Translations under genes and position numbers: made by a program
NCBI GenBank assembly: GCA_037951105.1
Contig: JBAMJV010002060.1
Location: 59,289-123,288, forward strand
Length of the DNA stretch: 64,000 bases
Reading direction: 5' to 3'
Origin: Echinarachnius parma
Lineage: Eukaryota; Echinodermata; Echinoidea; Clypeasteroida; Echinarachniidae
Shown: piece after piece, positions 1-64,000 of the stretch
Layout of the letters: each line of letters starts with the position of its first letter
Numbering within the stretch: position 1 is the first letter of the stretch
Notes under the pieces: generated by a model
Seen by the model: only the letters and a program-made list of their open reading frames with translations
Told to the model about the DNA's origin: nothing
Database searches by the model: none

Positions 1-1358
1 CTGTGTAGAAACCATGCAAAGAGGAGAGGAGCATGATTTGTTTAGCATAATAGCATGACCCATGTACTGAGCACAGTGTATTCATGTGCAAGTATAATCA
101 CACACAACTTGACACAAGACTACTTTTGCGTTTGTGTGCTGGTCATGCAATTAATTGGGTCAAGTGCCCATTTGAAGAAACTATTGTTGGACACATTCTT
201 GAAATTAAGAGCGATTAATCTACCACGCAAAAGGAGATACATGAATAGGCTGTTTACTTCAGCATTGGGGGGGGGGGGGGGGGTGGCTTCCTCAAGACTA
301 GGGTAGTTTCTTATGAATGGGATCATTATGTACAATTACCAGATGTCAGGAATAGTTAAACATTGGACAATTAAACATTTGGATAAACAAAATTCAAAGC
401 CTAATCTAGAGCCTACCATGAAAAGAGGAGCATAATTTAAAACTGTAGAAAGAATGTTGCAAAGAGGAGGGGAGAATGAATTTGTTAGTAGAGTGTATTC
501 ACGTGCAAGTATAATCACACAAAAGACTACTTTGGCCTTTGTGCAGATATATCTAGAGTGATTTTACACGCGTGATTACAATCACGAATATAATGTTTAC
601 AATCACTTTAATTGTGTTGCCTTGCTTTTACAAGACGAAAAAGACAGCGCAAACTGCAATTACAATCACGTTTCTGGAGAAGTACCTGTAATAATAAACT
701 AGTATGAAGTTGTATTTTAAGGATACTCAAACATACGTAAACATTATACAGTACTTAGAAACATTTTCTCATCTAACCTTTTCTCGCTTTTCGTTATATT
801 TTTACATATATTTGTTGACACACCATATAGTGTTGTTTCAAATTGACATCATATTAATAGATTCCTCATCCAATATAATTTCTAATAATGTTTTCACGCG
901 TTTGGATAAAGATACTTTGACATGGAGTACATTTTGTCATGATCTATTGTATTGTGCATACCTAAATATTGTACAAAAAGATGATTGCACAATATTACAT
1001 TATCATATATGAAACATAGCAAATTATATACCAAACAAAAGGTGCAATCACGCCCAATTGAATTATGCATACAACATTTCACTAGGTGGATAGGATTTTT
1101 CTCTAGTGGCGATTTTTTAATGGTACTTTTTTTGTCTCATTTTCGTCATATTTTAGCCCATTTTTTTGACACACCCTGTACAGTTGTTTTTAAAACAGCA
1201 CAAATGGAATCCTGGTACCATATCCTTTCCAAAAATGTATACCTTCATGGGTCTTGGATGTAAATTAATAACAATATTTTTACTTTAATACAATTTGTCA
1301 TGATCTCTTGAAAAACCCTCAATGTAACGCTTACTGGCCCAGTTCAAAACACATGGCC
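1..1358. mobile_element. Copy of ~1.36-kb TIR element (truncated by window start)
   Basis: The stretch around 685-1358 is nearly the same as 40722-41379, and parts of 1-540 (GAGGGGAGCATA motifs, the segment after 'catgtactg') match 40260-40490. It ends with GGCCCAGTTCAAAACACATG, which is the right terminal inverted repeat of the copy at 40022-41379. No transposase is visible, so it is read as a non-autonomous DNA element. The small open frame at 704-1012 is shared only because the repeat is shared. A G16 run lies near 268. Confidence 0.65.
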
Positions 1359-1663
1359 CATACTGGCTTCATTAATGTCGATTGATTTTTATATCAAAAT
1401 TTACAAGCGATTTTATGAAATATTAAAGAGATTTTCACTTATTTTGCTATAGCTGAACACAATCACTGATATTGATGAGTGATATAAAACAACTAACAAA
1501 TGTGCTTGATTGTGATAGGCAATCTATTACAAGAAGCCCATTCGTTAGTTGTATATTAACTACATGATTGAAAACATCGCCTTGCTAAAAGTATTGTTAA
1601 CTTGTTATAGCATTTACAGACAAGGTATTATAGAGTTTGGGAGTGGTGTAACAGTAGCCTTAC
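1359..1663. other. Unannotated flank downstream of gene A CUB3 exon
   Basis: Intron of gene A. No exon, repeat boundary or RNA gene was recognised here. The expected CUB4, stalk, transmembrane and tail exons of gene A are not in this stretch and would lie left of the window. Confidence 0.4.
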
Positions 1664-2026
1664 CCGTTAAAACCATTGAAGTCACTATGATCCGAAAATG
1701 AAGAAGTCTGGCACTATGTGGAAAATGAATCTTGATCCAGGCGGTGTTGCTCACAGATATTACATCACTGTGAATAATGCTCCCGCTAAATCTCGTTAGT
1801 CTGGTATCATGGTCCATGTCATGTCCATCGCCGATCTCCACGACCTCGTTGTGCTATTTGAAACAAAGATGTTTGAAGGAGAGACTGATTCTGTGGTCGA
1901 ACGACGTGTTGAAGATCATCGAAGTCCATTCTGAGATCGTCGTGCCAATATTTATCGTTGAATTATTGGACTCATCACTTTCGGTAGAAATAACCAGGCT
2001 GGATTTGTCGGGAACTGCGTAATAAT
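1664..2026 (-). pseudogene. Gene A, CUB3 exon with in-frame stop
   Basis: This is the third CUB-like exon of gene A. It has a GGCAG acceptor before 2026 and an ACGG|GTAAGG donor after 1664, giving 363 bp, phase 1-1, the same length as the CUB3 exons of genes B and C. The translation keeps the family landmarks: a FNTSFDHRISLSF strand, the single Cys in LCFK, EIGDG, then SDVISVSN and a final RLLHFRIIVTSM strand. The codon after CFK, where C and B have Asp, is TAG at 1854-1856. The exon is otherwise open and conserved. Either gene A is a recent pseudogene or the allele carries a nonsense change. The splice sites look intact, so decay is recent. Confidence 0.82.
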
Positions 2027-2556
2027 CTGCCAAACAGAACGATATAGGAAAATATCTATTGTAAAATCATTGTAGTATTGAGACCGGCAATTTGTTTCAT
2101 ATGCAGGTATGGGCAGGTTTTGGAACCAAATTCGTGTGCCTAATTGATACATTCCTACAATTCCTGTGTAATATTTCTTTCTTTGTATAGATCCAACTTC
2201 ATTCTTTTCCCTGTTTTTCCACCCCATTCATCATTTTAGACTAAGTATGATGCTTATAATGTGTTCAACCCAACAATGTACAATGAATGAAATAAATTAA
2301 TGAAGCCGTTCGTTTGGAGCTTTGAAAGACAGGATCTTTGATAATTGGCCACAATCCCCTTTCTAAAGCATATGTCCAACACGTTATCGTTATATATAAA
2401 TGGCGCCCTAGAAGTAAGAACGTACATTTTGTGCCTCTTTAAAAACTCAGAAAAATGTATTCAAATTTGGACAACAATATCAACAATTCGACGTTTGGCA
2501 TCAACAATATTATAAATAGTTATCTGTGAACTATCTGTGAACCTAATATCGACCAA
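2027..2556. other. Gene A intron between CUB2 and CUB3 (3' part)
   Basis: Low-complexity AT-rich intron sequence. Nothing coding or repetitive was recognised. Confidence 0.4.
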
Positions 2557-3535
2557 ATGGAACATCGAACACAGAAATTAAGGTCGTCTTCAAGGACTAC
2601 GGTTTCGAATCACAGTGCACATGTCCACGTACACAGTTCACGCCAACAGGCAGTGCTTTCAAAAGCCCGCCAAAATATTCCCCCACGGAGCCCCGCCAGC
2701 GCAACGGTACCGGTACCCTGCCGAGGGTCCCAAAGGCAGCCGTTTTTACACCTGCTGACCAATCTGACCATGACAAATTAGTTACTTTAGCCTCCACCAT
2801 CCCAGTGCAGGGCATTAACAGACGGAAGAAGCAGATGTTCCTCCCGACGATACGATGTGGCGAAGTACTTCCAAAAAGCAACGCAGAACTTCGAAGCGAT
2901 GATCCGTTCGACGATGGATACATTAATGGCAAAGCTGCAATAATTGAAATCCAACATGGCAACCTCTATTGAATTCGAGCGTAAGTGTATCAGCTATCTT
3001 CAAGAAAACAAGGATTGTATGGAAAAGAAAAATCACGACATGGAGAATGAGATAACCCCTCTCAAATTTGAGGTTGAAATGCATACCATTGCCGCAAATA
3101 AAAATAAAAGGTTCTTATTATGTAGAAATAGCAAAATATTGATGGGAATCCCGGAACCACAGGAAGGCCAGCGTGCGGATTGCATTCAGATTATCGTATA
3201 CATCCTCCAGTCCAAGTTTGGAATCCAGACCAAAGTCGAAAGAGCCCACATAGATGGAAGAAAGAATGATCAAGGTAAATCACGTCATATCCCTCAAATT
3301 CCTCTCATATGAAATAAGGTCGATATGATGCGCAACTACAGAAATATTCTTAAAGGCGAATGTTATTTCATCACCGATGATCTAACACCACTAGGCCTGA
3401 AAAAAACAACAACATAAATTATTGGTCATGCAAGTTCAAGAGCTGTACCAATCTGGGGTCAAGCTCAGATCTTATGCTGGGAAATGGCAACAACTTGTTG
3501 GTACCGTATACAAATATGACTGAGTTAATCTAGAG
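2557..3535 (+). mobile_element. Degraded non-LTR retrotransposon ORF1-like remnant
   Basis: Plus-strand frames read as one broken protein. A basic N-terminal part lies at 2557-2781, a frame at about 2944-3312 has a short coiled-coil-like segment followed by 'KILMGIPEPQEG', 'KVERAHIDGR' and 'KSRHIP', and a later shifted frame (about 3317-3535) reads 'VDMMRNYRNILKGECYF', 'DDLTPL' and 'VKLRSYAGKWQQL'. This order (coiled coil, a 'xxGIPE' box, an 'ERAHRxGR' box, then 'ILKGxxYF..DLTP') is the layout of L1-type ORF1 proteins (Transposase_22-like). Stops and at least two frame changes make it dead. It lies antisense in an intron of gene A. Confidence 0.7.
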
Positions 3536-4739
3536 ATGAAATGTATGATGATGCTTACCCTAACGACGGGTTAATGCATGATTAAACAAAACAAAATAAA
3601 AAAATCAACATAATTTGTTGTTCTATACGCTGTAACGTTTCGATTGTTTAATCTGTTTATCTTGCATGAAGCCAAAACTATTCACCACACCATTTATGGT
3701 TCAATGTTTGATTGATGATGAACTTTATATTGTTATACTCTTGTGGTCTAAACTTTAAAATAATTACATTTATTGTAATATAGATGACAAATATTAATTA
3801 CATTTGAAACAGCATTTACAGTTTGTTAGTACATTATTATGATATAATGTTTGCATGAGTATTAGATATATTTTGTATATTGTTACTCTCTATACGCCCA
3901 ATAATAAAGCATACTTTTTGAAAATATATCATTGTTAATTGGTAACCATTTGGGTAACCATGCGAGCATTTGTTTGAATTCAAACGTTGTTTATGATTTC
4001 ACCATGTCATGATATTATATTTTGGTACTGTATCTGAATCAAATAAATGGCAATATAAGGCCTTATAATTATGATAGAGAACTATTTTGTTTAATTGTTG
4101 ATTTGCAATACGATAGGCATATCGATGTAGATGTCACAATGTCACTATCATGTGAATATGATCAGTAACTATATCAAAGTGTATGATAATTTGAATTGTT
4201 AAAGAGTATTTAATGACACAATTATAGTACCATGTAATGGAATTGGTCCGTAAGATTATCTGACTATAATGGGATTACTCTTGATAAAGATAAGCTATGT
4301 AAACAAGGATTCCGTGATAAATTGTCATATTATATTCATCACGTTACTAAATATATTACTGGATTATTTTGTTTTACCTTATACACATTGATCATAATGC
4401 GTGTTTAATTTCGAACACATGACTTTTACAGTTTTATCTGATTTACCATTGTATACGTAAGCTATACATACAATACATTGATACCTATGCATATGCTACT
4501 TATCAAGTGTATGAATCTGTATATAGACACACCTTTCTAGTATCTATGAAATATTTGAACGTATCAAACTGCACATAGTTTGATATTGATTTGAATATAC
4601 ACTCGTAAATCAGGAAATTAATGTAAAATACACATAAATGGCATTTTTGATGTCAGTTTGTGACTAATAGGTTATGGTTAAACAACTCTAACAATGTTCT
4701 CATTTCCTTCCTGTGCATTACGCTTACACTGGTACTTAC
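3536..4739. other. AT-rich gene A intron
   Basis: Very AT-rich and without long open frames. It follows the LINE remnant, but no reverse transcriptase motif was seen. No other feature was recognised. Confidence 0.4.
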
Positions 4740-5135
4740 AAGTCATGTTCCAAGAGGTAGACCAATCATGAGGCCTGAAAGCACGCATCCGTATGTAAAA
4801 CCCTGCTCTTTCATCGCTCAGATCACTGCTGAAAATAATCTTGAATGACGACGCCTTCGGAGTAAGCTCAGCTTCCAAGCTGTCTGATTCGTGAACACCG
4901 CTGAACCTCTTCCACTTGTTACAGAAGTCAGCCCCGATGGAAAACTTGTCTACACCATCCCCAAAGAAGAGAACGTCATAACCAGATTCTGTGTCGAAGC
5001 GCTCTACATTGACCAGTACAGAGAGTCCGTCGGGAACTCGCATGTCCCATAGCTGGAAGGCATTGTTTGGATAATTGTTTGGATGATTTGGCGTATTAAT
5101 GGAGAAGTCATTGTCCTCCTCCAACAGTGTAGCAT
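4740..5135 (-). CDS. Gene A, CUB2 exon
   Basis: Second CUB domain exon of gene A, 396 bp, phase 1-1, open throughout. The acceptor TTTTTCAG lies before 5135 and the donor T|GTAAGTAC follows 4740. The domain runs from 'EEDNDFSINTPNHPNNYPNN' through 'LWDMRVPDGLSVLVNVERF', 'GYDVLFFGDGVDKF', 'FCNKWKRFSG' to 'SSFKIIFSSD' and 'GFYIRMRAF'. These match the CUB pattern of a P.YP..YP start, a W.I..P.G strand, a YD..F.DG loop and an SD...GF end. Most canonical CUB cysteines are missing. It is probably an extracellular ligand-binding module. It is intact although CUB3 of the same gene has a stop. Confidence 0.85.
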
Positions 5136-5203
5136 CTGAAAAATAAATTTAGAATATTTCCTTTGATATACCGTCCTACACATTACGGAAATGGGCATTC
5201 ATC

Positions 5204-5938
5204 TTAACCCTAGTAAGGCCGGGGGGGGGGGGGGGGGCATCATGCCCCCCCCCCCCCCCTCCCTCCGGAATTTTCCCGATTGCTCGGAAACGCGTAAGGA
5301 TGACGCCCCGCCGCTTGGTGAATTTTTTCTTTCGAGTTTTGCGCATCTTTTTCGAAAATCGGACCTTTCGTTACGAAGTCACGTGACCTTTTGTCACTGC
5401 ATGTCAGCCCGAAAATCGCTACTTTTTGTGATTTGTGTACAAAATATATGGAAATATCAGTTTTCATAAAAAGAGATATATCATTGGTTAATTGGTCGTT
5501 TACCTTTAAGGTATTTGTTTTGGGGGTCAAAATAGTTGAATTAAAGTTAAAAATAAAATAAAACAACACAAACAATAAAATACATAAAATAGACAAACAA
5601 AGAAATACATAAGAAATTATCAAAACAATATAAAACATAAGGAATAACCTGGCTTTTCCAAATTTTGTTGTTGTATTATTATTCAAAATGGTCTAAGGAA
5701 TATATGTAGTCAAAACCAATGTTTAATTATGAAGAATATATGATTTATGGGTGAAAATATGAATGTTATGACCTTCTTTGCATAAATTACCATAAATTTG
5801 CAAATTTATGAATTTTTCAAAAAATTTAAATTACCATAGGATTCTATACAATTCACTTGACATGCGGGCAAATTTCGCGGCGATCGGCCGCTTTGCGGCC
5901 GAGAAAGACATCAAAAAGCCCGGCCTTTTTAGGGTTAA
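5204..5938. mobile_element. TIR element with G-run/C-run hairpin
   Basis: The left end TTAACCCTAGTAAGGCCGGG and the right end (reverse complement TTAACCCTAAAAAGGCCGGG) form terminal inverted repeats about 735 bp apart. Just inside the left end a run of about 17 G, the short loop 'catcat' and a run of about 15 C form a perfect hairpin (5221-5259). No protein-coding capacity; the 148-aa frame inside is chance. Read as a MITE-like element in a gene A intron. Confidence 0.65.
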
Positions 5939-6590
5939 AGTGGCCTTGCAAATCAAATGCATGTTGGCTTCTGTCTGTCTGACATCATATATGTAATATG
6001 TTTGACCTAAATATGTTTCATTTATTTGTACCAATTATTTTGTTATTTTTATTTTGGTGAGCCCCACCACTGAACAAGCTTTAAAGAGTTACATTTTAGT
6101 TGTGACCTCATCTGTAAATCCCCAATCAGTTACTAACAACACGATTAATGAACCGAGGAATTCACCTTTGCCCAAGCTGAGCACCTGCTAACAATAACAA
6201 AAAAATGTTTGAATACACTACCAACTCACACGCTTTCAATTTCAATAGCAGTTGCTATGTAAGAAACGCGCAACCTTCGTTAGGACTAAATGCACTGAAT
6301 AAGCTATTGTATGAAAACATGCAGTGCATGCTGTTGTGAGCATGTTCTTTTTGTACTCTTGTCTTTTGTTCATCTCATTATAGCTGACCAGTGATTGACA
6401 GATGATATAATAACCAGAATTTCACACTTTATCGTTTTTTTAAGAGGTGGGGCTTATCAAAATGAACCAACAAATAGTTGCTAAAATGTTTAAGACTATA
6501 CACAACACATTTAGCCCAAACAGTTTACAAATACTTGATGCGTACATTAATACAAATGAACATAATTCAACATGCATTTGGTTTGCACGG
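5939..6590. other. Gene A intron, no recognised feature
   Basis: Intron sequence without a convincing exon. Small open frames near 6440-6680 partly overlap the foldback element that follows and look like chance. Confidence 0.4.
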
Positions 6591-7108
6591 CTGCTAAACT
6601 CCTTACCAAAAGTTTGGATAGTTTTTCGAGCCACCTATTTCTCATTTATTTTTGATAGTATGTATAATTTCATGCATTAGTGTATTAGCTAATGTCTTCC
6701 TTTTTCAAATGACAACAATTATGTAACAATCGCTTGCTTCATGGCTGAGTACATCCCTTTTGTTTACGGGTGGTTCTCAAACAGAATGTGCCAAAATTTG
6801 CCATTACTCTAATACAGTATACAAATTGATTTATTAAACAAATCATTCATTGATTTATCCTATAGCAACATATTCAATAGGATTAAGCACATATTCTGGT
6901 CAATTCGGTACATTCTGCTTGAGACCCACCCGAAATCAAAGGGGATGTACTCAGCCATGAAGCAAGCGATTGTTACAAAATTGGTGTCATTTTAGAGAGG
7001 AAGACATTAGCTAATCCTCTGATGCATGAAATGATACATACAGTTAAACAATAAATGAGAAATATGTGGCTCAAAAAACTTTCCAAACTTTTTGTGAGGA
7101 GTTTATAG
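6591..7108. repeat. Foldback (long inverted repeat) element
   Basis: The left arm from 6591 ('ctgctaaactccttacc', then 'gagccacctatttctc', 'agctaatgtcttcctt', 'caatcgcttgcttcatggct') is repeated inverted down to about 7108 ('agccatgaagcaagcgattg', 'aggaagacattagct', 'atgtggctcaaaaaactt'). The arms are about 240-250 bp with a centre near 6850. Read as a foldback MITE with no coding content. Confidence 0.7.
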
Positions 7109-7256
7109 GACTTCAAGTGTCAAATATACCTCTAATTACCAAATACAGTATGCATTTTCATTAAAGGGGTGGTCACATATACGTTAATGGACGTAGGGAT
7201 CCGTAGGGTAGATTACCGTGGGTCAGGCATGGTGTAAGTACGTTAAACTATGTTAA

Positions 7257-8064
7257 GGGCCGGTCACATTTACGGTAGTGGACGTAGTTAAACGTAGTGG
7301 AGGCTAACCTAGTTGAACGTAGTTGAAGGTAGTTGAACGTACCGGCATCCGTACCGTACCCTAGTTGTCCGTGATGCTAACTTGGTATTAACTCGGGGGA
7401 GCCGTGATCTTCGATTTAATTTTTGAACATATTCAAAAGAGCGGTACGTTAAAAGCATCCGTAATGCTAACGTACTAAACCGAAGTCCAACGTAGTCTAA
7501 CGTAGTCTAACGAAGTCTAACGTAGTCTAACGTACTTCGTTACGTACTCAAACGTACCCTAGCGTACTCTAACGTACTTTACCGTGCACAAAACCAGCAT
7601 CAGCACTCTTGGTCCAGACATGTTTGAGCAGAAAAATTAGACAACTTTCACAGAACTGCTCTGTTTGAAAAACAAGCGCAAAATAACCGTATAACACCGC
7701 GGGCTGGCTGCATACTCCGTGCAGAGTTGCTAAATATACCGTAGTGACGTTCTTTAGCGTAGTCTAGCTTAGTATAGCGTAGTGGCTTCCGTAGTCTACC
7801 GTACTCACGCGTAGTAAGACGTACCACTCCGTACCTGTCCTTGAGTGAGCTCCACCCGCATTACCGAAGTCCAGCGTAGTCTAGCGTAGCTTATCGTACT
7901 TGAACGTACTTATCTGTACTCTTCTGTGTCTCATCACCGTAGATTAACGTAGTTCAACGTAGTGTAGCCTAGTTTAACGTACTTACACCACGTCTGACCC
8001 ACGTTAAATTACCCTACGGATCACTACGGATCACTACGTCCACTACCGTAAAAGTGACCGGCCC
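7257..8064. mobile_element. GGGCCGGTCAC TIR element, copy 1 (nested)
   Basis: Begins GGGCCGGTCACATTTACGGT and ends with the complementary ACCGTAAAAGTGACCGGCCC, 808 bp. The interior is composed of CGTAGTCTAACGTAG-like words. It sits inside the larger related element. Confidence 0.7.
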
Positions 8065-8085
8065 TTTAAACTCCATTGAACTACG

Positions 8086-8627
8086 TTAAAGGGGTAGTTT
8101 AGTTTTGGTAAGACTCAACTTTAGTAACCAAACATGAACATTAACATTATAAAACCAATAGTTTTAACTCCACCATGCTCGAAAGGTATACAAAATTACA
8201 AACGACTAAGAACAAGCCCGTTATCATTAAAAAAGAGCCATTGAAACTCAAGAGGGCGCTCTCTAAAAGTGCATTGGTTTCAACCATTTTTCATACAAAA
8301 TTATGCATGTGATGTTTTATTGAAATAATGATTAAATAGAGAGATCATCAACAACTATTTAAAAACGCTTTTGAAATTTTCTGAAAAAGTGCAAGCATTT
8401 TTTTATTTTTTTGAAAAATTCATCTAATTATTTGGGCCACAAATAATTATTAGTTCAGATATATTTATTGATATTTTAGCCATTTCTGGGCCGATTTTGA
8501 CCAAATAAAGTTTATTCTGCCATTAAAATTGCATGTTCTCGCAAATTCGACACTCAGTTTTTCATTACCTCACAAAAAAATTGTGATGTGCAGCGCCCTC
8601 TATACCAAAACTAAACTACCCCTTTAA
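8086..8627. mobile_element. TTAA-flanked MITE family 1, copy
   Basis: TTAAAGGGGTAGTTTAGTTT at the left and the inverted AAACTAAACTACCCCTTTAA at the right, 542 bp, with TTAA at both outer edges. 'cagcgccctctataccaaaac' lies just inside the right end. The copy at 53436-53967 is closely similar. TTAA target use is typical of piggyBac- or Kolobok-type elements, but no transposase is present to decide. Confidence 0.78.
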
Positions 8628-9549
8628 AAGGGACCACCACTAACATTTAATGTTTTGGTACCATGTTGTGATATAAAATAGATACCCAACATTTTGCAAA
8701 GGGTTGTGTAATTCATAAACAATGCATTTAACTACCACCACCGAACCAGTATTATTTCCTGGTTCCGTACGCGCCAAACATTTGCGAGTGTTTGGAGACA
8801 ATAGAATCCCGGAAGATTCGTTCGCTCTGGAGCAAGGTAGTCTTCGTACACGCAGACCCATAAACGCATGCTCTAGTCAGAATGGTGATGCGTTTTCCAA
8901 TTATATATTTTTTTCTGGAATTTTTTGTTCGAAACTTGTTGATGGAATGGACTACTAGATATTTAATTCTTTCATCCTTTCATTCATAAGAATATTATTT
9001 TTGGGTAGTGGTACCCTTTAAGGTACGGCCGAATTTGGGTGATGATGCGCAGAAGGGTACGGATAAGTACGTTCAAGTACGATAAAGTACGCTGATTCGG
9101 GTTCAGATCGCTCACCTACAGGTACGTCTGACTACGCTTGAGTACGGCAGACTACGCTAAAAAATGTCCAAATACGGTATATTTAGCAACTCCGCACGGA
9201 GTATTAAAGCTAGCCCGCGGCGTGGTACGTCCTTTGTGCGTTTGATTTTTCAAACTGTTACGTACCGTATAACGTAGCTATTAACGTAGTTGGACGTTCT
9301 GTAACTTAGCCTACCGTGATGGGGACGCGTATACTGACAACTGCAGTACAACGAACGTAGCATGATATAGCATGGCGTAGCATGACGTAGCACAGTCCCT
9401 ACTTGAACGTACTTACCTCTTCCAGGCCTTAAAAAAACTGGTCAGGGTAAAGTACGTTAGAGAACGTTTGAGTACGTTAAGAGGTACGTTAGACTACGTT
9501 AGACTTCACTTCAGTACGTCAGCATCACGAATGCAAGTTTGAGTCTAAT
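8628..9549. repeat. Remaining part of outer CGTAG-rich element
   Basis: After the TTAA element, about 370 bp of mostly unrelated sequence (8628-9010) precedes more GTACG/CTACG-rich sequence up to the second nested copy. No gene was recognised. Confidence 0.45.
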
Positions 9550-10359
9550 GGGCCGGTCATACTTACGGTAGGGGACGTAGTGATCCGTAGGGTAATTTAA
9601 TGTGGGTCAGACGTGGTGTAAGTACGTTAATATAGGTTAAACTAAGTTGAACAACGTGGAACTACGTTGAATAAGGTTAAGGTACGGTGGTTGGCCACGG
9701 AAGGGTACGGATAAGTACCGTTAAGTACATTAAACTACGCTATACTACGCTCTTGAGGGTACAGCTTGCTCACGGACAGGTACGGAGTGGTACGTCTGAC
9801 TACGCTTGAGTACGAGAGACTGCGGTAGCCACTACGCTGGACTACGCTAAAGAACGTCAAACTACGGTAAATAGCAACCCTGCACGGATATTTAACAGCC
9901 AGCCGGTGGTGTGGTACGGCCATTGTGCGCTTGTTTTTCAAAAGATAGCAGTTCTGTGAAATTTGTCTATTTTCTTACTCAAACATGTCTGGATCAAGAC
10001 TGTCGATGCTGATTTTGTACACGGTAAAGTACGTTAGATTACGCTAGAGTACAGTAAAGTACGTAACGAAGTACGTTAGACTACGCTAGACTTCGTTAGA
10101 CTACGTTAGACTACGTTAAACTTCGGTTTAGTACGTTATTACTACGGATGCCTTTAACGTACTGCTCTTTTGAACATGTTCAAACATTAAATCGAAGATC
10201 ACGGCTCTCCCGAGTTAATACCAAGTTAGCATCACGGACAACTACGGTACGATACGGATGTTAGTACGTTCAACTACCTTCAACTTCGTTCAATTACGAT
10301 CAACAACGTTAGCCACCACTACGTTCAACTACGTCCACTACCGCAAGTATGACTGGCCC
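9550..10359. mobile_element. GGGCCGGTCAT TIR element, copy 2 (nested)
   Basis: Begins GGGCCGGTCATACTTACGGT and ends GCAAGTATGACTGGCCC, 810 bp, almost the same length as the copy at 7257-8064. The interior has the same CGTTAGACTACG-like word composition in inverted orientation. Confidence 0.7.
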
Positions 10360-10729
10360 TTAACGTACCGCTGTTTTGAACATGTCCAAAAATATAATCC
10401 AAGATCTTGGCACCCCAATGTTCATACCAAGTTAGCATCACGGACAGCTACAGTACGGTACGGATGCCGGTTCGTTCAACTATCAATTACGTTAAACTAC
10501 GTTCGACTACGTTAGCCTCCACTAAGTTCAACTACGTCCATTAACGTATATGTGACCACCTATAGCGGTAGAGTATATTGAAACAAAAACGAAATGTATT
10601 ACAGTTTCAGTCTAAATTCTATTGAAAAAAAGCATGTTCTGTTAACTCGTGTTCGGACAGTGAATAAAGAACTGTACCTTGGATAGTTTTTGTAAGTTGT
10701 ATCACAGAACGTACAAACACAAAATACAA

Positions 10730-11240
10730 CGATACGTTAAGGAGTTTTGGTTTGAGGGCGCTTCAAGAAATAATTAATTTGCAAGGTAATGACAAACTAA
10801 GTGCAATATTTGTTATACCACGTGATTTTGTAGACTAAGCAAACTTTATTCGATCAAAATCGGTTCATAAAGAGCTGAAATATCAATAAATATCAGTATT
10901 TGATTGGAATAAATGTGGGGCCCATATTTATTTCATAATAATTAAAGAAAATTTATTTGCCTTCAACTGCCTTATATTTTTCAAAAATATACAAAAGATG
11001 TTTTTGAATAGTTGTTGATGATCTGTCTATTGAATACTTATTTGAAGAAAAAAAAACATACACATTTTTTAATAAGACATGGCTAAAACCAATATTTGTA
11101 GAGAACGCTCTCTTGTGTATTTTGTTTTTTCATGTTAAATGTCAACAGCCTTACTTAGCCATGTGTAAGTTTATCTACCTTTCGGGCATGGTGGAGTAAA
11201 CACTATTAGTTTGTAGTGATATGGTGTAAGTTTTAGTTAC
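10730..11240. mobile_element. Diverged MITE family 1 copy
   Basis: Starts 'gttaaggagttttggtttgagggcgc' and contains the family words 'caaaatcggttcataaagagctgaaatatc', 'gaatagttgttgatgatctg' and 'ctttcgggcatggtggagt'. Both ends are eroded. Non-coding, in a gene A intron. Confidence 0.6.
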
Positions 11241-11584
11241 TTAAATTCAGTTCGATGAAGTGACAAGAAACTATAACACAACATAAGTATAATCTGACAT
11301 AAATACAATTATTATTACACAGGAGACGGATATAGACGGGCAGCCCAGAGCAGTAAGGTGCATTGAAAAGGGTACCGATAGCTCAACACATACATATATT
11401 TATACTAACCTTATATGCTTCATATAAATATGTTACGAACTATAAAAAACAATGAAATAAATGGAATAAGATAATGTTAGCCAAGTTATAATGATTACGA
11501 ACATGAAAGTGTGTATGAAGATGCAACCGGTTGGGTAGCAAAAATATTTTATACCAAATATCGTATAGCAATAAATTGACATAC

Positions 11585-11650
11585 CTGCCACAGAAGTTGA
11601 GGTGATATCGACTACGAAATCTAAATAAGATCGTAGCAATACCAATATTC
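11585..11650 (-). CDS. Gene A, short CUB1 C-terminal segment
   Basis: The minus strand reads 'GRILVLLRSYLDFVVDITS' and then 'TSVA' up to a GGCAG|GTATGT donor at 11585, phase 1. It is conserved in position and sequence in genes B and C and aligns with the last beta strand of the CUB3 domain ('RLLxVRMIVTSM'). A TTTAG acceptor at 11621 would leave only 36 bp (12 codons). The upstream boundary is uncertain because no AG precedes the longer conserved segment. The true exon may be the 36-bp microexon. Confidence 0.45.
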
Positions 11651-12499
11651 GGCCCCACCAATTGTAGACAAATAGGTAGATATTGACAATGTCAGAACAG
11701 GCGAAGCGTTTCCAGCAAATATAGTAACGATGAAAATCACGATTTAACTTAATTTATAAATGATTGCACATTTAACAATTATAATTCGATGGCATTGCCT
11801 TGTCACAATTTTACTGTACGGTAACGAATACTAGTGGACCGACGATGTAGCGTATACCATTTGTTAACCATTATCTGGTCGGCGTCGAACTGAACTACAC
11901 GCGTCACGTACTTCACATTACTAAACTAAAGTTGGGTAACACTGCCTCGTGGGAGAATAGATATAATTTTGTTTTACCCCAATATTAGAATGTTAACTTC
12001 CAAACGATAGATCGAAGGCATTGCCTTGTCACAATTTTACTGTACGGTGCCGAATACTAGTGGATCTACGGTCCAGTGTATACCGTTGGTATACCATTAT
12101 CTGGTCGCCGTCGAACTGAATTGCACATAACAAAAACTTTACCCTGCTGAAATAATGCAAGACCGACCACCCTGCCCCGTGGTATAGTAGATAAGATATG
12201 ATTTGACGCAAAGATTAAAATGCTAGATTCCACACGCTATAAACCAATGTCGCCAATGATTTTAACACGTTATTGATGACCACGTATTGCCTCATTAAAG
12301 GGAAATCCCAAAACCTTATTCTTCCAATAGCCGGTTTGAATCGTGCGCGAACTATTTTATAAAATAACAGTTCATGAAATGTATTTTTCCTACTAAATCC
12401 GTTCGGAATGTAGTGTGGGATTGCTAATTCTCACATCGGCATGGGAATGTTTAGTGCCAATGATGATGTTAAAGGGGAAATGTAGCGGACGTGACTCAC
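11651..12499. other. Sequence interrupting CUB1 of gene A
   Basis: About 850 bp separates the two halves of CUB1. It contains two related stretches ('ttactgtacggt..cgaatactagtgga') near 11812 and 12040. Equivalent intervals in B and C are about 620-640 bp and share the 'gccgaatactagtg' words. It is either an intron or an insertion. Confidence 0.4.
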
Positions 12500-12788
12500 C
12501 CTTTAGAGACCACGTTTTAGAGTATTTGCGGTCTCGTATCTAACCACGCAGCATTAGATATGGACAATACATCGCTTGGTAGCAGACGATTATTAGCACA
12601 AAACGTAACCAAGCGTGTGTTTTCTCCAGGAGACAGACCATCTCCAATTCCCAAACAGCCGGAATTAAATCTTGTAAAGCTGAATCCTATTCTTCTGTCC
12701 ACAGATGTGTTAAATGTCCACCATTTTGTAGCATAATCCTCATCTACCGTTACGGTAAAGGTATTATCATTTCCGAGGAAAAGGTGTT
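12500..12788 (-). CDS. Gene A, CUB1 exon (in-frame stop before donor)
   Basis: The acceptor TTCTTGCAG lies before 12788 and the exon continues the signal-peptide exon in phase 1. The translation includes 'KWWTFNTSVDRRIGFSFTRF', 'CLGIGDGLSPGENTRLV', 'LLPSDVLSISNAAWL' and 'DTRPQIL', then TAA at 12517-12519. This is the first two thirds of a CUB-like domain, most like CUB3. A strong donor, AAAGG|GTGAGT, lies at 12500, 17 bases beyond the stop. Genes B and C show the same layout, so the stop is ancestral to the array or the splice site used is not canonical. Confidence 0.7.
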
Positions 12789-13928
12789 CTGCAAGAAAAT
12801 GATGGGAAGATCAAAATGTATTATGATTAATTGAACGATATCGAGTTGTTAACTTGCGCCAATCGTATTCTTTGAAAAAAAACACCCTAAAAGTTATACA
12901 CATATCGATATACACATAAATCAGGTATATGTTCATGGAAATAAAAACAAACATTTTGAATATACTATCATACAAACGTATACAAAACTGTACATATACC
13001 GGTAAGTATAATTATCGAATCAATGTATTTGTTTCCCATTTCACATGTTTCTCTTGTTTAGGGCTAGTTTGATTAAAATAACATTCTATTTTATAGTCAT
13101 TTTTACCATCTGATAAGAAATTGGTCACTCTTCTTTTAAACATTCATGATTTTGTTGATTTGGTAAATAAATGAGTTCAATAAAATTTAATTAAATTCAA
13201 TGCAATTCAATTTAAGTCAATAGTTTATTATATAATATCGTATCAGAATGCGTAATATGTTATTGCAAACTATTTTATCATCTTTTATTGCTCAGTTTAT
13301 ATCTAAATATTTGTTCAACTATTCGTTATCTCACCTATCACGACTTTGCAAATATAACCCTTCATAAGAGGTTATTTTCTAATCACAAGATGAATTCGTC
13401 AAAGTAAAACAAGTCCATTGTACAGCTATTATATTAAAGAGCGATTATAATATGTAGACTTATCTGCAGACTATTGAATACAAACGTATTGTGCCAAATG
13501 TTAACGTAAACACTAACCCATCAGTTATGTAAAAGAGCACCGCTAGCCAATCAAATTGTTCAATAAAATTCAAGTGCCAAAGAAAAAAAAATGAACAAGA
13601 GCACACAATTCCATCACCTTAAATTTGAAATTCAGGTTTTCTTTTAACTCAGAGTCACATGATAAACTAAACAAGGAAACTAACTCTGTTGCACTGCAAA
13701 ATGTTTACATTATTGATAATTGCCTAAAATGTGTGGCTGAATGATATTTTGAAAATGTAGTAATAACTAGTTTAAATATTTACTACATAAGTTCATTGAT
13801 AATAACCTAAAATGCTTGGCTGAATGAAACTTGAACAATGTAGGAAATAAAATGTTTTTAAAACTGTTTTATGTTATGATTTTGAATTAAGTCATTATAG
13901 GAAGAAGAAAAAAGTACTACTAACTCAC
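12789..13928. other. Gene A intron 1
   Basis: AT-rich intron between the signal-peptide and CUB1 exons. No repeat or gene recognised. Parts of the equivalent introns of B and C (36147-37270, 59906-60434) are clearly homologous to each other. Confidence 0.45.
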
Positions 13929-14013
13929 CTTGAAACTGGCATGATGATGCTTTGAAGAACGCGGCAAGCCACACGGCAACAAGTGGCAAGAATTTCAAAT
14001 TGATCTCGGCCAT
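13929..14013 (-). CDS. Gene A, start codon and signal peptide exon
   Basis: ATG at 14013 opens 28 codons, MAEINLKFLPLVAVWLAAFF followed by KASSCQFQ, ending at CAAG|GTGAGTT in phase 1. It has a short polar start, a hydrophobic core and a small-residue cleavage region, so it is a good secretory signal peptide. The exon has the same 85 coding bases in genes B and C, which supports this ATG. Confidence 0.82.
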
Positions 14014-14640
14014 CTTCACAGTTTTCACTATGGAGAATCAAAATTTGATCTGAACGCCTGTATGGTTTGTTTCAAATACCATAATGTTAAGCAATTAACA
14101 AAAGGTCGAGGCACAAATACAACTGAAATATACTAGTCAGCAAATCAGTTGAACAAGTCTACATTGGCTGATTGGAGGACACAATAGGTAATTACGATTT
14201 CAGAGAGGCCTCAGATGCATGGCAACTCGTATGCAAAGGGTGTTAGTTGGAGCACGCGTTTGTATCTTGAACACGATTGAATATAAAATGTCGTCGATCG
14301 CTCCAACTGCATTCTCCGGCAAATAACAATACGCTCCACCCAATTCTCGAAACTCCCGTTGTCCGTTCATACCAAGCGTACCTACTGTGGTGTAGTGGGG
14401 GGGGGGGGGGGGGGGGGGGTTGGTGATTCCCGTGAAGTATGAAGCCCGGGTTGGAATACAGATTGTGTTGAAATTTTCATAATTCATTTCCAACAATAGG
14501 CATTGTCTAGAAGACATTTTCCAATATCTTAGGGGGTGGCGTTTTCTCACTGACGGATTTTCCATTGAGGGGGGAGGGGGGACCACGTACAACAACTGCA
14601 TTTACATGAATATATATGTCAGTCGGATTAATCTCCACAG
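14014..14640 (-). promoter_or_regulatory. Conserved 5' flank of gene A (promoter / 5' UTR candidate)
   Basis: The flank is shared with those of genes B (37356-37990) and C (60520-61120). The best-conserved core, around 14280-14325, carries 'gtcgtcgatcgctccaactg' and 'cattctccggcaa', and other shared words lie nearby. No TATA box or initiator could be assigned. A run of about 22 G lies at 14399. It may hold the promoter or a 5' UTR exon, or be conserved only by recent duplication. Confidence 0.45.
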
Positions 14641-16739
14641 AAACGGGCTTGAAAAAAGCCTTTTTTAATGCAATCTCGCGTGGTTTGCGATATCATGAAC
14701 AACGGATGGTTAAAAAGGGGCTAAACTTGGTGTACGGCGCTGCTGATTCACTGTGCTAGGCGTTTAATGCCAGTCGTTCTCAAATATGCTATAATATGCT
14801 CATATATCGCTATATGCCAGGTCATATCGAAAGTGAAAATGAAATTGGTACATTATTCCCGATTAACATAATTGCCCATTCTATGGAAGAAAAGCTTCAT
14901 CAATAAGTATAATCTTTTTAAATATAGTGTTACATTATATTTGCGATTTTGCATTCCCATTAGTTATAACAAATACTTATGTCAAACCTGTTTATCATGT
15001 TTATAAAGACCACTAATTCTGACTCACTAGAAATGAAATAAACCTTGCTAGAAAGATTGGTTTACTAAGTAGTTGGAAGTTCTTTCTTAACAGGTTTGAC
15101 TGTATTTGATCAAATTCGGATGAAATATTTTGGAAAATACGTTTTCTGAACATTGTTGGTGACATGGATATCTCACAAGTGATACACATTGTTCGTGTGT
15201 CAATGATTTTATTTTTGTGTGAGTTGGTCGACTTACCGGCAGAACCCGACATTTGGGGCCAGTATTCTACGATATGGATGAAAGAATGCCTTTTAATTTA
15301 AATGACGGATTAAGATTATGCCCCTGTATGCGGTGGAAATGAAATTAGACCTACACGAATGTAAATGAGTTCAAACTGTATGGAAATAATGAATCAAAAC
15401 CCAGTAATATTCACTTCTACAAAGATACGCAACTATTTGCAATGCAGTGGTCATTCTAGAATATTATAAACCGGCTTGAAGTAAACTAATTTGTTGATGA
15501 CTTGATTTGTTAGCGTTAGTACGGTGGCCATGATAACTTATTCACCTATTGTCAGCGAACACAACGAAATAAATGGAATAAAAACAGAACTGGTACAGTT
15601 TTGAAACAGTTCATTTCGTAGAATCAAAATGAATAGGAGTCCGCCAAACGACGGCTGTAAGTTAGACAAAGTTCAAGTACTAGTATTCGCTTGGGCTGGG
15701 CAGGACAGCGACCAAATCCACGAACTAAGAGAACAAAGAGTGATTATTAATTCATATCTCCCGCGCTATACACCTTATCACTCTGTCGCAATGCGTAATA
15801 ACTAATAGTAGTCACCCACATTAATTCCCTTATTTTCGTACTTCATTAATAAGATTATGATTTCTCCATAATTTGTTCGCTCCCGGAAATCACGCACCTA
15901 ACACACTATTACGAAAACATCATCCTACACACACAACACACAGTCGCATCAATAGGCGCGCACACACACATTCACAATCAGGCACACCTCAATACACACC
16001 CAATCATAATCCCAGATACAAGCCACGTGATTCATTCAGCTTCACCCACATTCCTAAAGTCACTCCCACTGACAGTATTTCCGAGGACGATACAATACGG
16101 ACAATTCTAATAAAAGAGAGATGTTTAGAAAATGCGACACCATAATTATATAACAAAATGGCCAACGCCGCGACGATCCCAATAGGTATGTCCAAAGCAT
16201 ACAGCAAACCCCAGGTAAAACCATAATCCGAGCTTATTTACGGACTCGCTCTTAAATGATGATAACTTAAATAAAGGTAACGAGAACATGGTGGTTCATG
16301 TATGAACTCTAATGGGGAATTGCACAATTTAGTAGTGAATGATTTAAAACACTGTTTGCCCGTCATGTTCCTCACCAGTGATAATTGCGATGTCAAAATA
16401 AATGAATTAGACACGAATGTATTCCTGTTTGTTTATTTCATTTATTTATTTTTTAGTTGCATTTTTGTTTAACATAACGAGGTAAACTATACTACAATAT
16501 TAACTACCGCAATAGTAAAAACAACACTAACAACCACTATACCGCTGTAACGACAACATAAACACACACCTATAAATCAAATATTTCACGCCCTCCTTTC
16601 AGAAATTGTAAAGGGGGCACTGTTTCTCTTTTAGTAGCTTCCAGAAATATACTCACATACACGTTCACACACATGCACGCACACACACAACTGTACTCGC
16701 CTCACAAGATTATATTGGTCTGGGTTGCTCTCTAGTCTT
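14641..16739. other. Intergenic region between genes A and B
   Basis: No supported gene. A short (CA)-rich patch lies near 15925-15970 and another near 16650-16690. The 15873-16145 frame is low-complexity Thr/His-rich and is not credited. Confidence 0.45.
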
Positions 16740-17800
16740 TTTCGGATAAAATAACACATCTTCGGACACTATCGTTGTATGTTTGAATCAGGATGTTCAA
16801 AAATGTTCCACACACTAATTTGGCAAATAACGAATGACTATGTGTTTTGGTTTGGTATAGTATAGTGTTTAAATTTATTGTTAAGACCTTAACATTCAAA
16901 AGGGTAAGTGAAACTCTACAATTAAATTTATATCCCTCTCAAAAACATAGTCTCGATTGGTCAGTTGTTAATTGCTGCACTTTATACCATTTTGGATATA
17001 TTCATATTCAATAATATCCATTAAACAATGGCTTAGGCGAAACTAGAACATTGTCATAATTGTGTGACCACAACGTTGAAACTTAGTTTTGAAACTTACT
17101 ATTCTACAATACAAGATATCATGAGAGTACTTGTCATCATTCTTCATCGTGATAAGTTTCCAAAAGAACATTAGCAAAACACATAAATCAGTGGCATCAA
17201 GTTATATAGCTTAAATAAAAAGATAATTACTAAGAAAAATACACTTTGCAAACATTATGATTACAAAGAACATACTTATGACTGATGATAACATTTTATT
17301 CTGTACTTTCTCCGAGACACAAGATTTACATGAGCTCTTCGCCGGGTGACCGTGGTATAAGGATGTAAATCATAGGTCAATTTATCGCTAAATGTATTTA
17401 TAAGACCATATTGTAGGTCGGAGCCTACACAACTCGTTGTGCATCAGTTATGTCAAAATTAGCGAATTTCTAATTTTAGAAATATTTATCCAAAATAAAA
17501 ATAATAATTTTTGTCTTTCTACATGGCTCTCAAGCTGTAAACATAATTATTTCCGAAATATAAAAAAAAGCCTAAGCGTCCTTCTCGTTCTCAACCAACG
17601 ACGTTATAACAAATAAGAACAAAGACCATGCTAACATTTCTCACAAGGAGAACAACGAGGGCAGCAGATGGGTCAGCGACTCCACTGCTTACGTCTTATC
17701 TGTATTCTAATAAAGCAAAGAGCTATATGATTTAACGTGGGGGTATTTGTGTCAGTGGATTGAACTGAGTCCCTTTTGAGAATCCAAATGTTATGGTTTA
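16740..17800. repeat. Intergenic block repeated in each array unit, copy 1
   Basis: The sequence from 'tgaatcaggatgttc' through 'gtctcgattggtcagttgtt', 'acaatggcttaggcgaaac' and 'gaccatattgtaggtcggag' to 'gtcagtggattgaactgagt' is matched at 42880-43860, and in part at 62535-63130. In each unit it lies between a receptor start and the next receptor's 3' end, as expected for segmental duplication. Confidence 0.75.
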
Positions 17801-19538
17801 ATTAGTTTGCTACCGAATTTCGGGCAAATGTGAGAATAATGTATGTTTACATATACAAGTGATTATATATTCAACATGTCAAAATGTTGTGAAATGAGAA
17901 TGTACATTTACTTTTACGATCACTATATACATTATTTCTTACTAGATATTACCTTATAAATCAGAGACATCGTGCTTTACTATTCAAATCTTTATTCTAG
18001 GAAATGATGTTACCCATTAAGCGCTATATAACATACTTGTGTAACATAATCGTTTCTACCTAGGCAATATCCCTTTAACAAAGCAAGCATATTCTTATTA
18101 AAATCACCACAACACTTACGTAAAAAACGAACATATCTACATTCATAGTTAATGAACGCATAATGAAGGAACTGTGTGAAGTGCAAGTATTACGCCTAGC
18201 AAGAATACCATTATTAGTAAACTTGATATGTGTGCATAATTGTCTAACCTCGTTCATCATTCAGCATACTTGCGAGTGTCTCTCTTACATTTACTCCCCT
18301 CTTGTTAAAAGCATACTTCATTATTTCAGCTAAATCTTAATATGTTTTTATAATATGTTTAACCTTCATAATATCCCTTTCATAATCCTTTTCATAAGTA
18401 GTCATGAAGACATACAAATATACATGTAACATCATTATCAAGACGCATTAACAGTAGATACACAATTAATATGATAGTGGAATGTTATCATTTTGCTGAC
18501 GTGCAAATAATTTTTTTTTCGTATCTCGATAAGAGTTTGTGGTTTTAGCTTCGTTAATTTTGATCACATACATAACTATTTAATACATCAAACTATTTAT
18601 AACAAGTTATACATCCCATTCGTTCTACAATAGTTCTTATCTTACAACGTAATATATACATTATGCTATTATTTCACACTAACCACTATATAAATATTTT
18701 GTTTTCTCAAAATGTCCATCATAAGCAAAAACTATGAGCAGCTTAAATATGAAAATCCCCAATTGTCACCTATATCTGCTAAGCTGCTACGTATTCCTGT
18801 GCAAAATATTACAAGTATAGTCATTCATGAGTCAACAAATTGTGTGATATGATCATGAATTATCAAGAATTCCCTCTTAATCCTATACATAACAAAATAG
18901 TAGGAATCGACATAATATTGATAGGTTGGCGAACCATTCGTTGGCGACCATCATGCTCTAGGACTTCAATGACAGCCTATTTTATACTTAATATGTGTTT
19001 TCCTTCATCTGAACTTCATAGGGGAACAGTATATGGGGATTGACTCTTCAAACATATGTATCCGAAGTCTCAGAAGAAGGGGCTTGGATTTCGTTACAGT
19101 CTAATTCTACTAGAGGTTTGGTGAAGTTACTGAAAATCAGGCTCATTACCACAGTATATTTAGTGATGTTGATTTTTTCAGGATTCCGCCAATGTTTGCT
19201 CCTAAACTAAAAATAAATACAGGCTTGCCAAATACATTTACAATCAAATAATAGTAGATTTTAGATTTCAGAGTGTGTGATGTAACCATTGTTATTACAT
19301 ACAATGGTCGTTGTGCAGCTGTATGCCTTGGGAATAAACAAATCTCCAAGTTACAGTATTTCAATTTACTTGAGTTAGTATTGTGGTCCAGAAGGGAATT
19401 TTACTCCTGGAAGTCGGGAAGATTGTTCAGTGGGAGAAAAGATATGTAGATATCCTTGCCTTGGGAGACACTCGAATTCATAACGTCTTATAATGTTATA
19501 GATGTGTTTCTCTGGGTTTAGCTAGGAGTTAAGATGGT
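17801..19538. other. 3' flank of gene B / intergenic
   Basis: No gene recognised. Parts near 18850-19030 and 19300-19540 resemble 48300-48900 downstream of gene C ('atgtgttttccttcatctga'), so the gene B 3' UTR probably lies here. No confident poly(A) signal was fixed. Confidence 0.45.
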
Positions 19539-21155
19539 TTATTCTTGAAAATCAAGATAGGTATGCTGGAGACCTGGCGAATCAGACTCATCGCCATCGA
19601 GGTGTATGTCTTGCTCGTGCTGATGATATTGGTCAGATTCTTCCCGCATATCAAGGTAGGTGTGCTGGAGGCCTTGTGTATCAGCTGTATTGCCATCGGG
19701 CAACTCGACGGTAGAGGAGTCGGCGTTGGTACTACGGATATCTGCATCTTGTCGATGGTTAGATGTTTGTTCTCGCATATCATGGTAGGTGTGTCGAAGC
19801 CCTTGTGAATCAGTCATATCGCAGTCGGGCAACTTAATGGAGGAGGAGTTGGTTTTGGTGCTACTGACGCGTTGGCCATGTTGTTGAATTTGAGGTGGTT
19901 GCTCTCGCATATCATGGTAGGTGTGCTGAAGGCCTTGTGTATCAGCCATATTGCCATCGGGCAACTCGACGGCGTTGGTACTACTGATATCTGCATCGTG
20001 TTGATGGTTAGATGTTTGTTCTCGCATATCATGGTAAGTGTGCCGGAGCCCTTGTGAATCAGTCATATCGCAGTCGGACAACTCGATGGTGGAGGAGTTG
20101 GTTTTGGTGCTACTGACTCGTTGGCAATGTTGTTGATTTTGAGGTGGTTGTTCTCGTATATCATGAAAGGTGTGACAAAGATTATCGGGAGCTGATATTT
20201 CTCCAGCTTTGCCCCTTGAAGAAAAAGAGTGGGTCTTTGCTCTGATATCATTACCTCTTTTTGGAACGAGATATCCTTCATCATCGAGTCCACTTCCAAC
20301 AAGACTAGACTCGCCATTTGTGTCATCCATCAGATGATTAGCTGATGGATCTCCGGTGGTAAAGTATGTGTGCTGGAGAGGTTCGGGTGAGGACAAATCT
20401 TCTTCGGATGACTCATGGGAACCGGATGAGGATGATTCACCATCTAATACAGGTGAGGTCACAATTGCAGCAGAGCTACCTTCGCTTGTATCCATTTCAT
20501 CTGGAGCTTCGTAAGCATGGTGTACTAGGTCGTCAGGTTCATCTTTGAGGCGACTGCTTCCGTCGATGATCTTACAAGGGACGAGCTTCACGGATGCCTT
20601 TGAAGACCTCTGAACCATTTTCGCAAGTTTTCTCTCTTCCTTTAGTGTAACGAGGTACCCTTCTTCGTCAAAGACTCTTACCGATTTCAAATCCGAAACT
20701 GGATTTTGAGGATTTGGCTCAAGACTTATCGTAGTCTCGATTGTTGGAGACCGCCCTCCAGACAGAGTCCAATCCGGCTGTTCTGCGTTATCTTCTTCTT
20801 GGTTTTTTGTGTCCATTGCTTCAGCTACTTTTCTTTGCATTACATTGGCAAGAGGATCAGGGACTGGTGCGTACCCATACTGCACTTTAGCTTCTTTTCC
20901 AAATGTGGATAACTCGACGGTGTTACAAAAGCTAGTGCCTATCGATTCATCCTTCGAAGACATCTCTGGTAGTCTGTCGAAGTCAGGAATAGCTTCATAG
21001 ATGTTGCAGGTTGATTTTGCGTAGTAGGTAAAATCTGGATTCATGTCGTTATCAGGTGGATTAGTCTGGATACCATCTCTAAAGGGACGTAAACCTACAC
21101 CTTCTCCGGATGCCAATGGGGCATCTGGTAAAGACCTCGTCACTTCGTAGTACTT
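19539..21155 (-). CDS. Gene B, cytoplasmic tail exon with repeated YxxM tyrosine motifs
   Basis: The last coding exon of gene B begins after a TTTTCAG acceptor with KYYEVTRSLPD and runs 538 residues to a stop. It is rich in Ser, Asp, Gln and His and is probably disordered. Tyrosine sites in order are YYEV, FTYYAKS, NIYEAIPD, YGYAPVPD, EGYLVTL, HAYEAPDEM, HTYFTT, EGYLVPKR, then a repeat block: HTFHDI (Tyr lost), three HTYHDMREQ, one HTYLDMREE and a terminal HTYLDFQE. YHDM and YLDM fit YxxM, the known p85 PI3-kinase SH2 motif, and 'xQGLxHTYHDMREQ' recurs about every 40-46 residues in two alternating versions. The inferred role is multivalent docking of PI3K and other SH2 proteins after phosphorylation. 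No kinase or other enzyme domain is present. Confidence 0.9.
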   Translation of the reverse strand, partial: KYYEVTRSLPDAPLASGEGVGLRPFRDGIQTNPPDNDMNPDFTYYAKSTCNIYEAIPDFDRLPEMSSKDESIGTSFCNTVELSTFGKEAKVQYGYAPVPDPLANVMQRKVAEAMDTKNQEEDNAEQPDWTLSGGRSPTIETTISLEPNPQNPVSDLKSVRVFDEEGYLVTLKEERKLAKMVQRSSKASVKLVPCKIIDGSSRLKDEPDDLVHHAYEAPDEMDTSEGSSAAIVTSPVLDGESSSSGSHESSEEDLSSPEPLQHTYFTTGDPSANHLMDDTNGESSLVGSGLDDEGYLVPKRGNDIRAKTHSFSSRGKAGEISAPDNLCHTFHDIREQPPQNQQHCQRVSSTKTNSSTIELSDCDMTDSQGLRHTYHDMREQTSNHQHDADISSTNAVELPDGNMADTQGLQHTYHDMREQPPQIQQHGQRVSSTKTNSSSIKLPDCDMTDSQGLRHTYHDMREQTSNHRQDADIRSTNADSSTVELPDGNTADTQGLQHTYLDMREESDQYHQHEQDIHLDGDESDSPGLQHTYLDFQE

Positions 21156-21470
21156 CTGAAAATGAGAAAATAACATATTTGTTTAAGCTTGTGCCTGCAG
21201 TGCTGCAAATGTATATATCAATGTTTTTTTTGTATTTAATTTAATTTGTTTTACTTGGCATGCCCGAAAGGTCGAATCAGTAAAATGAACTAGATCCTAG
21301 GAGACATGGAGAGAAATTATTATAAATATATTAAATTGATGTTACCCATTGGACAGACGTTATAAGGTTTAGTTATAAGGAACAGTATTATATATGTATT
21401 CTATACTGTAGTATGTCTAGATCGAATCACCTATTTAAGGATTTGTTACATAATTTAGTTAGTTACCCAC
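21156..21470. other. Gene B last intron
   Basis: Short phase-0 intron between the transmembrane and tail exons, about 315 bp. Nothing else seen. Confidence 0.6.
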
Positions 21471-21604
21471 CCTTTGATTGAAATCCTGTAGATTTCTTCT
21501 CCGCTTCAGATACGCCCATCGGATGAAGACTATAAGAAGTATGACTGTTGTCACTGAGAGCGCCGCAGTCGCGATTTGTGTAGTTAGTCCAACATTGGTT
21601 CTGG
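21471..21604 (-). CDS. Gene B, transmembrane exon
   Basis: 134 bp, phase 1 in and phase 0 out. The acceptor TTGTTCAG lies before 21604 and the donor AAAGG|GTGGGTAA follows 21471. It encodes ARTNVGLTTQ, a hydrophobic span IATAALSVTTVILLIVFI, then the basic stop-transfer RWAYLKRRR and NLQDFNQR. This gives a type I single-pass membrane orientation with CUB domains outside and the tyrosine tail inside. The gene C exon (52794-52927) has the same length and layout. Confidence 0.9.
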
Positions 21605-22054
21605 CTGAACAAATATGCATTTCAAAATTAAACAAACCTCGATGAATTGGTAGGCTATAAGTACAACTGTTATAAGTGTTAAGCCTTAACATGATTAAGA
21701 GGGCAAATGATAATAGAATCGAAAGAAGATACAAATTAACAAACTGCAGATACTTGTTACATTCCTGTGTGCCTTGCTGTTTATCCAAACAATGATATAA
21801 TTCGTTTTTGTTACTGACATTTTGCTTCTGATTTGACTGTTTAACCCGTTCTCTTCTAGATTTTACACCATTTTTCGTAGGAAAAGGAAAAATTAATGCG
21901 CTTTCCAACCGATTTTCCTAGTATTAAAAGAAATATCCGTGTAGGAATCCTCACACAGTTATTGCACCCATATTTCAATAACATTGACATCACTGTACGT
22001 AACATTGCAATGTTATATAGTTAATATTAACAGCGTGTCTATATGTATTCCTAC

Positions 22055-22249
22055 CTGCATAACCAGCTTCTGCCGACCTAGTTGTCCAAGCTTTTGTCTT
22101 GTGACTGATCATAGTGGCATCGAACTCATCCTTGAATCTTCTCCGGTGGTCAGTAGATGAGCTGATTTTGTATTGGTTTGAAGACGAAAGGGTTGTCAAG
22201 TTTGAGGCATCTGATTCAAACGTTGTTCTGGCAGTGGATACACGTTTGT
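22055..22249 (-). CDS. Gene B, Ser/Thr-rich stalk exon
   Basis: 195 bp, phase 1-1, between ATTTCAG and G|GTAGGAAT. It encodes about 65 residues starting DKRVSTARTTFESDASNLTT, rich in Ser and Thr with no recognised fold, just before the transmembrane exon. It is probably an O-glycosylated juxtamembrane spacer. The equivalent exon in gene C is one codon shorter and only moderately similar in sequence. Confidence 0.82.
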
Positions 22250-22454
22250 CTGAAATGATAACATGTTACATGTAGATTCAATTAAATCAATCAAATACAG
22301 TATAATAATACATCAACTTATTTATTGAAAAGTTAATGTTTGTTTTGAGTCGATAATGGGGTCGTTTTTTCCATAAGTAGACAACATCATCCCCTTAGAC
22401 AGTAACTGTAACTATCCCCTCATAACCTCCTTACCAAATTCACTGCTTAAAGCG

Positions 22455-22770
22455 ATCTACGGTAACATTGCCAATATCCTTAAAACTTACTTGGAACTCT
22501 AACGGTTCTCTTACCTAATCGTATTCGTACTAACGATAGAAGCATGGAAGAGCTTTCGATTTTCCAGATGTCTTTTCCGTTTTAATGATATGCAGGATTG
22601 AAATGCCCGGATGTATAATTGTATACTGGATAATTACAACCATGTACAAAGTTGGTGCAACGAGTTAGCTAATATCACTTGCATTCTCGCTCATTACTCG
22701 GTCATATGACAATCATTTACTATGGAATTTCCATTCATCACTCAGTCATTTCAGTGGATATATTACAGCA
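22455..22770 (-). repeat. Degraded copy of MITE family 2
   Basis: Contains family words in the order seen at 33912-34281 (inverse of 38668-39054): 'aacattgccaatatcct', 'cgtattcgtactaac', 'gtacaaagttggtgca', 'ctcattactcggtcata'. Non-coding intron sequence of gene B. Confidence 0.5.
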
Positions 22771-22900
22771 TAGAAATACAAATGTTATCAACAATTGTCC
22801 AGGTGTTCAACATTTCAACAAAGTTTATACATCCCTATATGCCCAAAACACACATGACCGATTCCAGCCGATCCTAATCCCTTTACCATGCCTGTTTTAC

Positions 22901-23245
22901 CTGCGGTAAAGCCGATCAAGAACCCGGATGCAGTGCCTTCACCGTCACTCATAAAAATAACCGTAAGAGACGAGCTGAATGATCTGAAATCCAAAGTTGC
23001 CTGCCTGTTGCCATAGTAACCACTTAGATGCTTCCATCCCAGTGAACTTATAGCGAAGCTTTCGACGTCTTCTCCAATATGGACAACATCTGCTCCCGGC
23101 TCCGTGTCGAATTTGAAGAACTGAATCTCAATACCGAAAGTTCCAGGAGCTCGAATATGCCAAATGGTGTAGGCATTGTTTGGATAACTCGCAGGAAAGT
23201 TGGTTGAGCGTTTGAACTTCTGTTGTCCAAGAGTAAGGGCCTCTT
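22901..23245 (-). CDS. Gene B, CUB4 exon
   Basis: 345 bp, phase 1-1, acceptor TTATACAG and donor GCAG|GTAAAA. The translation runs from EEALTLGQQKFKRSTNFP, 'ASYPNNAYTIWHIRAPG', 'IEIQFFKFDTEPGADVVHIG' and 'WKHLSGYYGNRQATLDF' to 'SSSLTVIFMSDGEGTASGF'. The SYPNN start, the W.I..P.G strand and the F.SDG...GF end are CUB features. No cysteines are present in the domain, unlike textbook CUB modules with two disulfides. It is the membrane-proximal CUB module, followed directly by the stalk exon. Confidence 0.87.
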
Positions 23246-23405
23246 CTGTATAAAACAAGGCGTAACAGATTGTCATGCATGGGTATGTATGACCATTTTG
23301 ATATAGGCTAGTTTGTGAGCACTGCATAATCATATGGTTATGTATTATAAAGCGAGGGCGAGGGAGCGAATCGACAACCCAGCAGCGTGCCCGGGTTTTT
23401 ATGGC

Positions 23406-23412
23406 TGAGAGG

Positions 23413-23446
<34 letters not shown>

Positions 23447-24170
23447 AAGCTTTTGAATTCAGCTGTTTAGAAATTGGAAGATTATTAAGTGCACATTGCA
23501 AGCATCATGTTATGAGCTGGGCTGCGTCCAATATGAACTTTAGCCTGATAGATACATATATTGCAAGCATTCTGATGGAACCCTGAATATCATCAGTCAT
23601 GGGATACCCACATTGGGAAGCGTATTGGGGGTCCAGGGGGCGAAGCCCCCGGACGCTTTGGGATTTGTAATATCCAGATATAAAGATGTTGTCTATATGT
23701 ATATATAGAGTTAACTATTCTCTAGTTTATTGGCTTTTGAATTAGCTGTTTAGAGATTGGAAGATTATTAAGTGCACATTACAAGCATCCTGTTATGATG
23801 AGGGCACTGTCCAAGTATGGATGAATTTTAGCCTGATAGATAAATACTGTCGATTGCAATCATCCTGATGGAGCCCTGAATAGAATAAATCAAGGGATCG
23901 CCTGAAAGTTTGCCAAGAGAGAAGTCCTGAATAAAACTATTTAATGAGTAGCCTACATGGCTGGTGCTGGGTCAAATAACCTTAATGAGGGTTCCAGGGG
24001 CGCAGCCCCGGAATATTGTGGATCTAAAAGTGGTTTAAAGAAGACTAGGGGCGGGGGGGGGGGGGATGATAATACAGGCCATCCCCCACCTGAAATATAT
24101 TTTTTTTTTTGGGGGGGGATATATCCCCCCCCACCCCCCCCCCCCCCCCCCCCCCCCCCCCGTGATCGAC
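23406..24170. repeat. G-run, duplicated ~285-bp unit and G/C-run hairpin in gene B intron
   Basis: A run of about 35 G at 23406-23443 is followed by a segment (23453-23650) repeated at 23738-23905 ('ctgtttagaaattggaagat' versus 'ctgtttagagattggaagat'). 'ccagggggcgaagcccccgg' at about 23633 and a related 'ccaggggcgcagccccgg' at about 23994 form short palindromes. 24051-24161 alternates G, T, G and long C runs that can pair. Simple-repeat and element debris; the open frames here are artefacts of homopolymers. Confidence 0.6.
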
Positions 24171-24428
24171 GCCCACTCATACACGTCATACAGTAATTCG
24201 TTGTAAAAGCTGGCGCAAATTGTCGCTTTTGTAACCGGAAAAGCAGTGTTCTTTTTCAATAAAACTTTCACACATCAAATGGAGATATATTACAATGATT
24301 TTGGTATAGGATTACAGTCGCAAATGTCATTTTGGGTAATATCTGACACTTTACAGGTGCACCTTTAACACTGAGTCGATAGGGACATAGCGAAATTTGC
24401 AGACAAAATCAGTTTTGTAACTGAGGTT

Positions 24429-24657
24429 TTAACATCGTATACAGTCAAACCTGTAAATAGTAACCACTTTAAAGGAAACAAGAACAGTGGCCGCTCTAAC
24501 CAGGTGTCTTTTATAAACATGTGTCATACAAATATTGTATACATTCTAACCTGTGTATAGTGAACACCAAAAGGAAACAATAAAAGTAGCCGCTATAAAC
24601 ATGTAACTTTATAGGCAAGTTCCATATACATACAGTCAAACCTGTGTATGATTAGGC
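24429..24657. repeat. ~70-110-bp satellite-like repeats, left block
   Basis: Three copies of 'agtcaaacctgtgtatagt' with 'gaccac..aaaggaaacaagaacagtggccgct'. The same unit recurs at 27215-27650. Confidence 0.6.
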
Positions 24658-25264
24658 CCTATATATATCGAATATATTACATATATTCGATTTATATAGC
24701 GTCTAATATAAAATTATCACTAGGCGCTTTACAAAAATAAAGAGATGATACACTTAAATTCATCTTAGATCGTTTACTATTTCACTTTGACATAATCATA
24801 ATTGTCTTATTCTAAGATTAAATAACAATTTACATATGCGTTATTAATTAAAACAAAAGCATAATAAAAAATCAATTAAAAACTGTCTGCTACAGATTAC
24901 ATAATTTACATATTAAAGATATGGGTTTTCACTGCATTTTTGTATGGTTCAAAGGAGGTCATGGATCGAATGTGATTGTTCAAGAGAGTGGGTGCAGTAA
25001 CTCTGATTGACCGGTTTTCGTAGTGCTGTTTGATGAATCTTGGAATATGAAGGAGATGTTGAATTTGTGAGCGAAGAGTGCGGGTTGGTGCGAAGCTGTA
25101 TAGGATATCAATGATGTACATGGGTGCAGCGCTGTAAAGTGCATTGAATGTAAGTAATAATAAACAAAATAATAATAGTAAAAATGGTCGCTACTTTATA
25201 TATAGCGCAATTTCCGTCCTTCGACGCTCGCGGCGCATCACTATTATTACCCTGGTCATCGGTT
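24658..25264. other. Gene B intron, no recognised feature
   Basis: Includes 'tatatattcgattatatagcgtctaatat' microsatellite-like sequence and an antisense frame at 24906-25121 without support. Nothing more recognised. Confidence 0.4.
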
Positions 25265-26955
25265 ACACTGTGAAAAAAAAGGGTAAATATTTACCCAATA
25301 TTTTACCCAACGTTGGAAGTATAGTCAACCTCAACAACTACTGGGCAATATTTTAACCAACGTTGTTGGGACATTAATGTGCCCAACTGTTGGGTAATTA
25401 CGAATATTTACCCAATATTTTACCCAACGTTGGAAGCATAGTCAACCTCAACAACTACTGGGCAATATTTTAACCAACGTTGTTGGGACATTAATGTGCC
25501 CAACTGTTGGGTAATATTTTGAACTAAGTTTTTGGGACATTAATGTGCCCAACTTTTTAACAAAGTAATTTACCCAGTATTTGGGCAAGACCTATAATAA
25601 TTATCCAGAAAATGACATAATTTTACTAAGTTGTTGAGTTATTATGATACCTCTCTGCAATCAATACAATTTGTTGGGCATTTTTCAGTTGCTTTAAACA
25701 ACAAATGGTCATTATCTGACTGCCCAGGACGAAAAACCAATTGAAATTACCTGAAATTACCAATTGAAAATTACCAATTGAAAATTCCAAATTGGTATTC
25801 CCAATTGAAACTAGTTCGCAATTCGGACGTATGAGACATGTGGTCCAAATCATGTGGCATAATCACACACAACTGGTCTATTTAGACTTCCTAAGTGCAA
25901 TCTGGCTGTGCCAGGTTAGGAATGAATTCATAATACGCACACAGCATGTCGCGTATATATATCACATGTGTAATATACATAACAAGTGGTTATGAAAACA
26001 AATCAAGTCAAATTCAACAGAAAACCAATTGTATAACAAGGTTAACATGTGATGCAAAGTTTGTCATAATAATTCTTACATAAAACACTAACGATTGACA
26101 CATGAATAACGAAAGAATTTTACTTCAAAATTAATATTTGTTCATATTTTGTGATTTTTTGTTGAAATCACAGTGGCACGCACGTATACAGATTACCACT
26201 CAGTAGGGCAATTACTTGCCCAACAATAGGACATCTATTTTTTGGCAGCAGCAGAGTAAAAATTTGCTTAAGTATTGGTCAAACAATGCCCAAACAACAA
26301 AACAGTTACCAACGTATATATTACCCAACAAAAAACTTACCACCGTAAATTTACTCTTTTGTTTCCACAGTGGCACGCACGTATACAGTTTACCACTCGG
26401 CAGGGCAATTACTTGCCCAACAATTGGACATCTGCATTTGGGCAACGGCAGAGTAAAAATTTGCTTAAGTATTGGTCAAATAATGGCCAACAAAATAATT
26501 ACCAACGTATATATTACCCAACAAAAAAATTACCAACGTAAATTTACTCTATTTTTCACAGTGGTACGCACGTATACAGTTTACCACTCGGCAGGGCAAT
26601 TACTTGCCCAACAATTGGACATCTGTATTTGGGCAACGGCAGAGTAAAAATTTGCTTAAGAGTTGGTCAAATAATGCCCAACAAAACAATTACCAACGTA
26701 TATATTACCCAACAAAAACATTACCAACGTAAATTTACTCTATTTTCACAGTGGCACGCACGTATACAGTTTACCACTCAGCAGGGCAATTACTTGCCCA
26801 ACAATTGGATATCTGTATTTGGGCAACGGCAGAGTACAACTTTGCTTAAGTATTGGTCAAATATTGCCCAACAAAACAGTAACCAACGTATTTATTACCC
26901 CCCCCCCCCCAAAAAAAAATACCCAACGTAAATGTACTACTTTTTTTCACAGTGT
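25265..26955. mobile_element. 1.69-kb TIR element with internal ACCCAACGTT repeats
   Basis: The left end ACACTGTGAAAAAAAAGG and the right end CTTTTTTTCACAGTGT are inverted. The interior is packed with 'ttacccaa' and 'accaacgt' words on one strand. It has two copies of a 117-bp unit (25291-25524) and four units of about 190 bp (26173-26950). Each 190-bp unit ends with TTTTTCACAGTG, the same as the element terminus. No transposase was seen; open frames across the units are repeat artefacts. Non-autonomous DNA element in the largest gene B intron. Confidence 0.7.
26173..26950. repeat. Four tandem ~190-bp units
   Basis: Units start at 26173, 26370, 26561 and 26751 with GTGG(C/T)ACGCACGTATACAG, followed by 'caattacttgcccaacaat' and 'aaaatttgcttaagtattgg'. 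The spacing is 197, 191 and 190 bp. A C10A9 tract at 26900 interrupts the last unit. Confidence 0.82.
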
Positions 26956-27214
26956 ACATAATGCACTCAATCCAGTACACAAAGTGCACATTGTCCACTC
27001 CCGGGGGAGTATTCCAGCTGGCAACCTCGTAGGAGCACACAGTGCTAAGTAACTCTTTTCCATCCTTCCGGGAGAAGTAGAAGTATTTTGAATTGAATGC
27101 GTCTGTCATTTGGTAACCAGTGGAGTGAGGATAGGATGGATGTGATGTGCTCGTTTCGGCGTGTTGTCTTGTTTTTTTGGCTGTTACTTTCTGTATTATT
27201 TGAAGTTTCTTGAT

Positions 27215-27650
27215 GTATAGTGACGACACAAGGGAAACAAAAACATTGGCCGCTACAATCAGGTGACCTTTTAGGACAGCTTCCATACAATTGTATTAAG
27301 TCAAACATGTGAATAGTGACCACTCAAGCGAAACAAGAACATTGGCAACTATAATCAGACCTGTGACCTTTATATACAGGTTCCAAAATATCGTGTACTG
27401 TCTAACATGCGTATAGTGACCACCCAATGAAAACAAGGAGAGTGAGCGCTGTAATCAGATGTCCTTTAAAAGACAGGTTTCATAAAATCGCATGCTTATA
27501 GTCAAACCTGTGTAAAGTGACCACCCAATGCAGGCAAGAAAAGTGTACGCTTAAAACTGGTTACCATTATATACATATTATACAGCAACCTGTGTAAAGT
27601 GACCACAGAAGGGAAACAAGAAACAGACCGCTACAATCTATCAGGCCATA
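27215..27650. repeat. Satellite-like repeats, right block
   Basis: About five degenerate copies of 'gtgaccacccaa..gaaacaagaa' with '..cgctataatcagg' and 'gtgacctttatatacaggtt', spaced 65-90 bp, related to 24429-24657. Single diverged copies continue to about 28580. Confidence 0.62.
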
Positions 27651-28127
27651 GTTCATCCAGACGTTGGACAAAGCCCTCCTCATGACTTTTCCATTCTCTT
27701 CTATCTCTAGCTATCTTGTGCCACGTGGCCGTTCCCAATGTATGATGTTATCCCTCCATCTTTTCTTTTGCCTTATTCTTCTTTTCTTTCCTATTCTTGG
27801 TTGCCATTCTGTTAAACGATATGTCCATCTATTGTCCTGAAGTCTACATGCCCAGCCCATCTCCATTTCGATTGTCTTACTTTCTCCATAATGTATTTAA
27901 CCTTATATTCTGTCTTATGACTTTGTTATTGATTTTGTATCTCAGATATAAATTCAGCATTTTTATCTCCATAGCTTGTTGTTTTTTTCATTGTGCATAA
28001 TTATTCAAATAACTTGCTTTCCCTGTTAAAACCTGTCACCTGTTTTTTCCAGGTCTTTAATTGACGCTACAATTAGGTGACCTTTATAAACAAGTTCCAT
28101 AATCTACCAAAGTCCGGTTTCTTTTTG
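27651..28127. other. Gene B intron, pyrimidine-rich
   Basis: No gene recognised. 27700-28050 is T/C-rich on the plus strand and may be an old element remnant. Confidence 0.35.
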
Positions 28128-28545
28128 TTTTACTCGCACTGTATAACTCCGCCCTGGCTTGCACACCCCACCAGGCCGGTCCCAAGCCCGGACAAGGAGG
28201 AGGGTTAGGCGTGGGGCCAGCGACATCACACTGTAAGATACCCAGTGCTACAGAAACGACAGGAAATTAAACAAATCTATCCGGTAGAATGAAAGAAGTT
28301 GTCCAGGCAACTGGACGTATGACGGCGGGGGATCAAAGCCGAGAGGAAGTTCTCAGCCCGAGAGTGGATGTTCTCAGCCCGAGAGTGGATGTTCTGTCAA
28401 AAAGACTTAAAAGGCAGAGGATTCTCCCTCAACACAGCCCCCCATCAAGCCCATGTAGTAGCAGATAGAGCCAGATGGAGATCCATCCTGTCGCCTCAAG
28501 CGCCTGATGGCACAAACGAGGATTGAGTGAGTGAGTCCATAACAT
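28128..28545 (+). mobile_element. 3' fragment of a non-LTR retrotransposon
   Basis: GC-richer than its surroundings. 'caggccggtcccaagcccgg' is followed near the end by a frame VADRARWRSILSPQAPDG and a stop (about 28458-28527), like the basic C-terminal tail of LINE ORF2 proteins. It finishes with 'gattgagtgagtgagtcc', a short tandem repeat of the kind found at some LINE 3' ends. The 5' part is missing, as in 5'-truncated insertions. Family not assigned. Confidence 0.5.
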
Positions 28546-28952
28546 TTATATGGAACCCGTCTGATATGTCACCTGTATATAGTGGCTATTTGGACCATTG
28601 TGTGACTATAACATAGCGTTTAGTATGTACAAAATACTGCTTACTTTTGTGCATTGTGCACCGGTTCGTATTGTATGGTACACGTCATGAGAAATATAGT
28701 GATGTGTGCAGCATTATCAAACGTGCTCTTTGTCGTTTTAGTTATTGTTTGCTTCCTTACCTCATAGTATTCAAGACATTGATGATAAGAATTCAATCGA
28801 TTTCATCGAAAGCATTTATACCAGGAAGCGGGTAACTATCCCTTTTTACACGATTGAAAACAACGTCAGGTAACATACCTTGCTAATGTTGGTCTAAACT
28901 TGTCATAGCATTTATAAACAAGACATTAGGGTTGAGATTGGTGTAGCCTTAC

Positions 28953-29315
28953 CCGTTAAAATCATTGATGTTACTACCATCCGAACACGAAGAAGTCTGT
29001 TCCTAGCTGGGAAGTAAATCCTGATCCAGGCAGCGTTGCTAACAGTGATTACGTCACTAGGGAGGGTTCCCCCGCTAAATCTCGCCAGTCTGGTATCATT
29101 GTCCATGTCTGATCCATCACCGATCTCAAGGATCTCGCTATTATCTTTGAAACAAAGTTGTTCGAAGGAGAGGCTGATTCTGTGGTCGAACGACGTGTTG
29201 AAGATCAGCGAAGTCCATTCTGACATCGCTGTGCCAATAGGTCTCGTGGAATTCATTGTTTCACCCCTTTCGGTCGAAAAAAGAAGACTGGATTTCTCAG
29301 GAACAGAGTGATAAT
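28953..29315 (-). CDS. Gene B, CUB3 exon
   Basis: 363 bp, phase 1-1, open throughout. Acceptor TTTTCAG before 29315, donor ACGG|GTAAGGC after 28953. It encodes DYHSVPEKSSLLFSTERG, 'SEWTSLIFNTSFDHRISLSF', 'QLCFKDNSEILEIGDGSDMD', 'TRLARFSGGTLPSDVITVSN' and 'RNRLLRVRMVVTSM'. It is a CUB-like sandwich, recognised mainly by its EIGDG turn, the SDVI.VSNAAW strand and close paralogy. One cysteine. The gene A counterpart has a stop where this copy reads Asp-Asn. Confidence 0.86.
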
Positions 29316-29677
29316 CTGAAAAAACAGAATATGAGGGAAAATGTGTCGTGTAAAGTCACCATGGTGACATTTTGTTCAACATAATGCTCATAAAGTATGG
29401 GCAGGTATGGGGCCCAACCCCATGTTCCTACATGATACACTCCTACAATATATGTGTAATAAACTATTCCTTTCATATTATTTGCAGCAGATGCCAACAT
29501 TATTAGGAAGATAAACAATATATACACCCACTACAATCCCAAAAGGCTCCATTGTTTGGTTTAGGTTATAGTAATACTATTTACAGTGATGATAAGGTAA
29601 TGTGAACATGGTATATAAAACTCTCAGTTGAATGCCATCCCGACCTTCCATTTAGGATCTTGAAAAAAGATACTCAC

Positions 29678-30073
29678 GAGTTGTGTTCGAAGAAGTAGAC
29701 CTATTCTGAGGCCTGACAGCACGCATCCGTATGAAAAACCATCTATTTGTACCGCAACAATTACTGCTGAAAATGATCTTAAATGACGACGTCTCCGGAG
29801 TAAGTTCAGTTTCCAAGCTGTCCAGCTCGTGAACACCGCTAAACCTTTTCCACTTGTTACAGAAGTCACCGCCGATGGAAAACTTGTCTACACCATCCCC
29901 AAAGAAGAGAAAGTCATAACCAGCTTCTATGCTGAAGCGCTCTACAGTGACCAGTACAGAGAGTCCTTCGGGAACTCGTATGTCCCATAACTGGAAGGCA
30001 TTCCTTGGATAGCCGCTTGGGTAATTTGGCGTAATAATGGAAAAGTCGTCGTCCTCCTCCAGCAGTGTAGCAT
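29678..30073 (-). CDS. Gene B, CUB2 exon
   Basis: 396 bp, phase 1-1, open. Acceptor ACAG before 30073, donor CTC|GTGAGTA after 29678. It encodes DATLLEEDDDFSIITPNYPS, 'GYPRNAFQLWDIRVPEGLSV', 'ERFSIEAGYDFLFFGDGVDK', 'FCNKWKRFSG' and 'SSFKIIFSSNCCG'. This is the clearest CUB module of the set: the PNYPSGYP start, the W.I..P.G strand and the GYDFLFFGDG loop. The YD Asp is one of the usual CUB calcium ligands, but the cysteine normally next to it is replaced. It ends 'STSSNTTRE', with a possible N-glycosylation site. Confidence 0.88.
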
Positions 30074-30282
30074 CTGTAATTAAAGAAAGTGGGGTTATTT
30101 TCCAATAATACACCATCCAAGGAAGTAGGCCAATATGCATTCATCTTAAATGTAACATATATCCCTAACAAACATGTTATTATGGCTTGAACAGTAAAGA
30201 ACGAATATAAAGAAACAAACCCTAAATTATACATAGCATAATTCTCAATTAATTCCACATGAACAAATTCATGTTGTGTTTA

Positions 30283-30400
30283 AGGGATAGTTGAGTTTTG
30301 GTATAGAGGGCGCTACCCAAACAATTTGAAAGAGCATACAATTTAATTACAGAGTACACTTTATTTGATACAAATCGGTTCAGAAATGGCTTAAAGGGAA
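30283..30400. repeat. Partial MITE family 1 copy
   Basis: 'aagggatagttgagttttgg' followed by 'agagggcgct' and, further in, 'aaatcggttcagaaatggct'. One end only, truncated. Confidence 0.5.
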
Positions 30401-30843
30401 ATGCCAGTAGTGGGAAACGCACCACACCCAAACAATTAAATGTACACTCTTATTACCAATCATGTGAAAGAATATATTTTTACTAATACGGGATGATACA
30501 AATTTGGCCTAGAAACCGCCTACTAATTGATATATTTGGTCAATTATAAAGCTATCTACTGTGGATTGATATCTCGCCGATGGTTGTATGTTGATATACA
30601 GCCTCGTGCGATGCGTGATAATCCTATAGCAAATGCGCACATGGTAATTCGCACGAGCGAATCGCTCGAACGAGCGTATCTATGTGGCCAGCGCAGACGG
30701 GCAAAACTGACGGGGAATTTAGGCTCAATGTCAGCGGCTTTCATAAACGTTTTAACTTATATTTCTACACTTAACGATACTAAGGTTCGGATTTTTCCAC
30801 ACACGCCCCTTTGTATGCTATTTCACCAATACTAATCAATTAA

Positions 30844-32440
30844 GGGCCGGTCACATTTCCAGTAGTGGACGTAGTTGAACGTAGTGGAGGCTAACGTTGT
30901 TGGTCATAGTTAAACGTAGTTGAAGGTAGTTGAACGTACCGGCATCCGTACCGTACCGTAGATGTCCGTGATGCTAACTTGGTATTAATACGGGGGAGCC
31001 GTGATCTTCGATTTAATATTTGATGGGCCGGTCATACTTACGGTAGTGGACGTAGTGATCCGTAGGATAATTAAATATGGGTCAAACGTGGTGTAAGTAC
31101 GTTAAACTAGGTTAAACTACGATAAAATACGTAAAGGTACGGTGATGAGCCACAGAAGAGTACAGATAAGTACGTTCAAGTACCATAAACTACGCTACAC
31201 TGCGGTAATGCGGGTGCAGCTCGAGCACGGACAGGTACGGAGTGGTACGTCTGACTACGCTTGAGTACGGTAGACTACGGAAGCAACTACACTAGACTAC
31301 GCTAGACTACGCTAAGCAACGTCAATACGGTATATTTATCAACTCCACAGGGGAGTATGCAGCCAGCCCGCGGTCTGGTACGGCCATTGTCCGCTCGTGA
31401 AATTTGTCTTATTTGTTTGCTTAAACATATCTGGATCAAGACTGTCGATGCTGGTTTTGTGCGCGGTAATGTACGTTAGAGTGCGCTAGCGTACATTTAA
31501 GTACGTAACGAAGTACGTTAGAATACGCTAGACTTCGTTAGACAACGTTAGACTACGTTGAACTTCGGTTTAGTACGTTATTACTACGGATGCCTTTAAC
31601 GTACCGCTCTTTTGAACATGACGTGTTCAAAAATTAAATCGAAGATCACGGCTCCCTCGAGTTAATACCAAGTTAGCATCACGGAGAACTACGGTACGAT
31701 ACGGATGCTAGTACGTTCAACTACCTTCAACTTCGTTCAACTACGATCAACAACGGTAGCCACCACTACGTTCAACTACGTCCACTACTGCAAGTATGAC
31801 CGGCCCTTGAACATGTTCAAAAGAGAGCTACGTTAAAGGCATCCGTAATGCTAACCTACTAAACCGAAGTATAACGTAGTCTAACGAAGTCTAACGTAGT
31901 CTAACGTATTTCGCTATGTACTCAAACGTATTTCGCTATGTACTCAAACGTACTCTAGCGCAATCTAACGTACTTTACCGTGCACAAACCCAGCATCGGC
32001 ACTCTTGATCCAGACATGTTTAAGCAAATAAATTAGACAATTTTCACAGAACTGCTCTGTTGGAAAAAGCGCACAATGGCCACACCGCGAGCTGGCTGCA
32101 TACTCCGTGAGGAGTTGCTAAATATACTGTATTGACGTTCTTTAGCGTAGTCTAGCGTAGTCTAGCGTAGTGGCTTCCGTAGTCTACCGTACTCAAGTGT
32201 ACTCAGACGTACCACTCAGTACCTGTCAGTGAGCGAGCTGCACCCGCATTATCGAAGTCTAACGTAGTCTAGCGTAGTTTACTGTACTTTAACGTACGTA
32301 TCTGTACTCTTCTGTGGCTCATCATTGTACCTTAACGTAGTTCACGTAGTTTAACCTAGTTTGACGTACTTACACCACGTCTGACCCACATTTAATAACC
32401 CTACGGATTACTACGTCCACTACGTAAATTTGACCGGCCC
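30844..32440. mobile_element. Nested GGGCCGGTCAC family element in gene B
   Basis: Starts GGGCCGGTCACATTT and ends AAATTTGACCGGCCC. A second element (31025-31806) is inserted within it, repeating the self-nesting at 7168-10560. The interior is dense in CGTAG/GTACG words. No coding capacity. Confidence 0.68.
31025..31806. mobile_element. GGGCCGGTCAT TIR element inside its relative
   Basis: 782 bp, ends GGGCCGGTCATACTTACGGT and GCAAGTATGACCGGCCC, close in length and sequence to 9550-10359. Confidence 0.7.
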
Positions 32441-32448
32441 TTAATTAA

Positions 32449-32730
32449 GGGCCGGTCATACTTACGGTAGAGGACGTAGTTGAACGTAGTGGAGGCTAAC
32501 GGAATTGAACGGAGTTGAACGTAGTTGAAGGTAGTTGAACGTACCGGCATCCGTACCGTACCGTAGTTGACCGTGATGCTAACTTGGTATTGACTCGGGG
32601 GAGCCGTAATCCTCGATTAAATTTGTGAACATGTTCAACAGAGCGGTACGTTAAAGGCATCCGTGATGCTTACCTACTAAACCGAAGTCTAACGTAGTCT
32701 AACGCAATATAACGTAGTCTAACATGCACA
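32449..32730. mobile_element. Truncated GGGCCGGTCAT element
   Basis: Starts GGGCCGGTCATACTTACGGT eight bases after the previous element ends and runs about 280 bp, ending where a MITE family 1 fragment (about 32740-32968) begins. Confidence 0.6.
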
Positions 32731-33275
32731 ATATTTAAGTAAAAATGGTTAAAACCAATACTTTTTTAGAGAGCACCCTTTGAGTTTTAACTGCTCTTTT
32801 GTAATGATAACAGGCGATTTAACTTAGTCATTTGTATTTTTTTTTATTCCTTTCGAGCATGGTGGAGTTATAACTGTTAGTTTGTAATGTAATGGCGCAG
32901 GTATTGGTTACTCAAATTCAGTTTGACCAAAACTGTACTCTCTTTACCAAAACTCAAGTATCCCTTGAATTCGTGTTCGGACAAGCAGTAAAGAATTGTA
33001 TACTCTGATAGGTTCATGTAGGTTGTATCACAGAACATGCACACATAAAATGCGTTGACAGATTTAATAAAGGGTAGCAAAAAAGACATAAGTATAATCT
33101 GACATAAATATAATTTAGAATACAGGAGACAGAGACTTTATATTTTTGGTAAGCTCTATGATCGGGTGCACTTATACTTTTGATTATGAATTTATTTTTG
33201 TTTCAATATAATTTCATAATACAAAGACATAATACAAAGAATACAAAACAATTACGTTCAAAAATGAATAGCGAC

Positions 33276-33838
33276 TTAAAGGGATAGTTGAGTTTTGGTA
33301 GAGAGGGCGCGAGACTACTTATTTTTTTGTGAGGTAATGAAAAACAGAGTGTAACATTTGAAAGAGCATAATATTTAAATAATAAAATCATCTTTGTTTG
33401 ATCAAAATCGGTTCAGAGACGGCTGAAATATCCATAAATATAACAATTTGTAATAAAGCTGGGGCCCCAGGTTTATTATAGAATTTTGAACCAGCCGTTA
33501 AAAATATTTTTAAAATGCTTCCTCTTTTCAAAAAGTTACAAAATAGGTATTTAAATAGTTGTTGGTTATTTCTCTATCTAATCACTATTTCAACAAAACA
33601 TCACATGCACAATATTGTATTCAAAATGGTTGAAACCGATGAGTGTTTAGAGAGCGCCCTCTTACGTTTTAACGGCTCTTTTTGAATGATAACATGATCT
33701 TTACTACGTCATTTGTAATTTTGTGTTCCTTTCTAGTTATAACTATTAGTTTGTAATGTAATGATGCATGTTTTGGTTACTAAAATTCAGTTTCACCAAA
33801 ACTGTACTCTCCTTACCAGAACTCAACTATCCCTTTAA
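33276..33838. mobile_element. MITE family 1, copy
   Basis: TTAAAGGGATAGTTGAGTTT at the left and AGAACTCAACTATCCCTTTAA at the right, 563 bp, with TTAA at both edges. Interior words 'gatcaaaatcggttcagaga' and 'gaatgataacatgatc' match other copies. Confidence 0.75.
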
Positions 33839-33911
33839 TCAGGAACATAATAAATGGTGCCAATAGCAAAAAAGATAACATCGCTCAGAAAAGTACCGAA
33901 TATAAATGTTG

Positions 33912-34281
33912 ACATTGTCCAAATCCTCAAAATCCAATTGGAATGCTAGCGGTTCCCTCATACCTTGTTGTATTCGTATTAACAATACAATCATGGGACA
34001 TGTTTTTTTTTTCTTCAAATTTCCCTTTCGTTAAAAAGATATTTACGATTGAAGTGTTCAGATCTTAAATAATCCAACCGATCGCAAAACCGTGTACAAA
34101 GTTAGTGCAATGAGTTTGTGAACATCACTTTATATTTTTGCTCATTACTCGGCCATATAGCGACCATTTGACTTGAAATTTTCACACAATACCCTGTGGA
34201 CATATCAGATAATAACAATATACATAATATCAACCATTCATCACTTCTTGCACATGTCAACAGAGTTACTAGATCCTTTTA
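33912..34281 (-). mobile_element. MITE family 2, inverted diverged copy
   Basis: Reads 'acattgtccaaatcctcaaaa' to 'caacagagttactagatcc', the complement of the complete copies at 38668-39054 and 63169-63555. The outer TTAA sites are not clear. Confidence 0.6.
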
Positions 34282-34307
34282 ACAATAATATGAACGGGCT
34301 CATCATT

Positions 34308-34829
34308 TTAAAGGGGTAGTTAAGTTTTGGTATAGAGGGCGCTGCACAAAACAATTTTGTTGTGATAAGATGAAAAGTGAGTGTAAAACTTGTAAAAGCA
34401 TACAATTTTAATGGCAGAATTAACTTTATTTGATCAAAATCGGTTCAAAAACGGCTGATTATCCAATTGGAATAAATCTAGGGCCAAGATTTAATCGATA
34501 ATTTTTAATTATAAAAATGCTTACACTTTTTCAAAAATTTTCAAAAGAGGTTTTTGAATAGTTGTTGATTCTCGCTTTTTAATAATTATTTCAACTAAAC
34601 ATCACATGCATAATTTTGTATGAAAAATGGTTGAAACCAATGCTGTTTTAGAGATTGCCCTCTTGTGATTTAATGGTTCTTTTTTAAATGATAAAAGGCA
34701 TTTTACTTGGTCGTTTGTAATTTTCAATACCTTTCGATCATGGTGGAATTATAACTATCAGTTTGTAGTGTTATTGTGCAGGTTTTTGGTTACTACAGCT
34801 CAGCCTTACCAAAACTGTACTACCCTTTG
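34308..34829. mobile_element. MITE family 1, copy
   Basis: TTAAAGGGGTAGTTAAGTTT to 'aaaactgtactaccctttgg', about 520 bp, with an eroded right end. A run of about 23 G follows at 34868. Confidence 0.7.
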
Positions 34830-35148
34830 GGCAGTCCTTGGTATTTGAGTAGCGTTGTCGTACTGATGGGGGGGGGGGGGGGGGGGGGGGGAGACTCACA
34901 CCTTATGTATACATATATCTTTTTTTAAACAACATTTCCCCGTATAGTTTTTTTCTTCTTCAAATTATGGTGCTCCCTGAAAAGAATATTAACATTATAA
35001 ATAGGGTACTTATGTTACAAACTAAAAGCAAAACACAAAAACAATTTTGGAATGAGATGTAATATTGGGTGCAGATAGAATATGCAAATGAAGGTTGGAA
35101 AGCAACAACATGTTATGTAAAATATTGTATATTTATAAAATGACATAC

Positions 35149-35218
35149 CTGCCACAAGAGCCGAGGTGATATCGACTGTAAGATCTAAATTATATCGTAC
35201 TAACGCCAATATGCGGTC
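35149..35218 (-). CDS. Gene B, short CUB1 C-terminal segment
   Basis: The minus strand reads KDRILALVRYNLDLTVDITS and then 'ALVA' to a GGCAG|GTATGT donor, phase 1, joining in frame to CUB2 ('DATLLEE'). Two acceptors are possible: AAAAG just before DRILAL (present only in this copy), or TTTAG, giving the 36-bp microexon 35149-35184. The sequence aligns with the final CUB strand of CUB3. How it joins the upstream CUB1 exon is unresolved. Confidence 0.48.
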
Positions 35219-35839
35219 TTTTCAAAAATCGACAAATGGGGAGATATTGAACATTTTAGAGCAGTGGATGCGTAACCAACCCATATATAAACAATACAAA
35301 TATAACGATTTAACAAAATGTAACAACTTTTGAAAATGTTACGACTTAAATTCGTTTGTATTATGTGTCGAAATTGTGGTATACGGTGCCGAATACTAGT
35401 GGCTCAACGGTGTACTGTATACCATTTGTCAACCATTACCCGGTCTCCGTCGAACTGAACTGCATGTGTCACAAACGTTACCTTGGTGAAATAATGAAAG
35501 GCCGATCACTCAGCCTTGTGGTAGAATACGTAGCAAATGGTTTTACCTCAGTTTGTTAATGTTAGATTCCACAGGACAATCCCAGGGCCTCAATAATTTC
35601 AACATGTTATTGATGACCACATGTTGGCTCATTTAAGGGTAATCCCAAATATACTTTATTCTTCCAATATTCGGTTTGAATCATCCGCGAATTATTTTTA
35701 ACATAACAATTAATAAAATGTGTATGTTCAAGTAAATCAGTTGTAGAACGTCGAGCGTGATCAATAATTCTGACATCGCCATAAAAAGTTTACTGCCCAT
35801 GATGATGTTGTAAGGAAATGAAGGAGAATTTACTCATAC
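35219..35839. other. Sequence interrupting CUB1 of gene B
   Basis: About 620 bp between the two CUB1 pieces, related to 58982-59588 in gene C and to part of 11651-12499 in gene A. No coding content. Confidence 0.4.
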
Positions 35840-36146
35840 TATATAGAGACCATGTTTTAGTGTATTTACGATGACGTCTGTAACCACGCACAATGACATA
35901 TGGACAATACATCGCTTGGTAGATTGGTATATTTGTAGCGAACCAATCGTGTGTTTACTCCAGGGGAGAGACCATCTCCAATATCCAAAAATCGGTTGGA
36001 TTTAAATATTCTAAAGCTGAATTGTATCCTTCTGCCCACAGATGTGTTGAAGGTCCACCATGGGTCGCTATCTCCAGCCTGATAAGCGTTCCGCACGTCA
36101 GTTTCCGTCAGGGTAATGCTATCTCCATCTCCGAGGAAATGTTGTT
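35840..36146 (-). CDS. Gene B, CUB1 exon (in-frame stop before donor)
   Basis: Acceptor TTTGCAG before 36146, phase 1. It encodes EQHFLGDGDSITLTETDVRN, 'PWWTFNTSVGRRIQFSFRIF', 'FLDIGDGLSPGVNTRLVRYK' and 'LPSDVLSICHCAWLQTSS', then TAA, at 35866-35868. A donor-like A|GTATGAGTA lies beyond the stop at 35840. The N-terminal two thirds of a CUB-like domain is clear. The end of the exon is not settled, because no canonical phase-1 donor lies upstream of the stop. Read literally, transcription into this exon gives a short secreted product. Confidence 0.7.
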
Positions 36147-37270
36147 CTGCAAAAAAATGATGGGAAGATGAACATCATTATTTATAATTATTAACTCACA
36201 ATATATTCATGTAAAGTTGTTATAATGTTTTATTTAGTATTGTAGCATAATGCATATCATTGTATTTAATGGCATTTTATCACATTACTGTCTTAATGTG
36301 ACACAGGTAAAGTGTAAAGGTAAAACTCCACGAAAAATACTTGGAGCTTCCTCGCTTCTCTTCTGCCGGGTTGTTTAGCTTATGGTAAGAGAAGAATAAA
36401 ATAGGGTTCGGTTTTTTTCAAATGTCCCTTCAGTATGAAGATAATTATCATTGAAAATCATTATTTCAAAAGCGTTAGCTAACGGATTTGATAAAAAGTA
36501 CAATTGTCGTCGCTGAACACGTCCTGCGCCAGCGCGCGTGGGAAATCTTCCCGACCCACTGAACTTTGAGCCTAGCTTACGCAAATTCCATGAATTCCGT
36601 ACCGTCTGTAGCTGTATACACGGGTGCGGATATCGTGAAGATCAAACGGATGATTATTACTGCATCAAATCTACAACAGACCATTAGTATTCGGTGATAA
36701 AATATGAACTCAATATCGCTTTTTCACTAGGTAAACAGTGTTCGTTTTCTTTCAAACTTTCACAAATCTTTCAATTCTATTTTACAATGATATTGATATA
36801 GGATTGAAGTCTCAAATGTCAATTTGTGCAATATCTGACACTTTACACGGATCACTTTAATCAATGTTATAATAATTATGCCATTTTCATTTATTTAATC
36901 TATATCCAACTTTGCAAACATTCCCCTTAGTAACATCCTTTTCAATCAGATACATCTTCAAAGTATAACAGATCACTGTACACTATAACAATCAGAATTT
37001 ATTTATAATGTATAATTCATTTTGCTAGTTCATAAACACAAAATTTGCCCCCACCCCCAAAAAAAAAAATAATAAAAGAATCACAAACGAAATAAAAAAA
37101 ACGGACAACATGAAACGCTGACTCCGTTCCAGTGTAAACTATTTACTGAAACATAATTGATAACAAACATTATCTGAATTTGTTTGCAGAATGCTATTTT
37201 ATATATGTAGTTAAACGAAATCAAATGTCATGTCATAATTTGGATATTGGAAATACAAATCGGTACTCAC
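36147..37270. other. Gene B intron 1
   Basis: About 1.1 kb. 36147-36290 and 36860-37270 closely match the gene C intron at 59906-60434; the piece between (about 36300-36850) is extra in B and resembles 24180-24370 ('caatatctgacactttacac'). This looks like an insertion in B or a loss in C. Confidence 0.5.
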
Positions 37271-37355
37271 CTTGAAGTTGGCATGTTGATGTGTTGAAGA
37301 ATGTGGCCAGCCAGAGAAGAAAAAGTGGAAGGAATTTAAAATTTAACACGGCCAT
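37271..37355 (-). CDS. Gene B, start codon and signal peptide exon
   Basis: ATG at 37355 opens 28 codons, MAVLNFKFLPLFLLWLATFF then NTSTCQLQ, ending CAAG|GTGAGTA in phase 1. A strong hydrophobic core followed by a polar C-region marks a secretory signal. Same length and position as in genes A and C. Confidence 0.85.
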
Positions 37356-37990
37356 CTTCAGACTATTCACTATTAAGAATCTCACTGGACGCCTGGGTGG
37401 TTTGATAAATACAAAAATAAGTTATACAGTTAACAATACGGCGAGATACGAATACAACTAAAATGAAATCAGCAATTCAGTTTAACAGACATCTACATGG
37501 ATCGATCAGAGGATCCACCAGCTTATGACGAGTTCGGAGATCCTTTAGATACACGTCGACTTCTGCAAAAGCACGCGTCTGTACCGTGTGTACCGTGAAC
37601 ACGATTGGATCCAAAATGTCGTCGATCGCCCACACTGCTGCATTCTCCGGCAAGCAATGTTCAACTCTCTGTGCGCATAGCTCGAATCTGCGATCATCAG
37701 TGTTAACATGCTGCTTGCGGGAACCTGATGTACTTTGTACAAAGTCTATGTGGATTTCACAATCTCGAAGGGAATGGTAAACATAGCGTCCACACTGTGG
37801 TGTAACCATGGTAAGCCCGTTTAGGAGGGGTTCTTGTGAGGTTTGCAGCCCGGGTTAGTTGCGTTCTTATTGTCATTACTCATTTCTCCAGATAGGCGTA
37901 GTGAAGAAGATTATTTTCCAATTTCTCGAGGCGGGGAGGTTTCTCATAGGGGGAGGGGGTGGAATAAGGGGGAGGGGGTGGTGGCATGTA
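37356..37990 (-). promoter_or_regulatory. Conserved 5' flank of gene B (promoter / 5' UTR candidate)
   Basis: Shares 'cgattggatccaaaatgtcg', 'cattctccggcaagca' and 'tgaggtttgcagcc' with the gene C flank, and part with gene A. The minus-strand frame at 37477-37809 is open here but not kept open in the other copies, so it is not credited as coding. Confidence 0.45.
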
Positions 37991-38029
37991 CACCCCTTCT
38001 ATCCTGTTGGCTACGCCACTGTGCTCACA

Positions 38030-38315
38030 TGGATCATGCTAGGTTTATAGAATCTCCCCTTCGTAAACAAAATATTTACGTGTGAAATTTTCAGATTTTC
38101 GTTATCAATAGCCATGATCGCGTCCAAAGTCAGTGCATTGATGGTAAATTCAGTGCAAAATGTCACATCGCATTTTTGCTCATTAATCGGCCATATAACA
38201 TCCATTCAGCGTATCATTTTTTTAACCATACTCAGATGAAATATCATATCGCAAAACTATACATGATACCAACCATTCCCTGTTTGCAAGTGTCAAAAGA
38301 ATAACTAGATCATTT
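38030..38315. repeat. MITE family 2 partial copy
   Basis: 'ctccccttcgtaaacaaaat', 'tccaaagtcagtgcattga' and 'gctcattaatcggccata' match the family order. Eroded. Confidence 0.5.
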
Positions 38316-38667
38316 TAAATGCAGAGACGTAAATATGTGGGACACGGTGGGCATTTGACTGCCCCCTTCCCCTTCCCAATTAGATGATATAATTTGTTTT
38401 GTCTTTCATGACGATGCAAATAAATAACAACCGCATCAGCAATGTCAAGGAGAATAAAAAACACTACAACAACCCATACCGCAACATATCCGACAACGAC
38501 ATAAAACACTTATCTAAACCTAGTTTTTCGTCAAGATTCTCACGCTATATGCACAATTACGCGAGCGTAGCGAGCGGAGAGTGAGCGAAGCGAACACATC
38601 GAGCGCGAAGCGCGAGAGTCTCTCTCTCCTTGCACATTGGTTGTTGTTTATTTCTAATGTAAACCTA

Positions 38668-39054
38668 TTAAAGGGATCTAGTAACTTTGTTGACATGTGC
38701 AAAAAGTGATGAATGGTTGGTGCAATGTATATTGTTGTTATCTCATATGTCCACAGGATATTGTGTGAAAATTTAAAGTCAAATGGACATTGTATGGCCA
38801 AGTAATGAGGGAAAATGCAAAGTGATATTCAGTAACTCACTGCACTCACTTTGTACACGGAAGAAAAACTCGCCCGGAGTTTTTCTTATCTGAATACTTC
38901 AATCATACATATCTTTGTAACGAAAGGGAAATTTGAAAAACCGAAACCTGTCCCATGATTTTATTGTTAATACGAATACAACAAGGTATAAGGGAACTGC
39001 TAGAATTAAAATTTTATTTTTGAGGATTTGGACAATGTTACTAAGTCCCTTTAA
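38668..39054. mobile_element. MITE family 2, complete 387-bp copy
   Basis: TTAAAGGGATCTAGTAACTT at the left and 'acaatgttactaagtcccttt' plus AA at the right, with TTAA at both ends. Exactly the same length as 63169-63555 and nearly the same in sequence. Carries the hairpin AGAAAAACTC-gcccg-GAGTTTTTCT near 38863. Confidence 0.8.
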
Positions 39055-39607
39055 ATAACGACTATTCATCTACTACGGGATGGTAGATCAGCCTTTTGCG
39101 AGTGGTAGTCTTTGTTTAGATACACAATCAAGCTGCATAGTAAAACCAAGTAAAACCAAACACGCTTTCTTGCACAATACACGATTACTGGTTGTTAAAG
39201 GGTCTCCGCAACATACTAGCGTTGGCCGTGCACGTTAAACCGTAGATGCGGACGCATCCATTATATGAATAGGGTACGTCATTACAAAATATGTTGCTTT
39301 CTTTTATAATAAAGAGGTGAGATTTGATATGGATACAAAAAAGGTATTTCTATGCTTCAGTTTTACTCTGATGTATCTCATATTTGATAATTATAATAGT
39401 TATGATAGTGTTAATGTATGATACTAAATAAACCCTTTAATACATGATGGAATACGCCACGACAATATCGTGTATTAGGCCCCGAGTCAGGCAGAGGTTA
39501 CCCGCATCTAGCGATCTGATTGGTTAATGTTTTCATCTCATTAAAAAATTACTGCGTGTTAAGTTTATAAAGGCTCTATATGGGAGCCAGTTCGTCCCGC
39601 TCGCAGT
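39055..39607. other. Intergenic, no recognised feature
   Basis: Between MITE family 2 and the 2.7-kb element. No gene or RNA recognised. Confidence 0.4.
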
Positions 39608-42328
39608 CTGCCCTCCCAAGGAAAAAAGCAGTATCTGACATTTTTGTTGATTTTCACTTTTTTGCAGAAAAATACTCAATAAACAATGCTCTTTCATGTG
39701 ATACATTCAGTTTTCTGAAAAAAAATTGGGAACACCATTTTTTCCCAACCCTCAAACGCAGTATCTACAGTCAACCTCCACTTTCCCCAAGGAAAAAAGC
39801 AGTATCTACACAGCTAGTCTCGCCACAAGACAAACCAATTATTTATAAGCAGACAATATGAATAATGCGCATTTATAATAATTATATATTGTATGAACAA
39901 ATTTCACTACTTACATGAATTGCGAAGCACAAAATATTGAAGCAAATTGAACATATAAGTGCATTTTGCAATACGACCAACATTCTTATATAAAGCGCAG
40001 AGTTTGTGACAAAGGCTATTCGGCCATGTGTTTTGAACTGGGCCGGTAAATAGGTGGTGCTGTTACATCTGTACAACATGCATGGTACTTAAAATGAGCG
40101 CCAAACTTTTAAAACAAAGGCTACATTAATATACTTGGGGTCAAAGTAAAGACTATTTAGGTGACTACAGATTTAAATTCAGAAAAAGGAATTTGAATCT
40201 GTCATTGTTATGTAAATTTGAATTCCTTACCACCAAGTACCCGATTTTGCACGGTGGAGGTGGAGGGGAGCATGAGGAGGGGAGCATAAATTTGAGAACA
40301 TAATAGAAAGCTATGTACAAAGCAATGAGCATACGATGAGGGGAGCATAGATTTGGGAGCATAATAGCAAGACTGTGTACTGGACACATACCATGTATTC
40401 AAGTGCATGTAGAATCACACAAAAGACTTCTTTTGCCTTTTGTGAGTTGGTCATGCAATTAATTAGGTCAAGTGCCCACTTAAAGATCCCATTGAGAATC
40501 AATTTGAAAGATTTATCCTACAAAATAAAACAAGATTGGCTATGCGATTTTGCATGGTGGTGGAGGAGGAGAGGAGCATACATTTGAGAGCATAATAGAA
40601 AGCCATGGAGAGAGAAATGAGCATAATATGACTGGGGGAGCATAGATCTTATAGGCATTTCCCAGAAACAGTTTACCAGAAGTGACAAGTTCATGTATGA
40701 ACTTGACCACACAATAATAATAAACTAGTATGAAGTTGTATTTTAAGGATACTCAAACATACGTAAACTTTATACAATAGAAACATTTTCTCATCTAACC
40801 TTCTCTCGCTTTTCGTTATATTTTGACATATATTTGTTGACACACCTTATAGTGTTGTTTCAAATTGACATCATATTAGTAGATTCCTCATCCAATATCA
40901 TTTCTAATAATGTTTTCACGCGTTTGGATAAAGATACTTTGACTTGGAGTACATTTTGTCAAGATCTCTTGTATTGTGCATACCTAAATATTGTACAAAA
41001 AGATGATTGCACAAAATGACATTATCATATATGAAACATAGCAAATTATATACCAAACGAAAGGTACAATCACGCTTAAATGAATTATGCATACAACATT
41101 TCACTAGGTGGATAAGATTTTTCTCCAGTGGCGATTTTTTAATGGTACTTTTTTGTCTCATTTTCGTCATATTTTAGCCCATTCTTTTGACACACCCTGT
41201 ACAGTTGTTTTTAAAACAGCACAAATGGAATCCTGATACCATATCCTTTCCAAAAATGTATACTTTTATGGGTCTTGGATGTAAATTAATAACAATATTT
41301 TGACTTTAATACAATTTGTCATGATCTCTTGAAAATCCCTCAGTGTAACGCTTACTGGCCCAGTTCAAAACACATGGCCATTCAAGTATGCATGAAAGTG
41401 CGTGTACCTCTGCCACATTCACACAATGCACAGACTGACTGCGCACGGCATATGATGCTGTGCAGTGTGTTAATGGCATGTGATTTTAACGCATACATAC
41501 ATGCAATTGAGTCATGTATGTACAGTAATGCAGTCCTAATCTTCTACTAAATTAAGCTCTTCAGTGCCAGCATGGATTAGTAAGAATTGTTTTATCCATA
41601 ACACAATAAGGCATAATTCATCACCCTCCAAATTTCTATGTAGATACTGCGTTTTTCCTTGGGGAAATCAATCACGCACCGTGTTGGGAGCATGTAACAT
41701 GCATTATTCCATATTTAAAGTAACTTAAGACTTGATAAGAGAGGGCCTCTTTATCATTTCAAAGTTTTGTTTTAACTCTAACTTATACACTTTTATAACA
41801 AATGTATAAACAATCATTTTTGCGTGGTTAATGAATACAATTCATGCTTCGTATTTTCTTTCATTGCGGAAATATGGGCCAATAAGTCCCTTTTTAAAGA
41901 AAAGTGTGACTCGCCTAGAGAGGGCGCTTTTTAATTAATCAAACTTTTTTCCCTTTAAAGTATGTTAATAGTACATACAGAATATATCCGAAACATTTTC
42001 GATTGTTTTATCCATAACGTAAGGCATAATTTAACACCCTCCGAATTTCTATGTAGATACTGCTTTTTTCCTTGGGGAAATCGGTCACGAACCATGGATT
42101 TTCCCAAAGTATCTACATTTTTATGAAAATCTCAAAATTAAACGGAAAATTAAATTGTTCATGTATGAAGAAAAATAGACACCTATATAGCCTTTAATCA
42201 CACACTTAAGATATCTTCACAAGTTTATTATTTCCGAGCGGCTGTGGCAAAAACACAAAAGGGTCAATATCTCAGTTTCTAGAAAACGCTGAATCGTGTA
42301 GATACTGCCTTTTTCCTTGGGACGGCAG
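39608..42328. mobile_element. 2.7-kb DNA element with CTGCC(C/G)TCCCAAGG ends and subterminal repeats
   Basis: The left end CTGCCCTCCCAAGGAAAAAA and the right end (complement CTGCCGTCCCAAGGAAAAAG) continue into GCAGTATCT on both sides. The AAGGAAAAAAGCAGTATCTAC word recurs inside at about 39789 and inverted at about 41645 and 42057. The first 11 bases of the right-end TIR equal those of the element at 49161-50678. Bases flanking the two ends (CAGT, CGCT) do not form a clean duplication. An unrelated TIR element is nested at 40022-41379. No transposase frame. Confidence 0.68.
40022..41379. mobile_element. 1.36-kb TIR element nested in the 2.7-kb element
   Basis: GGCCATGTGTTTTGAACTGG at 40022 and its complement ending at 41379 form inverted ends. 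The right two thirds match 1-1358. AGGGGAGCATA words repeat in the left half. Non-coding. Confidence 0.72.
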
Positions 42329-42600
42329 CGCTGACCTCGTGCTCTCTCACAGCTAGCTTGCTCGCGATCGCATAGAGAATCTCTAAGCCATATAGCTAAT
42401 CTAAACCTAACTCTGCAGCTCGGCTACAGCCAGGGTAATTATATACTGTACAGTATGATGCGCCTCGGAATAGAATTTCTATATTGATGGGGCAATATAA
42501 ATGCTGGTCTATTATTGCTCTCTTTGTCTACAAATTTCTATATCTGAAGCTCTCGAGGGGGGGGGGGGGGTCACCCTCTCCCCCATATCGCTCCCAACAC
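42329..42600. other. Intergenic, no recognised feature
   Basis: Short spacer with a 13-G run near 42557. Confidence 0.4.
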
Positions 42601-42815
42601 ACTTACACACATCAAACACACAAACACACACACACACATACACAATCACAGACAAACATATAAACGAACACGCACACACATTCACAAACGTGACTTCACA
42701 GGCAGATATACACAACATATAACAAACAAACACACACACACGAATGCATATGCACACACACATATATGAACACGCACACAAACACACACACACATACACA
42801 TACGTGTCTCACACG
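42600..42815. repeat. (CA)n microsatellite
   Basis: Imperfect CACACA tract with ACACGCAC and ATACACAT interruptions. Overlapping His/Thr-rich frames (and Cys/Val-rich frames on the other strand) are artefacts. Confidence 0.9.
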
Positions 42816-42879
42816 AATATACAGCTGAAAGGTGTTCACTCGTGTACATTTCGGGAAAACATTCATATTCTGACACACC

Positions 42880-43860
42880 CGTCTTCGACATGTTTGAATC
42901 AGGAAATCAAATATCACCCACATACTAATTTTGTAATTAAGTAATGACTATGTGGTTTTATTCTGTTTCATTTAGTGTTAAAACTTAAACATTAAACAGG
43001 GTAAGTGAAACTCTACATTTAAATTTATGTCCACTTCAAGAACATAGTCTCGCTTGGTCAGTTGTTATTTGCTGCACTTGTACCTTATGATTATCTTAAT
43101 ATTAAATAATATCCATGAAACAATGGCTTAGGCGAAACTAGAACATTGTCATAATTGTGTGACCACATCATTCAAACTTAGTTTGAAAGTTATAATCTTA
43201 CAATATAAGATATTACGAGAGTACTTCATAATCATTTTCATAGTAATGAGTTTCCAAAAGAACGTTAGCAAAACACATAAATCAGTGGCATCAGGTTATA
43301 GTTTATATAAAAAATATACTAACTTCGAACATCATGATTTGCAAACATTGTGATTACATAGAACATAGTGATGATTGATGATAACATATTATACTGTACC
43401 TACTCTAAAACACACGAGTTACATGAGCACTTCGCCGGGTGAGAGTGGTATAAGGACGTAAATCAAAAGTCTATTTATCACTAAATTGAGTTATAAGACC
43501 ATCTTGTAGGTCGGAGCCTACACAACTTGTAGTGTATTAGGTATGTCGACATTTTTTACAATAATGATTTCTAATTTTAGGAATATTTATCAAAATTGGA
43601 ATAAAGGAAATGTTGGGTTTCTACAGGGCTCTCAAACTGTTAACATGATTATGTCCGAAATATTAAAACAACGTCTTAGCGTCCTTCTCGTTCTTAACCA
43701 ACGACTTTATAGCAAATGGCAACAATGACCATGCTAACATTTCTCACAAGGAAAACAACGTTTAATCTGCATTCTATATGATTTAACGTTGGGGGTATTT
43801 GTGTCAGTGGATTGAACTGAGTCCGTTTTGGGAATCCAAATGTTATTGTTCAATTAGTTT
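42880..43860. repeat. Intergenic block repeated in each array unit, copy 2
   Basis: Matches 16760-17800 over about 1 kb with small indels, e.g. 'gaccatcttgtaggtcggag'. Preceded by a CA-rich tract, as in the other two units. Confidence 0.75.
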
Positions 43861-43994
43861 ATCACCGATTTTGGGGCAAATTTGAGAATAATGTAAGTTC
43901 ACATATGCTACATGAATTACAAGTAATCATTCAACATTTCAACATGTTATGAAAAAAAATCATTATCTTTACGATCTATATATCTATCTATATA

Positions 43995-44979
43995 TACTCC
44001 GGAAAAAAAGAAACTGGACACTTGTTTAAGTTGAAATATTTCATATTAATGTACGATAAAGTGTACATGATCATATATCAAATTGAAGGAATTTAGTCAT
44101 CTACATGCAGGGTATAACTTAAAGGTGTAATCGTTCATGCATGAAATGCCATGGTCAATTAACACTAGCAAGGTCTGTTTTCAAAAATAGCAAAACAATG
44201 GAAGACCACACCATTCGACTGAAGTGATAGTAAGCGTTCCACTTAAAACAAGATGAGCGGGGCAAGTAAATTATGACATTATTCAACTTTATTGTTATGA
44301 ACAAACTCTGGAAATACAAATTTGTCAATAAAACAGGGCCAGGTTATGAGAGCACTATCATACTGGTCTGTATTACAGGCATGAAGCTTGTCTATTTCAT
44401 ATGTCCCCTGCAATTTTAACCATATTTACCTAGATAAATGTAATGTTAAAGACTGCCCAACTGTTTGACCAAGGGTGACTTCAGCTTTTGAAGATCTTTG
44501 GACTACGGTATAATTCTTGAGAAGAATTTATACCATTTTCATGCTGAAATAAGGGCACAAACTGTGGTTTTGACTAATAAACCTTTGCCATGGAATTCCC
44601 CATTTTGTTACTTCTGGATGAAAATAACACCTATAACGTTCACAATTTGTCTTCATTTATACTTTTTATTGAGATGAAGATAGAAAGGATCACATTTGTA
44701 ATGCAAAATTATGCCATCTCATGAATATAGCGTTTTACATTATGCTTATCAACATTATATGGTTGAGTGGATGTTCCATTTTTGCTATTTTTGAAAAGAG
44801 ACCTTGTGTGGTTAATTGACCGTGACAAGTCATGCATGAATGATTTCATCTGGATTTCATGCGAATATTGAAGAGGGTAATTTTATCTTTAATTTGATAT
44901 ACAATATCATATATTTTATCGTTAATAAATACGAAATATTTGGTCTCATACAAGTGTCCAGTTCCTTTTTTGCGGAGTA
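43995..44979 (+). mobile_element. TA-flanked TIR element, left arm of a giant inverted repeat
   Basis: Begins TACTCCGGAAAAAAAGAAAC and ends GTTCCTTTTTTGCGGAGTA. About 985 bp, no open frame of transposase size. The TIR sequence and TA edges suggest a Tc1/mariner-type non-autonomous element; that is inference. Confidence 0.7.
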
Positions 44980-44983
44980 TATA

Positions 44984-45942
44984 TACAAAAAAAGAAACTG
45001 GACACTTGTATATGACCAAATATTTCATATTCATTTACGATAAATATATGATATTGTATATGAAATTAAAGATAAAATTACCCTCTTCAATATTTGCATG
45101 AAATCCAGATAAAATCATTTATGCATGACTTATCACGGTAAATTAACCACAGCAAGGTCTGTTTTTCAAAAATAGCAAAAATGGAACATCCACTCAAACA
45201 TCCATGTTCATGACATGGCATAATTTTTCATTACAAATTTGACCTTTTCTATCTTCATCTCAATAAAAAGTATACATGAAGACAAATTGTGAACGTTATA
45301 GGTTTTATTTTCATCCAAAAGTAACCAAAATTGGGAATTCCATGGCAAAGGTTTATTAGTCGCAACCACAGTTTGTGTCCTTATTTCAGCATGAAAAATG
45401 GTTTACATTCTTCTCAAGAATTCTACCGTAGTCCAAAGATCTTCAAAACCTGATGTCACCCTTGGTCAAACAGTTGGGCAGTTTTTAACATGACATTTCT
45501 CTAGGTAACTGTGGTTGAAATTGTAGGGGACACATGAAACAGATAAGCTTCATGCCTCTAATATAGACCAGTATGATGATGCTCCCACAACCTGGCCCTG
45601 TTTTATTGACCAATTTGTATTTTCAGAGTTTGTTCGTAATACTAAAGTTTTATAATGTCATAATTTACTTGCCCCGCACACCTTGTTTTAAATGAAACGC
45701 TCACTATCATTTCAGTCGAATGGTGTGGTCATCCATTGATTTTGCTATTTTTGAAAACAGACCTTGCTATTGTTAATGGACCATGGCATTTCATGCACGA
45801 ACGATTACACCTTTAATGTAAACCCTGCATGTAGAGGACTAAATTCCATTTAATTTGATATATAATAATGTACACTTTATCGTACATTAATATTACATAT
45901 TTCAACTTATACAAGTGTCCAGTTTCTTTTTTTTGCGGAGTA
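44984..45942 (-). mobile_element. Second copy of the same element, inverted (right arm)
   Basis: Begins TACAAAAAAAGAAACTGGAC and ends GTTTCTTTTTTTTGCGGAGTA. The whole interior is the reverse complement of 43995-44979 with scattered differences, so the two make a near-palindrome of about 1.95 kb with only 4 bases between them. Confidence 0.72.
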
Positions 45943-46230
45943 TGCATTAATTCTAACTAATTTAGATATTACCTTATAAAAAAGAGACATCGTGCGATAC
46001 TATGAAAAAGCATTATATAACATACATGTGTAACATAAATGAGTAACAATTCATATACCCTAAAGAAACGAACAAAAATACAAAATAGAATATACAAATA
46101 CACACAAACACGCTGACATGGTGACATTATACTTGTCATACTTTTTCATTCATGTCTACATATCGATTAAAGAGATATTTTTTTCATAAACATTTAAAAC
46201 GAGTTAAAGTTGAACTTGATTTTATATTTT
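45943..46230. other. Intergenic, no recognised feature
   Basis: AT-rich. Continues the unit homology broken by the inverted repeat ('agatattaccttataaa' as at 17945). Confidence 0.4.
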
Positions 46231-46231
46231 C

Positions 46232-47037
46232 ACTCAATTATTTTATAGCTTGCATACGAGTGGAGTTAAGTGAACAGGTGGTGCGAAAAAGAGGTAAATG
46301 TATATTTCGGCTGGTTCTAGTTTGATATGAATGATAAACGAAATTAGGCTTAACGATTTGTTCAAAATACATGGAAAACGTTTGGGCAATATTTTTAAAT
46401 TTATACATAAAAATGAGCGTATCCATATTTATTTGTTCTATCAATGGAAGAATATTCATTTTAACAAATAATGGCAAGCTTGGCGTATCAAAATTTGATT
46501 TCGTTATTATTCTCATTGCCTTTTTTTGCAAGATGCTCAATTTCATTAAATGTGTTTTAAAATTATTACCCCAAATCATATTACAATATTTTAAATGGGA
46601 CTGTACTAAACTATGGAACAATAATAATAATATATTATAATGAACAAAATATCTGAATTCCAACACAATTCAAATGCTTCTTGAAATCTTTGATGATACA
46701 TTATCAATATGATATTTCCAATCTAAAAATTAATTTATAAATACTCCCATGAATTTAACTGTGTGTACACGTTCTAATTTTGTTTGTTCAATACAAATAG
46801 GAAGTTCCTCGGGAACCCTCTTGTTTCTTGTGCGAAATATAACATATTTTGTTTTTTATCATAATTCACAAATAATGTATTACTTGTATACCATTCATTA
46901 AATATCCTCATTTCACTATTTACATTTTGAGTCAAAGTTATTATATTCTTATTTGCAATAATGACGGCCGTATCATCGGTGAACAATGAGAATTGTAACA
47001 GTCTACTAGAATTTACAATATCATTAATATAAACTTC
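46232..47037 (-). mobile_element. 5'-truncated, inactivated LINE reverse transcriptase fragment
   Basis: Minus-strand frames read VYINDIVNSSRLLQFSLF then TDDTAVIIANKN (the RT catalytic box, here F-T-D-D in place of F/Y-A-D-D). After a frame break comes 'VHTVKFMGVF' and 'WKYHIDNVSSKISRS', and then the C-terminal RT region 'SLVQSHLKYCNMIWGN', 'LSILQKKAMRIITKS', 'LNSTRMQAIK'. This is the order seen in Jockey/CR1/RTE-like non-LTR elements. The N-terminal RT and the endonuclease are absent, and stops and frameshifts make it dead. Confidence 0.85.
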
Positions 47038-47225
47038 TTAACTTCATGATGTGCAACTATAATATACCGACGTTGATATGTGTGCGTGTTTAGCTACGTT
47101 TAGCTACGTGTATAATACAACTGCTGTTTTGGTTTTAACCACTTGTTCCTAACCAATATTCAGCTAAATGATGGTATTTCATGCGTTTTAGTTTTCACAT
47201 AGGAAATGGCCCATTCATAAATACA

Positions 47226-47773
47226 TTAAAGGGATGTGTTTTTGGTAGTTTTTGTAAGATAATGAAAAACTGAGTGTCAAATTTTAAAGACTATACAATT
47301 TTAATGACGAAATAAACTTCGATTGATCAAAATCGGTTCAGAAATGACTAAAATATGCCTAAACATAACCATTTTTAGTATTTTTTGGCCCCCAAAATTA
47401 TATGATAATTTTGATCCAGCCGTTTAAATAAAACAAAAAATGCTTCCTCTTTTCAAAAAAGTTACAAAAGATGTTTTTAAATAGTTGTTGATTATCTCTC
47501 TTTCTATTCACTATTTCAACGAAACATCACATGCATAATATATTTTTGTAAATGGTTGGAACCTATGAGTTTTAGAAAGCGCCATCTTGAGTTTTTAACG
47601 GCTCTTTTTGAATGATAACAGGCTTTTTACTTAGTCATTTGTAATGTTGTATTCCTTTCAAGCATAGTGGAGCTATTACTGTTAGTTTGTAATGCAGTGG
47701 TGCAGGTTTTGGTTACTTAATTTCAGTTTGACAACACTGTTCTCTCTTTACAAAAACTCAACTATCCCTTTAA
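47226..47773. mobile_element. MITE family 1, copy
   Basis: TTAAAGGGATGTGTTTTTGG to 'aaaaactcaactatccctttaa', 548 bp, TTAA at both edges, with 'tgatcaaaatcggttcagaaatg' inside. Confidence 0.75.
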
Positions 47774-48903
47774 GTTATAGATTTACACACAAATACGTTC
47801 TTATCATCATCTACAAATAATATATACAAATATAATGGAATCTGATCATGTTTTCGATCTGCAAGTAATTTTTACTTTGTAACTCGATACGTGTGCGAGT
47901 TATAGCTTGTAAATCTTTGAAACAAATATTTAATCAGTCAAATACATTTATAACTATGTAATATATCCTACTAATTTTACTTATCCGATTCCGCTATTTC
48001 CAATTTGATCCTACCTTACATTAGTAATCTACGTACTATTATGCATATAAATATGCCCTTACCACTATGTACATTTTGTTTAAATCTTAATTTACATCAA
48101 TAAGCAAAGAGTTCAAAATGTGAACATCGCAATTTCCACCTACGTATATATGTGCAAAGCAGGTTAATTACATACCATTGTCTACTTCAATTGATAGTAT
48201 AAACATTAATCCATCCATTTGGGTCTATGATAATTTATAGTAAAAAAAATACAATTCTACTCAATCATGTGTCCTAAAAACGTGTACTATTATCATTTAA
48301 GTCCACTTAATCCCTCCTTATCCCTAAGATGGGACTCAACATATCGCTATCTTTCCTAACAATTCATTTGCGATCATCATACTCTAGGATTTAAAGACAA
48401 TCTAAGTCATACGCATGTGTTTTCCTTCATCTGAACTATTGTATATATGAGGAATAGGTAACATTACTAATGTACATTTTGATGTTTGATAGGGTTAAAT
48501 AGTCAGCATGGCGTTCGATTCGTTCACGATACCGCTGCTTGCTCATAGACTTGACAAAAACAGGTGTGCCAACTACCTTACAAAACAAACAACTGCTTAG
48601 TATCAAGTCGTAGAGAAGATGTTTTGCTTTTCATATTAGAGTTTCTGATGTAACCATTTGTTTTTAAAGATAATGGTTGATGTGTCTTATGCCCTATGAA
48701 TAAACGAAACGCCAAGTTACAGTTTCTCAATTTACATGAGTTAGCATTGTGGTCTTGCAGGGGATTTTACTATTTTAGGTTGGCAAGCTTGTTCAATGAG
48801 ATCAAGATAGCTATATATACAGTATATGGAAGGCATTGGGAAACATTCAAATCTGCATCGCATTCCTTTAGAGTAGATGAATGTATTTGGGTTCTGCTAG
48901 GAA
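47774..48903. other. 3' flank of gene C / intergenic
   Basis: Partly homologous to 17950-19530 downstream of gene B. The gene C 3' UTR is expected here. No gene recognised; the plus-strand frame 48696-49094 overlaps the receptor tail on the other strand and is a shadow. Confidence 0.45.
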
Positions 48904-49160
48904 TTAAGATGGTGTATCTTGAAAATCAAGATAGGTATGCTGAAGACCTTGGAAAACAGACTCATCGTCATCATGAGGCATGTCTTGATCGTCCTGATAT
49001 AACTGTTCCCGCATATCATGGTAAGTGTGCTGAAGACCTTGTGACTCAGTCATACCGCCGTCGTGCAAGTCAACGACGGAAGGGTCGGTTTTAATGTCAC
49101 TGATATCTTGGTCATGTAGATTATTAGATGATTGTTCTCGCATATCATGGTAGATGTGCT
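48904..49160 (-). pseudogene. Gene C, detached 3' end of cytoplasmic tail exon
   Basis: In the frame of the tail this stretch encodes TYHDMREQSSNNLHDQDISD, then 'MTESQGLQHTYHDMREQLYQ' and 'VFQGLQHTYLDFQDTPS' with a stop at 48904. It holds the last tyrosine motifs, two YHDM and one YLDF. It is cut from the rest of the exon by the 1518-bp insertion at 49161-50678, so it is out of reach of normal translation unless the insertion is spliced out. The terminal HTYLDFQ matches the end of the gene B tail. Confidence 0.85.
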
Positions 49161-49832
49161 CTGCCGTCCCATGACAAAAGGAAGCAACTCTGAATTTATC
49201 AAAATCGACTTTTTTCTTGATTTGGGGTATTTTTTGTATGCTCTACATGATGGTGAATAAATTGAGGTCACATGACCCCTCATTTCCGAAATATAGATAT
49301 ATCAAAAGGAAGCAACTCTAAAGATTGCCTCATAAAACACTGACAAAAGGAAGCAACTCAATCAGCCAATCACCTATCAGCATGGAAGTGGCATGTGTGC
49401 ATTGATCTCCCAATCAGCCAATCAGAGCGCGCCTAAGTGCAGCTCACTTTTCTCCTTGAATGTCTGTCAACCACTACACCAGAATTGATACAGAAAATGC
49501 TGAAATTCGCTGATCTGTTTGCACATCTGAAGGAAACGTTAGTGTATTTTGACTGAAGTATATATATACATTTAAAATCCATTTCATTTATCAATCAAAA
49601 TGCAGACGGTGAATACAAAATATAACGTTTTCTTTTTTTTTCACAGCACAAGTTCTGATGCTATGTGTTTATTATTGTCCCACATGTAGACTTTTGTGTG
49701 GGAAATTTTGCAGAAAATGATTAACTTGATGAAATGTTGTTTTACCTGGCTTTGCCAATGACTCACACACAAACACAAACACACACACACATGCACAACC
49801 ATACACATACACACACATACAAACACACGCAT

Positions 49833-49875
<43 letters not shown>

Positions 49876-50678
49876 TATACGCACACATACAGACATACGC
49901 GCAAACAAACACACACACGCACAAACACACATACACACACACCCACAAGCAAACACACAGACACACCTACACACACACGCACTCACACACAGAAACACGC
50001 ACACGGCACAGCCACACACACGCACACACACACTTACAAACGCACATAACACACACGCACACACACACACACGTACGCACATACTCACACGCGCACACAC
50101 ACACACGTACGCACACACACACACGCATGCAAACACACAAATATATGCACACAGACATACATACGTGCAAACATACGCATATATACACACGCATACACAC
50201 ACAAACACGCACATATACACATACATGAGTAGATACACACTAACACATACACACACTGACACATACTCACATGCACTCACACACACGCATACATACACAT
50301 ATATTTACACATAAATATACACACAAACGTATATACACACATACACATGGATACACACACAAACACACACACGCACGTACTCACACAATACTGACTTCTT
50401 AGATTATCAAGAGTTGCTTCCTTTTGTCATTGGATGACGCGTGCAAATATTCAAGATATACTGTGACAAAAGGAAGTATGCTGCTTAATTTGCATAAAAC
50501 AATGATTTTACAAATCAAAATATATCAACCCGAAATGCCTTCTCTGAGTACATTATAAGACATGTCATACCTGGGAATTGGGATTTTATGTTTGAGAGGT
50601 CAGAAAGAAAAACATATTTTCTTCATTTACTAAGAAACTCATTCCACAGAGTTGCTTCCTTTTGTCATGGGACGGCAG
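49161..50678. mobile_element. 1518-bp DNA transposon inserted in gene C tail exon
   Basis: The terminal inverted repeats start CTGCCGTCCCATGACAAAAG and are identical over the first 32 bases. They are flanked by TGCT on both sides (49157-49160 and 50679-50682), a 4-bp target duplication. Removing the element and one TGCT restores the coding sequence seen in gene B. The word GACAAAAGGAAGCAACTC recurs subterminally (49172, about 49283, 49322; inverted near 50403 and 50648). The middle is a long (CA)n tract. No transposase, so it is non-autonomous. Perfect ends and duplication suggest a young insertion. Confidence 0.92.
49752..50390. repeat. Long (CA)n-type microsatellite within the transposon
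   Basis: About 640 bp of CA/CACG/TACA repeats. All Thr/His and Val/Cys frames across it (up to 208 aa) are repeat artefacts. Confidence 0.93.
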
Positions 50679-52498
50679 TGCTGAAGACCTTGTGTATCAG
50701 CCATATCGCCATCGTGCAAGTCAACGATGGACAAGCCGGTTTTGATGCCACTGATATCTTGGTCATGTAGATTATTAGATGATTGTTCTCTCATTTCATG
50801 GTAGGTGTGCTGAAGGCCTTGTGTATCAGCCATATCACCATCAGGCAACTCGGCAGTAGAGGAGTAGGCTTTGGTACTACTGATATCTGCGTCGTGTCGA
50901 TGGTGAGATCTTTGTTCTCGCATATCGTGGTAAGTGTGCCGAAGCCCTTGTGAATCAGTCATATCGCAGTCGGACAACTCGATGGTGGAGGAGTCGGGTT
51001 TGGTGCTACTGACGCGTTTGCCATGTTGTTGATTTTGAGGTGGTTGCTCTCGCATATCATGGTAGGTGTGCTGAAGGCCTTGTGTATCAGCCATTTCGCC
51101 AACGGGCAACTCGACGGTAGAGGAGTTGACTTTGGTACTACTGATATCTGCATCGTGTCGATGGTTAGAGGTTTGTTCTCGCATATCGTGGTAAGTGTGC
51201 CGACGCCCTTGTGAATCAGTCATATCGCAGTCGGACAACTCGATGGTGGAGGAGTTGGTTTTGGTGCTACTGACTCGTTGGCCATGTTGTTGATTTTGAG
51301 GTGGTTGTTCTCGCATATCATGATATGTGTGATAAAGAGTATCGGGAGCTGATATTTCTCCATCTTTGCCTCTTGGAGAAAAAGAGTGAGTCTTTGCTCT
51401 AATATCATTGTCTCTCTTTGGAACGAGATATCCTTCATCATCGATTCCACTTCCAACAAGACTGGGCTCGCCATTTGTGTCATCCGTCAGATGATTAGCT
51501 AATGGATATCTGGTGGTAAAGTATGTATGCTGGAGAGGTTCAGGTGAGGACAGGTCTTCTTCAGATGACTCATTTGAACCTGATGACGATGATTCATCAT
51601 CTAATACAGCTGATGTCACCATGAAAGTAGAGCTAGCTTCGCAACTAGCTAGGGTCCGACTCTTCGTATTCTTGAGACGAGTATTAGTGGTGTGAGGTCG
51701 GGGAATGGGAAGAGAATCATTATTTCCCTCACATCCATGATACGTGTGCCGAAGCGAGTCACTTGTAAACTCGACTGTACCATCATGATCGACAGACTTA
51801 GTAGTGAAGGAGGAAGAATTCCTTGTAAGGGCCTCCATTTCATCTGGAGCTTCGTAAGCATGGTGTACTAAGTCGTCATGTTCAGCTTTGTGGCGACCGC
51901 TTCCGTCGAGGATCTTACAAGGGACGAGCTTCACGGACGCCTTTGAAGACCTCTGGACCATTCCCGCAAGTTTTCTCTCCTCATTTAGTGTAACGAGGTA
52001 CCCTTCGTCGTCAAAGACTCTTACCGACTTCAAATCCGAAACTGGATTTTGAGGATTTTGCTCAAGACTTATCGTACTCTCAATTGTTGGAGACAGCCCT
52101 CCCAACAAAGGCCTGTCCGGCTGTTCTGCGTTATCTTCTTCTTGTTTATTCGTATCCATTGCTTCAGTTACTTTTCTTTGCACTTTATTGGCAAGAGGAT
52201 CAGGAACTGGTGCATAACCATACTGTACTTGTGCATCTTGTCCAAATGTGGATAAATTGACGGTGTTACTAAAACTAGTACCTATCGATTCATCCTTCCA
52301 AGACATCTCTGGTAGTCTGTCAAAATCGGGAATAGCTTCATAGATGTTGCAGGTTGATTTTGCGTAGTAGGTAAAATCTGGATCTCTTTCGTTACCGGGT
52401 GGGTTATTCTCGAGACCATCTCTAAACGGACGTTGGCCTACACCTTCTCCGGGTGTCGATGGGGTATCCGGTAGAGACCTTGTCACTTCGTAATACTT
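50679..52498 (-). CDS. Gene C, cytoplasmic tail exon with repeated YxxM motifs (truncated by transposon)
   Basis: Starts after a TTTGCAG acceptor with KYYEVTRSLPD. The first 606 or so residues match the gene B tail. The frame then enters the transposon, adds about a dozen foreign residues (ending 'TKGSNSVE') and stops at 50639. Tyrosine sites are YYEV, FTYYAKS, NIYEAIPD, YGYAPVPD, EGYLVTL, HAYEAPDEM, an extra HTYHGCEG, HTYFTT, EGYLVPKR, then four HTYHDMREQ and one HTYHEMREQ. Compared with B it has about 60 extra residues after 'YEAPDEM', and an intact HTYHDM where B has HTFHDI. Inferred role is SH2 docking, mainly PI3K. The shortened tail still keeps five YxxM sites. Confidence 0.9.
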
Positions 52499-52793
52499 CT
52501 GCAAATGAAACAAACAATATAATCATTTAAGCTTTTGCATGCAGCCCTACACAAGGAGATACTAATGGTATCGTACTTGTTTTAAACAAGTAAGCCATTA
52601 GGAAGAACTAATATACAAGGAGATGTATTATATTAAATACTAAATTATAGGTCTGTATTGTTACCAAGGTTACAGCCTTTATTTTATTCAGTGTTAATGA
52701 ACCTTTCATATTAACTGGATTTTCAATTTATACATTTAAACATTTGTTTCATTGTTAGGTATACATTGTACTATGTTATTCATAATTACCCAC
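52499..52793. other. Gene C last intron
   Basis: Phase-0 intron, 295 bp, matching the position of the gene B intron. Confidence 0.6.
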
Positions 52794-52927
52794 CGTCTGA
52801 TTTAAGTCTGGTAAACTTCTTCTCCGCTTCATATACACCCATCGGACGAAGATCAGCAGGAGTATGACAGTTGTGACAGAGAGCGCCACAAGTATGATTC
52901 TGGTAGTTAGTCCAACATTGGATCTGG
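52794..52927 (-). CDS. Gene C, transmembrane exon
   Basis: 134 bp, phase 1 in, 0 out. It encodes ARSNVGLTTR, a hydrophobic span IILVALSVTTVILLLIFV, then RWVYMKRRRSLPDLNQT, ending ACG|GTGGGTAA. Single-pass type I membrane anchor with a basic stop-transfer sequence. Confidence 0.9.
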
Positions 52928-53183
52928 CTGTAAAGAAAAACAATAATTTGTAATCAAACAATAATCGCTTTTGTTTTAAATATTTTGAAACTGGTTTGAT
53001 TATTAAAATCGTAGTCAAATGCTTAGATTATTGTGGCTCCTTCTTGACGGTGCACATAGTAGGATCCCCATACAGATAATGCATACAATCTGGCATAACA
53101 CTGGCTTCACCATAGTCTATAGTACATAGCACAGGACACAGCTGCAAGGTTAATACTGACAACGTTTCTAGCTATATTCCTAC

Positions 53184-53375
53184 CTGCTTGACCAGCTTCC
53201 GCCGATTGGGTTGTCCTAGCGCGTGCCGTGTCACTGTTCCTATTGCCATCGAATTCGCCGTTGAATCTGTTCCGGGGGTCAACAGATGGGATGAAAAAGC
53301 CTTTTGTTGGAGACGAAAGAGATGTGAAATTCGAAACATCAGCGTCGGGCTCAAGCGTAGTCGTGACCTTGCCAA
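53184..53375 (-). CDS. Gene C, Ser/Thr-rich stalk exon
   Basis: 192 bp, phase 1-1, acceptor ATTTTAG, donor G|GTAGGAAT. It encodes VGKVTTTLEPDADVSNFTSL, 'SVDPRNRFNGEFDGN' and 'ARARTTQSAEAGQA'. It keeps the outline of the gene B stalk ('SNxTxLSS', 'RFxxEFD', 'TxSAEAG') but is clearly diverged, more so than the CUB exons. Juxtamembrane spacer, likely glycosylated. Confidence 0.8.
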
Positions 53376-53435
53376 CTAAAATAAGAAAATATAACTTTAA
53401 AAATAAAGTATATCAATAATCCACAAAATACATTT

Positions 53436-53967
53436 TTAAAGGGGTAGTTTAGTTTTGGTGAGGATGAACTTTAGTGGCCAAAACCTGCACAGTAACATTA
53501 TAAACTAATAGTTATAACTCCACAGTGGTCGAAAGTTATACAAAATTACAAACGAATAAGTAAAAAGCCTGTTATCATTCAAAAAGAGCCATTCAAATAC
53601 AAGAGGGCGCTTTTTTAAAAGGCATTGGTTTCAACAATTTTTCATACAAAATTATGCATGTGATGTTTTATTGATAGCGAGATCATCAACAACTGCTTAA
53701 CAAAACGCTTTTGAAAATTTTTGAAAAAGTGCAAGCATTTTTTTATTTTTTTCTAAAAATCATCTAATTATTTGGGCCCCAAATAATTATAAGATCAGAT
53801 ATATGTATTGATATTTCAGCCGTTTATGGGTCGATTTTGACCAAATAAAGTTTATTCTGCCATTAAAATTGCATGTTCTCTCAAATTTGACACTCATTTG
53901 TTCATTACCTCACAAACAAATTGTGATGTACAGCGCCCTCTCTACCAATACTAAACTACCCCTTTAA
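53436..53967. mobile_element. MITE family 1, complete copy
   Basis: TTAAAGGGGTAGTTTAGTTT and its inverse at the right, 532 bp, TTAA edges. Very close to 8086-8627 throughout ('gggccccaaataattataag'). Confidence 0.8.
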
Positions 53968-54309
53968 TAATAGATTGCTCAAATGTGAATGTTTGTATTC
54001 AACAATGGGGACAGTCATTTTCATAGCTATACAGCGTGAGGCAATAATAGCTGCGATGTATGCATCCTAACAGGCAGAACAGGAGGGTCGGTACCGGCCA
54101 TCCCCTCCGTTTATGCCCTATCACCATACCCATGCCTCTGCTTAGGCCCAATGCAACCCTGCAGAGCCGGTTTGACCTGATCCGACAGGTCTTTTAGTCA
54201 GGCTAATTTGATCATTCGGACACCATTCGACATTTTGTATTGGTCCTAAATGGATTCCGACTGGCAAACTTGGAGTACAACACACACTGACCAGATCGGT
54301 ATCATTTAC
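53968..54309. other. Gene C intron, no recognised feature
   Basis: Spacer between the MITE and the CUB4 exon. Nothing recognised. Confidence 0.4.
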
Positions 54310-54654
54310 CTGCCGTAAAGCCGATCAAGAAGCCGGATTTAGTTCCCTCGCCATCACTTGAGAAGATCACCGTAAGCGACGAACTGTATGACGTGAAATC
54401 CAATGTTGACAGTTCGTTGTCATAGTAACCGCTTAGATGTTTCCATCGAGTTGAACTTGTAGCGAAGCTTTTGACGTCTTGCCCTATATGGAGAATATCT
54501 GCTCCCGCCTCCGTGTTGAATTGGAAGAACTGAATCTCGATAACCAATGTTTCGGGAGCTCGAAGATGCCAAATGTTGTAGGCATTGCTTTGATAACTCG
54601 CAGGAAAGTTGGATGAACGTTTGAATTCCTGTGCTCCAAGAGTAAGTACTTGTT
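54310..54654 (-). CDS. Gene C, CUB4 exon
   Basis: 345 bp, phase 1-1, acceptor TATACAG, donor GCAG|GTAAAT. It encodes EQVLTLGAQEFKRSSNFP, 'ASYQSNAYNIWHLRAPE', 'IEIQFFQFNTEAGADILHIG' and 'WKHLSGYYDNELSTLDF' to 'FSSDGEGTKSGFLIGF'. Same CUB landmarks as gene B, with the YP of the 'SYPNN' motif changed to SYQSN. No cysteines. Confidence 0.87.
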
Positions 54655-55131
54655 CTGTATAAAACAAGGAATACCAAATTGGCATGCGTAAGAATGCTAA
54701 ACCGTAGAGGGTCATTTTTTAACTAGGCTTGATTGTGCACACCGATTCAGTGCATGCATTACGCACCATGCGCAAGGCGTTAGCAAGGTGGCACCGCGCA
54801 TCTGATTTACGAATCCAGACTTTATTATATGATAAAGTTTTAGTTTAATATTGCATAATTTCATGATGAAATAAATTGATGTTTGCAGCAATATCAGAAA
54901 TGTTCTTTGCCGCTATTGATTTGCTACCCGGCTAACATTTAGTATTCCATATTTGTATTAAATAATTTATAATCGATACATAAATACTAGCAGGTGAATA
55001 GTGATGCTTCTATGTACGATTGAAGCCAACGTCCGGCAACGTATCTTGGTAAAACTTGCCTAAATATTCAGTTAGACTTGAAATAATATAAACAAGATAG
55101 GAAAGTGTAGAGGAAGGTGGTGTAGACTTAC
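54655..55131. other. Gene C intron between CUB3 and CUB4
   Basis: 477 bp, against 5.7 kb in gene B, where satellites and elements have expanded it. Nothing else recognised. Confidence 0.6.
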
Positions 55132-55494
55132 CCGGAAACTCCATTGATGTTACAATCATCCTAACATGCAGAAGTCTGTTCCTACTTGGGAAGTGAATCC
55201 TGATCCAGGCAGCGTTGCTCACAGATATTACGTCACTGGGAGGAGTGCTCCCGCTAAATCTCGAAAGTCTGGTATCATGGTCCATGTCATGTCCATCGCC
55301 GATCTCCACGACCTCGCTGTGGTCCTTGAAACAAAGGTGCTTGAAGGAGAGGCTGATGATGTGATCGAGCGACGTGTTGAAGATCAGCATAGTCCATTCT
55401 GTGATGGTTGTGCCAAAGTGTATCGTTGAATTATCGGACTCATCACTTTCGGTAGAGATAACGAAGCTGGATTTCTGTGGAACAGTGTAATAAT
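55132..55494 (-). CDS. Gene C, CUB3 exon
   Basis: 363 bp, phase 1-1, open. It encodes DYYTVPQKSSFVISTESDES, 'TEWTMLIFNTSLDHIISLSF', 'HLCFKDHSEVVEIGDGHDMD', 'TRLSRFSGSTPPSDVISVSN' and 'RNRLLHVRMIVTSM'. Closest to the gene A copy (GDGHDMDHDTRL), but it reads Asp where A has TAG. Extracellular CUB-like module. Confidence 0.87.
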
Positions 55495-56100
55495 CTGCAA
55501 AACAAAGCAATGAAAGAAAATGATAATAGCGATTTGGTCAAAATGGCAGCGATATCGCGGGAATAGTTTTAATGTGCCTCCTTGATGCACCACTAAAATT
55601 CATGGGTAATATATAGTTAATGTCCATACCAACGAGATGTTAAAGCCAAACATATATAGCAACATCCACTTAAATCCTAAATTACATATTTCTTTGATTA
55701 ATTTTATAGCACAATAGTGATAAATGAGGTCAGGTGAAAATCGGATACAACACTTTTACTGTGTTATCCTGTCCTTCTGTGAATTATGCTTAATGGGATC
55801 TAGTAACATAGTTAACATTTATACACTTAGCCTCACATTCCTCGAGGTATTTGTATTACCAATAGAAGCATGAAACAGGTTCATTTTCCCGACTTTCTTT
55901 ATGTTATAAATACATTTAAAATCAAAGTGTCTGGATTTGAAAGTCATCCTGGGCACAAAGACGTTAAACTGTGTAAGTCAGAGGTACACAAAAGTGTCGG
56001 GGTAAAAATCAGTGCCGTCATAATATATCAGCACTTTATCACACTAAATGTTGAGACGTATGCTTCTTGGCTAGTCTATGATATTCCCCTCTTCCATAAT
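55495..56100. other. Gene C intron with MITE family 2 remnant
   Basis: 'gggatctagtaacatagttaac' and 'ttcctcgaggtatttgtatt' near 55796-55860 recall MITE family 2. Otherwise unremarkable. Confidence 0.45.
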
Positions 56101-56685
56101 CGCTGGGCTGTTAAAACCTCGTATCTCAAATTTTGGTGAAAATGACTTTTTGTGATAAATGTGAAGTTTAATGTGTAATGCATCTTCTAATAACCACATG
56201 AGTTGCATATCTTAAAACATAATGTCAAAATTCATCTTTTTGAATACCTCGTATCTTTTGCCCCTTCAAATGGTGATAATCGCTGGCCTGTTAAAACCTC
56301 GTTTAAAAAAAAAAAAAAAAAAAACATTTTCAGGAGAGTGAAAAAACATTCTTCTTTTAACAAATAATGTTCGTAGGCTATGTTATTTTAATTTAAGACA
56401 ATGTTTGATAATCAATTCGATTAAGTTGGAAAACCTCGTAACTCAATTTGAAATGAGAAAACCTCGTATCTCATTTTAGGATTTAGTTCAAAAACCTCGT
56501 AACTCAATTTTCCGCCTTCCAAATTATTTGTCGTGCATTTCAACCATTTCATATCGAATTTATTATCAAACATAGTCTTAAGTTCAAATAACATAGCCTA
56601 CGCACATAATTTGTTAAAATAAGAATCTTTTTTCGCTCTCCTAGAATTTTTTTTTTTTGAGAAACGAGGTTTTAACAGCCCAGCG
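56101..56685. mobile_element. 585-bp TIR element with AAAACCTCGTA subterminal repeats
   Basis: CGCTGGGCTGTTAAAACCTC at 56101 and its complement ending at 56685. A second left-end copy (CGCTGGCCTGTTAAAACCTC) starts at 56281. AAAACCTCGTA(A/T)CTCA occurs several times between. The segments 56300-56420 and 56560-56660 are inverted copies of each other. Non-coding. Confidence 0.68.
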
Positions 56686-57884
56686 ACGAATATCATAATG
56701 TATATTTCATGAATGACTGAGGATAATACAATGTGGAAAATAAATTTGAAACATATATTTTGTGATCAGGTTTGCATATATGAATTGCTAGCATTATTCT
56801 AAATTTTAAATGGGTTGATGTTTTAATGTTTATTTGGTTCTGAGGAAGCAAGTACATAGAATATTAAGATTTAATGAGATAAAACAGATAATCAGTTATA
56901 AAGATCGCACATAAATTCCACAAATTCAGTCCCACCTTCATGTTCATCCCAGCAAAGACTGTTATGACGAGAAAACACTAAGAAAAAAAGACATAGATGC
57001 CTTTTCCCCCTCATTAATACTTAGTTACAAAAGATTACCAAACAATATCAAAGCTTCGCTTGAAGAATGTCAGATAGTAGGCCTACATGTAGTAAACGTT
57101 GATATTTGTTGGGTTAAACATAACACAGAGTAACTTTATAGTAACATCATGTTTGTGATTAAGAAACGTGAGAGAAATGCAGAAATGCAGTCCCTCAAAT
57201 TCAACCATTTTTCCCCTGCCAAATTCATGATGTCATTTGAAATTTTTTTTGGATCCCCTATCCCTAATTATGAATACTGCCAATTTTTTTTGGAAATCTA
57301 AACATGCGTTTTGAAGTAGATGAAACAGTTACTTTTTAACAATGAGCCCCCATCCTCAACCCCCCCCCCCCCCCCCCCCCCACCCACTTCAGCGGCCCAA
57401 TGGGGCCACCCTGGGAACTGTTATGATCACCTTTAATTTTTTCACCTAAAACGGTACATTCTTCATTATTCTTTTTCGATAAGCCTAGTAAACAAACATT
57501 ACCAATATTCAACCTTTAACATGTTTTGTTTTGAAATATGTACCTCTGACATTTTTACCCCTTGAGATTTTTTCCTCTGACATCTTTACCTCTGACTTTT
57601 TTTTACACCGAGCCGATTTGTGCTATGCCAACACAGTTACTAATTCCCTTTAATATTTGCAGATTATGCTAAACTAAGTTGCATGTAAAGAGATTTGGAA
57701 GATAATTTAATATAAGCATCTACTACATGCAGAGGGGTGACAGGCCTAAAATACTAATGAATCTAATTATAGGCCAGATGTCTTTTTAATACTAAGCGAT
57801 ACCTAGGTAAGGCAAAACATGTTAAAAAGAAATCACATTATCATATTCCGTCTATCCATGCATTATATGTAGACGAATACTCAC
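56686..57884. other. Gene C intron, no recognised gene
   Basis: AT-rich with a C20 tract at 57361. No exon, RNA or complete element recognised. Confidence 0.4.
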
Positions 57885-58280
57885 GACTCGTGTTCGAAGA
57901 GGTATAACTATTCTGAGGCCTAAACGCACGCATACGTATGAAAAATCCAGTACTCTGAGTGTAACCATTACTGCTGAAAATGATCTTGAATGACGGTGCT
58001 TCTGGAGTGAGCTTTGCTTCCAAGCTGTCTGGCTCGTGAACACCGCTGAAACTTTTCCACTTGTTACAGAAGTCACCGCCGATGGAAAACTTGTCTACTC
58101 CATCCCCAAAGAACAGAAAGTCTGTGTTCTGTTGTGTGCTGAAGCGATGTACATTGACAAACACAGACAGTCCATCGGGAATTCGGATGTCCCATAATTT
58201 AAAGGCATTATTCGGATAGTTGTTGGGGTGATTTGGCGTTTTAATAGAAAAGTCAACATTCTCTTCCAACAGGATAACAT
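57885..58280 (-). CDS. Gene C, CUB2 exon
   Basis: 396 bp, phase 1-1, open. Acceptor TTTACAG, donor C|GTGAGTATT. It encodes DVILLEENVDFSIKTPNHPN, 'NYPNNAFKLWDIRIPDGLSV', 'NTDFLFFGDGVDKFSIGGDF', 'CNKWKSFSG' and 'SSNGYTQSTGFFIRMRAF'. The YD of the CUB calcium loop in A and B is TD here. Extracellular module; ends in a possible N-glycosylation site (SNTS). Confidence 0.88.
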
Positions 58281-58912
58281 CTGTAAATAAAGAAAATGGT
58301 GAATGTTTCCATTAATAACCCATCCTACGGTGTACGCAGGTGGGCATACATCCCTAATGTTAATCTTACCCCTAACAAACACATATTTAAGTGATAGATT
58401 TGGTTAAGATGTTGAAATGTTAAAATGTTCAGGTGTCTGGATGGCGAACCCTGGCCCTTTTGGTAAAAACTGCTTTTTGAAAGAATACGGCCCTGTATCT
58501 CAACCACGTATACGTGTTTCTACCATGCAAACATGATTGCATTATAGCTATTATTTGGTGTTGAGGTCTTTCAAATTGTATTGACTAATATTAAGTTTGA
58601 TCGGAACTATATTATCCCTTCAATTAAAACATATCGATAGTTATGATACTGTCATTGATTACAGAAAGTAACGTTATAATATGTGGAAATGCTAATTAAA
58701 TGTATTAATTGATAATTAAGTTGAAATCTCAAAATGCTTTATCGAAACAAGCCCGTACAGTTTTAATTTCTCTTCGTAAAAAAAAAATATATATATATAT
58801 AAAAACCATGTTATATTGGTAGTATTGGGGATTTTATGTCACTTGGAGTACAGACAATGCAAACACTAAAAGCAAACACACATATATGATAACGTGTAAA
58901 AACATAATATAC
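58281..58912. other. Gene C intron before CUB2
   Basis: 632 bp, against about 5.1 kb in B and 6.4 kb in A, where GGGCCGGTCAC and TTAA elements fill the same intron. Nothing else recognised. Confidence 0.55.
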
Positions 58913-58981
58913 CTGCCACAGGAGTTGAGGTAATATCGACTGCGAGATCTAAATAAGCTCGTAGTAACGCCAATATTCGTT
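58913..58981 (-). CDS. Gene C, short CUB1 C-terminal segment
   Basis: Reads ERILALLRAYLDLAVDITST and 'PVA' to a GGCAG|GTATATT donor in phase 1. Strongly conserved with A and B. A TTTAG acceptor would give only 58913-58948 (36 bp). An in-frame TGA lies just upstream of 'WERILAL' and no AG separates them, so the longer version is not spliceable by the usual rules. Confidence 0.45.
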
Positions 58982-59588
58982 CCCATCAGTATTCGACAAA
59001 TGGGTAGATATTGACATTTCAGAGCAGTGAATGCATTCTCAACAAATGTATTAACGTTGGAAATATGTAGAATAAACTCGATATTCAAATATCAATAATT
59101 CTACCACTTTAATTAGAAGCTATTGTCTGGTAAACATTTTACTAGGCGGCGCCGAATACTAGTGTATCGACGGTGTATACCGTTTGACATCCATTACCGG
59201 GTCCCTGTCAATCTAAACTACTCATGTCACAAACTTTGTATTGCTAATAATACAAGACCGATCACCCTACTTTATGGTAGAGCAGATAAATAAAGGTTTT
59301 TACCCCACGATGTGAATGTTCCATTCCACACGATAGGGTCAGGGCGCCAACGTCTCATTCATGTTATTAATGACCACGTATTGGATCTTTTAAGGGTAAT
59401 CCCAATAATACCTTATTCTTCCAAAAGTCGGTTTAAACCATGCGCGACTTTTTTTAACATAACAATTAATACAATTGATATTTTTGAATAAATCCGTTGT
59501 TAAACGTAGAGTTCGATCGTTAACTCTAATAATGCCATACTAATGTATATTTTCCATTCATGTTAAAATTAAAAGTTGAAGAAGTTAC
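58982..59588. other. Sequence interrupting CUB1 of gene C
   Basis: About 607 bp, homologous to 35219-35839 in gene B. No coding content. Confidence 0.4.
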
Positions 59589-59905
59589 TGTATTAATACA
59601 GACCATCTTTTAGAGTATTTGCGGTGACGAAGCCTGTAACCAAGCAGCATTCGATATGGATATTACATCGCTTGGTAGAGTAGAATATCTGAACCGAACC
59701 AAGCGTGTGTTCTGCCCAGTAGTCAGACCATCTCCAATATCCAAATTCCAGTAGTCTAATTCAAATATTCTAAAGTTGAATTGTATTCTTCTGCCTACAG
59801 ATGTGTTGAAGGTCCACCATGGTGTAACATCTCCAGCCTGATAAGCGTTCCGCACGTCAGTGTCCGTCAGGGTAATGCTATCATCATCTCCGAGGAAATG
59901 GTGTT
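59589..59905 (-). CDS. Gene C, CUB1 exon (in-frame stop before donor)
   Basis: Acceptor TTCGTGCAG before 59905, phase 1. It encodes EHHFLGDDDSITLTDTDVRN, 'PWWTFNTSVGRRIQFNFRIF', 'NLDIGDGLTTGQNTRLVRFR' and 'LPSDVISISNAAWLQASSPQ' then IL and TAA at 59610-59612. A weak donor, ACA|GTAACT, follows the stop at 59589. The domain stops at the NAAW strand, as in A and B. The lower boundary is uncertain. Confidence 0.7.
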
Positions 59906-60434
59906 CTGCACGAAAATGATGGGAAGATGAACATCATTATTTATAATTATCAACTCACTTTATATTCATGTAAATTGTTTATGATGTATTATTTAGTATT
60001 GTGTCATAATGCATATCATTGTATTTAATGGCATTTTATCATATAAGTTAACCAATGTTATAATAATTATGCCATTTTCATTTATTTAAACATTCCCCTT
60101 AGTAACATCGTTTTCAATCATATACATCTTCAAAGTATAACATATCACTGTACAATATAACAATCAAAATCTATTTTTGGTAATGTATAATTCATTTTGC
60201 AAGTTCCTGAACACAAAATTTGCCCCCCATAAAAAAAATGTAATAGTCACAAATGAAATGAAAAACGGACAACGTGAAACGCTGACTCTGTTTCAGTGTA
60301 AACTATTTACTGAAACATAATTGATAACAAATATTATCTGAATTTTTCGGCAGAACGCTATTTCAGATATGTAGTTAAACGAAATTAAATGTCATGTTAT
60401 GATTCGGATATTGGAAGCACAAATCGGTACTCAC
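59906..60434. other. Gene C intron 1
   Basis: Clearly homologous to the gene B intron 1 ends but lacks about 550 bp present there. No other feature. Confidence 0.55.
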
Positions 60435-60519
60435 CTTGAAATTGGCATGTTGATTTGTTGAAGAATGTGGCCAGCCACAGAACAAAAAGTGGAAGTAATT
60501 TCAAATTTATCACGGCCAT
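60435..60519 (-). CDS. Gene C, start codon and signal peptide exon
   Basis: ATG at 60519, 28 codons MAVINLKLLPLFVLWLATFF then NKSTCQFQ, ending CAAG|GTGAGTA, phase 1. Classical signal peptide; same exon layout as A and B. Confidence 0.85.
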
Positions 60520-61120
60520 TTTTACACTTTTCACTATTAAGAATCTCACTGGACGCCTGGGTGGTTTGTTAAATACAAAAACAAGTTACACAGTTAACAA
60601 TAAGGCACGATACAAATAAAACTGAATTGAAATAAGCAAATCGGTTTGACAAACATCTACATTGGCCGATCAGAGGATCTCCCAGCTCATGACGAGTTTA
60701 GAGAGCCTTCAGATACTATGTATGGCGACTTTTACAAAGTGTACTGAAGCATGCGTCTGTATTTTAAACACGATCGGATCCAAAATGTCGTCGGTCGCCT
60801 AAACTGCATTCTCCGCCGAGCAGTTTTTAACTCCCACTGCGCATAGCTCGAAACTGCGATCATTAGGATTAATATGTTACTTGCGGGAACCTTGCGTACC
60901 GTATGTACAAAGTCAATGGGGATTTCACAATCTCGAAGGGAACGGTTAATCTAGCATCCTCAATCTGTGAGGTTTGCAGCCAGGGTTAAAATATAGATCG
61001 TGATACGATATTCATTATTTCCCCCCATAGGCAAAGTGTAGAGTAACAAATTCCAGTTCACCAGGAATGGGGGCGTAGCAGTTTTCACAGGCATTTTTCC
61101 GAAGGGGGGGGGGGGGCACG
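60520..61120 (-). promoter_or_regulatory. Conserved 5' flank of gene C (promoter / 5' UTR candidate)
   Basis: Contains 'cgatcggatccaaaatgtcg', 'actgcattctccgcc', 'tcacaatctcgaaggga' and 'gtgaggtttgcagcc', matching the gene B flank in order. A 13-G run lies near 61106. No core promoter element assigned. Confidence 0.45.
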
Positions 61121-61394
61121 TACACCCCTTCGACCCTTGTTGGTTACGCCACTGTTTTCACATGAATAGGTCGGTGGGATATTACCCCTGAAAGACAGGT
61201 TTTCACAACAAAAGGCCTCTATACAACTTCTCGTGGTTTGGGATATGAACAATAATTACGAATGGTTGAAAAAGACTATACTGGTTTTGCGGCGCCTCTG
61301 GCATGTTTGGGTTTAATACTGTTCTAGGCGTTTCATGCCAGTCGCTTTCTTGTTGTTGTTTTAGGTGAGGTTTAGTCGAAAGTTAAGTGTTACT

Positions 61395-61676
61395 GAAATA
61401 AAATGTTGAAACCATATGGTATATTTTCCAAAACCTTAAAGAATTTTAAATATTTTATTAAATTATTGAATAAAAGTTGGTCGCCAACATTTTATTCCGA
61501 AAAATTATTTGTATGTATATTTTATATGATTCTGACCAGATTTTGATCAAACAAAGTTTATTTCGTCTATACAATTGTGTGCTTCTTCTGATGTTACACT
61601 TAGTTTTTTTATTACCTAACAAAACTATAATTTCTTGAATCATCCGCTTAACCAAAACTGAACTATCATTTTAAAG
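61395..61676. repeat. MITE family 1, partial copy
   Basis: Right-end part: 'gaccagattttgatcaaacaaagtttatt' and 'accaaaactgaactatcatttt'. Left end missing. Confidence 0.55.
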
Positions 61677-62002
61677 GGATCTATATACATTGTCTAAATC
61701 AACAAGACTTACTTAGAAATCTAGCGGTCTCTCATAACTTGTTGTATTTGTATGACCAATAGAAGCCTGGAATATGTTTGGGATGTTTAACTATCCACTG
61801 GATAGTAATAGATGTGTAAAAAGTCAGTACAATGAGTAAACAAATATTACTTTGCTCTTTCGCTCATTACTCCGCCATATAACATCCATTTAACGTATCA
61901 TATTTACACAATACTCAGAGGATATATCAGAACACAAACCTACACATTTTACCATCCATTCATCGCTTTTTGCACATGTAACAGAGCTAATAGATCCCTT
62001 TA
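61673..62002. mobile_element. MITE family 2, diverged copy
   Basis: TTAAAGGGATCTATATACAT at the left to 'gagctaatagatccctttaaa' at the right, TTAA edges, about 330 bp, shorter than the 387-bp copies. Confidence 0.65.
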
Positions 62003-62289
62003 AATGCAGAGGCGTAGATTCGGGACACGGTGGGCATGTTTTTCCTTACCCCAACACCCTTTCCTATTACATGACATTATTTGTTTTATGCAATATGAAA
62101 ACAAGAGGATTATGTTTGTTTAATTGTTTCTTTCTTTGTTTCTTTGTTTATAATGGCACCAATAATTACAAACACGTCAAGAACCCCATTCTCAACAACA
62201 ACAATTACCTACCCCAAAATGATATCTCTCTCTTTGTCTGAAATTTGGCACGTCTGAAATTATCCGCCCCCCCTCCCCCTCACTCCCCA

Positions 62290-62351
62290 TCAAACACATA
62301 CATTCACACACACGCACTCACACACACACACACACACACGCACATGTACAC

Positions 62352-62382
<31 letters not shown>

Positions 62383-62388
62383 TTCATA

Positions 62389-62421
<33 letters not shown>

Positions 62422-62430
62422 TCACTCGCT
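62290..62430. repeat. (CA)n microsatellite
   Basis: CACACA tract with ACGCAC interruptions. It precedes the third copy of the intergenic block, as CA tracts do in the other units. Confidence 0.92.
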
Positions 62431-62514
62431 TTATATTATACGATAAAAAGGGGTACACGCTTGTCTATGTCAGATAAAAGGGTCCTATTCAGGCTATTTG
62501 TCTATTTGGGATAA

Positions 62515-63130
62515 AATATTCATACTCTGACACACCCGTCGTTGACATCTTTGAATCAGGATATCGAAATTTCACACAAGCCAAAGAAATCATGACTATG
62601 CGGTTTCTTTTTGTTTTGTTTAGTGTTTAAATTGACTGTTAAATACCTGAACATTCAAAAGGGTAAGTGATACTTTATAATTCAATTTATAATCCACTCA
62701 AACATTGACATAGTCTCGATTGGTCAGTTGTTAATTGCTGCACGTATACATTTTTGTATATCTTCATATAAAATAATATCTAGTAAACAATGGCTCAGAC
62801 GAAACCAGGACATTGTTTGACCGCATCATAAATACTTAGTTTTGCAATACAAGAGGTTATGAGAGTACTTGTAGTAATTTTCTATCGTGATGAGTTTCCA
62901 ATACAACATAAGCGAAGCACACAAATCATCAACATTATATAGACTCAATAAGAACATTACGGTGTGCGAACATTATGATTATATAGAACATTGCAATAAT
63001 TAATGATTACAAACTTGTACATACGCTAGCACACAAATATTTACATGGGCACTTAGTCGGGTGAAAGTGATGAGGGCATTAAATACAATTATTGCCAACT
63101 TGTGTCATGCATAACAAGTCGGAGCCTTTT
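62515..63130. repeat. Intergenic block repeated in each array unit, copy 3
   Basis: 'gacacacccgtcgttgacat', 'gtctcgattggtcagttgtt' and 'aacaatggctcagacgaaac' match copies 1 and 2. Shorter, and interrupted on the right by MITE family 2. Confidence 0.7.
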
Positions 63131-63168
63131 CAATGTGTTTAATAATGCTAAGATGTTCGATACCAATA

Positions 63169-63555
63169 TTAAAGGGATCTATTAACTTTGTTGACATGTG
63201 CAAAAAGTGACGAATGGTTGATGCAATGTATATTGTTGTTATCTCATATGTCCACAGGGTATTGTGTGAAAATTTCAAGTCAAATGGACATTGTATGGCC
63301 AAGTAATGAGCGAAAATGCAAAGTGATATTCAGTAATTCACTGCACTCACTTTGTACACGGAAGAAAAACTCGCCCGGAGTTTTTCTTATCTGAATACTT
63401 ATCTTTGTAACATATCTTTGTAACGAAAGGGAAATTTGAAAAACCGAAACCTGTCCCATGATTTTATTGTTAATACGAATACAACAAGGTATAAGGGAGC
63501 CGCTAGAATTAAAATTTATTTTGAGGATTTGGACAATGTTACTAAGTCCCTTTAA
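63169..63555. mobile_element. MITE family 2, complete 387-bp copy
   Basis: TTAAAGGGATCTATTAACTT to 'acaatgttactaagtccctttaa', identical in length to 38668-39054 and with the same internal AGAAAAACTC hairpin. Confidence 0.8.
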
Positions 63556-64000
63556 CATTTAGGGAATATCTATCAATATATTAACATGGCTCCCAAACAG
63601 TTCTATGTAATCTCTAAAGTATCAATTTAGCGCCCTTCTCCTTCTCAGCTTCATGGTGTGCAAGTGTATGAAGGGCTTAGTTCCAAAAGGCGCAACATTA
63701 CACGATCAAAATCAAAATGAGGAACGTAGACGTATTTCCATAGGCATGTGTAAAAAGTTGGAAAAAACGAACCCTTCTTTTCTCCAAAGTTGAAAAGGTG
63801 GATTTAGCGCCTTTTGTTTTCTCATAATTTGTTGTATTCGTTTAATACCAATAGAATCTCCCCTTAGTTAGAAAGATATTAAGATTTGAATTTTCAGATT
63901 TTCAACTTTCCACTGGATAGTCATGAATTGTACAAAGTCAGTGCAATGAGTAAGCGAATCCCAAATAAGATGATATAATTTGTTGTATTCAATACAAAAC
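63556..64000. repeat. Intergenic with further MITE family 2 remnant
   Basis: From about 63820, 'ataatttgttgtattcgttt', 'ctccccttagttagaaagat' and 'gtacaaagtcagtgcaatga' follow the family order, and the window ends inside it. 63556-63820 has no recognised gene. Confidence 0.45.

Follow-up and report, generated by a model that had tools for sequence, protein, structure and literature searches.

Tandem CUB-domain genes with repeat-built, tyrosine-rich tails in Echinarachnius parma: a candidate family of PI3K-docking receptors

Three tandem CUB genes in a 64-kb window

The window, i.e., the whole stretch of 64,000 nucleotides that was analyzed, harbors three related genes, designated A, B, and C, which a self-comparison revealed to be arranged in tandem on the minus strand (Table 1). 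Based on predicted splicing, the exons of gene B join in frame and yield an open reading frame for a protein of 1044 amino acids (aa), which comprises a signal peptide, three CUB exons, a stalk, one transmembrane (TM) span, and a long tail, in this order. For gene A, the open frame spans 1124 aa and ends with residues contributed by an inserted element. The exon borders of genes A and B are of the GT-AG type and have matching phases, i.e., phase 1 for the domain exons and phase 0 for the junction of TM and tail. A further, CUB1-like exon lies between the signal peptide exon and CUB2. In A, B, and C alike its reading frame is interrupted at nearly the same position, and therefore it was omitted from the gene models.

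Table 1. Features of the window (coordinates refer to the 64,000-nucleotide stretch)
Feature	Position	Strand	Basis
Gene C, CUB3 exon, in-frame TAG	1664..2026	-	
Gene C, CUB2 exon	4740..5135	-	Pfam CUB 2.8e-9
Gene C, signal-peptide exon	13929..14013	-	
Gene B, tail exon, 538 aa + TAA, 17 Tyr, 4 YxxM	19539..21155	-	ORF, splice acceptor, Tyr list
Gene B, array of HTYxDM repeats, each about 33-44 aa	19539..20174	-	Unit listing; TRF periods 132 and 249 bp
Gene B, TM exon, phase 1 to 0, GTGGGT ... TTTCAG	21471..21604	-	GT-AG, conservation with A, hydropathy peak 2.31
Gene B, stalk exon	22055..22249	-	A-B dN/dS 0.77
Gene B, CUB4 exon	22901..23245	-	Pfam CUB 1.8e-12 on containing ORF; borders
Gene B, CUB3 exon	28953..29315	-	Pfam CUB 8.1e-4, 20.1 bits, slightly below cut-off 21.4; borders
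Gene B, CUB2 exon	29678..30073	-	Pfam CUB 1.1e-7; borders
Gene B, signal-peptide exon, MAVLNFKFLPLFLLWLATFFNTSTCQLQ	37271..37355	-	Exon comparison, borders
Gene A, remainder of tail past element: HIYHDM, HTYHDM, HTYLDF, stop	48904..49160	-	
1518-bp element in gene A tail	49161..50678	-	Perfect inverted repeats of 31 bp at its ends; flanked by AGCA on either side
Gene A, tail exon, ending at premature stop within element, five YxxM	50639..52498	-	
Gene A, TM exon	52794..52927	-	Borders, hydropathy
Gene A, stalk exon	53184..53375	-	
Gene A, CUB4 exon	54310..54654	-	Pfam CUB 2e-11
Gene A, CUB3 exon	55132..55494	-	Pfam CUB 7.4e-5, 23.5 bits, above cut-off
Gene A, CUB2 exon	57885..58280	-	Pfam CUB 2.8e-7
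Gene A, CUB1-like relic exon; stop position similar in A, B, and C	59611..59905	-	
Gene A, signal-peptide exon	60435..60519	-	

An earlier note on this DNA had described a receptor gene with a CUB ectodomain, a single TM span, and a tail of 538 residues encoded by one long exon. When ten ORFs were compared with the Pfam CUB model (cut-off 21.4 bits), scores above the cut-off were obtained for CUB2 of all three genes, for CUB4 of A and B, and for CUB3 of A. Together with profile matches to CUB proteins of solved structure, this bore out the CUB ectodomain. The predicted structure of CUB3 was weak (pLDDT 58), and its top PDB matches included CUB proteins, none of them at E≤0.001. Besides the signal peptide, the hydropathy analysis revealed one hydrophobic peak each in A and B, and a single span in gene B was supported by this one hydrophobic stretch and a splice-compatible TM exon (21471-21604). 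The tail exon also agreed with the claim: the minus-strand frame opens at the splice acceptor (21155), closes with a TAA (19539), and encodes exactly 538 aa.

No known domain was found in the long tail. A Pfam kinase model was not matched at E≤1 by the tails of A and B or by the ORF with the TM exon of B, and the tail exon is the last exon of the gene, so the kinase domain that defines receptor tyrosine kinases is lacking. A comparison of the tail with the PDB returned a single chain, 8fjf (H10), at an E-value of 0.97, and relatives of the tail were not found among the viral contigs searched. The whole window contained no Rfam match at the gathering score and no tRNA.

The tail of gene B contains four YxxM motifs at tail residues 374, 413, 457, and 500, three of them HTYHDM and one HTYLDM, exactly as many HTY(H/L)DM sites as the earlier note had listed. 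Their spacing had been given as about 40-46 residues; the measured distances are 39, 44, and 43 residues. The additional sites YYEV, NIYEAI, YAPV, EGYLVP, and AYEAP were all recovered, the fourth one also in the form EGYLVT. Overlooked had been the degenerate unit HTFHDI, with which the repeats begin, the end unit HTYLDF, with which they close, as well as gene A, the partial gene C, and the genome-wide family described below. In residue-shuffled versions of the gene B tail 0.45 YxxM motifs are expected on average, and the observed number of four equals the maximum of 5000 shuffles; the five motifs of gene A exceed all 5000 shuffles (largest value 4). With respect to these numbers, the YxxM copies are duplication products and hence not independent of each other. 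For the wider pattern Yxx[MVILPF], the part of the gene B tail in front of the repeats showed no excess over shuffles (5 versus 3.1, p 0.18).

In this assembly, gene A terminates within the inserted element, and thereby five YxxM motifs are kept, while HIYHDM, HTYHDM, and HTYLDF are lost. Without the element the frame would read ...QGLQHIYHDMREQ... and continue to HTYLDF and a stop codon. The element, which was inserted into coding sequence, contains internal copies of the motif at its ends and a long stretch rich in GT.

The tail of gene C is probably located just left of the window, at C2059:52567-54342 (locus L019), where a tail is adjoined by CUB4, stalk, and TM exons. Two further kinds of repeated sequence were observed. 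The segments 689-1358 and 40715-41379 (670 bp) are 95% identical at a distance of 40 kb and are thus closer to each other than the surrounding gene copies, and two spacers, 7161-10557 and 30838-32723, have a complex of direct and inverted repeats in common.

Long-tailed and short-tailed loci in the genome

The mitochondrial COX1 gene of the genome contains 14 TGA, 18 ATA, and 4 AGA codons, and one AAA codon at a position that is Asn in animals (MNNMSFW). On the basis of this one informative AAA, the codon usage agrees with the echinoderm code, although it would also be compatible with a hemichordate. The genome of 1.2 Gb (14,790 contigs) was searched for relatives of the tail. At least 64 separate tail loci were found on 32 contigs, with up to 10 per contig (70 of 586 candidates scored), a count that may include both haplotypes of some genes; p85 was also found on two contigs. 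The earlier note had dealt with one receptor gene. Its architecture of CUB domains, TM span, and tail was supported by the sequence, and the gene turned out to belong to a large family. Two of the 64 loci are A and B themselves, 42 were fetched, and 20 remained unfetched. Six fetched loci had no recognized start and were skipped (L023, L025, L030, L037, L038, L041), so that 36 tails plus those of A and B, i.e., 38 tails, were available. The conservation alignment comprised 27 of these, and 35 were used for counting the repeat units (HT-units), leaving out the near copies L032, L033, and L046.

In 35 of the 42 fetched loci a TM exon adjoins the tail; that of L050 contains a stop codon, and several family copies are truncated or have stops. 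Of the 64 tails, 50 are preceded on their own strand by a CUB4 exon at a distance of no more than 30 kb (median 2.8 kb). No upstream CUB4 exon was listed for the other 14, and one tail had a CUB4 exon on the opposite strand within 30 kb. This pairing was based on the 118 of 151 CUB4 matches that had an identity of at least 51%, and 69 of the 118 had no listed long tail. Such exons were numerous on the contigs C4547, C3589, C9897, and C8089, and some of them were short-tailed.

One locus, L014, was very similar to gene B and could represent either an allele or a recent duplicate of it. The identity is 97.7-99.2% over the intron, the stalk side, and the beginning of the tail, whereas the repeats and the 3′ side are 92.3% identical. 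As read from the alignment gaps, L014 lacks about 250 bp that contain the TM exon (window positions 21457-21706), and it has a cassette of 62 codons with HTYHGC that is absent from gene B. A direct joining of stalk and tail in L014 would disrupt the reading frame.

Of the CUB4 loci for which no long tail was listed, four were sampled (L055, L056, L057, and L058). In L057 and L058, a tail of about 100 aa reads directly on from the TM exon and contains YMPM or YLPM, then YLFP or YMFP, and then YEVP or YEAP. Its YxxM motif is located in the linker, a region that contains no tyrosine in any of the 34 long tails (out of 38) that were parsed. The short tail of L055 is degenerate and devoid of YxxM, and no tail was seen at L056 within a stretch that reached about 400 bases beyond the TM exon. 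A search with the L058 ORF yielded at least 31 near-full-length short-tail loci, 23 of them without stops (150 of 323 candidates scored, counted by hand). An organization as paired receptors, which have a common ectodomain and opposite tails, was checked at these four loci and set aside: two of them have short tails with YxxM, one is degenerate, and the fourth showed no tail in the stretch covered.

The sequence of the inter-SH2 region of p85 is also present in the genome. The matches are located at C14340:21211-23279 and C2816:10532-13420 (L052, L053), and at both loci several tandem partial matches to one stretch of the profile were observed, as if exons had been duplicated.

Motif content and selection in the tails

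The 38 tails have lengths of 450-1227 aa and contain 12-39 tyrosines and 2-7 YxxM motifs each. YxxM, YxxP, and Yxx[ILV] were present in every one of them, and YxN in four. Sites of at least three classes thus occur in the tails, the putative PI3K-type sites being one class. ITAM and NPxY were found in none of the 38 tails, ITIM in two, and ITSM in one; judged by the generally known consensus motifs, the tails are therefore not those of ITAM/ITIM immunoreceptors. The longest tails repeat, in addition to the HTYHDM units, a whole cassette with YYAK, YETI, YAPV, YLVP, YEAP, and HTYHGC.

A total of 292 HT-units was counted in 35 of the 38 tails, including 140 copies of HTYHDM, 46 of HTYHGC, 29 of HTYFTT, and 21 of HTYLDF. 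The threonine in front of the tyrosine is encoded by all four ACN codons. The constant HTY core of HTYHGC, HTYFTT, and HTYLDF, which is followed by very different residues at +1 to +3, and the histidine at +1 would fit a general tyrosine scaffold, in which HTYHDM is bound by an SH2 or PTB protein other than PI3K and the match to YxxM is formal only. However, methionine at +3 is the commonest ending of the units (160 of 292), at least two YxxM motifs have been kept in each of the 38 tails, and two short tails have YMPM or YLPM at a different site. Such a scaffold is regarded as an unlikely, albeit serious, alternative. Histidine occupies position +1 in 211 of the 292 units and position -2 in all of them, the latter being part of the search definition, and thus HTYH could also be viewed as a histidine repeat that binds metal or senses pH and is not a phosphotyrosine site. 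But the histidine at +1 is replaced by leucine or phenylalanine in whole classes of units (HTYLDF, HTYFTT) that retain the tyrosine, and EGYLVP, NIYEAI, and GYAPV of the same tail do not have the histidine pair, so that this possibility appears very remote.

To characterize the selection on the genes, A and B were compared exon by exon. The dN/dS values were 0.29 for CUB2, 0.38 for CUB3, 0.34 for CUB4, 0.77 for the stalk, 0.49 for the TM exon, and 0.44 for the tail; the value of 1.76 for the signal peptide rests on seven changes. In the part of the tail in front of the repeats, dN/dS was 0.087 within three codons of a tyrosine versus 0.424 elsewhere, and none of the 43 residues within ±2 of the 11 tyrosines differed between A and B, compared with 58 of 284 residues outside. 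When the mask was rolled along the sequence, only 3, 1, 1, and 2 of 326 rolls matched this contrast for windows of ±1, ±2, ±3, and ±4, respectively. In the alignment of 27 tails, nine tyrosine columns had an average conservation of 0.916 versus 0.80 for all columns; in one tyrosine column, 16 of 26 tails have Y and 10 have D. For windows of ±1, ±2, and ±3 around tyrosines the family-wide dN/dS values were 0.357, 0.362, and 0.355 versus 0.604, 0.617, and 0.638 elsewhere, and 17, 10, and 7 of 220 rolls were as low. The tyrosine codons alone did not exhibit a reduced value in the 27 tails (0.64 versus 0.58; 119 of 220 rolls as low). These comparisons suggest that the surroundings of the pre-repeat tyrosines are under stronger purifying selection than the other tail sequence, and that this effect is weaker across the wider family.

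The identity between A and B is 0.52-0.65 for the intron and climbs to 0.81-0.95 for the tail. The synonymous divergence is lower in the tail, at about 75 of 365 sites, than in the pooled exons for CUB, stalk, and TM, at 118 of 326 (Fisher p 6e-6). Because of this lower synonymous divergence and the rise in identity from the intron, the tail appears to have been homogenized between the genes, probably by gene conversion.

The repeats might be a mostly neutral minisatellite in a disordered tail, and the abundance of the motifs would then be due to duplication and not to function. The number of repeats indeed differs from gene to gene, the insertion has cost gene A its end, L012 and L013 stop immediately after an HTYHD unit, and dN/dS was 0.50 in the repeats of A and B and about 0.6 in the family away from the tyrosines. 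In contrast, histidine and threonine are invariant in the protein in the 16 full-length units of A and B, while their codons vary silently. Furthermore, the constraint around tyrosines is also found in the pre-repeat tail, and HTYL[DE]F lies within the last 22 residues in 31 of the 38 tails. A mainly neutral origin of the motif abundance is thus considered to be improbable.

Proposed function and relation to known systems

Taken together, the sequence features make it probable, though by no means certain, that A, B, and C belong to an expanded and partly tandem family of kinase-less, single-pass CUB receptors, the multivalent SH2-docking tails of which recruit PI3K directly. Phosphorylated YxxM is bound by the SH2 domains of p85 (PMC10839044, PMC3248195). 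Outside the cell, the CUB domains would engage a ligand or a cell surface, and upon ligand clustering a cytoplasmic tyrosine kinase, most likely of the Src type, would phosphorylate the long tail. The HTYxDM array could then accommodate several adjacent p85-p110 PI3K heterodimers. YxxP is a Crk/Nck-type SH2 site and Yxx[I/V] a site of other SH2 proteins, and thus YLVP and YEAP may recruit Crk/Nck-like proteins, and YEAI and YAPV other SH2 proteins. In-frame gain of sites by duplication and their loss would alter the docking valency between genes. Histidine at +1 is unusual for a putative p85 site, and the conservation of the sequence could also come from gene conversion.

ErbB3/HER3, IRS, and CD19 likewise have several YxxM motifs on a chain that lacks an active kinase; according to PMC3248195, IRS proteins carry a number of YxxM motifs, and HER3 is a pseudokinase receptor with multiple YxxM sites. 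Unlike in these proteins, the sites of the CUB family are near-identical tandem units, a kinase or pseudokinase domain is absent, and YxxM is mixed with YxxP and Yxx[I/V], the docking being putative. CDCP1 resembles the family in having a CUB ectodomain and one TM span and in being non-catalytic (PMC5342505), and it is a substrate of Src-family kinases (PMC3507883). The Pfam model CDCP1_CUB_6 reached 17.6 bits, below its cut-off of 27, in one of ten ORFs, and membership in the CDCP1 group was therefore rejected. In contrast to CDCP1, the tails of the family are built from repeats. The tail of CDCP1 is also far shorter. A characteristic of CDCP1 is a tail tyrosine that recruits PKC-delta when phosphorylated by Src. 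The sea urchin SRCR genes are another large lineage-specific receptor expansion in an echinoderm (PMC10855680); unlike these, the present family has a CUB ectodomain, and an immune role of it would be hypothetical.

A published description of such a CUB/YxxM-tail family was not found in the literature searched, from which subscription papers were largely absent, and the family could already be annotated elsewhere, as the sequence comparison covered this genome. The non-catalytic, tyrosine-docking receptor is the known part, and the repeat-built multivalency and the large CUB family are the new parts. Most of the PI3K-docking immune receptors described so far rely on borrowed adaptors or have a single site or a small number of them. 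The earlier note had suggested phagocytosis, immunity, or adhesion as purposes of the PI3K recruitment, all of which are putative roles. With respect to function, a phagocytic role of the receptors is plausible by analogy, because the p85-recruiting piece of CD19 promotes engulfment: on its own it led to some whole-cell engulfment by macrophages, and when added to an FcR tail it raised engulfment (PMC6008046).

It is tempting to speculate further that the loci form an echinoderm superfamily of about a hundred CUB receptors, which may serve in recognition and recruit PI3K and Crk/Nck-type proteins directly and multivalently. The loci found were 64 with long tails and 31 with short tails, numbers that include broken copies and may include both haplotypes of some genes. 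Their valency would be tuned by in-frame changes in copy number and by the exchange of tail exons between paralogues, and the short-tailed and long-tailed branches would have gained their PI3K sites separately. This wider scenario is tentative, and parts of it may well have to be revised. A single exon of these genes encodes 2-7 YxxM motifs and as many as 39 tyrosines, and the number of sites varies naturally between relatives. The differences from gene to gene thus represent a ready-made series for relating docking valency to signal strength, and the family may represent a recognition system of an animal that has no antibodies.
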